Below, piece after piece: positions 1-64,000 of a stretch of DNA of 64,000 nucleotides. Source of the DNA: Rhodobiaceae bacterium (GTDB taxonomy: Bacteria; Pseudomonadota; Alphaproteobacteria; Parvibaculales; Parvibaculaceae). Position numbers and translations under genes: made by a program. The number at the start of each line of letters is the position of its first letter. Within the stretch, counting starts at the first letter, position 1. The stretch spans positions 62,001 through 126,000 of the forward strand of contig JAAWWE010000002.1 of NCBI GenBank assembly GCA_021404525.1. The letters run 5' to 3'. The notes under the pieces are model-generated. The model made no database searches. It was not told the origin of the DNA and was given only the letters and a program-made list of their open reading frames with translations.

Positions 1-111
1 TTGGCGGGCCGCAGATTCTACGACCGTTACGGTTTCGTTGAGACAGGCAGGTCCATTCATGATGCAACGGGAGAGGTTTTGCTAAAAGTGGCCATCAACA
101 AAACCCCCTGA
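1..111 (+). CDS. C-terminal end of a GNAT-type acetyltransferase (partial)
   Basis: An open frame runs from the first base to a TGA at 109-111 and gives 36 residues. The piece FYDRYGFVETG is the usual last strand of GNAT N-acetyltransferases, where an aromatic-rich A..FY.R.GF.. segment closes the acetyl-CoA fold. The start and catalytic core lie outside the window, so the substrate cannot be inferred. It is convergent with the flavoprotein gene, whose stop is only 13 bp away. Confidence rests on a short motif. Confidence 0.6.
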   Translation: MAGRRFYDRYGFVETGRSIHDATGEVLLKVAINKTP

Positions 112-124
112 GAAGGGTAGTTTT

Positions 125-1348
125 CTATTCCGCCATGTCTTTCATATTGATGCTTTCGTCCGCGAGCTTTGCAGCCGGAATTTTTGCTTTCGCAGCAATC
201 AGGCGACGCGACATCATATGTTCCGGCGCCCGGTTCACAGCGTCAGAGGCAATCATCACACCATCCTTCAAGTAGAAGACAGCGAATGAGCGATCGTTTT
301 CGGGATCGCCGCGTACGACAACTTCATCATATCCGGCAGAGAGCCCGACGATCTGGAGTTTCAGATCATATTGGTCTGACCAGAACCAGGGGACCTGTGC
401 GTAAGGCTTTTCCTTGCCGCAAATGGCAGCGGCTGCCGTCTTTCCTTGCTCAAGTGCATTGTGCACGGATTCAAGTCGCAGCCGGTGACCGAGAATGGGA
501 TTGGGGTGGTTGGTGCAATCACCGATTGCATAGATATCCGGATCTTCGGTTCGACAGAGCTCATCAACGGCAATCCCGTTTTCAACTTTCAGACCGGCTT
601 CTTCTGCGAGTTCCACATTGGGGATGATTCCAACGCCAACAATCACGAAATCGGCGTCAAAGGTCTTTCCGTCGCCGCAGTCAATTTTCTCTATTCGGCC
701 ATCTGATCCTTCAAAGCCCGTAACCGCGACCCCTGTCTCGATCTTCACGCCCGCTTCTGTATGGGCCTTGGTGTAGAATTTGGACAGAATGGGGTCGACC
801 ACACGAGCGAGAACCCGCGGTGCCATCTCAAGCACGGTGACATCAATGCCGCGCTGTGCGGCGACTGCGGCAACTTCCAGGCCGATATAGCCGCCACCCA
901 CGACAACCATCTTGCCGCCTTCGTTGAATTTTGCCTGGATCGCTTCAACATCTTCAACGGTTCTCAAATAGAACACGCCGTCGAGGTCAAAGCCTGGAAT
1001 ATTGAGTTCCCGCACGCGGCTTCCGGTCGCGAGAATGAGCTTGTCATAGCCACGTGTGCTCCCGTCATCGAGATGAATGAGTTTCTTGGGTCGCTCAATT
1101 TCCACCACCTTGCGGCCCAGGATCATCTCCGCGTTGGATTTGTCGTAAAAGTCTGGGGGTTTGAAATAGACCCGGTCAATGTCGATCTCACCGGCGAGGA
1201 ATTTCTTTGAGAGAGGGGGCCGCTGATACGGCACATAGGGTTCATCGCCAATGACTGTGATGGGGCCCTCATAGCCTTCAGACCGTAAGCTGGCGACGGC
1301 CTGGCCGGCCGCGTGCCCAGCCCCAACAATAATCACCCCATCTGACAT
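125..1348 (-). CDS. FAD-dependent NAD(P)H:ferredoxin reductase-like oxidoreductase
   Basis: This 407-residue flavoprotein belongs to the putidaredoxin/rhodocoxin reductase family, which passes electrons from NAD(P)H to a ferredoxin or oxygenase. The N-terminal dinucleotide fold VGAGHAAG (about residues 8-15) binds FAD. A second Rossmann motif VGGGYIGLE (about 149-157) binds NAD(P)H. DIYAIGDC (about 270) is the C-terminal FAD motif. There is no redox-active CxxxxC pair, which fits this family rather than glutathione or dihydrolipoamide reductases. A GGGAGGA Shine-Dalgarno lies about 10 bases before the ATG at 1348. No ferredoxin or P450 gene is adjacent, so the partner is unknown. Confidence 0.9.
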   Translation of the reverse strand: MSDGVIIVGAGHAAGQAVASLRSEGYEGPITVIGDEPYVPYQRPPLSKKFLAGEIDIDRVYFKPPDFYDKSNAEMILGRKVVEIERPKKLIHLDDGSTRGYDKLILATGSRVRELNIPGFDLDGVFYLRTVEDVEAIQAKFNEGGKMVVVGGGYIGLEVAAVAAQRGIDVTVLEMAPRVLARVVDPILSKFYTKAHTEAGVKIETGVAVTGFEGSDGRIEKIDCGDGKTFDADFVIVGVGIIPNVELAEEAGLKVENGIAVDELCRTEDPDIYAIGDCTNHPNPILGHRLRLESVHNALEQGKTAAAAICGKEKPYAQVPWFWSDQYDLKLQIVGLSAGYDEVVVRGDPENDRSFAVFYLKDGVMIASDAVNRAPEHMMSRRLIAAKAKIPAAKLADESINMKDMAE

Positions 1349-1587
1349 GGCGAATGCTCCTCCCGAATTCTTCTAAACAGGTTTCTTACGAAACAGTCTT
1401 TAAAAAATGACGCAGGCGTCACTTTTGTTGTCCTGAATGTGCCGCCACAGCTCCTCCAGTTCAAGAGAAATGTGCGCGATGGGGCAATGAGACGCAAGGA
1501 TTCCGCCAAAAAGACCGACTCTATTCAGGGGACCAAGTTAGCAAGGGACCCTTGAAGCCAGGCGCTCCAAGCGCGTACAAGGGCGCT

Positions 1588-2115
1588 ATGAGCAGGATCA
1601 CCCCACCATCTACCGGCCAAAATGATACCACCCGGGAAATCATGCTGGCAGATGCCGCCGCAACACAGAAGCTGGGCGGGGTGCTCGCGGGTCTGGTGGC
1701 TCCACAGGATGTCATTGCCTTGTGGGGCGACCTGGGAGCGGGCAAGACAAGTCTCGCCCGTGCGATCATTCAAACGCTCCTCGCGGCGTTGGGCCAGCAT
1801 GAGGATGTGCCAAGCCCGACCTTCACCCTGGTGCAAACCTATGAGGCGGATGCGCTGCCCATATGGCATGCAGATCTCTATCGCCTGTCTGATCCGGATG
1901 AACTGATTGAGTTGGGGTTGGAAGAGGCGTTGGAAGCAGGGGTGCTACTGATCGAATGGCCGGATCGGATGGAGGATGAGCTCCCCGCACAACGTTTGGA
2001 CATTGAGCTGAAAGAGGTCGGCGAGGGCAGGCTTGCCTGCTTGACGGCGCGCGGCGTCTCGTGGGAAGACCGCATTGACCGCGCGCAGGAACAGATGAAT
2101 CAGTTGGGTGCGTGA
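1588..2115 (+). CDS. tsaE: tRNA t6A synthesis ATPase TsaE
   Basis: TsaE (YjeE) is the small P-loop ATPase that works with TsaB, TsaC and TsaD to make N6-threonylcarbamoyl-adenosine at position 37 of ANN-decoding tRNAs. The Walker A motif GDLGAGKTSLAR (about residues 44-55) and the family segment PSPTFTLVQ followed by WHADLYRL are plain. I place the start at the ATG at 1588. An upstream in-frame TTG at 1552 would add 12 residues and has no convincing ribosome site. The protein is 175 residues, slightly longer than the 150-160 usual in the family. Its end overlaps the next gene by four bases (GTGA), suggesting translational coupling. Confidence 0.93.
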   Translation: MSRITPPSTGQNDTTREIMLADAAATQKLGGVLAGLVAPQDVIALWGDLGAGKTSLARAIIQTLLAALGQHEDVPSPTFTLVQTYEADALPIWHADLYRLSDPDELIELGLEEALEAGVLLIEWPDRMEDELPAQRLDIELKEVGEGRLACLTARGVSWEDRIDRAQEQMNQLGA

Positions 2116-3272
2116 GACCAAATGACCTGCGAGAGAAGGCAAGCAAGAGGGTGGGCGTGAGCGAAAGAGAAGAACTTCTGCTGGCCTTTCTCGACCGTGA
2201 GGGCTGGGGAAGCGCGACACGGAGCTACCTGCAAGGGGACGCCTCGCTGCGACGCTATGAGCGCATGGAGCTGAACGGCACCAAGGCTGTTCTTATGGAC
2301 TGGCCTGCAGGTCCCGATGCCCCGGTTGACGGGGGCCATGCCGCCTACTCCAAACTGGCGCATCTGGCAGAAGATGTCAGGCCCTTTGTAGCTGTCGGTG
2401 CTTATCTCAAAAACCTTGGGCTGCGCGCGCCAGAAACAATCGCAAGCGACCTCAAACATGGCTTCCTGTTGCTGGAAGATATGGGCACCGATGATTTTGG
2501 GCAGCTGATCGACAAAGGCGAAGGCCCAAAAGGCGAGGCGCTCGATGATATGTATCGCGCGGGGCTGGATGTTCTTGTCGCACTGCAACAGGCGGGAGCG
2601 CCAGCTCCTCTTACCGTCGGTGACGGAAGCACTCACAACGTGCCGGCATTTGATGATGGCATTTACCGCATCGAAACAGCCATGCCGCTTGATTGGTATT
2701 TGCCGGTTGTGATGGGGAAGCAGGCGAGCGACGCCATGCGTGCCGAGTATGATGCGATTTGGACGGCACTCTGGCCACTGATCGAAGCGGGCCCGCGCAC
2801 TCTTTTCCTGCGGGACTTTCACTCACCTAACATTCTCTGGCAGGCAGACAAACGTGGGCTAGAGCGTGTGGGCTTGATTGACTATCAGGACGCTCTCATC
2901 GGTTCGCTTGCCTATGACCCGGTCTCCTTTTTGCAGGATGCGAGGCGTGACGTGCCCCTGGAGCGCGAAGAGACAATGCGTACCTACTATGTGCAAGCGA
3001 TGAAACATGCGAATGTTCGGTTTGATGCAGAAGAATTTGAAGCTGCCTATGCCGTCTTGGGCGCAGAACGGGCGCTGCGGCTCATGGGATTGTGGCCAAG
3101 GCTGCTGAAGCGCGATAACAAACCCCACTACATGGTGCACATGGCACGCACCCAGGATTATCTGCGTCGAAATCTGGCGCACCCGGCCTTGTCCAACCTC
3201 GCCGGTTTTGTCGAAAGCCATTTCTTGAAAGACGCGCCTGCGCCAGGGCAGATTGCCGAGACACAAGCATGA
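2112..3272 (+). CDS. amgK: N-acetylmuramate/N-acetylglucosamine 1-kinase AmgK
   Basis: This aminoglycoside-phosphotransferase-fold kinase (386 residues, COG3178) phosphorylates recovered MurNAc or GlcNAc at the anomeric position in the cell-wall recycling route that bypasses de novo UDP-MurNAc synthesis. The catalytic loop RDFHSPNILW (about residues 231-240) and the metal-binding LIDYQDALIGS (about 253-263) are both present. It starts with GTG overlapping the tsaE stop. A second in-frame GTG at 2157 is possible. It overlaps murU by four bases. The amgK-murU pair is the known arrangement of this pathway in Pseudomonas and Caulobacter, and this context is the main support for substrate. Confidence 0.87.
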   Translation: MRPNDLREKASKRVGVSEREELLLAFLDREGWGSATRSYLQGDASLRRYERMELNGTKAVLMDWPAGPDAPVDGGHAAYSKLAHLAEDVRPFVAVGAYLKNLGLRAPETIASDLKHGFLLLEDMGTDDFGQLIDKGEGPKGEALDDMYRAGLDVLVALQQAGAPAPLTVGDGSTHNVPAFDDGIYRIETAMPLDWYLPVVMGKQASDAMRAEYDAIWTALWPLIEAGPRTLFLRDFHSPNILWQADKRGLERVGLIDYQDALIGSLAYDPVSFLQDARRDVPLEREETMRTYYVQAMKHANVRFDAEEFEAAYAVLGAERALRLMGLWPRLLKRDNKPHYMVHMARTQDYLRRNLAHPALSNLAGFVESHFLKDAPAPGQIAETQA

Positions 3273-3982
3273 CGCAGATTAAACGCGCGATGATTATGGG
3301 CGCTGGCCAGGGCACCCGCATGGCGCCGCTCACCGATGACAAGCCGAAGCCCTTGGTTCGTTTTATGGGCAGGCCTTTGATCGACCACGCGCTTAAGCGC
3401 CTCAGCGCAGCGGGGATTGAAGAAGTTGTCGTCAATGTGCATGCCCATGCAGATCTGCTTGAAGCGCATTTGAAGAGGGTGTCGACGCCGAAAATCGTGA
3501 TCTCAGACGAACGTGATGAGCTTCTGGACACAGGCGGTGGCGTGAAGAAAGCGAGACCCTTGTTGGGGGACGATACCATCATCACCTTCAACTCCGACAG
3601 CGTCTGGATTGAAGGTCGTCGCCCGACACTCAGCCGCATGATGGAAGCCTGGGATCCGGAGCATATGGACGCGCTTTTGATGATTGCGAGCGCCACCAAT
3701 ACAATCGGCGAAGTGCGTCGCGGAGACTTCACCATGGAGCCTGATGGCCGCCTGGTGCGTCGGGAAGAACAAACCGTTGCGCCCTTTATGTATGCAGGTG
3801 TCCAGATCGTCAATCCGACGCTATTTGACGACGGGCCAGAGGGACCCTTCTCCACAAATCTCATCTGGGACAAGGCCATCGAGCGAGGGCGGCTGTTTGG
3901 CCTGCGCATGGAAGCGACTTGGATGCATGTGGGTACGCCGGACGACCTTGCTGACGCAGAACGGTTCCTGCGCGACCTGTGA
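3269..3982 (+). CDS. murU: N-acetylmuramate 1-phosphate uridylyltransferase MurU
   Basis: This 237-residue nucleotidyltransferase converts MurNAc-1-phosphate and UTP to UDP-MurNAc, completing the AmgK salvage route. The nucleotide-binding signature GAGQGTRMAPLT followed by KPKPLV (about residues 11-30) and the metal-binding FNSDSVWI (about 110-117) are typical of the glucose-1-phosphate thymidylyl/uridylyltransferase fold. The ATG overlaps the amgK stop as ATGA, so the two are probably co-translated. Specificity for MurNAc-1-phosphate over other sugar phosphates is inferred from the pairing with amgK. The next gene, addB, begins 24 bases downstream. Confidence 0.87.
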   Translation: MTQIKRAMIMGAGQGTRMAPLTDDKPKPLVRFMGRPLIDHALKRLSAAGIEEVVVNVHAHADLLEAHLKRVSTPKIVISDERDELLDTGGGVKKARPLLGDDTIITFNSDSVWIEGRRPTLSRMMEAWDPEHMDALLMIASATNTIGEVRRGDFTMEPDGRLVRREEQTVAPFMYAGVQIVNPTLFDDGPEGPFSTNLIWDKAIERGRLFGLRMEATWMHVGTPDDLADAERFLRDL

Positions 3983-4006
3983 GCTCTACCCGGGTAGACT
4001 GAGGTC

Positions 4007-7000
4007 ATGGCCCTCGATTCTTCGCCAACGCTGTTCACCATTCCGCCTGGCGTTCCCTTTCTGGACGCCTTGGCAAACGCGCTTGTGGAAGACCCGACGC
4101 TGGGTGCGGTGCTTTCAGACGAGCCGGAAGCGCTGGCAGATCTCACGATATTGCTGCCGACACGCCGCGCGGTGCGCTCGCTGACAGAGGCTTTCCTTCG
4201 CGCGGGCGACGGCAAAGCCATTTTGTTGCCGCGCATACGACCTCTGGGCGATGTTGATGAAGAAGAACTGCTCCTGACGTCGGACCCCGGCGAGGGAATA
4301 TCAGGCGGTCTGGACCTGCCACCGGCTGTGGATGGCATGGACCGCCAGCTTAGGCTTGCAAGACTGATCCTCGCCTGGGGACGGGGAAGCCCCTTCGGGC
4401 CAAAAAATGCTGGTCAAGCGACGTCGCTGGCTGCTGAACTCGCCCACTTGATTGACAGCGCGGAGACAGAAGGCGTTGACCTGACAAAGGTGCGAGATCT
4501 GGTGCCGGAGCGGTTTGCCGAACACTGGCAATACACTCTGTCTTTTCTGGAAATCGCACTGGAATACTGGCCACAGGAACTTGCAGAGCGTGGCCTCATT
4601 GACCCGGCCAAACGTCGAAATCTCGCGATCCGGGCGGAGACTGAGGCCTGGGCATCAAATCCGCCGGCCCACCCGGTCATTGCGGCAGGGTCCACCGGCT
4701 CTATTCCGGCGACAGCGGATCTGTTGAAAACTGTCGCGCTTCTACCAAAGGGTGCGTTGATCCTTCCCGGTCTTGATCAGACACTTGATGCCCGCGGGTG
4801 GCAGGCCGTGGGGCCTTCTCATCCGCAATATGGCATGAAGCAATTGCTGGCGAGCATTGGGGCGGACAGAGACCTGGTGCAGACATGGCCCCATGCGAAG
4901 CCCTCAGCTGTGGCAGCGGATCGTGCGGCGTTCCTTTCTGAAGCGCTTCGTCCGGCGGAAACAACGGATGTCTGGAGTTCAGAAGAGACAAAGACATTCG
5001 ACCAAGCGTCCGCCACCACCGGTCTGACACTGATCGAAGCACAAACACCGAGAGAAGAAGCAGCAGCCATTGCCTGTGCGCTCCGCGAAGTGTTGGAGGA
5101 GCCGACGCGTACCGGTGTGCTGGTGACGCCGGATCGGTCTTTGGCGCGGCGCGTGGCACAAGAACTGGGGCGTTGGGGTATTCCCATTGATGATAGTGCC
5201 GGGACACCAATGACGGGGACCAACCCCTTTGGTCTGCTTAGATTGCTGGCTGTTACCGCCTCTGAGGGACTCGCCCCCGTCTCTTTGCTCGATGTGTTGA
5301 AACACCCGCTGACGTCACTGGGACTGAGCTCCGCGGAATGTAGCCAGCGAACACGGGAGCTCGAGCGCGCCCTCCTGCGTGGCCCACGGCCGGGGCAGGA
5401 CATTCAAGGTCTTCGCGACGTCTTGGCGCGAACTGAGTTGGAGGAAGAGCAGAAGGAAAGGCTGAAGGACCTGGTCGACCGTTTGGAAGCGGCAATTACC
5501 CCCTTTCTTGAGTCTTACGATCTGCACGAGCTGCCTTTAAGGGACTTGGCCGAAACCCATCTGCGGGCGGCGGAAGCTCTGGCAACGAGCGATGAGGCGA
5601 GCGGTCCTGACCGGCTTTATCGTGGCGATGCAGGTGAAGCAGCCGCACTCTTCATGGAAACGCTTCTGGCGTCAGCGGACAGTCTTCCTGAAATGGAACC
5701 TCTCGCCTATCTGCGCCTGCTTGAAACACTCAGTGCCGGGCGCATGGTCCGGCCCCGCTTTGGGCAGCACCCGAGGCTGTCCATTTTGGGACCACTCGAA
5801 GCACGTCTCCTCAGTGCGGACCGGGTTGTTCTTGGGGGATTGAATGAAGAGAGCTGGCCGACGGCGGCCCCCATTGACGCCTGGCTGAGCCGGCCCATGC
5901 GTGAGGAATTGGGGCTGGAGCCACCGGAACGGCGCATTGGCCTGTCGGCTCATGACTTTGTTCAGGCAGTCTGTGGCTCTGATGTGATCATCACTCGGTC
6001 TTTAAAAGTAGAGGGCGCGCCGACCGTCGCGTCGCGTTGGTTGTTGCGGATCGACAGCCTGCTCAAGGGAGCGGGCCTGAAAGATGGGCTGACGTCCGAT
6101 ACAAGCTATCTGCAAACTGCAGAAAAGCTGGATGAGCCGGAGGCAGTGGCACCGGGCAGGGCGCCTCAGCCAAGGCCACCTCTGACGGCAAGGCCGGATA
6201 GGTATTCCGCAACGGAGGTGGAAACACTGATCCGCGATCCCTATGCGATCTACGCCAGGAAAGTATTGCGGCTGCGGCCTCTCGACCCGCTGGATGCAGA
6301 CGCGGGGGCCCTTGAGCGCGGCACGCTGTTGCATCAGGCACTTGAATACGTCGCGCGCAAATTCCCCAATAGACTGCCCGCCGATGTTGAGGCGGCCTTC
6401 CTGGAGATGGGCAGGTTGGCGTTTGAAGAAGCGCCGAACCGCCCTGGTGTGACGGCCTTTTGGTGGCCGAGATATGAGCAAGTGGCCGGCTGGATGGCGA
6501 TCTGGGAGAGTGATCTGCGGCAAGGACTGACCCGAACCCATGCTGAGATCAAAGGCGAGCTGTCCCTTCAAGGGTTCGGTCGGCCCATGACCCTGTCTGC
6601 GCGCGCCGACAGAGTTGATGAACGCAACGACGGATCCCTTGCTATCTATGATTACAAAACGGGCACACCCCCGTCGAAGAAGCAGGTGGAAGCGGGCTTA
6701 AGTCCACAATTGCCTTTGGAGGCCGCGATCGCAGCGGCAGGTGGCTTTGAGACCGAAGATGGAAAGCCCCTTGCTGCGCGGCCCGTGTCAGTCTTGTCGT
6801 ATCTGCATTTGTCTGGGGGTGATCCAGGCGCCGCGGAGAAAAAAGTGTCGCAGGATGGAAGTGCGGATGCGGCGGTGGTATTGGAGGGTCTTGTCTCTCT
6901 GCTGCAGCACTATGAAAACGAGGGCACACCGTTTCTGTCCCGTCCACGGGTCCAGTTTCAGGCGCTCTGGGGAGACTATGATCATCTTGCCCGCGTGCGC

Positions 7001-7036
7001 GAATGGACCGCCGCCCAGAGCGGAGGTGAGGGCTGA
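4007..7036 (+). CDS. addB: Double-strand break repair nuclease subunit AddB
   Basis: AddB (1009 residues, alphaproteobacterial form) pairs with AddA to process broken DNA ends and load RecA, the counterpart of RecBCD. The C-terminal third carries a PD-(D/E)XK nuclease: a GTLLHQALEYVAR helix (about residue 773) and the core IYDYKTGTPPSKKQ (about 880), followed by the QLPLEA helix. The N-terminal two thirds are helicase-like; LLPTRRAVRSLTEAF near residue 48 resembles the family's opening motif. The start follows a weak TGAGGT site. The stop shares one base with the addA start (TGATG), which supports a fixed AddA:AddB complex. Confidence 0.94.
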   Translation: MALDSSPTLFTIPPGVPFLDALANALVEDPTLGAVLSDEPEALADLTILLPTRRAVRSLTEAFLRAGDGKAILLPRIRPLGDVDEEELLLTSDPGEGISGGLDLPPAVDGMDRQLRLARLILAWGRGSPFGPKNAGQATSLAAELAHLIDSAETEGVDLTKVRDLVPERFAEHWQYTLSFLEIALEYWPQELAERGLIDPAKRRNLAIRAETEAWASNPPAHPVIAAGSTGSIPATADLLKTVALLPKGALILPGLDQTLDARGWQAVGPSHPQYGMKQLLASIGADRDLVQTWPHAKPSAVAADRAAFLSEALRPAETTDVWSSEETKTFDQASATTGLTLIEAQTPREEAAAIACALREVLEEPTRTGVLVTPDRSLARRVAQELGRWGIPIDDSAGTPMTGTNPFGLLRLLAVTASEGLAPVSLLDVLKHPLTSLGLSSAECSQRTRELERALLRGPRPGQDIQGLRDVLARTELEEEQKERLKDLVDRLEAAITPFLESYDLHELPLRDLAETHLRAAEALATSDEASGPDRLYRGDAGEAAALFMETLLASADSLPEMEPLAYLRLLETLSAGRMVRPRFGQHPRLSILGPLEARLLSADRVVLGGLNEESWPTAAPIDAWLSRPMREELGLEPPERRIGLSAHDFVQAVCGSDVIITRSLKVEGAPTVASRWLLRIDSLLKGAGLKDGLTSDTSYLQTAEKLDEPEAVAPGRAPQPRPPLTARPDRYSATEVETLIRDPYAIYARKVLRLRPLDPLDADAGALERGTLLHQALEYVARKFPNRLPADVEAAFLEMGRLAFEEAPNRPGVTAFWWPRYEQVAGWMAIWESDLRQGLTRTHAEIKGELSLQGFGRPMTLSARADRVDERNDGSLAIYDYKTGTPPSKKQVEAGLSPQLPLEAAIAAAGGFETEDGKPLAARPVSVLSYLHLSGGDPGAAEKKVSQDGSADAAVVLEGLVSLLQHYENEGTPFLSRPRVQFQALWGDYDHLARVREWTAAQSGGEG

Positions 7037-10000
7037 TGTCAACGACCGGCACACTCACGATTGTTGATACGACAAGACGGCAAGCTGCGGCCGCAGACCC
7101 GGCCGCATCTGTCTGGGTGTCCGCCAATGCCGGCTCTGGCAAAACCCATGTGCTCATCAACCGGGTGATCCGACTTCTCCTGTCAGGCACCGACCCGGAG
7201 CGCATTCTTTGCCTCACCTTCACCAAGGCAGCGGCATCTGAAATGGCAAGCCGCCTCTATGACAGGTTGGGCGAATGGGCGGTGATGGACGAAGCGGGTC
7301 TAGCCGAGAAGCTGCGGGAACTTGAGGGCGTCGCACCGGATGCGGCGAAACTCCTCGGCGCGCGCTTGCTCTTCGCTCGGGCAATTGAAACGCCGGGCGG
7401 TCTCAAAATCCAAACCATTCATGCCTTTTGTGAACGCCTGCTCGGCCGCTTTCCATTGGAGGCCGGTGTGCCGCCGCATTTCGAAATCCTGGACGAACGC
7501 ACAGCGACTGAGCTGATGGCAGAAGCGCGGGATGAAATCCTCTCCGAAATTGGTGAGGAAGAGCAAGCAGGTGCACAAGGCGATGTGGCTTCGGCCTTTG
7601 AAACCGTGTCGTCCCTCGTTGGTGAATATGGGTTTGATGATCTCTTCCGCGAAATTGTTGGCAAGCGCGCACAGCTGACCGAACAGATTGCAAGCGCAGG
7701 TGGTGTCGATGGTGTCCTGGAGAAAGCCGCCGCGCTTTTGCACGTGGGACCTGAAGAAACGGAAGATGGATTGATCGCTGCGGCGGCGGAAGTTGCGCCT
7801 CTTCAAGAATTGAGAGAAGCCCTTCCGCTGCTTCAGGCAGGCAACAAGACCGACGTTAAAACAGCAACGGCGATGGCCGCGTTTCTGAATGCGCCGACGG
7901 ATATGGATGTGCTGGATAATTACAAAACAGCATTTCTGAAACAGGACGGGGGTCCCAAGAAGCTGACGCCCAGCATCATCACAAAAAAAGTGCATGAGGC
8001 TCACCCGCACCTTCTCGATCTGCTGGAGCGCGAACAGGCCCGGATTCTTGAACTTGAAGAGCAGCGCCGGGCTGCGCGCATCGTTGCCTCCACGCACGCA
8101 CTCTATGTGCTTGCGGCCGCTCTCCTTGAGCGTTTCGCCGATCTGAAAAAGCAATGGGCCGTACTCGATTATGAAGATCTGATTCTGAAAAGCCGGGACC
8201 TTCTAAACCTCTCGTCTGCCGCTGCCTGGGTTCTCTATAAGCTGGACGGGGGGCTTGACCACATTCTGGTTGATGAAGCTCAGGACACAAGCCCCCATCA
8301 ATGGGAAGTGATCCAGGCGCTGGCCGAAGAATTTCTGTCAGGCGAAGGAGCGCGCGATTTAACACGCACCATCTTCGCGGTGGGGGACGAAAAACAATCC
8401 ATCTTTTCGTTCCAGGGCGCTGATCCGGCAAAATTTGCAGAAATGAAAACGCATTTTGCCGCAAAGGTAGAAGGCGCGGGAAAAGCCTGGAACCCGGTGG
8501 ACCTGCTTCTGTCTTTTCGCTCCACCCGCGAAGTCTTGAGTGCTGTGGATCAGGTGTTTGCAACAGAAGAAACCGCGACCGGCCTCAACGCCGAGGCGGA
8601 ACCGCCAACCCACTATCCCTTTCGTGACCTTGACGCGGGTCTCGTCGAAATTTGGCCGACTTGTGTTCCCGACGAGGAAGAAGAAGCCCTGCCCTGGGAC
8701 GCGCCGCTCGACTATCCAAATGCGCAGAGCCCGGAGGCGAAACTCGCAGATCGCATTGCCTCGACCATCGCCCATTGGCTGGCGACAAAAGAAAATCTGA
8801 AGGGTGAAGGCCGACCGATTGAGGCAAGAGACATCCTCATCCTTGTGCGGCGGCGGAATGTCTTTGTTGAGGAAGTGATCCGAGCCTTGAAGCGACGCGA
8901 TGTACCGGTGGCGGGTACCGACCGAATGGTGCTCACGGATCAGATTGCGGTGATGGACCTGATGGCAGCGGCCGCCTTTGCACTCTTGCCAGAGGATGAT
9001 CTGACACTGGCGACCGTGTTGAAAAGTCCGCTCGTCGGTTTGGAAGAGGACGCTCTGTTTGACCTGGCGCACGGCCGTGAAGGCACCCTGTGGCAGGCAC
9101 TCACAGGTCGCAAGAACGAAAAGGCGCAATATCAGGAGGCCTATGAGCTCTTGTCGTCCTGGCGCACTAGAGCAGATCAAATGCGGCCTTATGAATTCTT
9201 TGCGCAGCTCCTGGTGGCTGACAAGGGGCGTCGCAAATTGAGAGCGCGGCTTGGGGCTGATGTGGATGACCCCGTCGATGAGTTTTTGTCCCTGGCGCTT
9301 GGGTTCGAACGCACGCACACACCATCACTGCAAAGCTTTCTTCATTGGGTCGAAGCGGGTGAAGCAGAAGTGAAACGCGAAATGGCGGAGGGGCGTGATG
9401 AAGTGCGGATCATGACCGTTCATGGCGCTAAAGGATTGGAAGCTCCCATCGTTTTCTTGCCGGATACGTGTTCGGTGCCGGGCGGGCAGCATGACCCGAA
9501 GCTGATACCTGCCGGACCGGAAAGCGAGGGGCTGCTGCTTTTTCCCGGCCGGAAGGTAAATGACGATCCCGTGGCCGCTAGCGCAAGGGACCGTTTGCGC
9601 ACAGAGGCAATGAATGAATATCGCCGCCTTCTCTATGTGGCGATGACAAGAGCCAAAGATCGTCTCTATGTTTCTGGCTATGAGGGAAGCCGGGAGTCGA
9701 GCCCTGACTGCTGGTACAAGCTCATCGAGCGGGGACTCGTCGAAGATGCGGAAGAAGTAACCGCCTGGGATGGTGAGCCCGTCCGGCGCATTGAGGGCGA
9801 GCAGAGGCGAGACATCAAATCGACTGCGCCGAAGGCCGTTGCTGCACCGCGTTCTGAGCTTCCTGGCTGGGCGTCACGCCCGCCGCCGCCGGAACCCGTT
9901 CCGGCGAGGCCTCTGGCGCCCTCTAAACTGGTGGAGGATTTTAACGAACCAACCATTGCCTCACCTCTGAGCCAAGGTGGCGCAGACAGGTTCAAACGCG

Positions 10001-10488
10001 GTCGTCTCATCCATCGCCTGTTGGAAACGCTCCCCGACATAAGCGAAGACAAGCGTGAGGCCGCCGCACAACAGTTTCTGGCGAGCGATGGCCTTGCCCT
10101 GTCCGGGGACGAGCAGGCAGAGATCGCAAGCGCGGTTCATGCTGTTCTGGCTGCGCCGTCATTTGCGCCGCTCTTCGGGCCTGGCAGCCGGGCGGAGGTC
10201 TCCCTGGTGGGGGAGGTTGAGAGGGGGGGCGAACGGCTCTTCCTAAGTGGCCAGATTGACCGGCTGCTTGTGACGCCGCAGGAAGTTCTCATTATTGACT
10301 ATAAGACAAACCGTCCGCCGCCTGCCCGCGTAGAGGACGCGAGTCCTGCCTACATCGCTCAAATGGCAGGATATGCAGCGCTCTTGGGCAACCTTTATCC
10401 AGACCGTACGATTCGCGCGGCACTTTTATGGACAGATGGTCCCAATCTCATGGAAATACCCGCAGAAATGCTGGCAAAAGCGCTTTAG
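7036..10488 (+). CDS. addA: ATP-dependent helicase-nuclease AddA
   Basis: AddA (1150 residues) is the UvrD/SF1 helicase and second nuclease of the AddAB end-processing enzyme. Walker A SANAGSGKTHVL lies near residue 29 and is followed by LCLTFTKAAASEM (motif Ia). Walker B is ILVDEAQDTSP (about 413). AVGDEKQSIFSFQGA is motif III and TVHGAKGLEAPIVFLP is motif V. MNEYRRLLYVAMTRAKDRLYVSGY is motif VI. The C-terminal nuclease core is LIIDYKTNRPPP (about 1087). The gene starts on the last base of the addB stop. trxA follows 146 bases later behind its own promoter. Confidence 0.96.
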   Translation: MSTTGTLTIVDTTRRQAAAADPAASVWVSANAGSGKTHVLINRVIRLLLSGTDPERILCLTFTKAAASEMASRLYDRLGEWAVMDEAGLAEKLRELEGVAPDAAKLLGARLLFARAIETPGGLKIQTIHAFCERLLGRFPLEAGVPPHFEILDERTATELMAEARDEILSEIGEEEQAGAQGDVASAFETVSSLVGEYGFDDLFREIVGKRAQLTEQIASAGGVDGVLEKAAALLHVGPEETEDGLIAAAAEVAPLQELREALPLLQAGNKTDVKTATAMAAFLNAPTDMDVLDNYKTAFLKQDGGPKKLTPSIITKKVHEAHPHLLDLLEREQARILELEEQRRAARIVASTHALYVLAAALLERFADLKKQWAVLDYEDLILKSRDLLNLSSAAAWVLYKLDGGLDHILVDEAQDTSPHQWEVIQALAEEFLSGEGARDLTRTIFAVGDEKQSIFSFQGADPAKFAEMKTHFAAKVEGAGKAWNPVDLLLSFRSTREVLSAVDQVFATEETATGLNAEAEPPTHYPFRDLDAGLVEIWPTCVPDEEEEALPWDAPLDYPNAQSPEAKLADRIASTIAHWLATKENLKGEGRPIEARDILILVRRRNVFVEEVIRALKRRDVPVAGTDRMVLTDQIAVMDLMAAAAFALLPEDDLTLATVLKSPLVGLEEDALFDLAHGREGTLWQALTGRKNEKAQYQEAYELLSSWRTRADQMRPYEFFAQLLVADKGRRKLRARLGADVDDPVDEFLSLALGFERTHTPSLQSFLHWVEAGEAEVKREMAEGRDEVRIMTVHGAKGLEAPIVFLPDTCSVPGGQHDPKLIPAGPESEGLLLFPGRKVNDDPVAASARDRLRTEAMNEYRRLLYVAMTRAKDRLYVSGYEGSRESSPDCWYKLIERGLVEDAEEVTAWDGEPVRRIEGEQRRDIKSTAPKAVAAPRSELPGWASRPPPPEPVPARPLAPSKLVEDFNEPTIASPLSQGGADRFKRGRLIHRLLETLPDISEDKREAAAQQFLASDGLALSGDEQAEIASAVHAVLAAPSFAPLFGPGSRAEVSLVGEVERGGERLFLSGQIDRLLVTPQEVLIIDYKTNRPPPARVEDASPAYIAQMAGYAALLGNLYPDRTIRAALLWTDGPNLMEIPAEMLAKAL

Positions 10489-10511
10489 TGTCACGGGCAC
10501 GTGACCATGCC

Positions 10512-10540
10512 TTGACCCTGCAAGTGGGGCTTCCTAGATT
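10512..10540 (+). promoter_or_regulatory. Sigma-70-type promoter of trxA
   Basis: TTGACC at 10512-10517 and TAGATT at 10535-10540 are separated by 17 bases, the ideal spacing for the housekeeping sigma factor. The site lies in the addA-trxA gap about 95 bases before the trxA ATG. It would let trxA be expressed independently of addBA. Confidence 0.6.
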
Positions 10541-10634
10541 CCTCCCAACGACATTTTGAGGCGCAAGGATTCTCCTTGCGGCCCAACCATCATCAACCGG
10601 CAGAAACACCGGGATAAAATGAAAGGCGCAACTC

Positions 10635-10955
10635 ATGGCCACATCAAAAGTAACAGATGACAGCTTTGAAACAGATGTGATCGATGCAAGCCAGCCTGTG
10701 CTGGTGGACTTCTGGGCGGAGTGGTGCGGTCCGTGTAAGCAGATCAGCCCGGCTCTTGAAGAAATCGCAGGCGACCTGGGCGACAAGCTCACCATTGCCA
10801 AGCTCAACATCGACGAAAACCCGAACGTACCAACAAAGTATGGTGTCCGCGGTATTCCAACGCTGATGATTTTCAAAGACGGTCAGGTCGCAGCAACCAA
10901 AGTGGGTGCGCTGCCTAAGGGCAAGATCAAAGAATGGATCGAAAGCGAAATCTAA
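10635..10955 (+). CDS. trxA: Thioredoxin
   Basis: This 106-residue cytosolic thioredoxin keeps protein cysteines reduced. The active site [10 protein letters not shown] (about residues 28-37) is canonical and the cis-proline loop RGIPTL (about 72-77) is intact, with the usual FKDGQ turn after it. A GAAAGGCG ribosome site precedes the ATG. The gene is flanked by a good promoter and a rho-independent terminator, so it is probably monocistronic. Its position directly after addA is common in alphaproteobacteria. Confidence 0.97.
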
Positions 10956-10983
10956 CTCGCTTTAAACTTCCGAAGAATTTGAA

Positions 10984-11014
10984 GCCGGTGCCTTTCGAGG
11001 CGCCGGCTTTTTTT
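10984..11014 (+). terminator. Rho-independent terminator of trxA
   Basis: The arms gccggtgcc (10984-10992) and ggcgccggc (10999-11007) form a 9-bp hairpin with one G-T pair and a 6-base loop, followed by seven Ts (11008-11014). It begins 29 bases after the trxA stop. In the opposite direction no T-run follows the stem, so it probably does not stop folC transcription. Confidence 0.92.
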
Positions 11015-11032
11015 CACAGTGAGTGGAATCCT

Positions 11033-12355
11033 CTAGCTGTGGTCTCTGAGCACGTGGCCCGCGAGATAAAGCGTGCCGCAGATGAGGATGCGCGGCGGTT
11101 CGCCGGTCTCAGCATCTGCATGTCCCACCGCACGGCCGACGGCAGCTTCCAGGCTCTCCATGGGCTGGGCTTCAAGCCCGCCCGCTTGCGCCATGGCGGC
11201 GAGCTCCGCTGCTGGAATGGCCGCGTCTGCCCCCGGTGCTGTCACCGTAAACACCTGACGGGCGAGGCCACCGAAATTGGCAAAAAACGCGCTGGCATCC
11301 TTCGTGTTCTGCATGGCGCAGATGAGGTAAAGCGAGCGCGGCAGCTTGTCATCAAGATCGGCCATGGTGGCAGCGGCAACCCGCCCGCCAGAGGGATTGT
11401 GGCATCCATCAAGCCAGACTTCGGCGCCTTCTCCGGCAGCTGTTATGAGCGGCCCCTGTTTCAACCGCTGCATGCGCGCGGGCCAGGAGACAGAGGCGAG
11501 GCCTTCAGCAATCGCTTCATCGTCAATGTCAAAACCCGCGGCCTGTCGCAACGCCGCAATCGCCATGCTGGCATTTTCAATCTGATGTGCGCCCACAAGA
11601 CCAGGCAGGGGAAGATCTAACAGGCCGTCCGTGTCTTGATAGACAAGCCGTCCCTGTTCTTCATAGGCCGTCCAGTCTTGCCCACCCACAAAGAGTGGTG
11701 CACCCACAAGGGCAGCTTCCCGCTCAATGCGGTCGAACGCCTCGTCAGCTTGGGGGGCGATGATCGCTGGGACATCCCGCTTCAAAATACCGGCCTTTTC
11801 ACCGGCAATTTCATGCAGTGTTTCGCCCAGGAAATGCTGATGGTCGTACCCGATATGCGTGATGAGAGTGATCGCCGGTGTCTCAAACACATTGGTCGCG
11901 TCATAGCGCCCGCCCATGCCGACTTCGAGCAGAAGCGCGTCTGCCGGTGTTCGGGAAAAGGCAAGTAGCGCAGCCACCGTGGTGATCTCAAAATAGGTGA
12001 TGTTCGCGCCATCATTCACCCGTTCGCATTCCTCAAGAATGTCGGCGAGGGCTTTCTCCTCGATGGATTGTCCACCAAGAACAATCCGTTCATGGAAGCT
12101 CACCAGGTGAGGCGAGGAATAGCGATGAACAGTAAGGCCAGCGGCCTCAAGCATTGATTGCAGAAAGGCTGATGTCGAGCCTTTCCCGTTCGTGCCGGCA
12201 ATATGGAAGATCGGCGGAAGTTTCTCTTCCGGGTGGCCAAGCGCCGCTAGCAATCGTTCCGTCCGCTCAAGCGTCAGATCGATCAATTTTGGATGAAGGC
12301 CCATCAGCCTCTCAAGAAGGGTATCGCTCTTGAGGGGGGAGCTGTCCTCGCTCAT
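11033..12355 (-). CDS. folC: Bifunctional folylpolyglutamate/dihydrofolate synthase
   Basis: This 440-residue Mur-ligase-fold enzyme adds glutamate to dihydropteroate and to folates using ATP. The P-loop HIAGTNGKGSTSAFLQSML (about residues 47-65) and the metal and substrate segment THIGYDHQHFLGETL (about 150) are diagnostic. Later LDGCHNPSGG contributes to the C-terminal domain. It is the last gene of the - strand series and lies 9 bases after accD, an alphaproteobacterial neighbourhood seen in many genomes (trpFBA-accD-folC). Its ATG at 12355 is the first codon of the open frame. Confidence 0.95.
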   Translation of the reverse strand: MSEDSSPLKSDTLLERLMGLHPKLIDLTLERTERLLAALGHPEEKLPPIFHIAGTNGKGSTSAFLQSMLEAAGLTVHRYSSPHLVSFHERIVLGGQSIEEKALADILEECERVNDGANITYFEITTVAALLAFSRTPADALLLEVGMGGRYDATNVFETPAITLITHIGYDHQHFLGETLHEIAGEKAGILKRDVPAIIAPQADEAFDRIEREAALVGAPLFVGGQDWTAYEEQGRLVYQDTDGLLDLPLPGLVGAHQIENASMAIAALRQAAGFDIDDEAIAEGLASVSWPARMQRLKQGPLITAAGEGAEVWLDGCHNPSGGRVAAATMADLDDKLPRSLYLICAMQNTKDASAFFANFGGLARQVFTVTAPGADAAIPAAELAAMAQAGGLEAQPMESLEAAVGRAVGHADAETGEPPRILICGTLYLAGHVLRDHS

Positions 12356-12364
12356 GAAGTGTCG

Positions 12365-13276
12365 CTACTCCGCAGCTTGGGGCGGCGTTGGCGCCGCAGG
12401 CAGCTGATAGTCGGACTGCGGGGCTTTTGGCTGATGCATCATCAGACGAACAAGGCGTCCAAGTGTTTCTTTCAACTTGTGGCGATGGACCACCATGTCG
12501 ACCATGCCATGCTCCAGCAGGTATTCCGCGCGCTGAAATCCTTCGGGAAGTTTTTCGCGAATGGTTTGCTCAATGACACGGGGCCCAGAAAAACCGAGAA
12601 GCGCTTTCGGTTCGGCGATATGTACATCGCCGAGCATGGCGTAGGACGCCATTACGCCACCGGTTGTGGGGTCGGTAAGAACCACAAGGAAAGGAAGGCC
12701 CGCATCGCGAAGACGCTGAACACCAACGGTCACCCGCGACATTTGCATGAGCGACAGAATGCCTTCCTGCATCCGTGCGCCACCTGAGGCGGCAACCATG
12801 ATGAAGGCGCATTTCTTGTCGAGGGCAACCTCGATGGATTTAACAATCGCTTCGCCAGCACCCATGCCAAGCGATCCGCCCATAAAGGCAAAGTCCTGCA
12901 CAGCAACGACAACTTCGCTGCCATCAAGGCGACCGACAGCGCCGGTCACGGCATCTTGTTTTCCGGTTTTAGACCGCGCGTCTTTCAGGCGATCTGTATA
13001 TTTCTTCTGATCGCGAAACTTTAGAGGGTCAGAAGGCACCGTCGGCGCTGCAATGGTTTCATATTCGCCGCGGTCAAACAGCAGTTTAAGACGCTCGTCG
13101 GTCTCAAGCTTAATATGGTGATCGCAATTTGGGCAGACATTAAAGGCTGCGACCAGATCACGGTGAAACACCATCTCGCCACAGGAACCGCATTTACGCC
13201 AGAGATTGTCTGGGGTGTCGCGCTTCTTAAAAACGTTCTGGATCTTTGGTCGAACAACACTGTTAATCCAGTTCAT
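12365..13276 (-). CDS. accD: Acetyl-CoA carboxylase carboxyltransferase subunit beta
   Basis: AccD (303 residues) with AccA forms the carboxyltransferase that moves CO2 from biotin to acetyl-CoA, the first step of fatty acid synthesis. An N-terminal zinc ribbon with two Cys pairs (CGSC near 31 and CPNC near 50) is complete. The crotonase-like core shows [19 protein letters not shown] and [10 protein letters not shown], which build the oxyanion hole and CoA site. AGGAGACGCCC precedes the ATG at 13276. The C-terminal tail is rich in proline and alanine, as in other alphaproteobacteria. It is likely co-transcribed with trpA upstream (42-base gap) and folC. Confidence 0.96.
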
Positions 13277-13318
13277 GGGCGTCTCCTATGGCGGTGCGTC
13301 AAAGCAGGACGCGGCCGA

Positions 13319-14161
13319 TCAGTCAGCTGCTGGTGTCTTACGGGCGCTTCGGACGCCATCAGCCAGCGATTTCACAAATTCTAACACACGAGGTACGAGC
13401 TCCGCAGTGGGGCGCCCGTTCTCATCCAAATTGTCCTTAACGCAATCGACAATGGCCGACCCAACGACCGCACCGTCAGCATGAATGGCAATTGCGGCAG
13501 CATTTTGCGGTGTTTTGATGCCAAAGCCGACAGCGACCGGCAGGTCTGTTTCTGCTTTGATCCGCGCAACAGCAGCTGACACGTCCGTTGTATTGGCCGC
13601 CGCCGCCCCGGTAATGCCCTTGACCGAAACATAGTAAACAAACCCACTCGTATTTTTGAGCACAGCAGGAAGCCGGTGTTCATCTGTTGTAGGGGTTGCG
13701 AGCCGGATGAAATTGAGACCAGCTTCAAGGGCTGGCAGACACATTTCTTCATCTTCTTCTGCCGGCAGATCCACAATGATGAAACCGTCGACACCGGCTG
13801 TCTTGGCGTCCGACAGAAACTTCTCAACCCCATAGTGATAGACAGGATTGTAGTAGCCCATCAAAACGATCGGCGTTGTATTGTCGTCTGCGCGGAACTG
13901 GCGAACCAGATCGAGCGTTTTCTTCATCGTCTGGCCTGCTTCAAGCGCGCGCAGGTAAGAGGCCTGAATGGGCGGTCCTTCGGCCATCGGGTCTGTAAAA
14001 GGCATGCCGATCTCAATCAGATCAGTTCCCACGCCGGGCAATCCCTTGATGATGTCGAGCGAGGTCTCCAGGTTCGGATCACCTGCCGTCACAAAAGCGA
14101 CGAAAGCGGCACGACCCTCTTTTTTGAGCTCAGCGAAACGTGTGTCGATACGGGTGGTCAT
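13319..14161 (-). CDS. trpA: Tryptophan synthase alpha subunit
   Basis: TrpA (280 residues) cleaves indole-3-glycerol phosphate to indole, which is channelled to TrpB. The TIM-barrel active site is intact: [19 protein letters not shown] (catalytic Glu about 51) and the second acid in [22 protein letters not shown] is the phosphate loop. The ATG overlaps the trpB stop by four bases, as expected for subunits made in equal amounts. Confidence 0.97.
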
Positions 14162-15384
14162 GTGAGCTTCACCCCAAGATGTTCAGCGACGGAGAAGACA
14201 TCCTTGTCACCCCGGCCGCACATATTCATCACCAGCAGATGATCTTTTGGCAGATCAGGTGCAATTTCCAGAACATGAGCGAGTGCGTGCGAAGGCTCAA
14301 GGGCAGGAATAATGCCTTCAAGTTTCGTACAGAGTTGAAAAGCATCAAGCGCTTGTCTGTCAGTCGCGTTCACATATTGCACGCGCCCTGTTTCTTTAAG
14401 CCACGCATGTTCCGGTCCGATGCCCGGATAGTCGAGCCCTGCAGAGATCGAATGACCCTCTTCAATTTGCCCATCCTCATCCTGCAGCAGATAAGTCCGA
14501 TTGCCATGCAGCACGCCGGCCGATCCTCCGGCCAGTGACGCAGAATGCTCTCCTGTTTCGAGGCCATGGCCACCGGCTTCAACGCCAATGATATTGACGC
14601 TCTTATCATCAAGGAACGGGTGGAAAAGTCCCATCGCGTTGGAACCGCCGCCGATGCAGGCAACGAGACTATCCGGCAGTCGTCCTTCGCGTTCTTCCAT
14701 TTGCTCTTTGGTCTCGCGCCCAATCACAGACTGGAAATCGCGCACGAGCTGCGGGTAGGGATGAGGGCCTGCAACGGTACCGATAATGTAAAAGGTCTCA
14801 TCCACATTCGTGACCCAGTCCCGCAGCGCTTCATTCATCGCGTCTTTCAGCGTGCCTGCGCCGGATGTCACTGGCACAACTTCCGCACCAAGCAGTTTCA
14901 TGCGGAACACGTTTGGCGCCTGACGTTCAATGTCTTTGGCACCCATATAGACAACGCATGGAAGACCAAAGCGGGCGGCGACGGTTGCCGTGGCGACACC
15001 GTGTTGTCCAGCACCTGTCTCGGCAATGATCCGGGTCTTGCCCATACGGCGTGCGAGCTGGATCTGCCCAAGGCAGTTATTGATCTTGTGGCTGCCTGTA
15101 TGGTTCAGCTCATCGCGTTTGAAATAGATTTTCGCCCCGCCGCAATGTTCCGTAAGCCGCTCGGCAAAATAGAGCGGGCTCGGACGGCCGGTATAGTGTT
15201 TGGCAAGATCGTCCAGCTCTGCATAAAAGGCGGGGTCCTGCTGTGCAGATTTGTAATTCTGCTCCAGATCAAGGATGAGTGGCATCAGTGTTTCGGCAAC
15301 AAAGCGTCCGCCGAAAATGCCGAAATGGCCATTCTCGTCCGGCCCGGTCCGATAGGAGTTCAATTCCTGTTGGCGTTCTGACAC
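14158..15384 (-). CDS. trpB: Tryptophan synthase beta subunit
   Basis: TrpB (408 residues) condenses indole with serine using pyridoxal phosphate. The PLP lysine is in [10 protein letters not shown] (about residue 99). [14 protein letters not shown] and the glycine-rich phosphate loop [10 protein letters not shown] (about 244) are present. The start is GTG at 15384 behind GAGGTGACTG. It lies between trpF and trpA in the same order used across alphaproteobacteria, with no trpE, trpD or trpC nearby, so the pathway is split across the genome. Confidence 0.97.
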
Positions 15385-15412
15385 CAGTCACCTCATTCAG
15401 CTGCAAGTGCGC

Positions 15413-16066
15413 TTAGGCACGCTGCGCTGCTTTCACAAATGCGCGGATCAGCGCTTCATTCTTCTGGCCCGGTGCGTCTTCCACGCCGGACGATACATCC
15501 ACCATGTGCGCCCCAGTCTTCGCGACAGCGTCGGCCACATTGTCAGGTGTGAGCCCGCCAGACAGCATCCAGGGAAGCTTTGGATCAGCGTCTGCGATCA
15601 ACGACCAGTCGAAAGAGATCGCGTTACCACCGGGCAGCGCATTTGCCATAGATTTAGGTGGTTTGGCGTCAAACAGCAACAAATCTGCCACTTTTTCGTA
15701 AATTTCGGCTGCCGCTACGTCAGCGGCGTCGGCAACGGAAATGACCTTCATAGCCGGAAGCCCCGTGCGGGTTTTGATGGCGACGACCCGCTCCGGCGTT
15801 TCGCTCCCGTGCAGCTGCAAAAGGTCGGGTTTCACGTGCGCAGCGACTTCGTCGAGAAGCGCATCGTCCGGGTTCACCAGGACGGCGACGGCCTGGACGG
15901 TGTCAGGCAGAAGCGCCCGTAAATCCGCCGCTTGGGTCACGGTGACGTTCCGGGGGCTGCGCTCATAGAACATGAAGCCGATATGTGTGGCTCCAGCACC
16001 GACAGCGACATCAACCATTTCAGGCGTCGACAGACCGCAGATTTTGACGGCAATGGAACCAGGCAT
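15413..16066 (-). CDS. trpF: Phosphoribosylanthranilate isomerase
   Basis: TrpF (217 residues) performs the Amadori rearrangement of phosphoribosylanthranilate. The opening VKICGLSTPE (catalytic Cys about residue 10), the LLQLHGSE strand and the late LSGGLTPDNV phosphate site with its following DVSSGVE are characteristic. A general acid Asp is seen in LLLFDAKPP. The gene starts only 3 bases after the pyrF stop, suggesting translational coupling between a pyrimidine and a tryptophan gene, an arrangement found in other alphaproteobacteria. Confidence 0.95.
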   Translation of the reverse strand: MPGSIAVKICGLSTPEMVDVAVGAGATHIGFMFYERSPRNVTVTQAADLRALLPDTVQAVAVLVNPDDALLDEVAAHVKPDLLQLHGSETPERVVAIKTRTGLPAMKVISVADAADVAAAEIYEKVADLLLFDAKPPKSMANALPGGNAISFDWSLIADADPKLPWMLSGGLTPDNVADAVAKTGAHMVDVSSGVEDAPGQKNEALIRAFVKAAQRA

Positions 16067-16069
16067 GGT

Positions 16070-16786
16070 TCAGGCTGCCTGGGCCAAATCCGCGGCAATC
16101 GCCCGGGCGGCGGCAGCGGGATTATCGGCTTTAATAATGGGGCGGCTGATCACCAGAATGTCCGCGCCCCGCGCAAGGGCGTCCTGTGGCGTCATGATGC
16201 GCTTCTGGTCGCCTGCGTCAGCCCCTGCAGGGCGAATGCCCGGCACGATAAGCTTAAAATCGGGCCCACATTCAGCGCGCAGTGCTTCGATTTCCATAGG
16301 ACTGCAGACCACCCCGTCGAGACCTGCTGCCTGCGCATTGCTGGCCAGACGCAGAACTTGGTCTTGGGCGGTGCCTGAGACGCCCATGGCATGCAGGTCC
16401 GCATCATCAAGGCTTGTGAGCACAGTGACGCCAATGACCCACGGGCGCGCGCCTTTTGTCTCTTTGGCGGCTTCGGCGGCTGCCTGCATCATCGCAACAC
16501 CGCCGCTGGCATGCACATTGATGATTGCTGGGTTCAGTTGACAGGCAGAGCGAATGCCGCCCGCAACGGTATTGGGAATGTCGTGGAGCTTGAGATCGAG
16601 AAAGATCGGAATGCCCGTCTCCGCGACGGCGCGATACCCGTCCTGACCGAAGGCATAGAAGAACTCGAGGCCGATTTTCAGGCCGCCAATCTCAGGGGCA
16701 AGCTGGCGCGCAAGCGCCTCCGCTTCTGCCCGATCATTCGTATCAAGGCCAGAAAAGATGGGGTTTTTGAAGGACGTTTTGCTCAT
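16070..16786 (-). CDS. pyrF: Orotidine 5'-phosphate decarboxylase
   Basis: PyrF (238 residues) makes UMP. The catalytic tetrad motif LDLKLHDIPNTV (about residues 62-73) holds the Asp-x-Lys-x-x-Asp signature. GLKIGLEFFYAFG near 35 and the phosphate-binding VPGIRP (about 188) are also present. It is preceded by an intergenic gap of 61 bases and lapA, and followed immediately by trpF. No anomaly is seen. Confidence 0.96.
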   Translation of the reverse strand: MSKTSFKNPIFSGLDTNDRAEAEALARQLAPEIGGLKIGLEFFYAFGQDGYRAVAETGIPIFLDLKLHDIPNTVAGGIRSACQLNPAIINVHASGGVAMMQAAAEAAKETKGARPWVIGVTVLTSLDDADLHAMGVSGTAQDQVLRLASNAQAAGLDGVVCSPMEIEALRAECGPDFKLIVPGIRPAGADAGDQKRIMTPQDALARGADILVISRPIIKADNPAAAARAIAADLAQAA

Positions 16787-16847
16787 GATCCGCTCCGTTT
16801 GGCGGGTTATAGAGCATTTTCATCCAAAGCACCAAGCAGGAGCGAGG

Positions 16848-17177
16848 TTATGGACGGTCGGGAACATCGGCTGAGGGAACCGGCAGGTTTTCAGACGATT
16901 CAACGATTTCGTCGGACAATCGTTTCACATCGCGCCGCCCCTGGCGGGCCTCTTTGCGCCATTTGCTCTGACGCGTCCAGGTTGCTGCGCCGCCAAGGAG
17001 CAATCCAGCCAAAACACTCAGAAAAATCACCAAGATCAGAGGTAGCTGAAGCGCCAGCGCCGGTGTTTCAGGTGTGAACGGGTCGAGGCTGAACAGCACA
17101 TCATGCCGGTTGGCGAGCGCCAGATAGAGCGAAATTCCTGCAATCGGAATGAGGAGTAGCCAGCGAAGGATGCGCAT
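16848..17177 (-). CDS. lapA: LapA-domain (DUF1049) inner-membrane protein
   Basis: This 109-residue protein has two hydrophobic helices: one near residues 5-22 and one near 45-66 ending in the glycine-rich LAGLLLGGAAT. A basic, helical cytosolic tail follows. This is the architecture of LapA/YciS, which in E. coli works with LapB in controlling lipopolysaccharide assembly. Only the membrane protein is seen here; no LapB is adjacent. In alphaproteobacteria LapA-type genes often sit near ihfB, as here, which supports the call. Function in this organism is inferred from family only. Confidence 0.75.
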   Translation of the reverse strand: MRILRWLLLIPIAGISLYLALANRHDVLFSLDPFTPETPALALQLPLILVIFLSVLAGLLLGGAATWTRQSKWRKEARQGRRDVKRLSDEIVESSENLPVPSADVPDRP

Positions 17178-17188
17178 GTGTATGTCCG

Positions 17189-17680
17189 TTACTCAGCCGC
17201 CTGAGCGCGCTGCGTGCTGGGTAGCCGACCATTGATCACATAGTCGAGGATCTGAACCACCTGGGATGGTTCCTCCGCGACAGCCATTGCAGCACCGTCC
17301 ACTTCCTTCAGCGGGTGGGTCAGGCTTGGATCATGCAGGGTGATGATGGATTTCCCAAGCGCTGCGGCATAACCCGCATCAAATGCCGCATTCCACTGTT
17401 TGTACTGGTCGCCAAAGCGCACCACCACAATGTCAGCATCTTCGATCAGAGCGCGGGTGCGGATTGCGTTTACCTTTGCACCCTTATTGTCTTTCCAGAA
17501 TGCCTGCTCTTCTGCGCCGAGGATGTTGACCCCGCAATCATCGCTGGATGCATGATCAGTCACCGGAGCGACGAGGCTGACGGGCAAGCCAAGCTCTTGT
17601 ACGCCCTTCGCAATCTGTTCACGCCAATCCGTGTGAATTTCGCCGGAGAGGTAAACGGTCCATGTGCGTGTCGTGGTCAT
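17189..17680 (-). CDS. YtoQ family protein
   Basis: This 163-residue soluble protein matches the YtoQ family, which has a nucleoside 2-deoxyribosyltransferase-like fold and no established function. Recognisable features are the YLSGEIHTDWR opening, the central VNAIRTRALIEDADIVVVRFG, and QWNAAFDAGYAAALGK. The open frame extends 30 codons further upstream, but the ATG at 17680 has a GGAG ribosome site six to seven bases away and begins at the family's usual N-terminus. It lies between ihfB and lapA on the same strand, 11 bases from lapA. Confidence 0.8.
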   Translation of the reverse strand: MTTTRTWTVYLSGEIHTDWREQIAKGVQELGLPVSLVAPVTDHASSDDCGVNILGAEEQAFWKDNKGAKVNAIRTRALIEDADIVVVRFGDQYKQWNAAFDAGYAAALGKSIITLHDPSLTHPLKEVDGAAMAVAEEPSQVVQILDYVINGRLPSTQRAQAAE

Positions 17681-17788
17681 AAGGGGCTCCTGCAGGTAGC
17701 GGCGTCCGTTCCAAGGTTCGCCAATAGATATAGTGAAGCTTGGACGGCCGAAACAGTCCAAATGCATCAATTGCCAGGCGTTGGCGCT

Positions 17789-18124
17789 CTAGTCTGAGCT
17801 TGAAACAGGATCGCTTTGGACAGGCGCCACAGGTGTTTCCGCCTCTGGCTTATTCAGCCGGTCGCGCAATTCCTTGCCCGTCTTAAAAAACGGCACGAAT
17901 TTCTCTGCGACTTCAACGGGTTGGCCAGTCCGTGGGTTCCGGCCCACACGGGCGGGGCGGCTTTTCACTGAGAAAGCACCAAATCCCCGAAGTTCGACCC
18001 GGTCGCCGCGCGCAAGTGCCTCGCCGATTTCATCGAAGATTGTAGAAACGATCCGTTCAACGTCGCGCTGATAGAGATGTGGATTAGCTTGGGCGAGCTT
18101 GGCGACAAGTTCGGATTTGATCAT
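17789..18124 (-). CDS. ihfB: Integration host factor subunit beta
   Basis: IhfB (111 residues) is half of the DNA-bending IHF dimer. IHF is also a usual helper of sigma-54 promoters, which matters for the island in this window. The family core [11 protein letters not shown], the [15 protein letters not shown] segment and the DNA-inserting arm with [14 protein letters not shown] (about 60-73) are intact. I place the start at the ATG at 18124; 12 extra in-frame codons upstream would give an atypical N-terminus. The C-terminal tail after residue 92 is longer than in E. coli, as in other alphaproteobacteria. Confidence 0.93.
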
Positions 18125-18249
18125 GGCCCATCGCCCCTTCTGGCCTTGAGAACACCCCATTTGAGCGCTCTGTTTTTAGCCTCCGTGAAACGGGAGACCG
18201 GCCTGCTACACCCCAGATTGAGCCAGTGCGCGTAAACACTGACGTCTCT

Positions 18250-19194
18250 TTAACGGCGGTCAGGTTGCCAAACGCTGACCAGTCCGTCAAGCGTAAGTCC
18301 CTTTGCTGCAAGAGTTTTTTCGCTTACAGAGGAGAGAACTGAGACAATGAAACTGGCCGTCGCGTCGCTTGAAATAAGCCCGAGGCCGCTCTCGTCATAA
18401 ACCACCCATTCTTCCGTTGGGAGTTCCTGGTCGACTTCATGTTCGTCAAAGAGCCAGTTGCGAGCAGCCTCTTCACCGCCAATAGCATCCACAAGTCCGT
18501 TCTCGAGCGCTTGGAAGCCAGTATAGATGCGGCCATCGCTCAATGTGCGGGCATTTTCTTCCTCGAGGCCACGTCGGTCGACGACGAGATCCAGAAACCA
18601 GTCATAGGAGGCATCAACCATCGCCTGGGTGGATTCAATCGCCTCTTTGGGCGGGTCTTGATAGGGGTTCGGTTGGGCTTTCAGGTCCCCTGAACGCACA
18701 TAGTCCACATCCACACCAATGGTCTCCATGAGGCCTGTGAGTTGTGTCAGTTGGAAGAAAACCCCGATGGACCCTGTAATTGTATTGCCGCGAGAGACAA
18801 TGTGATCGGCGCTAAGAGCTGCGATATAGCCACCAGAGGCGGCCACCGTCCCAAGCACAGCGACCACAGGCTTGGTCTCCGACACTTCCCGAACAGTCTC
18901 AAAGAGAGCCTCTGATCCTGTCGTCGTACCGCCAGGACTATCGATATAGAGCATCAGGGCTTTGACGCTGTCATCTTCGCCGATCTCGCGAATAAGCTGC
19001 TGCTGGGCGCGGTCATCGACAATGATGCCGCTCACCGTGACACGGGCAACATGGTCGCCGACAGGGCTTAGCCCCGAGCTTGGCAGAAAAGCGATAATCG
19101 CGAGGCCAAGGGCAACGAGCGCGGCAATGCGCCAAAGAGAAAGGCGGCGCTTGAGGCGCCGCCTGTCAATAATGGTTTCGATGTCGAGTGACAT
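18250..19194 (-). CDS. sppA: Signal peptide peptidase SppA (S49 family)
   Basis: This 314-residue inner-membrane serine protease degrades cleaved signal peptides. A basic N-terminus (DRRRLKRRLS) precedes one membrane helix (about residues 22-40). The catalytic Ser lies in VAASGGYIAA and the Lys in SGDLKAQPNPY, the Ser-Lys dyad of the short, Bacillus-type SppA. TGSIGVFFQ is the conserved strand next to the active site. The gene lies between rpsA and ihfB in the same direction. GGAGAG precedes the ATG. Its length is that of the half-size family, not the double-domain E. coli enzyme. Confidence 0.93.
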   Translation of the reverse strand: MSLDIETIIDRRRLKRRLSLWRIAALVALGLAIIAFLPSSGLSPVGDHVARVTVSGIIVDDRAQQQLIREIGEDDSVKALMLYIDSPGGTTTGSEALFETVREVSETKPVVAVLGTVAASGGYIAALSADHIVSRGNTITGSIGVFFQLTQLTGLMETIGVDVDYVRSGDLKAQPNPYQDPPKEAIESTQAMVDASYDWFLDLVVDRRGLEEENARTLSDGRIYTGFQALENGLVDAIGGEEAARNWLFDEHEVDQELPTEEWVVYDESGLGLISSDATASFIVSVLSSVSEKTLAAKGLTLDGLVSVWQPDRR

Positions 19195-19250
19195 GAAAAT
19201 CTCTCCAGACAGACGGGAACTAAGTTGTCCCCATCATATCTGGATCGGAT

Positions 19251-20960
19251 TTACTTGTCGCCTTCGTCGTTTCCGTCAGCACCCTTAAGGGCTGCGCCCA
19301 GGATGTCGCCGAGAGACGCACCACTGTCGGAAGAGCCATACTGTGCGACGGCTTCTTTTTCTTCCGCAATTTCCAGCGATTTGATGGAAAGCGACAGACG
19401 ACGCGACGCACGGTCAATATTCGTCAGACGCGCATCGATCTTGTCACCAACAGCATACCGCTCTGGGCGCTGTTCGGAACGATCACGGCTAAGGTCTGCG
19501 CGACGGATGAAGGCTGTGAAGTCTTCTTCGCCAACGCTGACTTCGATACCGGAATCCTGGATCGCAGTAACCGTACAGGTGATGGTTGCACCTTTGGTAA
19601 GACCACCAACGCTCTCGAACGGATCGCCATCAAGCTGCTTGATGCCGAGGGAGATGCGCTCTTTTTCTGTATCCACGTCGAGGACAACCGCGTTGACCAC
19701 CTGACCCTTCTGATAATCCTGAAGGGCTTCTTCGCCGGACCGGTTCCAGTCCAGATCGGAAAGGTGAACCATGCCGTCGACATCTTCGTCGAGACCAACA
19801 AACAGACCAAATTCTGTGATGTTCTTGATCTCGCCTTCGACCTTCGTTCCCTGTGGGAAGCGATCTTCGAATGCGGCCCATGGGTTGTCCATGCACTGCT
19901 TGAGGCCAAGCGAAATGCGACGCTTCACTGGATCGACTTCCAGAACCTGTACTTCTACTTCCTGAGAGGTAGAAACGATCTTGCCTGGATGCACGTTCTT
20001 CTTGGTCCAGCTCATTTCGGAAACGTGGACAAGGCCTTCGACGCCGGGTTCCAGTTCCACAAATGCACCGTAGTCCGTGATGTTTGTCACGCGGCCTTTG
20101 AAGCGGGAATCCAGTGGGTACTTGGCTTCGACGCCTTCCCATGGATCAGCCTCAAGCTGTTTCATGCCAAGCGAGATACGCTGTGTTTCAGGGTTCACCT
20201 TGATGACCTGAACCTTCACGGTCTCACCAATCGTGAGCACTTCGCTTGGGTGGTTCACACGACGCCATGCAATGTCGGTGACGTGCAACAGACCGTCGAC
20301 GCCGCCAAGATCGACGAACGCGCCGTAATCGGTGATGTTCTTGACCACGCCATCGCGCACATCGCCTTCTTTGAGCGTTTCGATAAGCTCAAGACGCTGT
20401 TCGGCACGTGTTTCTTCCAGAACCGCCCGGCGAGACACAACAATATTGCCGCGGCGCTTGTCCATTTTCAGGATCTGGAATGGCTGTGGGATATTGAGAA
20501 GCGGCGTTACATCGCGCACAGGGCGGATGTCTACCTGGCTGCCTGGCAGGAAGGCCACGGCGCCATCAAGGTCAACCGTGAAGCCACCTTTAACGCGGCC
20601 GAAGATGTGGCCTTCAACGCGCTCATTGGCTTCGAACGCTGTTTCAAGGCGAACCCAGCTTTCTTCACGTTTCGCTTTTTCGCGGCTGAGGACAGCTTCG
20701 CCCATAGCGTTCTCGATCCGGTCGAGGAAAACCTCAACTTCATCGCCAACTGCCATTTCGGCAGGCTTGCCTGGCGCAGCAAATTCTTTGAGAGGAATGC
20801 GGCCTTCTGTTTTCAGACCAACATCGACAATGGCGAGATCGTTTTCGATGGCAACGACTTTGCCTTTGACGACGGAGCCTTCGGCACCTTCATTCGCCGA
20901 GAAGCTCTCTTCAAGAAGCGCGGCGAATTCGTCGCGCGTAGGGTTAAGTGTGTCGACCAA
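19251..20960 (-). CDS. rpsA: 30S ribosomal protein S1
   Basis: S1 (569 residues) brings mRNA to the 30S subunit. Six S1 (OB-fold) repeats can be followed by their linkers: VVAIENDLAIVDVGLK, GFTVDLDGAVAFLP, DYGAFVDLGGVDGLLHVTDI, DYGAFVELEPGVEGLVHVSEMSW, EFGLFVGLDEDVDGMVHLSDLDW and SGIEVSVGEEDFTAFI. The start is a TTG at 20960 with a strong AGGAG about eight bases upstream; the unusual start may reflect translational autocontrol, which is known for rpsA. It follows cmk after a 209-base gap, the standard bacterial cmk-rpsA order. Confidence 0.97.
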   Translation of the reverse strand: MVDTLNPTRDEFAALLEESFSANEGAEGSVVKGKVVAIENDLAIVDVGLKTEGRIPLKEFAAPGKPAEMAVGDEVEVFLDRIENAMGEAVLSREKAKREESWVRLETAFEANERVEGHIFGRVKGGFTVDLDGAVAFLPGSQVDIRPVRDVTPLLNIPQPFQILKMDKRRGNIVVSRRAVLEETRAEQRLELIETLKEGDVRDGVVKNITDYGAFVDLGGVDGLLHVTDIAWRRVNHPSEVLTIGETVKVQVIKVNPETQRISLGMKQLEADPWEGVEAKYPLDSRFKGRVTNITDYGAFVELEPGVEGLVHVSEMSWTKKNVHPGKIVSTSQEVEVQVLEVDPVKRRISLGLKQCMDNPWAAFEDRFPQGTKVEGEIKNITEFGLFVGLDEDVDGMVHLSDLDWNRSGEEALQDYQKGQVVNAVVLDVDTEKERISLGIKQLDGDPFESVGGLTKGATITCTVTAIQDSGIEVSVGEEDFTAFIRRADLSRDRSEQRPERYAVGDKIDARLTNIDRASRRLSLSIKSLEIAEEKEAVAQYGSSDSGASLGDILGAALKGADGNDEGDK

Positions 20961-21169
20961 AATTGGTTCTCCTAAAATGACTTATCTATTCCTGCCGACG
21001 GTTGGCTCCGAGGGTCTTGGCAAACGGGTCTATTGAGGCGCCCATTGCCCATGGAAATTGGGTTCATGCCGGATCTATCACCGCTCTATCGAGACCCGAA
21101 ATCGGGCCCAAAAACTGGAAACGCCAAAACGGGGTCGTCTGCCGCCTTCCGGAAAGTCCCGAAAAACGC

Positions 21170-21805
21170 CTAACCCCTTGACTGCTCGATAAGTGCGACG
21201 GCAGCGCCGAACGCCGCTTCTATAGACAAATTGGAGGTATCGAGCAAGTGCGCGTCGTCAGCAGGCCGCATGGGAGAGGTGGCCCGGTCCGTGTCGCGGG
21301 CGTCTCTGTCCTTCACATCCGCTAGAACTTGTGTCTCGGAGAGCTCCGACCCCGACCCCTTGAGTTCAAGCCACCGCCGATGAGCCCGGATTTCTGCGCT
21401 TGCGGTGACATAAAGCTTCACATCTGCGTCCGGGCAGACCACCGTTCCAATATCTCGACCGTCCAAAATGGCGCCAGGTTCGCCATTTGGCGGATTTTCG
21501 GCAAAACGGCGCTGGAAAGCCAAAATGGCCGCCCTGACGGGTGGCATGGCGGCGACAACTGAGGCTGCCTCGCTCACTTCTGGGGTTCTGATGGCGACGG
21601 GATCAATTTTGGCGGGATCAAGGGTTTCGGCTGCTCGAACGCCCGCCGCCTCGTCTTGGGGCGCCGAGCCGCTCATGAGCACCGCGTGGGCAACCCCCCT
21701 ATATAAGGAGCCTGTATCGAGATAGGCGTAGCCAAAATGCTCCGCCAGCGCCCGTGCCAGAGTGCCCTTGCCTGCTGCGGCAGGTCCGTCGACGGAGATG
21801 ATCAC
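21170..21805 (-). CDS. cmk: Cytidylate kinase
   Basis: Cmk (211 residues) phosphorylates CMP and dCMP. The P-loop [17 protein letters not shown] (about residues 5-21), [12 protein letters not shown] and [20 protein letters not shown] are typical. [10 protein letters not shown] and [16 protein letters not shown] form the lid and CMP-binding arms. It starts with GTG at 21805, overlapping the aroA stop by four bases (GTGA), so its translation is probably coupled to aroA. Confidence 0.96.
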
Positions 21806-23133
21806 GAATTGGCCTCCGAGGAGAGTGTGGCGCCGAGGCCCCGCATCAAAGCGACATAATCGGGGAAGCTCGTGGCGATCATCTCGCCCTCATCAACCGT
21901 CACCGGCTTCTCTGCGCCAAAACCAAGAGTGAGGAAAGACATGGCAATGCGGTGATCCATATGGGTAAGGACCGTTCCACCGCCGGTGACCTGGCCAGGT
22001 GCTCCGGTAATGGCCATGCCATCTTCGAATTCCTCGACTTCAACCCCGTTTGCCTGAAGGCCAGCTACCGTGGCCGCCACCCGATCGCTCTCTTTCACGC
22101 GGAGTTCTGCTGCACCGCGCATGATTGTCGTGCCCTCAGCATGTGCTGCAGCAACTGCGAGAACGGGATACTCATCAATCATGGAAGGTGCGCGATCAAG
22201 CGGCACCTCAACGCCTTTGAGGGCGCTCGTTTGAACTCGCAGGTCTGCGACGGGTTCGCCGCTCTCCTCGCGTTCGTTTTGAATGTCGATATTTGCGCCC
22301 ATCTCTATGAGTGTTGTGTAGAGCCCAACGCGGTGCGGGTTCATCATCACGCCGCTGACGGTCACATCTGACCCCGGTGTTGTAAGGGCTGCGACAATCG
22401 GAAAGGCAGCAGAGGAGGGGTCCGCGGGCACAATCACATCAGATGGAGTGAGCTCGGTTTGCCCGGTGACGCGAATAACTGTGACTTCCTGGGGGCCTGG
22501 TTCGACGGAGACTTCTGCCCCGAAGGCGCGGAGCATCCGTTCCGTGTGATCGCGTGTCGGGTGGGGTTCAATGACCGTCGTCTGGCCTGGCGCATTGAGG
22601 CCGGCGAGTAGCACGGCTGACTTTACCTGTGCAGACGCGACCGGCAGCGGATAGGTGATGGGCAGGGCGACTGGGGCACCGGTCACAGTGAGCGGCATAC
22701 GTCCGCCCTCGCGTGCATGAAATTCAGCACCCATCTCGGTGAGCGGGGTGATGACTCGACCCATCGGCCGTTTTGAAAGCGAAGCGTCACCCACAAAAGT
22801 CGCCGTGATCGGATGTCCGGCAACGAGACCCATCAAAAGCCGGGCGCCCGTGCCGGAATTACCGAAATCAAGTGCGGTGGCGGGCTCTGACAGACCACCC
22901 ACGCCGACGCCTGCTATCTCCCAGGTGCCGTCGCCCGTGCGCGTGACGGTTGCACCAAGCGCCCGCATGGCTTCTGCTGTGGCGAGAACGTCTTCCCCCT
23001 CCAGAAGACCCGTCACATGGGTTGTGCCAACCGCAAGGCCTCCCAGAATGAGCGCGCGGTGAGAAATGGATTTGTCACCTGGGACGGTAATATGTCCGGT
23101 GAGCGAGCTGGAAGGGGAGGCGGTTAGGGTCAT
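21802..23133 (-). CDS. aroA: 3-phosphoshikimate 1-carboxyvinyltransferase (EPSP synthase)
   Basis: AroA (443 residues) makes EPSP in the shikimate pathway. The first family motif [18 protein letters not shown] lies near residue 17, followed by [16 protein letters not shown] (about 89). LKVKESDRV-like [10 protein letters not shown] (about 347) and [16 protein letters not shown] close the active site. The open frame continues 91 codons upstream without homology; the ATG at 23133 matches the family start. The LLMG rather than LTAG-type variant beside GNSGT places it with class II-like alphaproteobacterial enzymes, an inference from one motif. Confidence 0.95.
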
Positions 23134-23428
23134 TGCGTATTGCCGATCCTGTACAAACGAACCAGTCTCAGGGTTCTCATGTGCGTGGGTCGGTCTTCCA
23201 TCCTTTTTGGGGCATCTTGCGAAATAATAGGGGCAAGAAGCGGCAGGAGCGTTTTCAGGATAAGTGGAAACGGTTATCCAGGCGAAAACGCGACAAAACG
23301 AAAAGCGGGGGCCTGATTCTGGTTTTATCGAAACAGAAACGACCCCAGCGTGCGAATAGGTTTTGACAGGCGCGCCGGATCGTGGCAATGGGAATTTTAG
23401 AGTCACAAAACCTCGGGGGAGAGCCTAG

Positions 23429-23833
23429 GTGAAGCAGGATTTAGGAACAAAACGCGTTTGCAGCGAATGCGGAGCGAAGTTCTACGACCTCAACAAAAAT
23501 CCCACGGTCTGCCCTAAATGCGGCCATGAGGAAGCAGTTGTTGTACCCCGCGCGAAGCGCAAAGCACCAGAACCGGTGGCTGCGGCGCCCAAAGAGGCAC
23601 CCGCTGAAAAGCCCGATGAGGAAGAAGAGGGCGATCTGGTCGTCGGCGAAGAGACATCACTGGACGAACTTGCCGCGGAAGAAAAGGCTGCGGGGGGGGA
23701 TGATGCCGACGAGGACGATATCCTCGCCATCGATGATGAAGACGAAGAAGACGCATTCCTCCCAGGCGATGATGATGAAGATGATGACGATGTATCTGAT
23801 CTCATCCCCGGTGTGAAAGATGACGAAATCTGA
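23429..23833 (+). CDS. FYDLN acid (TIGR02300) zinc-ribbon protein
   Basis: This 134-residue protein of unknown function is typical of alphaproteobacteria. The N-terminus has a small zinc ribbon: CSEC (about residues 9-12) and CPKCG (about 28-32) around the name-giving AKFYDLN motif. The remaining 90 residues are extremely acidic, with long Glu/Asp runs, and are probably disordered. It starts with GTG at 23429 behind GGGGGAG. It lies just upstream of tRNA-Ala and diverges from aroA, with a 295-base gap between them in which I see no clear promoter. Confidence 0.9.
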   Translation: MKQDLGTKRVCSECGAKFYDLNKNPTVCPKCGHEEAVVVPRAKRKAPEPVAAAPKEAPAEKPDEEEEGDLVVGEETSLDELAAEEKAAGGDDADEDDILAIDDEDEEDAFLPGDDDEDDDDVSDLIPGVKDDEI

Positions 23834-24007
23834 CCACCAGGGTCATGCGCCAGCGATCTGCGAAAACGCTGGTGCGGTGGGATAAGTTTTGCTTGATCCG
23901 ATCGCGTGCTCGACCTAGTTTCCGGCACCCGGGCAGCTCGAACAGATATTGCCCGGAACGCGCACCCAAGGCGCAGACCTTGACACCAAGGTCCAACGAA
24001 ACGGTAA

Positions 24008-24083
<76 letters not shown>

Positions 24084-24125
24084 TTTTCCAAGAATTTAAA
24101 AGATTCAATGCGTCTCACGCTGTAG

Positions 24126-24763
24126 TTGCTCAGCCACGGTGACGAAGGGGCTCTGTTGAATGAACGATCCTGGGCCAACGGCAAGTACATGCTCATGGGT
24201 GTTCTGCGCCCAGGTTGGGCGTTGAAGGTCGCTGCGAGCTGGGATGGGTATGAGCATCCCCACGGCTTATCTGCGCGCGTCGATTCGACAGTTATCCTGA
24301 TCCCTCGGACAGATTTTCTGGATGCTGTTCTGGGAAACGCCGACATTGTAAGACAGATTACGGACTTTTTTGTCGCCAATATCGCGCTGAACTCACCCGC
24401 ATCAACATCATCACCTGCGGTTCATTGCGCTTGAAGATCGCAGCATTTCTGGTTTTCTACATCGCAGACACGTCGGTATTTCTGCTAGGTGTTCCGCCCT
24501 CACCAGACAAATACACTGCTAGTTTGACTGACGTAACTCAACAGGAGCTTGCCGCCATGTGTGGGTGCTCCCGCCAGGAAGTGAATCGGATCATGAAGGC
24601 AATGACGGACGAGAGAATTGTCCGCCGCGCGGGTCGACTTGTCGAAGTTTTGAGGTTTGACTTGCTGCTTGATTGCTTGGAAGAAGATGAGCTGCTCAGT
24701 GCTGAATGGCGTCAGACTTTCAAAACCTGGCAGGCGAGTGTCGCGACCAGTGCAAACGGTTGA
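24126..24763 (+). pseudogene. Truncated and frameshifted Crp/Fnr-family regulator
   Basis: Two overlapping frames together rebuild most of a Crp/Fnr protein. The first (24126-about 24383) gives the second half of a cyclic-nucleotide-binding domain: GVLRPGWALK, then VILIPRTDFLDAV. The reading then has to shift near 24381-24383 into the other frame, where RAELTRIN, CGSLRLKIAAFLVFYIA and the helix-turn-helix VTQQELAAMCGCSRQEVNRIMKA continue the family pattern to a stop at 24763. The first part of the sensor domain is missing, and a TAG lies directly before the remnant, only about 40 bases from the tRNA. It looks like a gene cut by the island boundary and then decayed. Confidence 0.75.
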
Positions 24764-24857
24764 GGAAGCGGCAGTCTGTATCTCATTGAGGAACTTGCTG
24801 TGACCTGCGCCGATTCACTGCAACGCCTCTATGAATAAACGATCATCAACTCAACAC

Positions 24858-27800
24858 TTAAAACCTGTATCGGATTGCTGCCGTCAGGGCGTGTTCCTGA
24901 TAGTCGGTCTGGAACTCACCATCATACGAGAAGCGGACAGAGAACTGATCATCCCTCTCGTAGGTGAGGCCAACGCCTGCAGCATAGGAGAAGTTGTCGC
25001 GCTCGGACGTTTGACTGATGAATGTGCCACCCCCAACAACGCTGCCTGTGATCGCGCCGCCTGGATCGGCCAACTCCTGGAGGCCACGGACATAACCTTC
25101 TGGGATAAGCTTGGATCCATCATCCAGCTCGTGAGTGTAACGACCGCTCACGCCGAGCACGCCTCTCACCGATGTGGTGTCTTGGCTATCAAGGCTCGTT
25201 GGCAACGGCCCAGTCTCGGTGTAGCCGTCGATTGAGGCTTGATTGTAGCGAAGCCCCACATGAGGGGACACATCCCACCGGCCATCGGTGAACGTCTTGC
25301 CTAACTCAACCCGGCTCATGAATTGAGTGCCATCATAATTCGCGGTGTTTACGCCGCCCAAAGCCCGTCGCTGACTGTCATACTCATTCAGGCCAAACCC
25401 GACCATGGCGTCAACGTAGAAATCTCCCGGGTGGTAGGTCCCGTAAAACAGCACTCCATAGCTTTCAATCTCCTGATTGCTGTTGGCAGCCACGCCAATC
25501 TCATCCACGTCGGTGCTGGCATAGAACAGCGCAAGCCCCATGCGCAGGTCTTGAGCCAAATTTCCGTCAATGCCGATTGAAATGGCGTAGGCATCTGAAT
25601 CAAATCCGTTCGTCGCAGTAGGGTCATACTCAGCAGTGCTCACACCAGCCCGGCCCCAAAGCGCCCAATCGCCGGGCCCGCCGAGAGATCGCTCGCCGGC
25701 AGCAACGCCTGTTTGCCAACCGCCACTATCCGCGCTGGCAAAGCCACCGCCGCTCAAGCGATCGACGATAAGGTCCATCACCAGATCTGCCGATGCAATG
25801 GTGCTCGCGCTATCTGCACCAGACTCCGACGGGAGAGAGTCCTGCACAAGGGTAAGCAATTCCTTCTCCTGCTGGGCCAGCGGAAACTGTGACAGATATT
25901 GTACGATCACATTCTCGATTGGCGCATCATCAAGTAACACATCTATGGCTGCGGCAATGCTCTCAGCGTTCGCGCCTCCATTGCCGTTGGCTGCAGCGGC
26001 TGCTGCGTCCAAATCTCTTTGAATAATCAGCACAAGGTCCGTACCCGCGTTCCGAACCTCATGGCTGAACTCATACAGGATCGTGTTGTCGCTGACCGAC
26101 AGTCCATTGTCGACCACACCGCCAGTGGCCGTGGCAACGCGCACCTCTCCCGCGTTGGTCAGCTCAATTCCGCTGGTGACATCTGCATACACCGCGGACC
26201 CATCGTTAAAAGTAATCGCGCCGCCATTGCCCGTTAGCAGACCTGTTTCAGTGTCCGACGCAATGCCAACCTCAAAACGGCTACCGGCCTCAAATACTGT
26301 TTCGCCTGAGACTTGCAGTTCAGACCCTGCTGGCACAGCAATGGTTCCGCTATTGCTCATCATGCCCGTGAAGGTTGTCGTTGTCGCCTGAGTACGAAAG
26401 GTACCTCCTGATTTAATGAAAACACCGGTCGTCCCAGTCCCGTCGCCAATCGACAACTTATTGTCGGCCAGTGAAAATGTGCCGCCGCTCTCAATATCCA
26501 GCCGCTCAAAATTCATAACATTGGCACCGGTCACGGTAGCCATGCCGGTCGTGCGCAGAGTGTCGATGAAACCATCGGCGATTGAGCTATCATCACCGCC
26601 ATCAAGACTGGTGACACCGCTTACGTCCCCCCCGGCAAGCACAACCGTATCACTACCGTTTCCAAGCTGAATGCTGCCGGTGACGGCGGAGCCTGCATTG
26701 AGAATGACTGTCGTATCGCCATCAGATTCGCTGATCGCCACGCCGCTTGTGGCGCTCACCATCCCGCCAGAATTCAGGGTGACGCTTGCATCCGACGCGT
26801 CAATTTCGATCCCCGCGCCGGTGCCCCCCATCACGGCGCCGCTCACAGATATAGAAGTAGGGCCGCTGCCAACATTTTTCGCATAGACCCCCTGACGGCT
26901 CCCGATCACAGATGCGACCTGGATGGTCAGACCTGTCCCGGACGACTGATTGGTTGCGACGATCCCGCTGCGGTTTGTAGACGTTATTGTGCCGCTCGCG
27001 GTGATCGAGAGCGCCCCTGATCCTACATTGTCGGCATAAATTCCATTCCGGCCTGCCGTGAGGTCCGCCACTTGGATGGTCAGATCTGTCCCGAAGGAAT
27101 TATTGATGGCATAAATTCCGTCGTCGCCGGAGGTTAATGTACCGGTCGCGGTGATCGACAGAGCGCCTGATCCGATGTTTGCTGCTTCAATCGCGACATC
27201 GTTTGCCGTGACGGACGCCACCTGGATGGACAGGTCTGTCCCGGCTGCACGATTCACCGCTTGAATGCCGTCACCGTCAGTGGATTTCACTGTGCCAGTC
27301 GCGGTGACCGAGAGGGCGCCTGATCCGATATTCGCAGCGTTAATCCCGGTCTCTTTGGCGGTGACGGACGCCACTTGGATGGTCAGGTCTGTCCCGGGCG
27401 AACGATTGATCGCAAAAATCCCGCCGTCGTCTGCGGACGTCACCGTGCCACTCGCGGTAATCGACAGGGCGCCCGACCCTCGGTTTTCGGCGTCAATCCC
27501 CTTATCATAGGCCGAGACCGCCGCCGCCTGGACGATCAGATCTGTCCCGGATGACTCATTGTTCGCCTTGATCCCAATTTTGTCTGCAGACGTTACCGTG
27601 CCTGTTGCGGTGATCGAAAGCGCCCCTGATCCTTCATTGTAAGCTTTGATCCCGGCATCTTGTGCGCTGATGGTCGCCACCTGGATGGTCAGATCTGTCC
27701 CGGACGACTGGTTGGTGGCATCAATCCCCGAGCCGTCTGTGGATGTTAGCGTACCGGTCGAGGTGATCGAGAGCGCCCCTGACCCTGCGTTGTCAGCTTC

Positions 27801-28343
27801 AATTGCATCATTGTCTGCCGTGACGTCCGCCACCTGGATGGTCAGATCCGTCCCAGCCGCAGCGTTATAGGCATCGATCCCGTAAAAAGAAGCGCCGCCT
27901 GTGACAAGACCGGTCGTTGTGATCGACACGGCGCCACTGCCGTAATTTTTGACCTCAATGCCGCTAGCGTAGCCCGTGATGGTCGACATATAAGTATCGG
28001 TGAATGTTATGTCCGTGTCGCCAATCGAATTGGAGAGGCTCAGCGCGTTCTTACTTGTGGTGATGATCGACATCTGTTCGGTGGTGCGGACTTTCAGTGG
28101 CTGGCCCGCCGGCGGGCTAAGGCTCTGAGTCGTCGTTATAATGCCACTGCAAAGATATGTTCCTGCACCGCCTGACACGCAGGCACCATACGCCGCTTTC
28201 GATCCCGCAGTGATCAGCGGACCCGATGCAACCAGCGCGACACCAAGCTGCGGCGCAAAGCTGGCAGCAACGCCGGCGACCTTGGTCATGTGCCCGCCCC
28301 GCATGAGGACAGACTTCAGTTGTTCAAAAGAAGACGGAGACAT
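24858..28343 (-). CDS. Autotransporter (type V secretion) with repeat-rich passenger
   Basis: This protein (1161 residues from the ATG at 28343; the open frame begins five codons earlier with TTG) has the classical autotransporter layout. A hydrophobic N-terminal stretch (about residues 25-50) is probably a signal sequence. The passenger contains seven 50-51-residue repeats of the type GTDLTIQVA...GSGALSITATGT...GI.A.N, predicted to build a parallel beta-helix. The last 280 residues form a beta-barrel domain that ends in an aromatic residue (YRF), with WGRAGVSTAEYD and VGLRYNQASIDGY strands. The protein would be surface-displayed or released; adhesion is a guess. It is alone on its strand and separated from the next gene by 1 kb. 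Confidence 0.88.
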   Translation of the reverse strand: MSPSSFEQLKSVLMRGGHMTKVAGVAASFAPQLGVALVASGPLITAGSKAAYGACVSGGAGTYLCSGIITTTQSLSPPAGQPLKVRTTEQMSIITTSKNALSLSNSIGDTDITFTDTYMSTITGYASGIEVKNYGSGAVSITTTGLVTGGASFYGIDAYNAAAGTDLTIQVADVTADNDAIEADNAGSGALSITSTGTLTSTDGSGIDATNQSSGTDLTIQVATISAQDAGIKAYNEGSGALSITATGTVTSADKIGIKANNESSGTDLIVQAAAVSAYDKGIDAENRGSGALSITASGTVTSADDGGIFAINRSPGTDLTIQVASVTAKETGINAANIGSGALSVTATGTVKSTDGDGIQAVNRAAGTDLSIQVASVTANDVAIEAANIGSGALSITATGTLTSGDDGIYAINNSFGTDLTIQVADLTAGRNGIYADNVGSGALSITASGTITSTNRSGIVATNQSSGTGLTIQVASVIGSRQGVYAKNVGSGPTSISVSGAVMGGTGAGIEIDASDASVTLNSGGMVSATSGVAISESDGDTTVILNAGSAVTGSIQLGNGSDTVVLAGGDVSGVTSLDGGDDSSIADGFIDTLRTTGMATVTGANVMNFERLDIESGGTFSLADNKLSIGDGTGTTGVFIKSGGTFRTQATTTTFTGMMSNSGTIAVPAGSELQVSGETVFEAGSRFEVGIASDTETGLLTGNGGAITFNDGSAVYADVTSGIELTNAGEVRVATATGGVVDNGLSVSDNTILYEFSHEVRNAGTDLVLIIQRDLDAAAAAANGNGGANAESIAAAIDVLLDDAPIENVIVQYLSQFPLAQQEKELLTLVQDSLPSESGADSASTIASADLVMDLIVDRLSGGGFASADSGGWQTGVAAGERSLGGPGDWALWGRAGVSTAEYDPTATNGFDSDAYAISIGIDGNLAQDLRMGLALFYASTDVDEIGVAANSNQEIESYGVLFYGTYHPGDFYVDAMVGFGLNEYDSQRRALGGVNTANYDGTQFMSRVELGKTFTDGRWDVSPHVGLRYNQASIDGYTETGPLPTSLDSQDTTSVRGVLGVSGRYTHELDDGSKLIPEGYVRGLQELADPGGAITGSVVGGGTFISQTSERDNFSYAAGVGLTYERDDQFSVRFSYDGEFQTDYQEHALTAAIRYRF
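26783..27854 (-). repeat. Seven tandem 150-153-bp coding repeats in the autotransporter
   Basis: Units of 50 or 51 codons recur seven times, each starting near GT(D/G)L(T/S)IQVA and ending near the next AxNxSS or AxNRxx. One unit is three bases shorter. A diverged half unit lies upstream (toward 27965). Bounds are approximate because the outer copies fade. The repeats could allow copy-number change by recombination. Confidence 0.8.
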
Positions 28344-29366
28344 GGCGACCCACCCCAATGCGCAAAAATGTCAGTCAGGGCAGCACGCAAACCGATACTT
28401 GAAATCAGGTAAGCCCCCCAAGGCGTTAACAGAAGGTTAACACCCATATCGACCAAAGATGTGTTGCACTGAAGTGACTCAGAGAGTTTTTGGAGGATTT
28501 TCCTCAGTTAACATGGTTAACAGGCCGAGGAAGCTGCCCTATTTGCAGGCAGTTGAACGTCAGGTGTCAGTTTAGTCTAGCGGTCAGGAGCCAATGCACC
28601 CCCCCCACGCATATCAACCTCGCGACACAAGCTCATAGATTTCACCTGGGCTTGTTAACAACAGCGGTGGAAGTTACACTCCGTAGACAGAATAAATTAT
28701 GCACTTGTCCCAACAAAAACTCCCACAGGGTTTGTGGCGCCGCGGTTTTTCGTTTCGCTAGTGTGCTGGAAGTAGGGAGATCATCGGTCGTCGGTTGAAA
28801 ACCTCATTAGGTTGTCTGCTAAGACCAATAGGACCGAACTCGGACACTCTTTCGTTTTCGAATTGTCTGCAGGTCAAAAGCGCTGACTTTGGTCAGGAAG
28901 GCAATCCCTCTTGCGCCTACTAGAATTCCTGATGCCATTCTGAAAATTCCCTGTTCCTTGCCCTAGGGAATGCGCCTGAATATCCAAGAAATCTGCCAGA
29001 TTTGGGCCTGCCTAGCGCACCAATTGTCCGAAAACGCAGAAAATTCCCAGTGTTTTCCTGATATTCAGGGAAATAGTCAGAGACGGGTTCGCTCATGACT
29101 GCGCACACCACCATTTTCCAAAATTCACCAGAGCTTGCTTTGTGTCAGACAGTTCGGCACGTGCCTTTGCGCAAATTGGTACACAATCGTGGGACACTTC
29201 GCCGTTCTTTCCAGGGACTCTCGCCCAGCTCTACCCAACAAGACTGAGGGGCACCGCGGTCGCGTCTGTTTGCGTATCAGCAACAAAGACCAAATTTTAT
29301 AAGGGGGTGCCCCCAGCCTGCGTTGGTTAGGGAAGGGTGATGGGGTCGCAGGCGAGGGCACCAGGG
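28344..29366. other. 1-kb intergenic region without a recognisable gene
   Basis: Between the autotransporter start and the RTX gene stop I see no supported coding region. A possible frame at 28490-28798 has no family resemblance and no ribosome site. The stretch contains several TTAAC motifs (28426-28520), a C-run at 28601, and the att-like copy with its flanking repeat at 29108-29240. It probably holds the autotransporter promoter and the junction between two inserted segments. Confidence 0.6.
29108..29240. repeat. Att-like core plus flanking repeat, copy 1
   Basis: Bases 29108-29121 (ccaccattttccaa) equal the tRNA-Ala 3' end and its following bases (24078-24091). The next 120 bases are similar to 52918-53045: after the core the first 19 bases differ mostly by transitions, and 29175-29240 is about 80% identical to 52976-53043, including ggtacacaat.gtgggacac. 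In the + strand frame both copies read AQIGTQ.WDTSP.FPG.LAQL with many third-position differences, as if derived from a coding sequence. Its identity is unknown. It may mark the end of one integrated element. Confidence 0.6.
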
Positions 29367-31514
29367 TCAGGCGAGGAACGCCCAATCCAGAGAGGACGTG
29401 TCGTCGATCGAGACAGTTTGGAAGGCGTCTGCCGTCAGGTCCGTAAACAGGACACCGTCTCCCTCTACCCCATTGAAAGAGGCAAAGGACAGAAAGGCAC
29501 CTTCGTCGGTATCTGTAAAGGCGGACATGAAATCGACATCGTTCAGATAGAGCGTGTCTGATAAGGCAAGAATGTCGATCCCAATGTCGAAGTCGCGAAT
29601 GATGTCGTAGCCATCGCCGATGTCGAAATAGAATGTATCTGAGGCATTGTCCTGGCGCCCCAGCTCGGCGCCCCACAATTCGTCGTCACCGGCACCACCA
29701 TTCAGTTTATCGCTGCCTTTGCCGCCTCGTAGGCGGTCGTCGCCTTGGTCCGCGTAAAGGGTGTCTGCTCCACTAGCGCCGTTCAGATAGTCATTTCCAG
29801 CCCCACCATAGACGGTGTCGTCTCCTGCATGCCCGGCAATATAGTCATTGCCATCGCCACCGGAGAGTGTGTTCGCTTTGTTGCTGCCGATGATCTTGTC
29901 ATTGTGAGATGATCCGATCAGGTTCTCGATGCCTGTAAGCGTGTCGGTGCCGTTTCCGAGGACCGTGCCCTCGGCAAGGTTGGCGCGGATCCCCTTGGAC
30001 CAAGATTGATAGTCGACGGTATCGATGCCAGAACCGCCATGAATTTGGTCACTGCCGGTTCCGCCATCGAGAATGTCATCGCCGCTGTGGCCGTAGAGAG
30101 TGTCGTTGCCACTTCCGCCGAGAAGGGTGTCGTCGCCGGATCCGCCCAACAACTCATCATTGCCAGAGCCTCCGTCCAGGTGGTCTGACCCGCTATTGCC
30201 AGATAGTTCATCGCTGCCGACACCTCCTGTGAGAGTGTCACTTCCGCTGCCGCCGCTTAGTTCGTCGCTGCCATTGCCGCCGTCGAGCACATCATCACCA
30301 CTGCCGCCGCTCAGGATATCATTGCCGTGCTCGCCTAAAAGGGTGTCGTTCCCGGCCGATCCTTCAATTCGGTCGTTATTGCCGCCACCATTCAGGTAGT
30401 CGTCGCCGGAATTGCCATACAGGTGATCATCACCATTGTCGCCATAGACGACGTCATCGCCGAGGTTTCCGTAGAGCACATCATTGTTGGAACCGCCATG
30501 GAGTATGTCGTCGCCGCTTCCGCCATGCAGCTCGTCGTTTCCTGTTCCTCCGTAAAGCTGATCATTGCCTTTGTGGCCCCATAGCTCGTCAGAGCCAGTA
30601 CCGCCATAGAGGATGTCATTGTCCTGAACGGGGTCTGTGTTGGGCGCGCTGCCATCTCCGTCATGGACATTGTCAGGCAGACCCTGCTCAAACCGATAAT
30701 GTGCGTTTAGAACTTGCGCGTTTGCGGTACCGATATCGACCGTGAATACCGAGTCGTCAAAGTCCCTGTCGCCACCATTGTATAAGTCCTCAAAGCCCAA
30801 CGTCAGCGTGCCAGCGTCGGTCTTGAGGATGCCCGTTGTATGTAGGATGCCGTCTGGATTGAGACCGAGCGTGTCGTCAAAAGCAGCTGTGTGATACTGG
30901 TGGTGCCGGATTTCTGTGACAGTGCCATCGTCGCTTGTATGCACAAGCTTGGGGTTGATGCTTGTCAGGCTCGCAGCTGATCCGTCAGTGTCAATGAAAC
31001 TATAGGATCCCTCTCCAAGGGCGTCATAGTTGTTGTAGCTGTACCCATTGGAAACGATGAAAAACCCAAGCTGATCGCCAGGAGCGACATCAAGCGGAAC
31101 CGTTGTCTCCCCGCCGATCAGACTACCACCACTTCCTTGAAGCGAGGCATTTTCCCAGATCACATCAACGTCGTAGATGGCGCCAGTTTCAGAATCGATT
31201 TTGTAGTAACCAAAACTGTTGCGGTAGCCGGCCGTCTCCCCCTCAAAAATCACCGATACTGGATAATCATTGGCAATGGGGATAGCTGTAACTTGAACAA
31301 TGTTCGGACCGCCGGATCCATAGAGGAAGTCGTTGCCGCTATTTCCATAGAGTACGTCATCGCCCTGGCCACCCCAGACTTCGTCATGCCCGGTCTCGCC
31401 TGTCATAACATCATCGCCGCGTCCGCCAGACATGACGTCTGAGTGTCGCGTTCCTGAAATTGTATCGTTGTTTGGTGTTCCGATAAGTGGATGTGTTGCA
31501 GGTAAACTGGCCAT
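29367..31514 (-). CDS. Secreted RTX (calcium-binding repeat) protein with DUF4114 domain
   Basis: This 715-residue acidic protein opens with a short block of GGxGxDxxx nonapeptides, then a beta-rich domain (about residues 75-270) with the DUF4114 signature LGFEDLYNGGDRDFDDSVF. About 350 residues of RTX repeats (GGSGDDxLxGG) follow, and a C-terminal tail with ASDTFYFDIGDGYDIIRDFD and a final aliphatic/acidic end, as in type I secretion substrates. RTX repeats fold on Ca2+ outside the cell. The start at the ATG at 31514 has AAAGGGACGGGAC upstream; 80 further codons in the frame are unlike the family. It is probably exported by the ABC/HlyD pair at 50008-52706 and may bind the polymer. An alginate epimerase catalytic module is not present. 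Confidence 0.85.
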   Translation of the reverse strand: MASLPATHPLIGTPNNDTISGTRHSDVMSGGRGDDVMTGETGHDEVWGGQGDDVLYGNSGNDFLYGSGGPNIVQVTAIPIANDYPVSVIFEGETAGYRNSFGYYKIDSETGAIYDVDVIWENASLQGSGGSLIGGETTVPLDVAPGDQLGFFIVSNGYSYNNYDALGEGSYSFIDTDGSAASLTSINPKLVHTSDDGTVTEIRHHQYHTAAFDDTLGLNPDGILHTTGILKTDAGTLTLGFEDLYNGGDRDFDDSVFTVDIGTANAQVLNAHYRFEQGLPDNVHDGDGSAPNTDPVQDNDILYGGTGSDELWGHKGNDQLYGGTGNDELHGGSGDDILHGGSNNDVLYGNLGDDVVYGDNGDDHLYGNSGDDYLNGGGNNDRIEGSAGNDTLLGEHGNDILSGGSGDDVLDGGNGSDELSGGSGSDTLTGGVGSDELSGNSGSDHLDGGSGNDELLGGSGDDTLLGGSGNDTLYGHSGDDILDGGTGSDQIHGGSGIDTVDYQSWSKGIRANLAEGTVLGNGTDTLTGIENLIGSSHNDKIIGSNKANTLSGGDGNDYIAGHAGDDTVYGGAGNDYLNGASGADTLYADQGDDRLRGGKGSDKLNGGAGDDELWGAELGRQDNASDTFYFDIGDGYDIIRDFDIGIDILALSDTLYLNDVDFMSAFTDTDEGAFLSFASFNGVEGDGVLFTDLTADAFQTVSIDDTSSLDWAFLA

Positions 31515-31553
31515 GTCCCGTCCCTTTGCTGGTTTTGCGATCCTGGAGGGGGT

Positions 31554-31569
31554 TTCAAACGTTATGCCA
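31554..31569 (-). promoter_or_regulatory. Candidate sigma-54 promoter of the RTX gene (weak -12)
   Basis: On the - strand the sequence reads TGGCAT, five bases, TTGAA. The -24 element fits sigma-54, but the -12 GC pair is GA. Support comes from its geometry: it ends 40 bases before the RTX start, exactly as the similar site of algD does, and its -24 is 83 bases from the nearest TTGCA-like box, mirroring the 81 bases on the other side. Confidence 0.4.
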
Positions 31570-31643
31570 ACAGGACCGTCAGCGAATACCGCTGATTTCG
31601 GCCAGTTTGAGCCAGGGTAGCTTCGCGAGAGGTGACGGGTGTT

Positions 31644-31701
31644 TTGCATGTCGCGACGGTGTGACCGCAGGGTGCAAATAGAGTGGATTCGCACCTTGCA
31701 C
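31644..31701. promoter_or_regulatory. Array of three TTGCA-N3-TGCAA-like boxes (RTX/alg44 divergent region)
   Basis: TTGCA TGT CGCGA (31644), CCGCA GGG TGCAA (31665) and TCGCA CCT TGCAC (31689) each differ from TTGCA-N3-TGCAA at two of ten positions. Centres are 21 and 24 bases apart. The array is centred between the two divergent sigma-54-like promoters (81 and 83 bases from the outer box centres to the -24 elements), the position expected for an enhancer-type activator. Confidence 0.5.
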
Positions 31702-31774
31702 TTCAGCCAATGAGCTTGAGAACAAAAGCGGCGGATCGCTGCCGCAAATAGCACAATTCATGGCACCTACTTTG

Positions 31775-31790
31775 TGGCATGGGCCTTGCT
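31775..31790 (+). promoter_or_regulatory. Sigma-54 promoter of the alg44-alg8-like operon
   Basis: TGGCAT GGGCC TTGCT has GG and GC exactly 12 bases apart and matches the -24/-12 consensus at all but one core base. Transcription would begin near 31801, so the protein start must be the ATG at 31818 and not the earlier in-frame ATG at 31779, which lies inside the promoter. Confidence 0.82.
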
Positions 31791-31817
31791 CCCTTTACCC
31801 TGAAAGGAGCCAAAGGA

Positions 31818-33404
31818 ATGAAAGTCATTCGGGAACGACCCTGCCAGCGTCGACACCATCGTGTTACGGCTCCGTTGCGCATTGACGCAGAAACGTTGAG
31901 TGCTCACCAGACCGTCAATTGGAGCCTGGGTGGCTTCAGGATTGATCAGGTTGATGGCGCCTTGCCAGATGTGGGGCAGGAGTTCTCAGTCCGGATCGAA
32001 CTGCCATTCCAGGGATTCGATATCAAATTTGAGGCAGAGACCCGTGTGGTTCGTACAGCGGATGTCACGAAATCTGTCTGCGTTGAATTCATCTCGCTAG
32101 ATGAACGCTCGCGCGATTTGATGAAACACTTCGTTGAAGACCTCATTCGCGGAAAAATGGCCACGATTGACGACACGATCTGTCGGATCGATGTTCCCGT
32201 GACGCCCATCTCGACGCAACCCGACCCAAACCCACCAGAGGAGATGGCGGTTACACGCTGGCCTATCAAAACCATTGCCATGAGCAGCTTTTATGCGGCC
32301 CTTGGGCTCTGTGTATTTGGATATCTGAGTGTGTTGATCTATTCGAGCTTCACCCAGCTTGAAGTATCGACGGCGGTTGTCTCTGCGCCGGTGCAGGTTA
32401 TGCGGATGCCGGTAGACGGGATCTATCGGCCGGTCGGCTATGCTGAAGGCGCCAGCGTGCGTGCAGGCGATCCGCTGGCCCATATTGATGACATGCGCTT
32501 ACAGGCAAAGATTAGTGAAGCGACCGCAAATGTCACCCAGGCGCAGGATCGTCTGTGGCGCGCAGAACAAACGTTCGAATTGGAATCGGAGCGGATCAAG
32601 CTCTATCAGGTGATCAGCCAGGTAGACAAAGACATGGCCGCCGCACAGGTTACCGCGCGGACGGAAGCACTCCGCGCAGCCGACGCCCACCTTCAGCGTA
32701 TGAAAACGCTATGGGACAGGGGTTTTTCGACCAATGCCCAGCTAGATGATGCAAAGGCACGCCAGAGTCTCGCCGCCGCGAGGCTTCGTGAATCTGAACT
32801 CGCTCTTGAGCAGTCAACGGTTATGAATGAAGTAGCGGGCAGACGACACTATAATCATAAGGAGTTCGTCTCCGACCTCGACATGCTGTTGATTGAGGTT
32901 GATGAGCGCCGGAGTGACCTTCAGGCAGCCAGACAAAAACTTGAAACACTCGAAACCATGAAAGATGAGTTGGTCGTCCGCGCGCCGTTTGATGGCCGGA
33001 TTGTTCGGTTGATGCAGACAGGTTCTGCAAGTGTGCTGAGGGATGAGCCCCTAGCAGTGCTGGAGATGAATGCACCAACGACGGTGACCGCATTCTTACA
33101 GCAGGAAGAAGTTCTCCAGGTTGGTTTGAATGATGAGGCCACCGTCTTTCTTCCGTCACTTGACCGTTATGTCCAAGCGGAAGTTGTGCGCATTGACCGG
33201 AGTTCTGCTTATCTGGACGAAAAGCAGGCGCAGTATAGCTGGCGTCCTGAGGATGAACGGACGGCGACTGTATCGCTGCGGATTCAAGGAGACCCAGCAG
33301 ACGTGGCGGACTTCCGCACAATTCGTCCAGGCCTTCCGGCCGTTGTGGTCTTCAATCGTCGATCCAGCAGCGTTTCTCAGGCGCAGCTCGCCAGAAGCCT
33401 TTAA
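31818..33404 (+). CDS. Alg44-like c-di-GMP receptor and membrane-fusion protein (PilZ-HlyD)
   Basis: This 528-residue protein joins a PilZ domain to a HlyD-type periplasmic part through one membrane helix (about residues 157-180), the layout of alginate copolymerase Alg44. PilZ residues for c-di-GMP are visible: RxxxR at R11-R15 and the NxSxxG variant of DxSxxG at N34-G39. After the helix come a biotinyl-lipoyl half (PVQVMRMPVDGIYRPVGYAEGASVRAGDPLAHID), a long coiled coil (about 240-385), and the second half (VVRAPFDGRIVRLMQ). Unlike many HlyD proteins, the PilZ domain is cytosolic and N-terminal. The gene is first in an operon with the Alg8-like synthase, 3 bases apart. Function as c-di-GMP-gated activator of polymer synthesis is inferred from Alg44. 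Confidence 0.85.
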   Translation: MKVIRERPCQRRHHRVTAPLRIDAETLSAHQTVNWSLGGFRIDQVDGALPDVGQEFSVRIELPFQGFDIKFEAETRVVRTADVTKSVCVEFISLDERSRDLMKHFVEDLIRGKMATIDDTICRIDVPVTPISTQPDPNPPEEMAVTRWPIKTIAMSSFYAALGLCVFGYLSVLIYSSFTQLEVSTAVVSAPVQVMRMPVDGIYRPVGYAEGASVRAGDPLAHIDDMRLQAKISEATANVTQAQDRLWRAEQTFELESERIKLYQVISQVDKDMAAAQVTARTEALRAADAHLQRMKTLWDRGFSTNAQLDDAKARQSLAAARLRESELALEQSTVMNEVAGRRHYNHKEFVSDLDMLLIEVDERRSDLQAARQKLETLETMKDELVVRAPFDGRIVRLMQTGSASVLRDEPLAVLEMNAPTTVTAFLQQEEVLQVGLNDEATVFLPSLDRYVQAEVVRIDRSSAYLDEKQAQYSWRPEDERTATVSLRIQGDPADVADFRTIRPGLPAVVVFNRRSSSVSQAQLARSL

Positions 33405-33407
33405 GCC

Positions 33408-34997
33408 ATGGCGGTGCGGCTCGATACGGTTCTCAATATTGATGATCCGACCCACTGGCCAACAGGGTGGGCTAAATGGAGTCCGATGGTGTTGACCCAT
33501 CTCGCCCTCTACTTTGCCATCTGTCTGCTTTGTATTCTCGTCCTTCCAAATAGCATCTGGGATGCAGAAACGCGTGCGATCACGCTTGTGATCGGGACCC
33601 TCGGCATCTGGCGGTATGGCTGGTGGTTTACCCACGCCTTTCGTGCCTTCCTGTTCGGGCGGTTCGTCTATCCAAAGATGCGGCAACAGGGTGAAGAAGT
33701 CTGGGCTGCCGGCTGGCGGCCCCGCCATCTCCACTTCATGATGACGACGTACAAAGAACACCGGTCAATCACAGAAAAAGTGGTGCGGTCTATTCTGCGA
33801 GAGGTGAGGAAATCCGGTGTACCGGCAACCATATGGCTCGGTTCGTCAGACAGATTTGATGAAGACATTATCGAAGACTTCCTCGAGCGTGAGGCGGGCG
33901 ATATCGATCTGACCCTTAGAATTATCCGACAGAATGTTCCGGGGAAACGTGCTGCCATCGGCCTTGTGCTGCGCGCCATGTGTCGCTTGCCCATCGAACA
34001 AGATGATCTCATCGTCTTTATGGACGGCGATTTCATATTAGGGGAGGGTGCTGTCAGCCGCTGCATGCCGTTGTTCCAGATTGACCCCGAGCTGGAAGCC
34101 TGCACCACCGATGAAGAAGTGATCTGCATCGGACCGCGATGGATTGAGACGTGGTTAAAGATGCGGTTTGCGCAGCGACGCATCGCCATGCAATCCCATG
34201 CCATGTCCAACCGGGTGCTGACCCTGACAGGTCGTATGTCTGTGTTTCGCGCGAAACACTTGTTGCAGCACGAGTTTATCCGCCTGCTGGAGGCGGACCA
34301 TCTTGAGCATTGGCTGTGGGGTAAGTTTCGCTTTCTCTCAGGAGATGACAAGAGCACCTGGTACTACATGCTCAAACACAATGCGCGTATGACTTATGTC
34401 CCTGATGCACTCGGGTACACTGTGGAAGTCATTGAGGGCTCAGGCCTTGATCGCATGGTGCAGAATTTCCGGCGCTGGTCGGGGAACATGCTGCGCAATG
34501 GGGCACGGGCCATACGCCTTGGGCCGAGCCGGATGCCGTTCTTTATCTGGTGGTGTTTGGTCGACCAACGTCTGTCCATGTGGACCATGCTCGTATCGCC
34601 GGTGCTGGCGGTTCTCGCGACGGCTATCCAGGGAATTTCTTACGCGATCTCCTATATCATTTTTATCGCTGTCAGCCGGATGCTGCTGTCACTCTTCCTC
34701 TACAACTATTCCCGCTGCGTCCACATGGCCTATCCGTGGATCCTGTTTTTTAATCAGCTTATTAATGCATCGGTGAAGGTCTATTGCATCTTCAGATTGT
34801 CCAAACAGCGGTGGACAAACCGAGGCAATCAATCAGCGGGCATGGACGGTGCGTCATGGGTCGAGATATCGCGAAACGCGATGGCGAGCTGGTGCACCGC
34901 CGTATCTGTTGCAATCCTGGTGGTGGCGACCATGCACTACGCAAATCTGGTGGCACCCCCGACTCTGATTTCCCTGCGCGCCCTTGGATTGGGTTAA
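33408..34997 (+). CDS. Alg8-like membrane glycosyltransferase (family GT2)
   Basis: This 529-residue processive glycosyltransferase has two N-terminal membrane helices (about residues 28-65), a cytosolic GT-A domain and four or more C-terminal helices (about 375-520). The catalytic signature is complete: LGSSDRFDED near 145, FMDGDF with the DxD at D206/D208, a TED-like region LEADHLEHW (about 294), and QNFRRW at 352-357 followed by SGNMLRNG, close to the RRW..NMLR of Alg8. Together with AlgD and AlgA in the same cluster it most likely polymerises GDP-mannuronate. GDP-mannose or another sugar nucleotide remains possible. It starts 3 bases after the Alg44-like gene with no separate ribosome site, so translation is probably coupled. 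Confidence 0.85.
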   Translation: MAVRLDTVLNIDDPTHWPTGWAKWSPMVLTHLALYFAICLLCILVLPNSIWDAETRAITLVIGTLGIWRYGWWFTHAFRAFLFGRFVYPKMRQQGEEVWAAGWRPRHLHFMMTTYKEHRSITEKVVRSILREVRKSGVPATIWLGSSDRFDEDIIEDFLEREAGDIDLTLRIIRQNVPGKRAAIGLVLRAMCRLPIEQDDLIVFMDGDFILGEGAVSRCMPLFQIDPELEACTTDEEVICIGPRWIETWLKMRFAQRRIAMQSHAMSNRVLTLTGRMSVFRAKHLLQHEFIRLLEADHLEHWLWGKFRFLSGDDKSTWYYMLKHNARMTYVPDALGYTVEVIEGSGLDRMVQNFRRWSGNMLRNGARAIRLGPSRMPFFIWWCLVDQRLSMWTMLVSPVLAVLATAIQGISYAISYIIFIAVSRMLLSLFLYNYSRCVHMAYPWILFFNQLINASVKVYCIFRLSKQRWTNRGNQSAGMDGASWVEISRNAMASWCTAVSVAILVVATMHYANLVAPPTLISLRALGLG

Positions 34998-35023
34998 CTG
35001 CATTTTTCTTCCTGCAGCTTTCT

Positions 35024-35082
35024 TTGCAATCCGCACTACCGTCTTTGCATCTTGCGAATTCACGGAGTTTTGCGCCCTGCGA
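35024..35082. promoter_or_regulatory. Array of three TTGCA-N3-TGCAA-like boxes upstream of the SGNH operon
   Basis: TTGCA ATC CGCAC (35024), TTGCA TCT TGCGA (35045, one mismatch) and TTGCG CCC TGCGA (35070) lie with centres 21 and 25 bases apart, the same rhythm as upstream of alg44 and of the kinase gene. They sit 44-90 bases before the sigma-54 promoter at 35119. Confidence 0.55.
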
Positions 35083-35118
35083 CCTCATTTAAGTTATTGA
35101 AAAACAAGTGTAATTCGA

Positions 35119-35134
35119 TGGCATGGGCTTTGCT
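35119..35134 (+). promoter_or_regulatory. Sigma-54 promoter of the SGNH-Sel1-MBOAT operon
   Basis: TGGCAT GGGCT TTGCT is one base different from the alg44 promoter at 31775 and has the exact 12-base GG-GC distance. It lies in the 169-base gap after the synthase gene, with an expected start near 35145, just before the ribosome site of the SGNH gene at 35167. Confidence 0.82.
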
Positions 35135-35166
35135 CCGTTTGTGTGTAAACACGAAAGGTTTGGTCA

Positions 35167-36465
35167 ATGCGGCACCCTCGAAAACATCCCCTTGCTTACG
35201 CTTTGGTTCTTTGTCTGGCCCTTGCCGCTGGACTTGGACCCACGGTTTTCAATTTTGTGGTGGATCCATATGACCGCAATGGGTGGTTTGATCTGGGGAT
35301 CGAAAAGGCCTCGCTCAGCGAAAAGGCGCATTACCCACTCTGGAAGATGCTGCGCTACAGCGCGAAAAGCCCAAGTCTTATTGTTTTGGGAGATAGCCGG
35401 GCGCGGGCTCTGCGGGACAAATACTGGCATGAGGCCGGGCGGACCGATGCGTTCAACTTTGCCTATGGCGGTGCCACCGTGCAGGAGATCCATGAGACTT
35501 TTGAGTATGTGAAAGCGAACCCGGATATCGACACCCTGATTGTCGGCATCCAGCTCCGAAGCTTCGACCTTGATCATAAAGGCGGTATGAACCGGGTGCC
35601 CGAAGCGATTGAACTGACAGAAGGGGCGTTCAACTATTATACAAGTTGGTTTGTCGCGAAGATTGGCTGGCGCCATGTTGCAACCGAGTTCGAGTTAGAC
35701 CCAGCGACATGGGCGCTCACATGGCCCAGCCTGATCGGTTCAGCACAAGCGGCCGGCCGAGGTGCAAACGACCGCCTGACCCTGTTCGACCTGCTGAGCC
35801 CGGAAGCCTGCCTCGGGTGTGAGCTGCCTGAGGTGCAACAGACCGCGTTCACGGTCGGTCCGGGGGTAAACCTTGGATTGGGACGAGGATATGGTGCCTG
35901 GTCGCGGCTTTGGCCGGCGATAAATCTGGATCGCGACCTGCCTGCGAAATTTGCCCGTCAAGTAGAACGCAATGCGCGGTCGGACTGGAGATCGTTCAAT
36001 TTTTCTGAAGAACTCTGGTTAAAGCTCAACGAGATTTCGGTTTGGAGCCGGGAAAACAATGTTGAGTTGGTATTCGTCATTCCGCCGACAATTTCGGAGA
36101 TGCAAGAGCGGATCACTGAATTCGGTTTTGGCATCCTCAATCATGACTTCAGACTGCGCCTCGCAGAACTCGCGCCCGTCGTCGACTTTGATTTCGACAA
36201 TGCACTGACCCGCGACATCTCCAGGTTTTCCGATGCTTATCATTTCAATGCCGCCGCCTCACGCGAAATTGTCGGTGAACTTGTGATGTTCACCGGTTCG
36301 GACGAGAAGGCGCAAGTCCGGTTACGCAGCAATCGCGGTTCTTTGCGCTGCCCCGTCTTCACGGATGACACCACCGACCGTCTGTCCGACGGCCGTGTGG
36401 TGATGAAGCAGGGTGTGGGGTGCCGCATTTGGTCGAAGGAAGGAGCTCAACATGACATCCGATAG
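35167..36465 (+). CDS. Membrane-anchored SGNH-hydrolase-like protein, putative polymer O-acetylation partner
   Basis: This 432-residue protein starts with a hydrophobic helix (about residues 9-32) and continues in the periplasm. An SGNH-type nucleophile block VLGDSRAR lies near residue 74 and the matching Asp-His pair in FSDAYHFN at D356/H359; these are the two ends of the SGNH active site. Periplasmic SGNH proteins of this sort (AlgX, AlgJ, DltD class) take acyl groups from an MBOAT partner, and an MBOAT gene follows in the same operon. Sequence similarity to AlgX or AlgJ themselves is not obvious. A Cys pair (CLGC) is present near residue 216. The gene overlaps the Sel1 gene by 14 bases. 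Confidence 0.75.
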   Translation: MRHPRKHPLAYALVLCLALAAGLGPTVFNFVVDPYDRNGWFDLGIEKASLSEKAHYPLWKMLRYSAKSPSLIVLGDSRARALRDKYWHEAGRTDAFNFAYGGATVQEIHETFEYVKANPDIDTLIVGIQLRSFDLDHKGGMNRVPEAIELTEGAFNYYTSWFVAKIGWRHVATEFELDPATWALTWPSLIGSAQAAGRGANDRLTLFDLLSPEACLGCELPEVQQTAFTVGPGVNLGLGRGYGAWSRLWPAINLDRDLPAKFARQVERNARSDWRSFNFSEELWLKLNEISVWSRENNVELVFVIPPTISEMQERITEFGFGILNHDFRLRLAELAPVVDFDFDNALTRDISRFSDAYHFNAAASREIVGELVMFTGSDEKAQVRLRSNRGSLRCPVFTDDTTDRLSDGRVVMKQGVGCRIWSKEGAQHDIR

Positions 36466-37675
36466 AACGCAGACCTCTCCAATCATACTGATTCTAATCT
36501 TCGGCCTAGTAATGTTCGGCTTCTTGATTGCTGGATTTCTGACGCAGCCATCCGATGGTGGTTTTCAGGACCTGAGTGCTCCGATTGACCCTGTCGTCGA
36601 GGAGCGCATTCGACAGGCGCGCGGCCTTCAGCGTTTGGGCAAGTGGCAGGATGCTGCAGACATTTTGCATCCGCTGGTCGCCCAAGGTCACCCATTGGCT
36701 ATATTCCATCTCGGCAAAGCCTATGGGCGTGGATGGGGCGTGCCTGCTGACTTGGATCAGTCTCGCGAACTGCTGCTCAGAGCTGCCCAGTTCGATTTTC
36801 CCTATCGTGGTGAGACGGCTTATGAGATTGGCCGACTCTATCAGCGTTCGGTCGGCGAAGATTGTCCACGATACGCATTTGAGTGGTTTCAGCGGGCAAT
36901 CGACTGGAACTATCCCAAAGGCCATGTGCAGATCGCCAAGCACTATGAAAACGGTCTGGGCGTAGAGCAGGATATCTCCTCGGCTCTCTATCATTATGAA
37001 GCGGCAACAGCTGCCGGGTTTGAAAGTGCTGCTTTGAGTTTTGCCCGGGCCCTCCGGGCCGGCCGTAACGGAATACCGGCAGAGCCTCTCCGCGCCGCTA
37101 TGTTGGCTGATGCTGCGATCTCTGCACTGAGACTGAAGGCGTCGACCGGATCAGCGAGCGCCGCAAAACTGCTTGGCCGCCTATTTCGTGATGGCGATTT
37201 TGTTGATCGAGATACCGATGTCGCACTGCATTGGCTGCGTCGCGCCAGTGACCTTGGCGACAGTGGCGGCATGCATGACTTCGCCCATCTTTTAATTGCA
37301 ACACTGCCTGAGCACGACTCCGAGATGGACGCGCTTGTCTGGCTACGCCGTGCGGCAGCCCTTGGCCATGGCGGGGCGATGACCTCTCTTGGAAGATTTC
37401 ATCTGCGGGAGCAATTCGGTCTCCACCGGCCGGGTGCTGTGTCCTGGTTGGAGCGCGGCGTGATTGCACGCCATGGCGGTGCGATGGAAGAACTCGCGAG
37501 GCTCACTGCGAACGGTGACCTGGTCGAGCTTGACCTGGCAGCCGCACTTGATCTCGCGAAGCAGGGTGCTGCTTTGGGTCACAGAGGATCTGAACGCCTG
37601 CGCAATGAGTTGCTTGACCGCGCTCAAGGTGTGCCATCAGCCGCCGTTATGCCCCTCAGCGCTGAGAATTCCTAA
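36452..37675 (+). CDS. Sel1-repeat periplasmic protein, AlgK-like
   Basis: This 407-residue protein has one N-terminal membrane helix (about residues 11-31) and then Sel1/TPR-type repeats to the end, for example HPLAIFHLGKAYGRGWGVPADLDQSRELL and GHVQIAKHYENGLGVEQDISSALYHYE. AlgK, the alginate TPR/Sel1 scaffold, is a lipoprotein that places the AlgE porin; here the protein lacks a lipobox Cys and would stay in the inner membrane. The ATG at 36452 follows AAGGAAGGAGC inside the end of the SGNH gene; the open frame starts 13 codons earlier. The role as a scaffold of the synthase complex is inferred from order and repeats. Confidence 0.75.
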   Translation: MTSDRTQTSPIILILIFGLVMFGFLIAGFLTQPSDGGFQDLSAPIDPVVEERIRQARGLQRLGKWQDAADILHPLVAQGHPLAIFHLGKAYGRGWGVPADLDQSRELLLRAAQFDFPYRGETAYEIGRLYQRSVGEDCPRYAFEWFQRAIDWNYPKGHVQIAKHYENGLGVEQDISSALYHYEAATAAGFESAALSFARALRAGRNGIPAEPLRAAMLADAAISALRLKASTGSASAAKLLGRLFRDGDFVDRDTDVALHWLRRASDLGDSGGMHDFAHLLIATLPEHDSEMDALVWLRRAAALGHGGAMTSLGRFHLREQFGLHRPGAVSWLERGVIARHGGAMEELARLTANGDLVELDLAAALDLAKQGAALGHRGSERLRNELLDRAQGVPSAAVMPLSAENS

Positions 37676-37699
37676 TCCCCCTCAGAAGGATGTCCAAAG

Positions 37700-39205
37700 A
37701 TGGTTTTTAGTTCCCTTGAGTTCATCTATCTCTTTCTTCCGCCGACGCTGATTGGCTTTCTTATTCTCCGAGCCATGGGTTGGGAGCGGGGCATCATCTG
37801 GTGGCTGATCGCGGCGTCCCTGGCCTTTTACGCCTGGTGGAGTGTGGCTCATCTCGCATTACTTCTCGGGTCAGTCGGCGTCAACTATGCCTTTCATCGA
37901 GAGCTGGTCAGGCGAAAGAGCAAAGCAGTTTTGGCGGTCGGCATAACGGCCAACCTGGCAACTCTGGCTTATTTCAAATATGCAGACTTCCTGCTGCAGA
38001 ATGTGAACGCGGCGGTCGGAGCTGAACTCCCCATGTTGGGGATCATCCTGCCGCTGGCGATTTCTTTCTATACGTTCCAGCAGATCTCGCTGCTCCACGA
38101 CACCTACGTGGGGAAAGTCGAAGAGTGCGATTTCTCACGTTACTTCCTGTTCGTTGTTTTCTTTCCGCAGCTGATTGCGGGCCCGATCGTGCTGCAAAGA
38201 GACACGATCCCCCAGTTTAAGCTTGCAATTTTCCAAAGCCGCTTATTCGTCAATCTGACTGTCGGTGGCACTTTGTTCGCCATAGGCCTGTTCAAGAAGA
38301 TCGTGCTGGCCGATGGGATCGCACCTATTGCCAACAGCGTGTTTGCTCTCGCCGATAGTGGACAAGCAGTGCCGCTGGAAGCAGCCTGGATGGGCGCAAT
38401 TGCTTACACCTTCCAGATCTACTTCGACTTTTCCGGTTATTGCGATATGGCACTTGGTCTCGCGCGCCTGTTTGGCATTCGCCTGCCGATCAATTTCTAT
38501 TCGCCTTACAAGGCCCTTTCTATCGTGGACTTTTGGCGCCGCTGGCACATGACCCTCTCACGGTTCTTGCGGGAGTATCTTTACATTCCGCTTGGCGGGA
38601 ACCAGAAAGGTGAGACGCGCCGCTACATCAACCTTTTCGCAACGATGGTGCTTGGCGGTCTTTGGCACGGCGCCAGCTGGAATTTTGTGATCTGGGGCAT
38701 GCTGCACGGCTGTTTCCTCACCGTGAATCACGCCTGGAGCGGAAGTGTCGGGAGATCGGGTCTTTTTGATGCGGTACCTGTTGTCGTCCGTAGGGCTTCA
38801 GCCCAGGCGATCACGCTCCTTGCAGTCATCATTGCCTGGGTCTTCTTCCGGGCAGAGACATTTGACGGCGCCATTCTGGTGCTTGAAGGCATGTTCGGAT
38901 TGACGCGCTTCCATCAGGTAAGTCTATGGGACCCGATCCTCGCGGACACCGGCCTGTTCTGGAGCCAGTGCCTCATGCTTGCCTTTGTCGTCTTGTTTGC
39001 GCCAAACGCCATTGAGCTGGTGCGGAAGTACAGGCCTGTTGTGGACATGCATCAGATCGCCGAAGGGCTTCGCGCCCTTGGACGGAAGACCTTCTGGCGC
39101 CCATCGCCGGCCTGGTCGGTTGCGGGCTTCGTGGTTGCCCTGACGGGCATTATCCAGATGTATCGCTTGGATGATCTAACCGAATTCATCTATTTCAATT
39201 TCTGA
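37700..39205 (+). CDS. MBOAT O-acyltransferase, AlgI-like
   Basis: This 501-residue polytopic protein belongs to the membrane-bound O-acyltransferase family. It begins with the typical MVFSSLEFIYLFLP stretch of AlgI, DltB and related proteins. The segment SFYTFQQISLLHDTY and FFPQLIAGPIV are family landmarks, as are the FQIYFDFSGYCDMALGLARLFGI and NFYSPYKALSIVDFWRRWHMTLSRFLREYLYIPLGG-type blocks. The catalytic His is in LWHGASWNFVIWG (H323). It would bring acetyl groups across the inner membrane for the SGNH partner. AGAAGGA precedes the ATG. It is in the operon that starts at the 35119 promoter. Confidence 0.92.
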   Translation: MVFSSLEFIYLFLPPTLIGFLILRAMGWERGIIWWLIAASLAFYAWWSVAHLALLLGSVGVNYAFHRELVRRKSKAVLAVGITANLATLAYFKYADFLLQNVNAAVGAELPMLGIILPLAISFYTFQQISLLHDTYVGKVEECDFSRYFLFVVFFPQLIAGPIVLQRDTIPQFKLAIFQSRLFVNLTVGGTLFAIGLFKKIVLADGIAPIANSVFALADSGQAVPLEAAWMGAIAYTFQIYFDFSGYCDMALGLARLFGIRLPINFYSPYKALSIVDFWRRWHMTLSRFLREYLYIPLGGNQKGETRRYINLFATMVLGGLWHGASWNFVIWGMLHGCFLTVNHAWSGSVGRSGLFDAVPVVVRRASAQAITLLAVIIAWVFFRAETFDGAILVLEGMFGLTRFHQVSLWDPILADTGLFWSQCLMLAFVVLFAPNAIELVRKYRPVVDMHQIAEGLRALGRKTFWRPSPAWSVAGFVVALTGIIQMYRLDDLTEFIYFNF

Positions 39206-39212
39206 GGGTCAC

Positions 39213-41159
39213 ATGAAAAAGACGTCTCGCGCTGCCCTTGTGGCAGCGCCCCTTGCTTTTGCTTTTGGTATGCCAGCTGCGGCGGAGACGCCCGGCTGGC
39301 AGATTGCTGTTTCCGGCAAAGACTTTCTTTACAACACAGCCTCCAGGCTCGTGACGACCAAGGGTGTTTCCGCACCTGGTCTGATGGGTGTGTCGCGGGC
39401 AGGCGGCCATGAAGTGAGGACTTTCTGGGCTGCCAGGGGCTTTGGTCCCACCATAACGTTTGACGGAACCGTTATTGCAGATGGTCAGGATACAGAATCC
39501 GTCGCGCGTATTACGGGATTCAGGTTCGACCGGTCTGGGGACCATGTCTATCTGCGGAGCGGCAAAGGACCAGCGGCCAAAGTTGAGCTCATGCTCAATG
39601 GTGAGCCGGTTTATGAATGGCCAAGACTGTCCATTGTCAGCGTCCTTTCCTTTAAGCAGGGGAGAGCAACTGTCTCTGTCTTTGATCGTGATACGCAGAC
39701 AACGGGATTTTTCGACCTGTCCAACCTTTCTGGTGAAACGAATGGCGGTGAAACCGTCGTGACGCCGCTTGGAGATGTTAAGGACTGCGCCGTTCTGGGG
39801 TCAAAAGTCCTGGACGATGGGATTGCCCTGCAACTTTTTTGTAGCGCGACCCAGGGAAGCGATGTTCATTTTTTGTCATTCAAGACGGGTCAATTGGAGC
39901 CGGTGATGGTAGGGGAGGCCGACTCCCTTTTTGCCTTTCAGCTCGGCCGCGAGAAGGGTGCGATCTCTGTCCTGTCGGTTGACGGGAGTGATAATGCCCG
40001 TCGCCTGTTTCACGCGATTTATGGGGCGGTCTTGAAGGATCTTGGGGAACCCATGTCCCGTGCAAGTGATGGGGCAGGAAAACAGAGCTGGAGCCAGAGC
40101 TATCGGACGCTAACATTAGCTCGTCTTTATGAGGTGACGAGGCACCCAGCTTTTGCTGCGCTGACTGTCGGTGCCATGGAAAACACGTTGACGCAAACCA
40201 ACTCGAATGCCGGCATATCCGGACCTGCCAATCCTCCCTGTGCCTGGGCATCCCGCATTTACTCGCGTGACAAGGCCACACCCATCTCGTTGCTCATCAA
40301 TCAGGCGATGATTGCTGGTAGCCTGACAAACAGCTGCACGCGTTTGGGTGAGGAATGCGGGCCAGATCTCTCGGCCCGGATTGAAGAGTCCGGTCAGTGT
40401 CTGGTTGACTCCTATGAAAACGATTTCGACGCCGACGAAGGCCTCTATCGCATCCCCTATGGGGTGGAATTCCGGTATGACGGAGTCGTCGCGCCCTGGA
40501 ACTGGCAGGCCCGTTGGGCGGGTTTTCTGCACCAGTTCGGCACCACCTCGGAGCAGCCTGCGCTGCAGACACGGGCACTCTCACTGGCTGGTAAGTTTAC
40601 CGAGACTTGGCAGGAAGCGACTGATGGGGCTCTGTGGCGCTACTGGACGCCAAACTATTATCGCGGCTGGTCTGAGGCCGATCAGGTTTCTCTGTACCGT
40701 CCGCGTCAGAAACCCGATCCGGATGGGCGATATGAAGATTTGAACCATGCGGGTATCAGCCTGTTGGGCCTTTCAGAGATCGACGGTGTTTTGAGCGTCG
40801 GCAAACGAGTTCAGGTGACGAACCGCCTGGCAAACCTCCTCACGGAAGAGAAATTCCTTGCGCGAGATATGGATGGATCCGGTCCGCGCAGTCCCCGCTG
40901 GAGGCCGGGTGCTGGATGGGATCTGGTCGCGTCTGAAGAGATGAAACGCCTGTATGCGCACCTATTGCCCGGCAGCGTGTCAAGCGATCAGCATCTGGCT
41001 TACGCCAACCTTTTCGATCCAGAAGACGCGTTTGAGCTTAGCCTGAGTTTCTCCTATTGCGAGGTTGGTGGGTGTCAGGAGCAGCAAACCTGGAGGTTCA
41101 CCTCAGTCGATGACTTCCTACAAGGTAACCCTCTGTTTGAGATAACACCTCTTCAGTAG
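39213..41159 (+). CDS. Secreted protein of unknown family, possible polysaccharide-processing enzyme
   Basis: I do not recognise this 648-residue protein. It has a clear signal peptide (KKTSRAALVAAPLAFAFG, cleavage near AAAE at about residue 24). The first 280 residues look like beta strands with repeated short motifs. From about 290 the pattern becomes helical with Trp/Tyr-rich segments (QSWSQSYRTLTLARLYEVTRHP, WQARWAGFLHQF, ALWRYWTPNYY) and an acidic EDLNHAGI near 517, which recalls alpha/alpha-toroid enzymes such as some lyases and glucuronyl epimerases. Several Cys pairs are present. It closes the MBOAT operon, 7 bases downstream, where alginate clusters keep AlgL or AlgG. That makes a lyase or epimerase role attractive but unproven. 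A terminator follows. Confidence 0.6.
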   Translation: MKKTSRAALVAAPLAFAFGMPAAAETPGWQIAVSGKDFLYNTASRLVTTKGVSAPGLMGVSRAGGHEVRTFWAARGFGPTITFDGTVIADGQDTESVARITGFRFDRSGDHVYLRSGKGPAAKVELMLNGEPVYEWPRLSIVSVLSFKQGRATVSVFDRDTQTTGFFDLSNLSGETNGGETVVTPLGDVKDCAVLGSKVLDDGIALQLFCSATQGSDVHFLSFKTGQLEPVMVGEADSLFAFQLGREKGAISVLSVDGSDNARRLFHAIYGAVLKDLGEPMSRASDGAGKQSWSQSYRTLTLARLYEVTRHPAFAALTVGAMENTLTQTNSNAGISGPANPPCAWASRIYSRDKATPISLLINQAMIAGSLTNSCTRLGEECGPDLSARIEESGQCLVDSYENDFDADEGLYRIPYGVEFRYDGVVAPWNWQARWAGFLHQFGTTSEQPALQTRALSLAGKFTETWQEATDGALWRYWTPNYYRGWSEADQVSLYRPRQKPDPDGRYEDLNHAGISLLGLSEIDGVLSVGKRVQVTNRLANLLTEEKFLARDMDGSGPRSPRWRPGAGWDLVASEEMKRLYAHLLPGSVSSDQHLAYANLFDPEDAFELSLSFSYCEVGGCQEQQTWRFTSVDDFLQGNPLFEITPLQ

Positions 41160-41222
41160 CCACAGCCCGACCAAGACGGGCATTTGTCTCCTGATGTCCA
41201 GCAACCAACAAGCAACAAAAAG

Positions 41223-41247
41223 GGCGGTGCCATGAGCACCGCCTTTT
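41223..41247. terminator. Bidirectional terminator between the MBOAT operon and algD
   Basis: The arms ggcggtgc (41223-41230) and gcaccgcc (41236-41243) form a perfect 8-bp hairpin with a 5-base loop. TTTT follows on the + strand, and the A-run before the stem (41217-41221) gives a T-run for - strand transcripts from algD. It lies between the two convergent stops. Confidence 0.88.
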
Positions 41248-41275
41248 CTGCTGGTGTAGGGAAGAGGCCTACTGG

Positions 41276-42721
41276 TTACCAGGAGATGCCCTGATATCCG
41301 CTGTCGTCTGGAAGGTCGTCGAACAAGCGTACTAGATCAATGACCTGCGTCCCAGGCCGGCGGCTCTGGACTGCCTGGCGATAGAGTTCCGACTTGTGGG
41401 AGACCACAAGCACGTCGCAGTTTCCGACGAGCTGACACACCGAGTCCGTGAGGGTGTGGTCCAAAGCGTCGATCACACCAGCAAGCTCCGGACGGGCTCC
41501 TGAGATGTAATTCAGCTGGGAGTTAAGGTCGGTGCTTTCGGTGAGGTTTGGATCGTAAGCGGTGATCTCATACCCGTCGTCATGAAGTCGGGCCATCACG
41601 TCAAGTGTGGGGCTCTCGCGCAGGTCGTCGGTGTCGGGTTTGAAGGTTACGCCGAGAAAGCCAACCTTCTTGCGGTTCGTGGCCTCAATCATGTCCAGCG
41701 CGATTTCTACCTGCGCTAGGTTGCTTGGCGTCAGACTTTTAACAAGCGGTGTTTTGATACCCAATTGTGTTGCCAGATGTTCCATGGCGCGCACTTCTTT
41801 GGGGAGACACGACCCGCCAAAAGCAAAGCCTGGCTTGAGATAGTAGGGCGACAGATTCAGTTTCTGATCCTGAACAAACACATTCATGACCTCGTGACTG
41901 TCTATCCCGAGTGCCTTGCAAAACCGACCTGTTTCATTGGCGAAGCTAACTTTCGTCGCGTGCCAGACATTATCGACATACTTCACCATTTCCGCCGCTG
42001 CGATCGTGACGATGAGAGGCGTGGTATCGACGGGTCTATAGATTTCGGCCAACACCTCCGCGGCGCGACAGTCGGAGGCGCCGATGACTGTTTTTGGTGG
42101 TTCGTAGAAGTCTGCGACCGCGGTGCCTTCGCGCAGGAATTCCGGGTTGAAGCAGATACCGAATTCGTTGTTGAGTGTTTTGCCCGATGCTTTTTCAATT
42201 TCTGGCACCATCGTGTCCATTGTTGTCCCTGGAGGGACCGAACAACGCATAACGACAACATGGTAAGAACTCTTGTGTCGTATTGCTTCGCCGATAGACC
42301 GGGCTGCCGCCACGACATAGGAGAGGTCACAACCTCCATCTTTGGAAGTTGGTGTGCCGACTGAGACAAAAGTCACATCAGTGTCAGCGACGGCTTGCTG
42401 AAAGTTGCGTGAGGCTGAAATCAACCCGTTGCCGATGCCTGCCTGAAGCATGTCCTCAAGCCCTGCTTCGACGATAGGTGCTCGACCGTCATTGATGGCG
42501 TCCACCTTGTTCATGTCCAGATCGATGCCATGAATAGGGTGTCCTAGCTCTGACAAACAGGCCATGGAAACAGCGCCGACATAGCCCAGGCCGATCACGC
42601 TGATTGCCGGCGGTGTATCGTTTGGTATTGGCGCGAGGCGCGGGGCCCGCGCCGTCACGGGGAAGGGGATGGTTTTATGTGTCGCTGCGCTGTCGCGGAG
42701 CCTGTTGATATGCATGTTCAT
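41276..42721 (-). CDS. algD: GDP-mannose 6-dehydrogenase, AlgD-like
   Basis: This 481-residue enzyme oxidises GDP-mannose to GDP-mannuronate, the committed step for alginate. The Rossmann signature VIGLGYVGAVSMACLSELGH (about residues 41-60) is nearer to AlgD than to UDP-glucose dehydrogenases. The catalytic Cys is in FGGSCLPKEVRAME (C305), and the later GVTFKPDTDDLRESP is conserved. I choose the ATG at 42721 because GGGAGACC lies before it; an ATG at 42772 lies in a candidate promoter. A 35-residue, Pro/Ala-rich extension precedes the Rossmann fold, which is unusual. It diverges from algA. Assignment to GDP-mannose over UDP-sugars is supported by the neighbouring algA. Confidence 0.87.
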   Translation of the reverse strand: MNMHINRLRDSAATHKTIPFPVTARAPRLAPIPNDTPPAISVIGLGYVGAVSMACLSELGHPIHGIDLDMNKVDAINDGRAPIVEAGLEDMLQAGIGNGLISASRNFQQAVADTDVTFVSVGTPTSKDGGCDLSYVVAAARSIGEAIRHKSSYHVVVMRCSVPPGTTMDTMVPEIEKASGKTLNNEFGICFNPEFLREGTAVADFYEPPKTVIGASDCRAAEVLAEIYRPVDTTPLIVTIAAAEMVKYVDNVWHATKVSFANETGRFCKALGIDSHEVMNVFVQDQKLNLSPYYLKPGFAFGGSCLPKEVRAMEHLATQLGIKTPLVKSLTPSNLAQVEIALDMIEATNRKKVGFLGVTFKPDTDDLRESPTLDVMARLHDDGYEITAYDPNLTESTDLNSQLNYISGARPELAGVIDALDHTLTDSVCQLVGNCDVLVVSHKSELYRQAVQSRRPGTQVIDLVRLFDDLPDDSGYQGISW

Positions 42722-42760
42722 GTCTGGTCTCCCATTTGAAATCGTTTCCAAACAGGGCTT

Positions 42761-42776
42761 TTCAAATGGCATACCA
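42761..42776 (-). promoter_or_regulatory. Candidate sigma-54 promoter of algD (weak -12)
   Basis: On the - strand the sequence is TGGTAT GCCAT TTGAA. As at the RTX gene, the -24 part is good and the -12 GC reads GA. It ends 40 bases before the algD ATG. Its -24 is about 74 bases from the nearest TTGCA-like box (centre 42848). Confidence 0.4.
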
Positions 42777-42841
42777 GAAAAAATATAAATAAAAACAATG
42801 ACTTATATGGTTATTGAAATTTGTGCTTTTGCAAAAACCAG

Positions 42842-42948
42842 TCGCAGATCGCAAGCTTTTCGCGTTTCGCAGAGATGCGGGTGGTCCCAAGTCGTCACTG
42901 CGCAGATGTGGCGTCAAGGTTCCCCCTTGGGAGTGATGCGAGTTGCAA
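42842..42948. promoter_or_regulatory. Divergent algD/algA regulatory region with two TTGCA-like boxes
   Basis: The 356-base gap holds TCGCA GAT CGCAA (42842-42854) and ATGCG AGT TGCAA (42936-42948), each two mismatches from TTGCA-N3-TGCAA. They lie 74 and 79 bases from the -24 elements of algD and algA. Weaker half-sites occur between them (for example around 42873). The region near 42780 is very A+T-rich, which could be an IHF site. Confidence 0.4.
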
Positions 42949-43019
42949 AACAGGCGTCGCAGGGCGCGGCTGAGATTTCAAGATTGCAATCTATCAGAGT
43001 GAAAAACGGAACCTTTCGG

Positions 43020-43035
43020 TGGCACGTGCATTGCT
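43020..43035 (+). promoter_or_regulatory. Sigma-54 promoter of algA
   Basis: TGGCACGTGCATTGCT is a full match to the sigma-54 consensus TGGCACG-N4-TTGCW, with GG and GC exactly 12 bases apart. Transcription would start near 43046, 32 bases before the algA ATG and its CAGGAG ribosome site. This is the strongest promoter of the set. Confidence 0.88.
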
Positions 43036-43077
43036 CCTCTCCTGTCAACACAGAGCGCCAACAGGAGATGAGCTATC

Positions 43078-44532
43078 ATGACAAATATTACACCGGTTAT
43101 CCTCGCGGGCGGCGTCGGCAGCCGCCTTTGGCCTTTATCGCGAAGCGAATGTCCGAAACAGTTCCGCCGTTTCGGGACGGAGAAGACGATCTTTCAGATG
43201 ACCGCTTGCCGGTTTAAGGAAGCGTTTGTTGAAGCTCCGATTATTGTGACCTCTGGAGAGTTTGAGGCCCTTATCAGGACTCAACTGGCTGAGGTTGGTG
43301 TGGTACCCAGCCTTATCATTAAGGAGCCGGTAGGTAGGAACACGGCACCAGCCATTATAGCTGCTGCGATCTGCGCCAGATGGCGTGACAGGGGTGATGC
43401 GCTCCTTGTGTTGCCTTCGGATCACCTCATAGAGGAAGGGGAGTTGCTCTCATCAGCGCTTCAGTCGGCTAAGGAGGCAGCTGAGCGTGGTCGTTTGGTT
43501 ACTTTTGGCGTGACTCCAACCCGGCCTGAAAGTGGTTATGGATATATTGAGAGCGGTGATAGTGACGGGCCTGGCAGCCGCCGGGTCGCTGCCTTTATCG
43601 AAAAACCGCCTATTGAGCGTGCTGTCGAACTCATTTCCGATGGCAGCCACCTGTGGAATAGCGGCATGTTTCTATTACCTATCCGTCCGCTGCTGTCAGA
43701 GTGCCAGCGTCTGGTCCCATCTCTCCTTGATGGGTGCGCGCGGGCGCTGGCGAAGGGCCAAGCAAACAGTGCCATCGTGATGCCGGATGCGGCCTTGTTT
43801 GCAGAGATTGAACCGCTGTCCATTGATCATGCTGTGATGGAGAAGACGGACCTTGCGTCTGTCGTGCGTCTGGACGCGGACTGGACCGACCTGGGATCCT
43901 GGCATGCTGTCTGGCACACCATGGCCCAGGATGATCAGGACAATGCCTGCCTGGGAGATGTGGTCCTACAAGATACGAAACGAAGCCTGGTCTACAGTCC
44001 TGACCGGCTTACCTGCGTCGCCGGGTTAGAGGATGTGGTTGTTGTCGATACTGGGGATGCGCTTCTTGTCACTCATCGTGATGCCAGTCAGGACGTCAAA
44101 CAGCTAACGGAGCGCCTCCGCAAGGACGGTCGCACAGAACTGGATACGCCAGCCATTGTCCAGCGGCCGTGGGGTACCTATCAGTCTGTGGATACTGGTC
44201 CAGGTTTTCAGGTGAAACGTATAACCGTCGCTCCCGGCGGGTGCCTGTCTTTGCAATACCATCACCAACGGTCTGAACATTGGACCGTTGTGTCTGGTGT
44301 TGCCCATGTCCTCGTGGGCAAGGTTGAAGAACAGCTAAGCGCCAATCAATCGGTGTACATTCCTCAAGGTGAGATCCATCGCCTTGAAAACAAAGGGGAT
44401 CAGCCGGTCACCCTTATCGAAGTTCAGTGTGGCGCCTATCTCGGCGAAGACGACATTGTTCGTCTGGAAGATGTCTACGGTCGAACCGAGGAGACGCAAG
44501 GCAGAGCAATACCTTCTGTGGCAGCAGAGTGA
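43078..44532 (+). CDS. algA: Mannose-1-phosphate guanylyltransferase / mannose-6-phosphate isomerase (type II PMI-GMP)
   Basis: This 484-residue bifunctional enzyme converts fructose-6-phosphate to mannose-6-phosphate and mannose-1-phosphate to GDP-mannose, feeding AlgD. The guanylyltransferase signature LAGGVGSRLWPLSR (about residues 8-21) with PKQF and the FIEKPP mannose-1-phosphate site (about 174) are complete. The C-terminal cupin isomerase domain shows GGCLSLQYHHQRSEHWTVVSG (about 389), including the metal-binding Gln-His-His-Glu-His pattern. RPWGTYQSVD opens that domain. No phosphomannomutase (AlgC) is present in the window. The gene is first in a + strand unit with the NUDIX gene, 11 bases downstream. 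Confidence 0.93.
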   Translation: MTNITPVILAGGVGSRLWPLSRSECPKQFRRFGTEKTIFQMTACRFKEAFVEAPIIVTSGEFEALIRTQLAEVGVVPSLIIKEPVGRNTAPAIIAAAICARWRDRGDALLVLPSDHLIEEGELLSSALQSAKEAAERGRLVTFGVTPTRPESGYGYIESGDSDGPGSRRVAAFIEKPPIERAVELISDGSHLWNSGMFLLPIRPLLSECQRLVPSLLDGCARALAKGQANSAIVMPDAALFAEIEPLSIDHAVMEKTDLASVVRLDADWTDLGSWHAVWHTMAQDDQDNACLGDVVLQDTKRSLVYSPDRLTCVAGLEDVVVVDTGDALLVTHRDASQDVKQLTERLRKDGRTELDTPAIVQRPWGTYQSVDTGPGFQVKRITVAPGGCLSLQYHHQRSEHWTVVSGVAHVLVGKVEEQLSANQSVYIPQGEIHRLENKGDQPVTLIEVQCGAYLGEDDIVRLEDVYGRTEETQGRAIPSVAAE

Positions 44533-44543
44533 TAGAGGCGCAG

Positions 44544-45086
44544 ATGAACAACTGGCTCGTGGAAAACAACGAAATCGCCTTTCGGGCGCATAAGGGACTG
44601 GCTGTGCACAAACAAAGGGTACGGTTGCCCAATGGGCGAAAGGTGTCGGACTTCTATCAGATATGTATGGATGACTTTGTGTCGATTGTTGCGGTCACTA
44701 CCTGTCAGAATGTTGTTGTACTCCGACAATACAAACACGGTGTGGGACAGGTTGGATTGACACTACCGGGTGGCGGAATAGAGGTCGGCGAGGAGCCGGT
44801 TGATGCCGCACAGAGAGAGCTATTGGAAGAAACGGGGTTTACAACGAACGCCTGGGTGTCATTGGGCAGCTTCGTTCTAAACGGTAACCAGCGAATTGCG
44901 CAGTCCCATGTTTTCCTGGCAACAGGATGTACTCAGATACAACCCCCCGCTGCTGGTGACCTGGAAGACATGCAGGTGATTACACAACCATGGAATGAAG
45001 TTCTTGTCGCCCTTAGAGAGAATGCATTTCCGATCATCTCCCATACAACAGCCCTAAGCCTGGCGGCTGTCCACGGTATTGATTGA
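44544..45086 (+). CDS. NUDIX hydrolase, ADP-ribose/GDP-mannose pyrophosphatase type
   Basis: This 180-residue protein contains a complete NUDIX box, GGGIEVGEEPVDAAQRELLEETGF (about residues 76-98, fitting GX5EX7REUXEEXGU). The layout with an N-terminal beta half resembles NudF/NudK-type nucleotide-sugar pyrophosphatases. Directly after algA it could trim GDP-mannose or GDP-mannuronate pools, but that is inferred from position. The ATG at 44544 follows GAGGCGCAG. The gene ends 33 bases inside the 3' end of the oppositely oriented response regulator gene; such a convergent overlap is uncommon. Confidence 0.78.
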   Translation: MNNWLVENNEIAFRAHKGLAVHKQRVRLPNGRKVSDFYQICMDDFVSIVAVTTCQNVVVLRQYKHGVGQVGLTLPGGGIEVGEEPVDAAQRELLEETGFTTNAWVSLGSFVLNGNQRIAQSHVFLATGCTQIQPPAAGDLEDMQVITQPWNEVLVALRENAFPIISHTTALSLAAVHGID

Positions 45087-46556
45087 AAGCTCACGCTCTG
45101 TAGTTTCGGTGTCATTCTTTTCCCAGGCTTCGCGTTTGCGGTAGATGGTTGAGGGGCTGACATCCAGCGCTTTTGCTGCCTTGGGAATGCTGCCACCACA
45201 ATGGGCAATGACTTTTTCAATTGTCTCTCGCTCTATCCGCATCAGGCTTTTGCCAAGTACCGTAACCGCAAGAGGTGAGCCGGTGGCTGGAGCGGCAACC
45301 GCTGCTGCTGACGGCACCAAGGTCGGAGCTGCTGCAGGTTGAGCTGACGCAGGGGATGTCAATGGCATCGACCGTCCAGTTCGGATGGCTTCGGGAAGCA
45401 TCTCAAGCGTCACAGCGTTGCTGTCATTGAGAACGATCATGTTTCGGACAAGGTTCTGTAGCTCCCGGACATTGCCAGGCCAGCCGTAGTTTGCGAGGGC
45501 ACCTAGGGCAGTGTCAGTGAAACCCGCAAACTTCTTCTTTTCTTCACCGCTGTAGGTTGCCAGAAAGTGGTTGGCAAGCTCTGAGATGTCGTTGCCACGC
45601 GCGCGGAGTGGGGGCAGATCAATCGGAATCACAAACAAGCGGTAGTAAAGGTCCTCACGGAACCGCCCAGCACGAACCTCTTCTGCGGGATCTCTGTTGG
45701 TTGCACAGACAACGCGTACGTCCACGTTTTCTATCTTGTTTGAACCCACCCGCTGGATGGTGTTGGTTTGAAGAAACCTCAGGAGCTTGGTCTGTAGTGT
45801 CAGGTCCATTTCACAGATTTCATCCAGAAACAGAGTGCCGCCATGTGCTTGGGTTGCAGCGCCTGCCCTGTCTGCGATGGCGCCTGTAAATGCGCCTTTC
45901 AGATGACCAAAGATCTCAGACTCGATGAGGTCTTTCGGGATGGCTCCGCAGTTAAGCGGCACGAAAGGCTTATTGTGACGCTGGCTACGGCGATGGATGG
46001 CTTCAGCGCAGATTTCTTTGCCTGTGCCGCTTTCGCCGGTGATGAAAACTGTTGCGTTGGAGCGTGCGACATTATCAATCGTGCGATAGACATTTTGCAT
46101 CTGCGGTGAGCTGCCGATGAAACCGAAATAGCTTTCACGGTCGAGGTTTTCATCGAGTTCATCGACTGCAATTTTCAACTGCACACTTTCCAAGGCATTG
46201 GAAGTTGTGGTCAGCAGCTTTTCTTTTGAGAAGGGTTTAACGAGAAAGTCAAAGGCACCGAGGCGCATGGCGTCAATGGCGACGTTGATGGATCCATTGG
46301 CTGTGATGATCACGACAGCCGCGTCTATGTTGTGACGCTTCACATACTCCAAGACAGTCATGCCGTTGGAGTCTGGCAGCTGCAGATCCAGCAAAACCAG
46401 AGAGAAGGAGCGCTCAGAGAGTGCGGATACCGCATCTGAGGCTGTTTCGACATGATCACAAGCGTAGCCTGCTGATGCCAATCGCTCGACATAGACAGTT
46501 GCCAATGAAAGCGTGTCTTCCACGATCAGGATGTTATGGGGGCTTTGGTCGGACAT
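45054..46556 (-). CDS. LuxO-like sigma-54-dependent response regulator
   Basis: This 500-residue NtrC-family activator has a receiver domain with phosphate acceptor D57 (LVLLDLQ) and K107 (LVKPFS). The AAA+ domain has Walker A GESGTGKE (174-181), the sigma-54 contact GAFTGA (221-226) and Walker B LFLDEI (242-247). A linker rich in Pro and Ala leads to a Fis-type helix-turn-helix (about 440-485) with KAAKALDVSPSTIYRKREAWEK. The recognition helix is close to that of Vibrio LuxO, which binds TTGCA-N3-TGCAA; two perfect copies of that site lie upstream of the kinase gene. It follows the kinase gene by 18 bases and is presumably its phosphorylation target. It is the likely activator of the sigma-54 promoters in this region. 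Confidence 0.9.
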   Translation of the reverse strand: MSDQSPHNILIVEDTLSLATVYVERLASAGYACDHVETASDAVSALSERSFSLVLLDLQLPDSNGMTVLEYVKRHNIDAAVVIITANGSINVAIDAMRLGAFDFLVKPFSKEKLLTTTSNALESVQLKIAVDELDENLDRESYFGFIGSSPQMQNVYRTIDNVARSNATVFITGESGTGKEICAEAIHRRSQRHNKPFVPLNCGAIPKDLIESEIFGHLKGAFTGAIADRAGAATQAHGGTLFLDEICEMDLTLQTKLLRFLQTNTIQRVGSNKIENVDVRVVCATNRDPAEEVRAGRFREDLYYRLFVIPIDLPPLRARGNDISELANHFLATYSGEEKKKFAGFTDTALGALANYGWPGNVRELQNLVRNMIVLNDSNAVTLEMLPEAIRTGRSMPLTSPASAQPAAAPTLVPSAAAVAAPATGSPLAVTVLGKSLMRIERETIEKVIAHCGGSIPKAAKALDVSPSTIYRKREAWEKNDTETTERELSINTVDSRQA

Positions 46557-46574
46557 GATACTCAGACGACTCCT

Positions 46575-49500
46575 CTATTTTGCCTCGGAAAGGCTGTGAA
46601 AGACCACAAGTGTGGCGCGCGCAAGGCGGATCAATTCTTCAATCTCAGCAGGTTCGGGCGGGTTTGAGCCGCTGCGGCAGGTATTGTTCACGTGACCGGC
46701 GCTTTGTTGGAGTGCGCGCGCGCCGAATGTGCCGCTGATACTTTTGAGTGTGTGGCTTTGCCGTTCAACAACCTGCAGATCACCTGTCGCGAGATATTCT
46801 TCCAGCCCGGAGATCACCTCGGCAATATCGTTTCCGAAAGACGCGCACAGCCTTGATCGCGCGGCACCTTCGAACTCAGCTAACAATGCGTTGAGCGTGC
46901 CTGTGTCAATCAGATCGTCGGCTTCCAGTGCCGCGGGCCCCGCGGACTGTGAGACCTCTTCTCCCTTGAGAGCAGCCTGCATTGCTTTATGAAGCTGGGT
47001 CGAATCAATTGGTTTCGCAACGAACCCACGCATACCTGCCGCGGTGAAATCCTTGATGTCCTGGTCCATCGCATAGGCGGTGAGCGCAATCATGGGTGGT
47101 GTGCGGTCGCCTGTGGGGCGGTCTAGAAGGTGCCTGGCGGTTTCTAAGCCATCCATGACAGGCATATTGATGTCCATGAGGATGACGTCATAGTCCCTCC
47201 GGGAGACCGCCTCGACAGCCTGCATTCCGTCGTCGACCAGGTCGACGTGACACCCCATATTCGCAAGCATGCGCTTTGCAACAATTTGGTTCGTGGCATT
47301 GTCTTCGGCGAGCAACACTTTTGCTGCTTTCCCCTGACTATTAGTGAGGGGTGCCAGGTATTTTGTGTCAGAGGCAGACTGCTTTGGGAATTGATCTGCA
47401 TTGGCTTTGCTTAGCGGCAGGGTGCATATGAAGCGGCTGCCGATGCCTTGGGTGCTTTCAAAACCTACAGAGCCTTTCATGAGTTCTGACAATTTTCGGC
47501 AGATCGCCAGCCCCAGGCCAGTGCCACCATTTCGGTCACTCGCCATGGCGCCCAGCTGGTCAAATTCGCTGAAGACTCGTGCCTGATCAGCCGTCGATAT
47601 GCCTCGGCCGGTGTCTGCGACAGAGAATTGTAGTTCCACAATGTCTTGGTCCAGCGCGGAGGCAGCTACCTCGACCCTGACTTGGCCTCGCGTGGTGAAC
47701 TTCGCTGCGTTTGACAGGAAATTATTCAGAATCTGACGGATCCGTGCGGTGTCACCAAGAAGGACTTCCGGAATGTCCTTCGCAAAACTCAAATCAAAAG
47801 TAAGACCCTTCCCTTCAACAACCGGGCGCCAGAATTCACCAATATCTGAAAAGAGCAGGGCAGGTCGGAAGGGGACTGGCTCCAGGTCCAGGCGACCTGC
47901 TTCGATCTTGGAGAAGTCCAGCACATCTGACAGCATAAGATTCAAGGTTTCGCCGCTCGACATGGCGAGGCGAATGAGGGCGTTTTGCTCCGAGTTCAAT
48001 TGCGATTGACCGAGCAGATTGAGCGTCCCAAGGACGCCGTTCATAGGCGTTCTGATTTCGTGGCTCATCATCGCCAGAAATTCTGATTTGGCTTCGGACG
48101 CGCGTTCTGCTTCATCTCTTGCTTGTTCGAGCTCTGCCTGAACGCGGCGAAGATGGGTGAAATCCTGGACCGTACCAACAAATTTGATGAGGTCGCCCGC
48201 GTCGTCCAGCTGCGGTTCGCCACGGGCTCGAATGTGTTTCGTTTCGCCGGTGGGGATGATGATCCGGTGGTCGACTTCGTACGCCTCGCCGTTCTGCAAC
48301 CCAGCCATCGCGATTGTCGCGACTTCGTCGGCCTGATCCGGTGCGATCATTTTTTCGAGCAGCGACGCGTCGGGGGTTATTGTTTCGGGGTCGACACCAT
48401 AAATTTTGTAGAGCTCATCGGACCAGCTGATGGCGTCTGCTTCGACGTCCCACTCCCAGCTGCCGACACCTGCAATGCGCTGCGCGTCTTTGAGATTGCG
48501 TTCGCTTTCTTTCAAAGATGCTTCTGCTGCGACGCGGTCTGTAATGTCCCTTAGGTAGGCGGTGAAATATTGCATGCCGTTGACATCGACAGGTGTGATT
48601 GCCAGTTCAATGGGGAAGGTGTGTCCCTCTGCGTGGAGAGCTGTGATTTCAATGCGCTGGTGGAGCACATTGTGCTCGCCACTTTTCAGGTAGTGCGCCA
48701 GTCCTGCTTTGTGGGCCTCGCGGAGGTCATGCGGGATGATCGTGTCTGACAGTTCTTTTCCGATGACGGCAGATTTCTCGAACCCGAACGTCAGCTCAGC
48801 TGCCGGGTTAAATTCTTTGATTTTACCCTCTGCGTCAATTGTCACAACGCAATCAAGGGCTGACTCTGTCACCGCCCATCTGAGTGCTTCGCGTTCCTGT
48901 GACAGAGCTTCACTCTGCACGCGCTCGGTGATGTCCTGCACCAGACCGACGCGGACGAATTGATCAAGGTCGGCGTCAAAAATCTCTGCATTGGAAAGCC
49001 AAAGGTTCTGAATGTCACCGTCAGCTGTTAAGGCTCGGAACTCCAGATTGATGCTTGTGCCGTTTTGAATGGCGTCAAATGTTTTCTGGGCGACGGCCTC
49101 TCGTTCATCCGGGTGAACACGGTCGACCAGTGAGCCGTAGGAAACCTGACCATCGGAGGGTTCGAGGCTCGGTGCGATTTCAAGAATGCCGTCAGATAGG
49201 AAGGTTGTTTCCAGTGTTTCCGGATTCATCACGAAGTAGCCGATATGGGCTAGCTTCTCGACGGTTCCGAGAACCATTTCGTGACGCTGCAAAAGGTTTT
49301 CGCGAGACTTCAGGGCGGAGATGTCTGAACAGATTTCGACGAAACGCCCGTCGGCCATGTGGCGCCAATCGATCCTTCGCCAGTTTTGCGGGCCTAAACG
49401 GATCTCGATCGGTGCGTTGCCCGGAGATGGTTTTGCCGGTAGAGATCCTTCCGTGCGATAGAGCGCAGAAATCGTCTGCCACGGAGCGCCAGTGACGAGG

Positions 49501-49661
49501 TGCGCTGAGTCCAATGCAAGGAGACTGGCATATTGTTTGTTGGACATAGCCAGGGTGCCATCAGCATCAAAGTAGGCAATACCATCAGCAAGGACATCAA
49601 GGATTTCAGCGCATTCAAGATCAGGTGCTTGATCTGCCGATGAGGGTGGGTGGGGCGTCAT
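46575..49661 (-). CDS. Soluble multi-PAS hybrid histidine kinase with receiver and HPt domains
   Basis: This kinase (1028 residues from the ATG at 49661, behind AAAGGACC) has no membrane helix. Four PAS-type domains come first (about residues 14-115, 125-255, 260-380, 385-510), with PAC ends such as VGLVQDITERV, TAYLRDITDRV and VGTVQDFTHLR. A HisKA block MMSHEIRTPMNG, an ATPase domain (NNFLSNAAKFT, GGTGLGLAICRKL), a receiver (VILMDINMPVMDG) and a C-terminal HPt with RQSHTLKSISG (His about 970) follow. The complete relay His-Asp-His could hand phosphate to the response regulator encoded next. The signal is cytosolic and unknown. In-frame upstream ATGs (for example 49691) lack a good ribosome site. 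Confidence 0.9.
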   Translation of the reverse strand: MTPHPPSSADQAPDLECAEILDVLADGIAYFDADGTLAMSNKQYASLLALDSAHLVTGAPWQTISALYRTEGSLPAKPSPGNAPIEIRLGPQNWRRIDWRHMADGRFVEICSDISALKSRENLLQRHEMVLGTVEKLAHIGYFVMNPETLETTFLSDGILEIAPSLEPSDGQVSYGSLVDRVHPDEREAVAQKTFDAIQNGTSINLEFRALTADGDIQNLWLSNAEIFDADLDQFVRVGLVQDITERVQSEALSQEREALRWAVTESALDCVVTIDAEGKIKEFNPAAELTFGFEKSAVIGKELSDTIIPHDLREAHKAGLAHYLKSGEHNVLHQRIEITALHAEGHTFPIELAITPVDVNGMQYFTAYLRDITDRVAAEASLKESERNLKDAQRIAGVGSWEWDVEADAISWSDELYKIYGVDPETITPDASLLEKMIAPDQADEVATIAMAGLQNGEAYEVDHRIIIPTGETKHIRARGEPQLDDAGDLIKFVGTVQDFTHLRRVQAELEQARDEAERASEAKSEFLAMMSHEIRTPMNGVLGTLNLLGQSQLNSEQNALIRLAMSSGETLNLMLSDVLDFSKIEAGRLDLEPVPFRPALLFSDIGEFWRPVVEGKGLTFDLSFAKDIPEVLLGDTARIRQILNNFLSNAAKFTTRGQVRVEVAASALDQDIVELQFSVADTGRGISTADQARVFSEFDQLGAMASDRNGGTGLGLAICRKLSELMKGSVGFESTQGIGSRFICTLPLSKANADQFPKQSASDTKYLAPLTNSQGKAAKVLLAEDNATNQIVAKRMLANMGCHVDLVDDGMQAVEAVSRRDYDVILMDINMPVMDGLETARHLLDRPTGDRTPPMIALTAYAMDQDIKDFTAAGMRGFVAKPIDSTQLHKAMQAALKGEEVSQSAGPAALEADDLIDTGTLNALLAEFEGAARSRLCASFGNDIAEVISGLEEYLATGDLQVVERQSHTLKSISGTFGARALQQSAGHVNNTCRSGSNPPEPAEIEELIRLARATLVVFHSLSEAK

Positions 49662-49707
49662 TTGTAGGTCCTTTGCAACCTGGCCATTCATTTGTCTGTT
49701 CTGCAAA

Positions 49708-49723
49708 CGCATGTTCCAGGCCA
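49708..49723 (-). promoter_or_regulatory. Weak candidate sigma-54 promoter of the kinase-regulator operon
   Basis: On the - strand TGGCCT GGAAC ATGCG keeps GG and GC 12 bases apart but misses two bases in each element. Its -24 lies 81 bases from the centre of the first perfect TTGCA box (49797-49809), the same distance as at alg44. By sequence alone it would not be called. Confidence 0.25.
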
Positions 49724-49796
49724 TGGCCAAAGCTCCCGCTTTCGGGCCAAATTCCGGGATATTTCCGACCATATCTAAAGTATAGAGACGAAGTGT

Positions 49797-49854
49797 TTGC
49801 AAAATGCAAATGTCAAAATTGCAATTTGCAAAACTGCAACTTTGCATTTTGCGA
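49797..49854. promoter_or_regulatory. Array of three LuxO-type boxes, two perfect, between kinase and exporter genes
   Basis: TTGCA AAA TGCAA (49797-49809) and TTGCA ATT TGCAA (49819-49831) match TTGCA-N3-TGCAA perfectly. TTGCA TTT TGCGA (49842-49854) has one mismatch. Centres are 22 and 23 bases apart. An overlapping TTGCAAAACTGCAA with a four-base spacer starts at 49826. The array lies 136 bases upstream of the kinase start and in front of the divergent exporter operon, so it may serve both. Confidence 0.75.
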
Positions 49855-49957
49855 ATAAGAGGCCCCGTCGTCCCGTTTTGCAATGACGTTGCGTAACAAA
49901 CTGAGCATCCCGCAATGCCCCCCCCACAATTATGAGCGTTTTGGCAAAGAAAGGCGC

Positions 49958-49973
49958 TGGCACAGCGATTGAT
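49958..49973 (+). promoter_or_regulatory. Candidate sigma-54 promoter of the type I secretion operon
   Basis: TGGCAC AGCGA TTGAT has a perfect -24 element and the right spacing, but the -12 GC reads GA, as at the RTX and algD sites. Expected start is near 49984, just before the AGGAGG ribosome site of the gene at 50008. The nearest clear box centre (49848) is 111 bases upstream. Confidence 0.45.
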
Positions 49974-50007
49974 ACCCAAGGGTCAGTGATTGCAGGAGGC
50001 AAACAGC

Positions 50008-51408
50008 GTGACCCACCAAACTGAGTGTATTTCAGGAGCCACCGCCGAGACGGATTTCTTCCCATTCAAGGCAATTCTGGTTGCTGTGGGGATCTTCAGC
50101 TTCCTGCAGGCTGTCTTGCAGCTCTCGGCGCCGTTGTTCTTGATGCAGATATTTGACCGCGTGCTGACGATGCGGCACGGGGAGACTTTGTTCGTTCTGA
50201 CTCTGATCTTCACAATGGCGGCCGTAACCTTTGGTCTACTTGAGATTGTGAAGCTGAAATTGGTCGGACGCCTAGGGCCGCTTCTCACTCATGCAGTCGA
50301 GGTGCGGCTTCAAGGGTCAACTCTTGTTAAGCGTGACGAAGAGCGAGTGAGGTCCAGTGCGGTATCCCTGGAGCAGGCAGTCTCATCAGGCACGTTGACC
50401 GCATTACTGGATCTCCTGTGGGTTCCCTTTCTCCTGGTCGTGATTGGCCTGCTTGAGCCGGCATTGGCAGGTGCACTGCTTCTGTTGCAACTTGGTTTAG
50501 GCGCCATGTTGGTGCTGGGCGCCCAAGCCCGTACGGATGCCTCGACAGACCGTTCTGCGGCTCAGATGGGTACGTTCCGACTCATGCGTTTTAGTGGACA
50601 GATGTTGCTCCTCGCGTTTGCCGGCTGGTATGCGCTTAGCGGGGCCTTAGGGGCCGGGGCGCTGATCGCCTTTTCGTTTTTGATGATGCGATCTCTGGCA
50701 CCTTTTGAACAGCTGATGGGGGCACGAGACCGTCTTCGCCCGGGGATTTCAGCCTGCAGCGCTCTTCTAGGTTTTTTCAAAACGAAATCTGCATTTGCAG
50801 ATATGTCTGAGAATGAGAGTGACGAGTGCTTGTCGGTTCGTGACATATATGTGCGTTCGCCGAATGGGAATGGGTTGAGCCTTGCAAACTTATCGTTTGC
50901 GATTGCACCGGGCGAAGCTATTGCCGCCGTTGGCTTGTCGGGTGCCGGAAAAACACTGCTGTGTCGCGTTGCTGCTGGTCATGTCTCGCCTACAAGCGGT
51001 TCGGTCTTGCTGTCTGGTGTGCCGCTCAACGGGATCCCGCTAGCGGAGCGGCGTGTCCGAATCCTGACATGTGGGTGGGGAGGCGAGGGTGTTGCCCATG
51101 ATAAGATGCAGCCGGCTGGCCGGCGCGCGCTTCAGCAATTGGAAGAAGACCTCGCGCAGACCGGTGATCTTTTCATACTTGATATGCCCGAGACCCAGCT
51201 GGACCAGCCTTCACAAATGAGGGTTGTGAGCTTGCTTAAGGAGATTCGTCGCGGCGGCGGATCGGTGTTGATGGCGACAGGATCGCGCGTCTTTAGCGAT
51301 GCAGCCGACCGCGTGCTGGTGTTGCAGAGCGGCAGACTTGTCGGGCAAGAGGATAAGGGAACCGTCGCACCGACACTTGTCTCCAGTACTGAAAGGAAGG
51401 CGCGATGA
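50008..51408 (+). CDS. Type I secretion ABC permease/ATPase with degenerate nucleotide-binding domain
   Basis: This 466-residue protein resembles PrsD/AprD-type type I secretion exporters (SAPLFLMQIFDRVLTMRHGETL is the family's first helix region) but is about 100 residues shorter. The membrane domain lacks much of the loop between its middle helices. The ATPase domain keeps Walker A GLSGAGKT (about 310-317) but has no LSGGQ signature. Walker B LFILDMPE has Met (393) in place of the catalytic Glu, and the H-loop His is replaced (LMATGS). Hydrolysis by this protein alone is therefore doubtful. The start is GTG at 50008 with AGGAGG; a TTG at 49990 is in frame. The HlyD gene overlaps by four bases. 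The RTX protein at 29367 is the obvious cargo. Confidence 0.82.
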   Translation: MTHQTECISGATAETDFFPFKAILVAVGIFSFLQAVLQLSAPLFLMQIFDRVLTMRHGETLFVLTLIFTMAAVTFGLLEIVKLKLVGRLGPLLTHAVEVRLQGSTLVKRDEERVRSSAVSLEQAVSSGTLTALLDLLWVPFLLVVIGLLEPALAGALLLLQLGLGAMLVLGAQARTDASTDRSAAQMGTFRLMRFSGQMLLLAFAGWYALSGALGAGALIAFSFLMMRSLAPFEQLMGARDRLRPGISACSALLGFFKTKSAFADMSENESDECLSVRDIYVRSPNGNGLSLANLSFAIAPGEAIAAVGLSGAGKTLLCRVAAGHVSPTSGSVLLSGVPLNGIPLAERRVRILTCGWGGEGVAHDKMQPAGRRALQQLEEDLAQTGDLFILDMPETQLDQPSQMRVVSLLKEIRRGGGSVLMATGSRVFSDAADRVLVLQSGRLVGQEDKGTVAPTLVSSTERKAR

Positions 51409-52706
51409 CCGATAGATCTGCCAATCCCTCTCACACCGCGCTTATTGCAAAGGGTGCAATCAGCATCGGTGCTTTTCTGTCCCTATTGATTGTCTGGTCT
51501 ATCGCCGCACCATTGGCGACGGGGACGGTGTCGTCCGGCGTGTTTGCGCCGGAGGGGCTGCGACGATCGGTGACCCACCTCGAAGGCGGCATGGTGAAGC
51601 AGGTACATGTTGTTGAAGGGCAGCGCGTAGCCCAAGGCGAACCTCTGATATCGCTAGAAGGCACACATCAGCGCGCAGCGCTTGAAATCATCACCGCGCG
51701 GCTCGTTCACTTTAAGTCCGTGCTGGAGCGGCTCATTGCCGAACAAACAGGTGCACCAGAATTTGTACCTACGCCAGCACTGATATCCATCGCCGAGCGC
51801 AGCGGAAACGAAAAATCACCTCAGGCAGAACAGGCGCTGTTTTTGGATCGCCGCAGATTGTTCGAAAATCAGTTGGCCCAAGTCGATGCAGCCAGTGCTC
51901 GACATCTCGCAGGAATTGCGTCGGCGGCGGAGCAGGCGCGAGGCTATCGCCGCCAACTCAGTCTGCTGGAACAAGAGGCCGTCGCTGTCCGGGATCTGGT
52001 TGAAAAGGGGTATGCGCGGCGACCCCGTCTCCTTGCCCTGTTACGATCGATCGAGCAGGTGGAGATCCAACTGAGCGATGTGCGGTCAGAAAAAGACTCC
52101 CTTTCAGCGCTGGTTGATCAAGCAAGGCTGGAACGGGTGCGGCTCGAAGTTGAGCGTCGTGAAAGCATTGATGATGCTCTTGCAAGGGTTCAACGTCAGT
52201 TGGCAGAAGCATTGGAAACCTATGCAAGCAAGTTGCGCACTGTCGAACAATTGGTGGTCACAGCTCCTGTAGCGGGCGCTGTGATGAATCTTCAAGTGCA
52301 CGATGCGGGCTTTGCGCTCGCCGCAGGGCAGCAGATTGTGGACATCGTGCCGTCAGACGAGACTTTCTTGATAGACACCTACGTGCCGGCGGCAGACATT
52401 GAGGATATTCGCAAAGGCGTGCCTGCCCGTATTCGACTTCTCACAGAGTCACTGCGATCCTCCGAAAGGTACGACGGCGAGGTGGTTCATGTGGGCAGCG
52501 ATGTGAGCGAGGACCGGCTTGGACGCAGTGTGTTCCTCGTGCGGGTGGGGATGCCCGAGGAGACTTTCGACCAGGTCGCGGCACAAACCACGCAAGTATC
52601 CGGTGCACCCGCAGAAGTCACCATTCAAACCGGATCAACCCACTTGCTGGACTATCTCTTAAGTCCCATTCTGGACGCGTTTCGACGTGGTTTGAGGGAG
52701 AAGTAG
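51405..52706 (+). CDS. HlyD-family type I secretion periplasmic adaptor
   Basis: This 433-residue membrane-fusion protein has an N-terminal membrane helix (about residues 12-35), then the family strand GTVSSGVFAPEGLRRSVTHLEGGMVKQVHVVEGQRVAQGEPLISLEG-type lipoyl segment, a long coiled coil (about 90-285), and the returning half VVTAPVAGAVMNLQVHDAGFALAAGQQIVDIVP. It would bridge the ABC permease and a TolC-type outer-membrane channel, which is not encoded in the window. It begins on the permease stop (ATGA). No terminator is seen in the 190 bases after its stop. It is the last gene before the putative right attachment site. Confidence 0.92.
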   Translation: MTDRSANPSHTALIAKGAISIGAFLSLLIVWSIAAPLATGTVSSGVFAPEGLRRSVTHLEGGMVKQVHVVEGQRVAQGEPLISLEGTHQRAALEIITARLVHFKSVLERLIAEQTGAPEFVPTPALISIAERSGNEKSPQAEQALFLDRRRLFENQLAQVDAASARHLAGIASAAEQARGYRRQLSLLEQEAVAVRDLVEKGYARRPRLLALLRSIEQVEIQLSDVRSEKDSLSALVDQARLERVRLEVERRESIDDALARVQRQLAEALETYASKLRTVEQLVVTAPVAGAVMNLQVHDAGFALAAGQQIVDIVPSDETFLIDTYVPAADIEDIRKGVPARIRLLTESLRSSERYDGEVVHVGSDVSEDRLGRSVFLVRVGMPEETFDQVAAQTTQVSGAPAEVTIQTGSTHLLDYLLSPILDAFRRGLREK

Positions 52707-52899
52707 TATTGCTGAGTGCGGCGTCCGACAAGCCTGGCCGCTGAAGGAGCTGTCGGGAATGTCTTCTGATTGTGACTGTCGTGCCGTCTGTCGTAGAGGG
52801 GATACATCAACGCTGGATAGAACCCAGGACACATCCGTGGTACGTCCAAGGGCGCAGTAAGGCATTGAATTTATTAGAAGAAATGGATCAGGCGGCGCG

Positions 52900-52917
52900 T
52901 CCGCCTGGCTCCACCAT
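52900..52917. repeat. Putative right attachment site (copy of tRNA-Ala 3' end)
   Basis: tccgcctggctccaccat repeats 24067-24084 exactly, in the same orientation. Just before it, ggcgg at 52891-52895 also recalls the 5' strand of the tRNA T stem, although the loop between is changed. It would mark the right border of a 28.8-kb island that starts at tRNA-Ala. No integrase gene is found in between. Confidence 0.7.
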
Positions 52918-53045
52918 CCTCTGAAATTCCCTGGAGTTTCTGTCGTGCTCGACCGTGCGTCATACTTGTTGTTGCGCAGATCGGTACACAATGGTGGGAC
53001 ACATCGCCGGTCTTTCCAGGAGTTCTTGCCCAGCTTCACCATCTA
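52911..53045. repeat. Att-like core plus flanking repeat, copy 2
   Basis: This is the partner of 29108-29240. Both begin with ccaccat, continue with similar 19-base flanks, have a divergent middle of about 35 bases, and then share a segment of about 65 bases around ggtacacaatggtgggacac. The shared + strand frame reads VAQIGTQWWDTSP and FPGVLAQL. The differences between the copies are concentrated at third codon positions of that frame, so an old coding origin is likely. Confidence 0.6.
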
Positions 53046-53152
53046 GGTCTTGTTGGAAGTTGCTCATCCTTGCTGGTGTAGCGCTTCCTCCTCAAGGTAA
53101 GCGGGTTATCCCCGAGCTTGCAGTTCGAGAATTGCGATCAAATGTAAATTTA

Positions 53153-53168
53153 GATCACTCCGGTGATC
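53153..53168. promoter_or_regulatory. Inverted repeat upstream of the permease gene
   Basis: GATCAC TCCG GTGATC is a perfect 6-4-6 inverted repeat 62 bases before the permease start. A TATATA at about 53177 could be a -10 element just after it, so the repeat is placed like an operator. No regulator gene is adjacent. Confidence 0.4.
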
Positions 53169-53229
53169 GTTTCATCTATATAGGAAAGACAACAATCGCG
53201 GCGATCACATACTCGGGGGGGTAGGGCGA

Positions 53230-54618
53230 GTGATAAAGAAGAGAATACACGGAGAAGAACAGCCTTATTGGCCTTTGGGTCCGTTTAAGGTGCGGTTACC
53301 ACTTGTCCACTATCGCTTGGAGCCGATCGAGGCGATCCAGGCTTTGATTATTTTTGTGGTTGCGCTCGGAATGATACCGCTTCTCGAACGCTATCTTGGG
53401 CTGCCTTACGATGTTGCTCTAGCTTTCGTATTTGTGAGTGCGCTTGGGTTCCTGCTGCCAAGCCTTCTGGGTGTTCCGATGGTGCCAGGGTGGATCACAC
53501 CCGCTATCCCGGTGGTGCTTCTGTTTCTGGGAAATTTTGAACCTGGATCTGACGCGATAAAGGCAATGATCGCCCTGCAACTGATCGTTACACTGATCTT
53601 TTTTGTCTTGGGCGTTACGCGCCTGGGATCGAAACTGGTGGACATCATCCCGCAGTCGATGAAAGCCGGAATTTTGATGGGCGCGGGCATCGCCGCGTTC
53701 ACCGGCGAAATCGCCGAAGGGGGCCGGCTTGCTGCCACGCCAATATCGCTCACGATCGGCTTCGTCATCACGGCCTATATGTTGTTTTCACAGTCCTTCC
53801 TTCGCATGACCGAAAAAAGCCGATGGGCCAGAATCTTGTCCAGCTACGGCATGGTGCCGGGTGCGATCGCAGCAATGGCGTTCGGTTGGTCGCTGGGCGA
53901 ATATCCGTTGCCTGCGATCGAGTATGGTTTCACACAACCCGCCTTTGCTGAAATGTGGAGTTATCTTCCATTCAGCATCGGTATGCCGGACGCCAATATG
54001 TTCTTGCTCGCCCTACCGACGGCCGTGATCGCTTACATCATCGCGTTTGGAGATATCATTGTTGGCAAGAGTGTTCTGGCGCGCGTCGACCATTTGCGTC
54101 CTGATGAGGACATTGATGTAGATGTTGACCGCGTTCATTTGGTGACCGGCATCCGCAACTTAATCCATAGCTTCTTCGCGCCCTTCCCCGGGCTTGCGGG
54201 GCCGTTGTTCACGGGTGTTATGGTCACGATGGCCGAACGGTATCGGTACGGGCGCCGGGCAATGGACTCCATCTATAGCGGCGCGGGAACATTCTATTTT
54301 GTGCTGTTATTGGCTCTCTTCGCTTTGCCCCTCGTGACCTTATTCAAGCCAGTCTTACCAATCGCCCTGTCGATTACCCTGCTGGTGACCGGTTACCTTT
54401 GCATCAGCGTTGCTGCCGATGAAATGAAAAACAATACTCAGATGGGTGTCGCAGGTACGATGGGGATTGTCCTTGCGACATACGGAGCAGCATGGGGGCT
54501 GGTCGCCGGATTTGTTCTGTATTGCCTTCTGGAGTGGAGGGCGGGTTCCGACGAAGAGTCATCTGAAGCTGAACTGCAATCGCAAGGAGCTGAAGATCCT
54601 GCGTCCCACAATGATTGA
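53230..54618 (+). CDS. Polytopic permease of the NCS2/SulP-like fold, substrate unknown
   Basis: This 462-residue protein has about 12-14 hydrophobic helices in the arrangement of nucleobase (NCS2) and SulP transporters. Landmarks are LPSLLGVPMVPGWITPAIPVVLLFLG (about residues 75-100), QSMKAGILMGAGIAAFTGEI (about 137) and AYIIAFGDIIVGK (about 265), which corresponds to the FGD segment of this superfamily. The hydrophilic ends are charged, with an acidic C-terminal tail and no STAS domain. The start is GTG at 53230. I cannot name a substrate; uracil/xanthine or an organic anion are possible. It stands alone, outside the putative island. Confidence 0.65.
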   Translation: MIKKRIHGEEQPYWPLGPFKVRLPLVHYRLEPIEAIQALIIFVVALGMIPLLERYLGLPYDVALAFVFVSALGFLLPSLLGVPMVPGWITPAIPVVLLFLGNFEPGSDAIKAMIALQLIVTLIFFVLGVTRLGSKLVDIIPQSMKAGILMGAGIAAFTGEIAEGGRLAATPISLTIGFVITAYMLFSQSFLRMTEKSRWARILSSYGMVPGAIAAMAFGWSLGEYPLPAIEYGFTQPAFAEMWSYLPFSIGMPDANMFLLALPTAVIAYIIAFGDIIVGKSVLARVDHLRPDEDIDVDVDRVHLVTGIRNLIHSFFAPFPGLAGPLFTGVMVTMAERYRYGRRAMDSIYSGAGTFYFVLLLALFALPLVTLFKPVLPIALSITLLVTGYLCISVAADEMKNNTQMGVAGTMGIVLATYGAAWGLVAGFVLYCLLEWRAGSDEESSEAELQSQGAEDPASHND

Positions 54619-55066
54619 GTTGATTGAAACTCGTTGGCCGCTTATTCGATCGTGTTCTGCTCAGGTTTGTCGTTTCAGTCCAAGGCGGAGTTCCAAAATG
54701 GCATCACTCGATGATTTGGCGTGGTGAGAAACTCTCGATTTGATCAGCACACAGCCTATTGCGTTCGGAACAGGGCGCACATGATGCCCATTGTGCGAGC
54801 AGAAGAAGGCAATAGGTTGATGGGCTTTGTCACAACCTCCACCCTGTTTGTCGGCGTGGCCGGCTAGCAGGGTCAAATGACCCAGATGAGCTACCGCGAT
54901 CCTCACTGCCCGTTTTTATTCGTTCAACAGGCAGTATCGATGGATGTGCGTTGTAACCTCAGCCTGCGTGATGTTGGAGTGCTATTGGCAGCATGTGGTG
55001 TTGAGGTTTCGTGTGAAGCGATCCGTCGGGGGGTGGCCACGAGTGGCGTGAAGTTCAATCCTGTGT
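54619..55066. other. Intergenic region with transposase debris
   Basis: Nothing is recognisable between 54619 and 54876. From 54877 a decayed IS6-type transposase fragment fills the rest up to the SDR stop (separate entry). No terminal inverted repeats could be identified. Confidence 0.5.
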
Positions 55067-55086
55067 TTAGTCCAGCACTGCCTTGA
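54877..55086 (+). pseudogene. Remnant of an IS6-family transposase N-terminus
   Basis: The frame gives 69 residues in which SYRDPHCPFLFVQQAVSMDV, then NLSLRDVGVLLAACGVEVS and CEAIRRGVATSGVKF follow the start of IS6/IS26-type DDE transposases (pattern YR..RFP..VI..AV..YLR..LS.RDVEELLAERGI.VS..TI.RWV.KFGP.F). The usual Trp of RRWV is Gly here, the first DDE Asp is not reached, and the frame runs into the 3' end of the SDR gene. It is a dead fragment of a mobile element. Confidence 0.65.
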
Positions 55087-56065
55087 CCAGCGGTCCATAA
55101 GGCGAGTCTCCCAGCATTGCGAGCTGCTGCTTGGCCGAAACAGCGTTGATTGCCTCCTGAGGGCGCGCAACAGGGTGGAGGGCACGCCTCAATGGTTTTG
55201 TCCCCGCTGGCATCGCAATGATCTCAGCGATAGCGTGGGGAATGTCCATTGGATCAGTGTCGCTGGTGCCGCCACCAGACGCGCCCATGTTCGCCGTCAG
55301 TTGTGGGTAGGCGTCCAGTAACTTTTGTGACGAACGCGTTTTTAGTGCTGCTGATAATGTGCTTTGGTTTTCCCAGATCTCAGTCGGGTAACCGCCGGGC
55401 TGAATGGCGGTTACTTCAATGCCTTGTGAAACCGTTTCATAGGCGAGCTGTTCGCTTAGTGCTTCCAGAGCGAATTTGGTTGGTGAATATTGACCGATCC
55501 CAGGAATAATCACACGGCCTAGCTGAGAGGTGATGTTGATGATGTGGCCGCTGCCAGCGCTCCGCATTGAAGGAAGAACAGCACGGATCATTCTCTGGGG
55601 CCCAAAAACATTGGTGTCAAATATCAGCTGTGTTGCCTCCAGGTCCTGCACTTCAATAGGCCCGGCAAATGCAATGCCTGCATTGTTGATGAGAACATCC
55701 AACTTTCCGTCTGCCGCCGAAAGCGCTTTTGCAACACCCGTCTCAACCTGATCATCCTTGGTGACGTCAATTTCGATGACTGTAATGTCCAGATTTTCCT
55801 GATCTGCGAGCGCGGTAAGTTCATCAGCTTCTGGGCGCGGCAGGTTCCGCATCGTCGCAAAGACTTTTGCGCCCAATCGGGCATAGTGTTCTGCGCCAAG
55901 ACGCCCAAAGCCTGATGATGTGCCGGTGATTAAAATCGATTTCCCGCCAAGGTCAGGCTGGCTTGCCTCACCTTGAGCTTGGGCTTTGGCCGCAACTGCA
56001 GCTGTCGCGGCGATCCCAGCGCCTGCGATAAGATGACGACGATTGATGTTCAACTTGTCCGTCAT
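55067..56065 (-). CDS. SDR-family oxidoreductase with Tat signal
   Basis: This 332-residue short-chain dehydrogenase has the cofactor motif TGTSSGFG (about residues 47-54), NNAGIAFAG (about 128) and the catalytic YSPTK (about 192). Its first 32 residues, with NRRHLIAGAGIAATAAVAAKAQAQ, look like a twin-arginine signal peptide ending in AQA. That is unusual because SDRs normally use cytosolic NAD(P)H. Either the enzyme is exported with its cofactor or the signal is vestigial. The start is the ATG at 56065. It is transcribed away from the haem operon. Substrate unknown. Confidence 0.82.
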   Translation of the reverse strand: MTDKLNINRRHLIAGAGIAATAAVAAKAQAQGEASQPDLGGKSILITGTSSGFGRLGAEHYARLGAKVFATMRNLPRPEADELTALADQENLDITVIEIDVTKDDQVETGVAKALSAADGKLDVLINNAGIAFAGPIEVQDLEATQLIFDTNVFGPQRMIRAVLPSMRSAGSGHIINITSQLGRVIIPGIGQYSPTKFALEALSEQLAYETVSQGIEVTAIQPGGYPTEIWENQSTLSAALKTRSSQKLLDAYPQLTANMGASGGGTSDTDPMDIPHAIAEIIAMPAGTKPLRRALHPVARPQEAINAVSAKQQLAMLGDSPYGPLVKAVLD

Positions 56066-56342
56066 GGCACTTTCCTTTGATTCATAGACAATTGTGATGG
56101 AGAGGGACTCGCGCGGTGCTCAAGCATAAATCCAATTCATGCATTTTGGACTGATAATCTGAGTGGCCGCGAAAAAAGGGAAGAAATCAAGCGGCCAATT
56201 TCCACGAGTGGTGGTTCAAGCCCTATCTCCCCGACCAGGAAAAGCCCTTGGTGCATCTCGCATCTGGGGCTTTAGCTTTTGGAGCGAACCTGCCACCACG
56301 GGTGTACTTTCTGGTAGATATCCCACCCCGTTTTGCAAATAA

Positions 56343-56357
56343 TATTGACTCTCAATA
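56343..56357. promoter_or_regulatory. Inverted repeat upstream of the haem uptake operon (candidate iron-regulator site)
   Basis: TATTGA CTC TCAATA is a perfect 6-3-6 palindrome 100 bases before the receptor start. It contains TTGACT, which could be a -35 element. Haem operons are normally repressed by Fur, RirA or Irr when iron is sufficient, and the location and A+T-rich palindrome fit such an operator, though it does not match the classical Fur box exactly. Confidence 0.5.
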
Positions 56358-56457
56358 ACAATAGTGACAGAACCCCTATGTAAGCGGGGAGATCGGATGT
56401 CTGGCGTCATGCCAGATTTTGCAAATAGGTCTAAATAGCTACAGGGGTTTTGGGGTA

Positions 56458-58662
56458 ATGAGTGAGTTTCTTGAGCGTAACGTGCAGGTAGCCGGTGTGC
56501 AGGCCGGTAAGATTGGGCGGTCTGCTCTTCTTGGAGGTGTTTCTGCCCTCGCCATCAGCGGTGCCTCCATGTTGGCGTCAACAGGTGCGATGGCTGAGGA
56601 GATTGGCGACAGAATGGCGCCCATCAGTGTGACAGCTACACGCACGCCCATGGAAGCATTTGCTGTTCCCGGTATGGTGACCGTCAAAGGTGCTGACGAA
56701 ATTGCTGAAGAGATACCCTCCAACATTGGCGATTTGTTTGACGACATCCCAGGCGTTAGTGCAGTAGGGGGACCACGGCGTACGGGCGAAGTGCCGACGA
56801 TCCGGGGTTTTTCCGGTGCTGATATTATTGTGACGCTTGATGGTGCCCGTCAGAATTTTGTGTCCGGTCACGATGGCCGTGCGTTTATCGATCCTGCGTT
56901 TCTGGGTGAGCTGGAGGTCGTGCGAGGATCCAGTTCTGCGCTCTATGGTTCTGGCGGGACGGGCGGCGTTATCGCGCTTCGGACATTGAACGCTGAAGAC
57001 CTGCTCGGTGAAGGCGAAACTCATGGCGCGCGCTTTGGGTTGAGCTATCGCAGCGGCAATGATGAGTTTGCTCAACGGCTTCTTGCCTACACCAAGCCCA
57101 TGGAAGAGGCAGACATATTTGCGGGTCTTGTGCTTCGTCAGTCAGATGACGTGCGTTTGGGGAATGGCACGAAGCTCGACTCTGAAGACGACATCCTCTC
57201 CGGTCTGGTTAAGGGCACGTTCGACATTGGCGACAATACGGACATAAGTCTCTCATGGCAGCGCTTCTCCAATGATGCCGTGGAGCCCGGCAATGGTCAG
57301 GCAGCAACGGGCACACTCAATGACAAGGACATTGACAGTGAGACCTTCACGCTTGGTTTTACGTCGAAACCAGTCGGGCAGGACCTGGTCGATTTTTCCG
57401 CTGTCATTTACCGGAACACAAACACTGTTGATGAAACACCAATCGCTGGCACAGGTGCCGGCGTCCTGAGCAAGCGCGACCTAGATACGGTCGGCCTGGA
57501 CGTATCCAATACGAGCCGGTTCATGCTCTCAGAGGATATTGGGCTGGCGGTTACAGGTGGATTTGAAGTTGCACGTGATAGTGCAGTGGGCGCAACCGGA
57601 GGCGGTGTTCGAGGTGGCGTTGTCACCGGCGATCAGGACTTGTTCGGTGCCTTCGTTCAAACTTCCTTCACCTGGTTTGCGCCGTTTGGCCTCGATGATG
57701 GAGAGTTTTCTGTGACCCCGGGTGTGCGGTTTGACACTTTTGATAGTCAAGACACGACGGGCACGCAAACGAGCGACAGCCAGGTATCGCCGAAGGTTAC
57801 GGCCCGGTTTGCACCGACTTCCTGGACCTTTGTCTATGGATCCTACGGCGATGCTTTCAGGGCGCCTCGTTTGGATGAGCTCTTCCCGATTGGAACGCAT
57901 TTCCCTGTGTTTGGGCCAGGTGGTCTGGCTGGTTTCAACACGTTCATTCCCAATACGACGCTGGAAGCACAGAGCACCACTACCTGGGAAGCAGGCCTTG
58001 GGTTTGAATTTGAAGATGTCCTAAGTGCAGGTGACATCTTCCAGGCCAAGGGTGGGTACTACTCCACGGATGGAGAGAACTTCCTGTCTTTGGAAGTTAT
58101 CCAACGTGCTGACGTGACAAATCCACAATTTTTCCCAGCGCCCTTCCTTACGCCTGGATTTACGTGTCGGGCTTTTGTCTCAATCGCCGTCGACCCGACT
58201 GGCTGCGGTGGAACAACGCAAACGGTGAATATCGCAGACGCTGAACTGTCAGGTTTTGAGCTGGAGACGAGCTACGACTCTGATCGTTTTAGAATTTCTC
58301 TTTCCGGTCAGACCATGGAAACGGAAAACACGGCTACAGGGCAACCGATTGGCATCGAGCAAGCCGACCAGGTCACCGCGGATCTTCGGGTGAAGCTTCC
58401 CGAAGTGGACTCGTATATCGGGTGGCAGTCCACCTTTGCCGATGATTTCAGCGAGGGTACTGACACCAGCGAGCATCGCGATAGCTATCAGATCCATGAG
58501 GTTTACGCCCGGTGGCGTCCGGTGGACGGACCTCTTGATGGGTTCAGCTTCGGCGTGACGGCTGAAAACCTTTTCGACGCAGAATACCAGCGTGTCTCTT
58601 CTGACACGCTCGAAGAAGGCCGCTCTGTTCTGGTCGATGTCACTTACACACTTAACTGGTAA
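56458..58662 (+). CDS. hmuR: TonB-dependent haem/haemoglobin receptor
   Basis: This 734-residue outer-membrane receptor imports haem using energy from TonB. A long signal region (about residues 1-45, ending GAMAEE) is followed by a TonB box-like ISVTATRT and the plug domain: SNIGDLFDDIPGVSAVGG, PTIRGFSGADIIVTLDGARQNF and VVRGSSSALYGSGGTGGVI. The barrel ends with the family's LFDAEYQRVSSD...VDVTYTLNW, with terminal aromatic. Motifs of haem receptors such as FRAPRLDELFP (about 480) are present. The start at the ATG at 56458 is the best placed; the frame opens 13 codons earlier. hmuS follows 18 bases downstream. Confidence 0.9.
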   Translation: MSEFLERNVQVAGVQAGKIGRSALLGGVSALAISGASMLASTGAMAEEIGDRMAPISVTATRTPMEAFAVPGMVTVKGADEIAEEIPSNIGDLFDDIPGVSAVGGPRRTGEVPTIRGFSGADIIVTLDGARQNFVSGHDGRAFIDPAFLGELEVVRGSSSALYGSGGTGGVIALRTLNAEDLLGEGETHGARFGLSYRSGNDEFAQRLLAYTKPMEEADIFAGLVLRQSDDVRLGNGTKLDSEDDILSGLVKGTFDIGDNTDISLSWQRFSNDAVEPGNGQAATGTLNDKDIDSETFTLGFTSKPVGQDLVDFSAVIYRNTNTVDETPIAGTGAGVLSKRDLDTVGLDVSNTSRFMLSEDIGLAVTGGFEVARDSAVGATGGGVRGGVVTGDQDLFGAFVQTSFTWFAPFGLDDGEFSVTPGVRFDTFDSQDTTGTQTSDSQVSPKVTARFAPTSWTFVYGSYGDAFRAPRLDELFPIGTHFPVFGPGGLAGFNTFIPNTTLEAQSTTTWEAGLGFEFEDVLSAGDIFQAKGGYYSTDGENFLSLEVIQRADVTNPQFFPAPFLTPGFTCRAFVSIAVDPTGCGGTTQTVNIADAELSGFELETSYDSDRFRISLSGQTMETENTATGQPIGIEQADQVTADLRVKLPEVDSYIGWQSTFADDFSEGTDTSEHRDSYQIHEVYARWRPVDGPLDGFSFGVTAENLFDAEYQRVSSDTLEEGRSVLVDVTYTLNW

Positions 58663-58680
58663 TCGGAGAGGAAGCTCACA

Positions 58681-59739
58681 ATGACCACAACTTCCATTGA
58701 TCAATTACGTTCAACGATTGTCACGGAACGTGAAAAAAACCCCAAGGCTCGAGCACGCGATTTGGCGGAGAGCCTGGGCATCAGTGAAGCAGAACTCGTT
58801 TGCGCGGGTCTCGGCAAAACAGCAACCCGCCTGACGGGTCCGTGGTCCGAGGTGATTACGGCGTTTGGCGATTTGGGCGAAGTGATGGCGCTGACGCGCA
58901 ACCATGGTGTGGTGCACGAGAAGGTGGGCGAGTATGCGAATATGTCATTCGGAGCGCACGGCGGCATTGTGCTCAACCATGACATTGATCTTCGTCTGTT
59001 TTTGAAGAACTGGGAATTTGGGTTCGCGGTGAATGAGGAGACACGTTCTGGTCCGCGTCGCAGTCTTCAGTTTTTTGGCCCAGACGGCACAGCTCTTCAC
59101 AAAGTTTACCTACGTGCTGAAAGTAAAGAGGCTGCTTATGATGCGCTGGTTGATCGCTTTGTCCATGCCGATCAGGGGTCGCTCATAGAGGTGACACCAT
59201 TGCCGGTTGAAACACCTGACCGTGCTGATGATGAGATTGATTCTGAGGGGTTGTTGTCTAAGTGGAGCACACTCAAAGACACCCACGACTTTTTCCCGCT
59301 TCTGCGGAAATACAAGGTGGGGCGTCAACAGGCGCTTCGGCTTGCTGAGGGGCGCTTTGCGGAACGTGCGCCTGTCGATGCGGCCGAGCGCGTGCTTCAT
59401 GCTGCCTCAGCCAGCGGTGCGCCCATTATGGCGTTCGTGGGAAACAAGGGCATCATCCAAATTCATACTGGGTCTGTGACCCGAGTGGAGCCTATGGGCC
59501 CTTGGATCAATGTACTTGATGATGGCTTCAATCTTCATTTGCGGTCTGACCTTGTCGCAGATGCGTGGGTTGTGCGTAAGCCAACCGAAGACGGAGATGT
59601 AACGTCAGTAGAGCTTTATGACAAAGATGGCACGATGCTGATTCAGTTTTTCGGTGAGCGGAAACCTGGGCAGATTGAACGTGATGATTGGCGGACCATT
59701 GTCTCAGAAAATGTTCTGGGCAAAGGGGTGGCTGCATGA
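58681..59739 (+). CDS. hmuS: Haem-degrading/trafficking factor HmuS
   Basis: HmuS (352 residues) handles imported haem in the cytosol, as a carrier to haem oxygenase or as a degrading factor. The protein is an internal duplication: the N-terminal half has VMALTRNHGVVHEKVG and the C-terminal half IMAFVGNKGIIQIHTGSVTRVEPMGPW. Paired RRSLQFFGPDGTALHKVYLR and SVELYDKDGTMLIQFFGERKPGQ segments confirm the two halves. GGAGAGGAAGC precedes the ATG. The hmuT start overlaps its stop by four bases. Confidence 0.93.
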   Translation: MTTTSIDQLRSTIVTEREKNPKARARDLAESLGISEAELVCAGLGKTATRLTGPWSEVITAFGDLGEVMALTRNHGVVHEKVGEYANMSFGAHGGIVLNHDIDLRLFLKNWEFGFAVNEETRSGPRRSLQFFGPDGTALHKVYLRAESKEAAYDALVDRFVHADQGSLIEVTPLPVETPDRADDEIDSEGLLSKWSTLKDTHDFFPLLRKYKVGRQQALRLAEGRFAERAPVDAAERVLHAASASGAPIMAFVGNKGIIQIHTGSVTRVEPMGPWINVLDDGFNLHLRSDLVADAWVVRKPTEDGDVTSVELYDKDGTMLIQFFGERKPGQIERDDWRTIVSENVLGKGVAA

Positions 59740-60662
59740 TCTCTCGACGAGGAGCGCTAGGTGGGCTTGCTGCGGGTGGAGTGATGCTCCTTTCCCCCGG
59801 TGGAGCCCTCGCTCAGGCTCGGTCTTATAGCCGCATCGTCTCTGTTGGTGGAGCGGTTACCGAAACACTGTTCGCCCTCGGTCTGGGTGACAAACTTCGA
59901 GCCGTTGATACGACCAGCACCTATCCTGCGCAAGCCCTGCAGCTGCCAAAGGTTGGGTATCTTCGTCAGCTGTCGGCTGAAGGTGTCCTGTCAATGGAAC
60001 CAGACCTGGTACTTCTATCCAGCGAGGCTGGCCCCGCTGCTGCTGTTGATCAACTGAAGTCCTCTGGCGTACCGGTTGCGCAAGTTCCCGTTGGGCGATC
60101 TGTGGATGGGTTGGGCGCTATGATCAATGCTGTTGGCAATGCCACTGGCTTTTCAGAAGATGCTCGGCTGCTTGCCGGCAGTGTTGAAACGCATTTCAGC
60201 ACTTTGGCGGGCGCTTTGCCTTCGACTGCAAAAAAGAGCGTCCTGCTTATCCTGTCTGCGGGGAATGGTCCCTTGCTCGGCGCAGGTGCAAACACGGCGG
60301 CTTCGGCCATTATAGATTTTGCTGGTGGTGCTTTGGCCTTTCCGGAAATGGAAGGCTACAAAGCCATCTCTATGGAACCGGTTCTTGCGGCGGACCCAGA
60401 TTGGATTGTTCTACCAAGCCACGTGTGTGAGGCATTGGGTGGCCCGGAAGGTGTCGCCAAGTTGGATATTGTCGCGCGCACCACGGCCGGGGCTGAGGGG
60501 CGGGTGGCTATAATAGACAGTCACTATCTGCTTGGTTTTGGCCCTCGTGCGCCAAAGGCTGCGGCTGACTTGGCAACTCTTCTTTATCCGGACGCGGGAA
60601 TTCCAGCTTTGGGCCGTGAAGCCTCGCCGTCCGCCAACGTAACGATTTTGGGGCCACGGTGA
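59736..60662 (+). CDS. hmuT: Haem ABC transporter periplasmic binding protein HmuT
   Basis: HmuT (308 residues) carries haem from the receptor to the inner-membrane transporter. Its N-terminus ISRRGALGGLAAGGVMLLSPGGALAQA is a signal peptide with a twin Arg. The mature part begins with the class III binding-protein fold: RIVSVGGAVTETLFALGLGDKLRAVDTTSTYP and VGYLRQLSAEGVLSMEPDLVL, which includes the Tyr typical for haem binding (GYLRQ). The ATG at 59736 overlaps the hmuS stop; the frame extends 16 codons further without sense. The end overlaps hmuU. Confidence 0.93.
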   Translation: MISRRGALGGLAAGGVMLLSPGGALAQARSYSRIVSVGGAVTETLFALGLGDKLRAVDTTSTYPAQALQLPKVGYLRQLSAEGVLSMEPDLVLLSSEAGPAAAVDQLKSSGVPVAQVPVGRSVDGLGAMINAVGNATGFSEDARLLAGSVETHFSTLAGALPSTAKKSVLLILSAGNGPLLGAGANTAASAIIDFAGGALAFPEMEGYKAISMEPVLAADPDWIVLPSHVCEALGGPEGVAKLDIVARTTAGAEGRVAIIDSHYLLGFGPRAPKAAADLATLLYPDAGIPALGREASPSANVTILGPR

Positions 60663-61738
60663 GCATCCTGGACATTCGCGATCGCGCGCGTGTTGATCTG
60701 TCTGAGGTCATGCGATCTTTGGCCTTGCCGGGGCTTGCTCTTCTGTTGACCGCGGCGGCGTTGACCGGGCTGACGCGTGGTGCGGCCGATATTGCGCTCG
60801 GAGACGTGCTCGCTCTGCTCTGGTCATTTGTTGCTGGGCTTGAAGACACTGACGCCGTTTCCTATGCAATTGTTCTGGAAATTCGGCTGCCGCGGGTGCT
60901 GCTTGGCGGGATGGTTGGTGCGACGTTGGCTGTATCGGGCGCCGTTCTGCAGGCGCTCTTTCGTAACCCCTTGGCTGAACCCAGTATCATTGGTGTATCT
61001 GCAGGCGCAGGCGCTGCAGCCGTCACAACTATTGTTCTCGGCTCTGCATTTGGCGCCTTGAGTGCGATCATTCTCTACGCGTTGCCGGTCGCGGCTTTCG
61101 TGGGCGGTTTCATTGCAACCATGATTGTTGTCGCGATCGCCCGTGTGAACGGACACACGCCGATGACGACGATTTTGTTGAGCGGCATTGCTGTTGCCGC
61201 CCTGGGGAGCGCCATTATGGGGCTCATGATGTTCATCAGCAGTGATGAACAGCTGAGGTCGATCACTTTCTGGATGCTTGGCAGTCTGGGTGGGGCGACC
61301 TGGACCGCGATTCTCCCGGCGATCACGATCATGAGTGTCATTCTGCTCGCGATGCCGATGTTGATACACAAGCTCAATCTGATGTTGTTGGGCGAACGCG
61401 AAGCCGCCTCCCTCGGCCTGAATGTGGATCGGTTCAAGTATCTTTGTGTTGCGTTGGTTGCGGCGGGCGTGGGTGCGGCTGTTGCCGTCTCGGGTACGAT
61501 TGGGTTTGTCGGTATTGTCGTTCCCCATTTACTGCGCATGGTGGTTGGGCCAGATCACCGGATGCTTTTGCCTGCTTCAGCGCTTGGCGGGGCAGCTTTG
61601 TTGTTGTGGGCGGATGTGGTGGCGAGAACACTGGCGCCGCCAGCAGAACTCCCTATTGGTGTTTTGACTGCTTTGTTGGGTGCGCCTTTCTTCCTTTGGT
61701 TGTTGCGCCGGGCCGCGCGGGAGGGAACGTCATGGTGA
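60659..61738 (+). CDS. hmuU: Haem ABC transporter permease HmuU (FecCD family)
   Basis: HmuU (359 residues) is the FecCD/BtuC-type permease that passes haem through the inner membrane. Nine to ten helices are seen, with EIRLPRVLLGGMVGATLAVSGAVLQALFRNPLAEPSIIGVSAGAG (read in parts) as the family block and FVGIVVPHLLRMVVGPDHRMLLPASALGGAALLLWADVVAR near the end. It starts with GTG overlapping the hmuT stop. Its stop overlaps hmuV by seven bases. Confidence 0.94.
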   Translation: MSILDIRDRARVDLSEVMRSLALPGLALLLTAAALTGLTRGAADIALGDVLALLWSFVAGLEDTDAVSYAIVLEIRLPRVLLGGMVGATLAVSGAVLQALFRNPLAEPSIIGVSAGAGAAAVTTIVLGSAFGALSAIILYALPVAAFVGGFIATMIVVAIARVNGHTPMTTILLSGIAVAALGSAIMGLMMFISSDEQLRSITFWMLGSLGGATWTAILPAITIMSVILLAMPMLIHKLNLMLLGEREAASLGLNVDRFKYLCVALVAAGVGAAVAVSGTIGFVGIVVPHLLRMVVGPDHRMLLPASALGGAALLLWADVVARTLAPPAELPIGVLTALLGAPFFLWLLRRAAREGTSW

Positions 61739-62565
61739 CTCTTAGTGCTCGCAATGTGGATGTTGTGTTGGGAGCGCGGCAGGTTCTCACAGGTGCATCC
61801 ATGGAAGTTCTTCCCGGCGAGATGGTCGCTGTTCTCGGGCCGAATGGTGCGGGGAAGTCCACCTTCCTGAATGTGCTCAGCGGCGAGCAAAAAACACTGA
61901 GTGGCGATGTGCGCATCGGAGACGATGAGCTTCAGCATCTCTCGCCAGCATCTCTTGCGTGCAGGCGCGCGCTCATGCCCCAAAAGGCGTCTCTCAGCTT
62001 TCCCTTTAAGGTGTGTGACGTGGTGGCAATGGGGCGTGATCCTTTCCGCGGATCGGTTGACGCGTCAGCCAATAGAGAAGCTGTCGACTGGGCGCTTGAA
62101 GAAACCGACATTAGACACCTTGCGGACCGGGTTTATACGCAACTGTCGGGTGGAGAGCAGCAACGTGTTCAGCTCGCCCGTGTTCTTGCTCAGGTCTGGC
62201 GGGAAACAGACGAAGAAGCTCGTTTTCTCTTGTTGGATGAGCCGACCTCCAGCCTTGATCTTGCCCACCAGCACTCGGTCCTTCATCTGGCAAGCAGGCT
62301 TGCTGATAAAGGGGTTGGGGTCGTCGCGGTCGTTCATGATCTCAATCTTGCAGCACTCTACGCCACGCGCGTCGTGATCCTGTCTGCTGGGTGTGTTGTC
62401 GCTGAAGGTACGCCAGATGACGTGCTTCAACCGTCATTGATTGCGGATGTGTTTGATCTTTCTGTCCACCGGGTCGCAGACCCAGATAGTGGTCGCAAAC
62501 TGATAGTGCCGACAGGCAATCACCGGCGAAGTGCTGCGGTGATTGAAATTCGGCGCGCTCTGTGA
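61732..62565 (+). CDS. hmuV: Haem ABC transporter ATP-binding protein HmuV
   Basis: HmuV (277 residues) drives haem import. Walker A LGPNGAGKSTFLNVLSGE (about residues 36-53), the Q-loop MPQKASLSF, the signature LSGGEQQRVQLAR (about 140), Walker B FLLLDEPTSSLD (about 164) and the switch His in VVHDLNLAALYA are complete. The ATG at 61732 is preceded by GGAGGGAACGTC-type sequence inside hmuU. A much longer upstream open frame (from 61444) is the shadow of hmuU. The gene is followed 16 bases later by exbB. Confidence 0.95.
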   Translation: MVTLSARNVDVVLGARQVLTGASMEVLPGEMVAVLGPNGAGKSTFLNVLSGEQKTLSGDVRIGDDELQHLSPASLACRRALMPQKASLSFPFKVCDVVAMGRDPFRGSVDASANREAVDWALEETDIRHLADRVYTQLSGGEQQRVQLARVLAQVWRETDEEARFLLLDEPTSSLDLAHQHSVLHLASRLADKGVGVVAVVHDLNLAALYATRVVILSAGCVVAEGTPDDVLQPSLIADVFDLSVHRVADPDSGRKLIVPTGNHRRSAAVIEIRRAL

Positions 62566-62581
62566 ACGTGGAGATTTGACG

Positions 62582-63229
62582 ATGGAAGAAATGGTGCTTA
62601 GCTCTAGCCTACCTGAAGCGTCAATCGTTGAGCCTGGTGCAGTCGATGTAATGACGGCAGCAATGGATTTTGTGCATGCAGGCGGGCCGGTTCTTTATCT
62701 TCTTGCAGCACTTTCTTTCGCTACTCTTGTCCTGATTTTCGCAAAAGTGATGCAGTTTTCATCGGCGCGTTTGGGAGAGCGATCAAAGCGTGGAGCCTTG
62801 GCGCGTGTCCGCGCAGCAACGCAAGCCGCCGTCGACGCGATGAAAGAAGAAAAGCACATTGAGAGAGCTGGATTTCGTGCCGCCCGCCGTGAGCTCAGAC
62901 CGCTGGAGGGCGGGCTTGGTCTGCTTGGATTGATTGCTATGTTGAGCCCTCTTATCGGTCTTCTGGGCACTGTGGTTGGCATGATCGATGCGTTCCGTGC
63001 GCTGTCGGAAGCAGGTGGAGCGGTTGATCCCAGTCTTCTATCAGCAGGTATCTGGGTGGCTCTGCTTACTACAGCGGCCGGTCTCATTGTTGCGATCCCG
63101 GCAACGGTTGCGCATGGGTGGTTTGAGGGGCGTTTGACCCGCTTCGCTGACCTCGCAGAACAGGCGATAGGCGAGCTGGCAGAGGTTCGCAGAGATATCC
63201 CCCAGCGCCTTGGTGTGGCCGCAGACTGA
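62582..63229 (+). CDS. exbB: ExbB/MotA-TolQ-type proton channel protein
   Basis: This 215-residue protein is an ExbB-type component that energises TonB with proton flow. Three membrane helices are seen: GPVLYLLAALSFATLVLIFAKV (about residues 37-58) and the pair near LGLLGLIAMLSPLIGLLGTVVGMIDAF (about 119-145) and IWVALLTTAAGLIVAIPATVAHGWF (about 157-181). The cytosolic loop is shorter than in TolQ. The ATG at 62582 has GGAG nine bases before it. Placement at the end of the haem operon suggests a dedicated energy unit. A tonB gene may follow outside the window. Confidence 0.9.
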   Translation: MEEMVLSSSLPEASIVEPGAVDVMTAAMDFVHAGGPVLYLLAALSFATLVLIFAKVMQFSSARLGERSKRGALARVRAATQAAVDAMKEEKHIERAGFRAARRELRPLEGGLGLLGLIAMLSPLIGLLGTVVGMIDAFRALSEAGGAVDPSLLSAGIWVALLTTAAGLIVAIPATVAHGWFEGRLTRFADLAEQAIGELAEVRRDIPQRLGVAAD

Positions 63230-63241
63230 GGAGGGGCGTTC

Positions 63242-63643
63242 ATGGTTTTGCGTCACCCCCGGCCGAAGCTGGTTTTGAGTCTGACACCGCTTATTGACGT
63301 CGTCTTCATCTTGCTCATCTTTTTCATGCTGGCATCTCAATTTGTCGATTGGCGTCAGATCGAGCTGACGCCACAGGCGCAGCTCTCGAGCGAGGTAAGT
63401 GACGAGCAGACTTCCGCATTGCGGCTGTTGAATGATGGTTCCTTCCTGGTGAATGGCCAGGTGTATGAGAAACTCTCTGCTGCAATTCATGCGTTGAAGA
63501 CTGAGGGGCATAACACAACCATCTTTCTTGAACCGGAAGGTGAGGTTGAGATCCAGCATGTGGTCGATGTGATCGAAGGTCTGAATGGTGCCGGTCTTCA
63601 CAAGGTCCAGCTTTCCGAGGCTGAAGAGCAGGCGTTCCAATGA
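63242..63643 (+). CDS. exbD: ExbD/TolR biopolymer transport protein (first copy)
   Basis: This 133-residue protein has one membrane helix near residues 15-33 with the family motif LTPLIDVVFILLIFFMLA. The Asp in PLIDVV is the essential proton-linked residue of ExbD. The periplasmic domain follows and ends with the VIEGLNGAGLHKVQL strand. It lies 12 bases after exbB with GAGGAGGGGC before the ATG. Its stop overlaps a second exbD-like gene. Confidence 0.92.
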   Translation: MVLRHPRPKLVLSLTPLIDVVFILLIFFMLASQFVDWRQIELTPQAQLSSEVSDEQTSALRLLNDGSFLVNGQVYEKLSAAIHALKTEGHNTTIFLEPEGEVEIQHVVDVIEGLNGAGLHKVQLSEAEEQAFQ

Positions 63644-64000
63644 AAACTCTGCGTTCAAAAAAAACGGGGCATAAGCCAGATGGCACTCTGCCGTTGATCA
63701 ATATTGTTCTGCTGTTGGTTCTCGCTTTCATGATGGCGGGTACCTTTGCTGAGCCTCTGCCGCCGGAATTTTCTCCCCTTCGGTCGGGAGATGCCCTTTC
63801 TAGGGAAGACCCGCTGGAACCCGCCATTTTGACAATGGATGCGAAGGGGACCTTCTCACACGAGGGACTTGCCCTGGCCGATGATGCGGTGGATGGTTTT
63901 CTCAACACTCTTGGTCGAGATGATAGGGTTTTGGAAGTGCGCGCGGATGCGCGGAGCCCTGCGGTTCAGGTTATTCGGCTTCTACGGTCTGCGGAAAGTG
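63640..64000 (+). CDS. Second ExbD/TolR-like protein (partial, cut by window end)
   Basis: From the ATG at 63640 (overlapping the first exbD stop as ATGA) the frame stays open to the window end, giving 120 residues. A single membrane helix PLINIVLLLVLAFMMAG (about residues 20-36) lies where ExbD has PLIDVVFLL. The Asp is Asn here, so this copy lacks the proton-carrying side chain. The rest, with AILTMDAKGTFSHEGLAL and RVLEVRADARSPAVQVIRLL, fits the periplasmic ExbD domain. Paired ExbD proteins with one atypical copy occur in other haem systems; the role of the second copy is open. Confidence 0.75.
   Translation, partial: MKTLRSKKTGHKPDGTLPLINIVLLLVLAFMMAGTFAEPLPPEFSPLRSGDALSREDPLEPAILTMDAKGTFSHEGLALADDAVDGFLNTLGRDDRVLEVRADARSPAVQVIRLLRSAES

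Follow-up and report, generated by a model that had tools for sequence, protein, structure and literature searches.

Each synthase-dependent secretion system encodes an enzyme able to degrade its own polymer (PMC8829089). In Pseudomonas, polymer is cleared from the periplasm by AlgL (PL5, PF05426), which folds as an (alpha/alpha)5 toroid with the catalytic His, Arg, and Tyr at H202, R249, and Y256 (PMC8829089). The PL27 architecture comprises an N-terminal beta domain and a C-terminal (alpha/alpha)6 domain (PMC8377490). In the genome of Candidatus Phaeomarinobacter ectocarpi, a single, unclassified polysaccharide lyase has been reported, and none of the characterised alginate lyases had a homologue there (PMC4110880). 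In this study, a 648-aa exported protein encoded in a 64,000-nucleotide stretch of Rhodobiaceae bacterium DNA (hereafter the window, to which all coordinates refer) was analyzed. Since a toroid was predicted, no known family was matched, and the gene lies at the end of an alginate-like operon, the protein is probably a new enzyme trimming or clearing the polymer of that operon.

The coding sequence (39213..41159, +) is a single-copy gene in the window's genome with orthologues in loci L009, L002, L010, and L011. It begins 7 bases past the MBOAT gene and is preceded by GAGG. The signal peptide (residues 1-24; 39213..39284, +), cut after PAAA, reads MKKTSRAALVAAPLAFAFGMPAAA|ET, the cleavage site being read from the sequence by eye; residues 1-25 were unstructured in the model, and all orthologues carry a hydrophobic leader as well. 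The ORF and signal peptide given in the preliminary description were thus borne out by the sequence and the orthologue leaders. The AlphaFold2 model also agreed with the description there of a first half rich in beta structure (strands 29-258) and a second half rich in helices (260-600). The predicted architecture comprises an N-terminal all-beta domain, possibly propeller-like in part according to the model and Foldseek (residues 27-258; 39291..39986, +), a C-terminal helical toroid-like domain delimited by the models, Foldseek, and clustered invariant residues (residues 259-601; 39987..41015, +), and a C-terminal beta tail (residues 602-648; 41016..41156, +). The EDLNHAGI motif noted earlier is present at residues 508-515 (40734..40757, +) and, by the alignment and model, lies at an inner-helix start. 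The short beta/helix tail modeled at residues 609-646 was absent from the earlier description.

The operon begins with an Alg44-like gene for a PilZ and HlyD-type adaptor (31779..33404, +; PF07238, PF13437) and an Alg8-like GT2 polymer synthase gene (33408..34997, +; PF13641). The synthase is 36% identical to the glycosyltransferase of the L044 alginate cluster, which also contains AlgF, two AlgX-type proteins, a PF05426 lyase, an MBOAT, and a dehydrogenase. A tree of the synthases places the window in an eight-member clade (100/100) joined to the canonical alginate synthases. Next come an SGNH-like protein gene (35167..36465, +) with GDS at 75, DxxH at 356, and no Pfam match over the cut-off, a Sel1-repeat protein gene (36413..37675, +; PF08238) with a weak match to AlgK NF038194 (E 3.5e-5, below the cut-off), and an AlgI-like MBOAT O-acyltransferase gene (37700..39205, +; PF03062) with His323 in WHG and 37% identity to an alginate-cluster MBOAT. 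The SGNH-like and Sel1-repeat proteins may take AlgJ/AlgX-like and AlgK-like roles, respectively, as judged from sequence. The operon thus has the MBOAT, SGNH, and Sel1 counterparts of the alginate O-acetylation module (AlgI, AlgJ/AlgX, AlgF, and AlgK), and the 648-aa protein is none of these. Its gene is the final one of the SGNH-Sel1-MBOAT run, as previously described, and the orthologous loci have the same arrangement. It is followed by an AlgD-type GDP-mannose 6-dehydrogenase-like gene (41276..42772, -), whose product matched the P. aeruginosa GDP-mannose dehydrogenase 1mfz at E 1.7e-121 versus 1.3e-80 for the best UDP-glucose dehydrogenase, and by a mannose-1-P guanylyltransferase/mannose-6-P isomerase (GMP/PMI) gene (43078..44532, +; TIGR01479 over the cut-off). 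The dehydrogenase and GMP/PMI together make the GDP-mannuronate supply well supported. With this supply, the Alg8/Alg44-type synthase pair, and the O-acetylation genes all present, the gene content supports a mannuronan/alginate-type operon. For AlgE, one short PF13372 match of 66 positions was found in the genome, on another contig beside a substrate-binding protein.

An RTX-repeat protein gene, which in the window (29367..31754, -) also encodes DUF4114, was found by locus comparison to accompany the synthase clade. It is a neighbor of the synthase at each of the eight clade loci (the window, L009-L011, and L039-L042), being partial at the contig end in L009. Its calcium-binding, secreted product could serve the polymer as a matrix protein.

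The gene of the 648-aa protein is real and conserved, but rare. Intact orthologues of 616-674 aa were found in five genomes of three families, the window's own included, so the ORF is more than a chance one. The four other genomes are alphaproteobacterial and keep the gene at the same place. Their identities to the window protein range from 58% (L009, a second species of the same genus, in the alignment) through 50% (L002, a Candidatus Phaeomarinobacter MAG, and L010 (G262)) down to 31% (L011, a distant genome of another family). Within the family, 2 of 40 genomes had the gene; within the class, 3 of 385 gave convincing matches; and a profile search across 398 genomes of the phylum matched the window's own genome only. 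The G084 and G378 matches (E 1e-3 to 1e-2, with stops) were judged to be due to chance. No relative was detected by tblastn of plasmids or a scan of viral contigs.

Searches of the protein and its profile against Pfam, NCBIfam, PHROGs, PADLOC, and PDB sequences gave nothing above noise. No PDB chain, BACCELL_00875 included, was similar in sequence at E up to 5 for the protein or 10 for the profile. A BiPBP_C match (E 0.041) was rejected, as it was below the cut-off and confined to one member. No paper on the family was found in the literature. The protein represents a family unmatched in the sequence libraries used, of a known fold class and in a known kind of operon.

Like AlgL, the protein is exported, has a predicted helical toroid, and is encoded with Alg8/Alg44/AlgD-type genes. 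However, the two share no sequence or profile similarity. PF05426 gave no match to the protein or its four orthologues at E up to 10, and hhalign of its profile against six AlgL-type sequences gave 0.1% probability. The conserved motifs differ as well: the AlgL order NNH ... R ... Y is missing, and the invariant R, Y, and H sit in other contexts. A link to AlgL by circular permutation, with the NH motif following the R/Y segment instead of preceding it, was considered but would be purely speculative. In addition, the window protein carries about 230 residues of beta structure at its N-terminus that AlgL lacks, and it is found only with the acetylation module. As it failed the AlgL sequence and motif tests, it was not placed in PL5.

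The AlphaFold2 model of the whole protein, built from a five-row alignment, had a pLDDT of 77.6 and a pTM of 0.84, and the C-terminal part modeled alone (pTM 0.83) had an identical helix order. For the whole model, Foldseek ranked the PL27 L-rhamnose-alpha-1,4-D-glucuronate lyase BACCELL_00875 (5no8, E 6.2e-6) first among PDB entries. This lyase likewise joins an N-terminal beta domain to a C-terminal (alpha/alpha)6 domain; at 10% identity and TM 0.24, the resemblance is one of fold only. The N-terminal domain of the PL27 enzyme is a beta-sandwich and the enzyme is catabolic, both unlike the window protein. The next carbohydrate-enzyme matches were GH116 and cellobiose 2-epimerase, and some unrelated large proteins were also listed. 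With the C-terminal domain alone, almost every leading match was a carbohydrate enzyme with an (alpha/alpha)6 toroid: GH105 YteR (E 7e-4, TM about 0.5), GH8, cellobiose 2-epimerase, PL27, GH88, GH76, and a P. putida endo-glucanase. The best toroid-domain matches, the GH105/GH88 unsaturated uronyl hydrolases and GH8, had TM-scores of about 0.4-0.5, 9-15% identity, and no Pfam match in the window protein; such scores support placing the C-terminal half of the model in a fold class, not in a family. For the N-terminal half, prolyl-oligopeptidase-type structures were also among the Foldseek matches, and the domain may be propeller-like. Against viral structures, nothing informative was found besides toroid enzymes. 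The likeness to alpha/alpha-toroid polysaccharide enzymes proposed in the preliminary description is therefore supported by the models and Foldseek with moderate confidence: a toroid was predicted and no unrelated family was confidently matched, with parts of the presumed active-site loops at pLDDT under 50.

Invariant residues gather in the part of the model that corresponds to the active site of toroid enzymes. Among the 110 residues of the loops that precede the inner helices, 51 were invariant, compared with 41 of 233 in the remaining helical part and 26 of 232 (11%) in the beta domain. The loop enrichment had a Fisher p of 5e-8, an optimistic value because the loops were delimited by hand on the model after the five-row alignment had been seen. 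The invariant loop motifs were ASDxAG..SWSQSYR, WAxRIYS, APWNWQ, EDxxHAGI, and DGxGP..PRW. Within EDLNHAGI, E508, D509, H512, A513, G514, and I515 were invariant and N511 varied. H512 and H267 were the sole invariant His of the helical domain; several Tyr, Arg, and carboxylates (E508, D509, D286, and D554) were also invariant. With such residues conserved, the putative active site could equally be that of a lyase (His/Tyr/Arg), a hydrolase (two carboxylates), or an epimerase. The invariant Cys pairs C192/C210, C375/C382, and C616/C621 fit an exported protein.

Among the loci read for this synthase family, an AlgL-like gene was found near the synthase in six (L041, L043, L044, L045, L049, and L050) and the gene studied here in five (the window, L009, L010, L011, and L002); the two were never together in any locus examined. 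L002 is a short contig that starts at Sel1/MBOAT and carries no synthase, and L040 ends at the synthase, giving no reading of the downstream gene. L041 (G393) shares RTX, NUDIX, response regulator, histidine kinase, dehydrogenase, PilZ-HlyD, and synthase homologues with the window and has a PF05426 lyase (E 6.5e-27) directly after the synthase. Neither gene was found within the 20 kb read at L039, the sister of L011 in the synthase tree, and at L042. The earlier statement that a periplasmic lyase or epimerase is required for alginate export was too strong, given these two loci and the tolerated loss of algL in the mucA22 P. aeruginosa background (PMC8829089). The proposal that a new family occupies the AlgL slot is favored by the AlgL-family lyase at the equivalent place in L041, but the gene tracks the acetylation module, not the synthase. 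It stands directly after MBOAT in all five loci, with SGNH-Sel1-MBOAT (MBOAT and Sel1 being seen in L002), and the RTX-clade loci without MBOAT also lack it. Together with L039 and L042, this strict company suggests that the protein may either belong to the acetylation module or be a lyase required for an acetylated polymer.

The first of these two options, a part of the acetylation machinery that binds the acetylated polymer or edits its acetyl groups and has no lyase activity, agrees with this co-occurrence and with AlgF, for which no gene was recognised in the window operon and one is present in the L044 cluster. We consider it unlikely, as no SGNH or esterase signature was found in the protein and the dense invariant W/R/Y/E/D/H in the modeled toroid loops look catalytic.

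Lyases and C5-epimerases have proton abstraction at C5 in common, and the protein could also be a uronan C5-epimerase converting mannuronate to guluronate in the polymer, that is, doing an AlgG-like job on another fold, as the D-glucuronyl C5-epimerase does. Toroid folds include epimerases, with cellobiose 2-epimerase among the Foldseek matches, and no AlgG-like gene adjoins the operon. The absence of a usual lyase or epimerase, as stated in the preliminary description, is confirmed for the lyase, PF05426 having no match anywhere in the window's genome; for AlgG it is tentative, as judged from the genes adjoining the operon and from the two Beta_helix (PF13229) matches in the genome, which lie on other contigs in proteins unlike AlgG. 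The parallel fold of AlgG, a right-handed beta-helix C5-epimerase, does not occur in the model of the window protein, which consists of a beta domain and a helical toroid. PF06662 (C5-epim_C, D-glucuronyl C5-epimerase) matched neither the protein nor anything in 142 genomes of the class, and the equivalent slot of L041 is filled by a lyase, so this activity appears rather improbable. Still less probable is a toroid-clan glycoside hydrolase acting on a neutral or mixed-sugar polymer with E508/D509 and D286 or D554 as carboxylates, which would accord with the invariance of these residues, the GH105, GH8, and GH88 domain matches, and the BcsZ and PslG-type hydrolases that fill such a role in other exopolysaccharide systems, but the nucleotide-sugar genes indicate GDP-mannuronate, where beta-elimination is the usual chemistry.

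The most likely reading, held with about even confidence, is that of a periplasmic uronan lyase linked to acetylation. The protein would belong to a new family of enzymes acting on polysaccharides, be periplasmic or possibly released, and join an N-terminal all-beta domain to an (alpha/alpha) toroid, with an active site in the funnel of loops before the inner helices. As substrate, it would use the acetylated mannuronan-type product of its own operon, and lyase action would clear or trim polymer left in the periplasm, the job done by AlgL in Pseudomonas. We infer catalysis, lyase chemistry, substrate, and periplasmic clearance from the model and the gene context. The broader proposal, that a new lyase or C5-epimerase family combining a beta domain and a toroid replaced AlgL in the RTX-associated acetylated-mannuronan clade and became adapted to the acetylated polymer, is tentative and falls a little short of an even chance. 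If the reading is right, the protein would represent a polymer-acting enzyme family recognised by none of the sequence libraries used, and the AlgL slot of synthase-dependent secretion would be open to unrelated sequences. Acetylation normally shields alginate from lyases, and an enzyme coupled to the acetylation module might serve to cut or edit the acetylated form.

Several other genes were observed around the operon. NUDIX, sigma-54 response regulator, and hybrid histidine kinase genes were found in the window (44427-49979), L041 (1-6447), and L039 (1-3742); the response regulators of the related loci were 50-57% identical, and the products of these genes probably control how the polymer is produced. 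A type I secretion pair, consisting of an ABC protein and an HlyD protein, is encoded near the operon (49990-52706, +). In L040, an HlyD protein 28% related to that of the window is encoded beside the RTX gene, so the ABC/HlyD pair may export the RTX protein. An autotransporter (PF03797) with repeated GSGALSITATGTVTS units is encoded at 24858-28358 (-) of the window.
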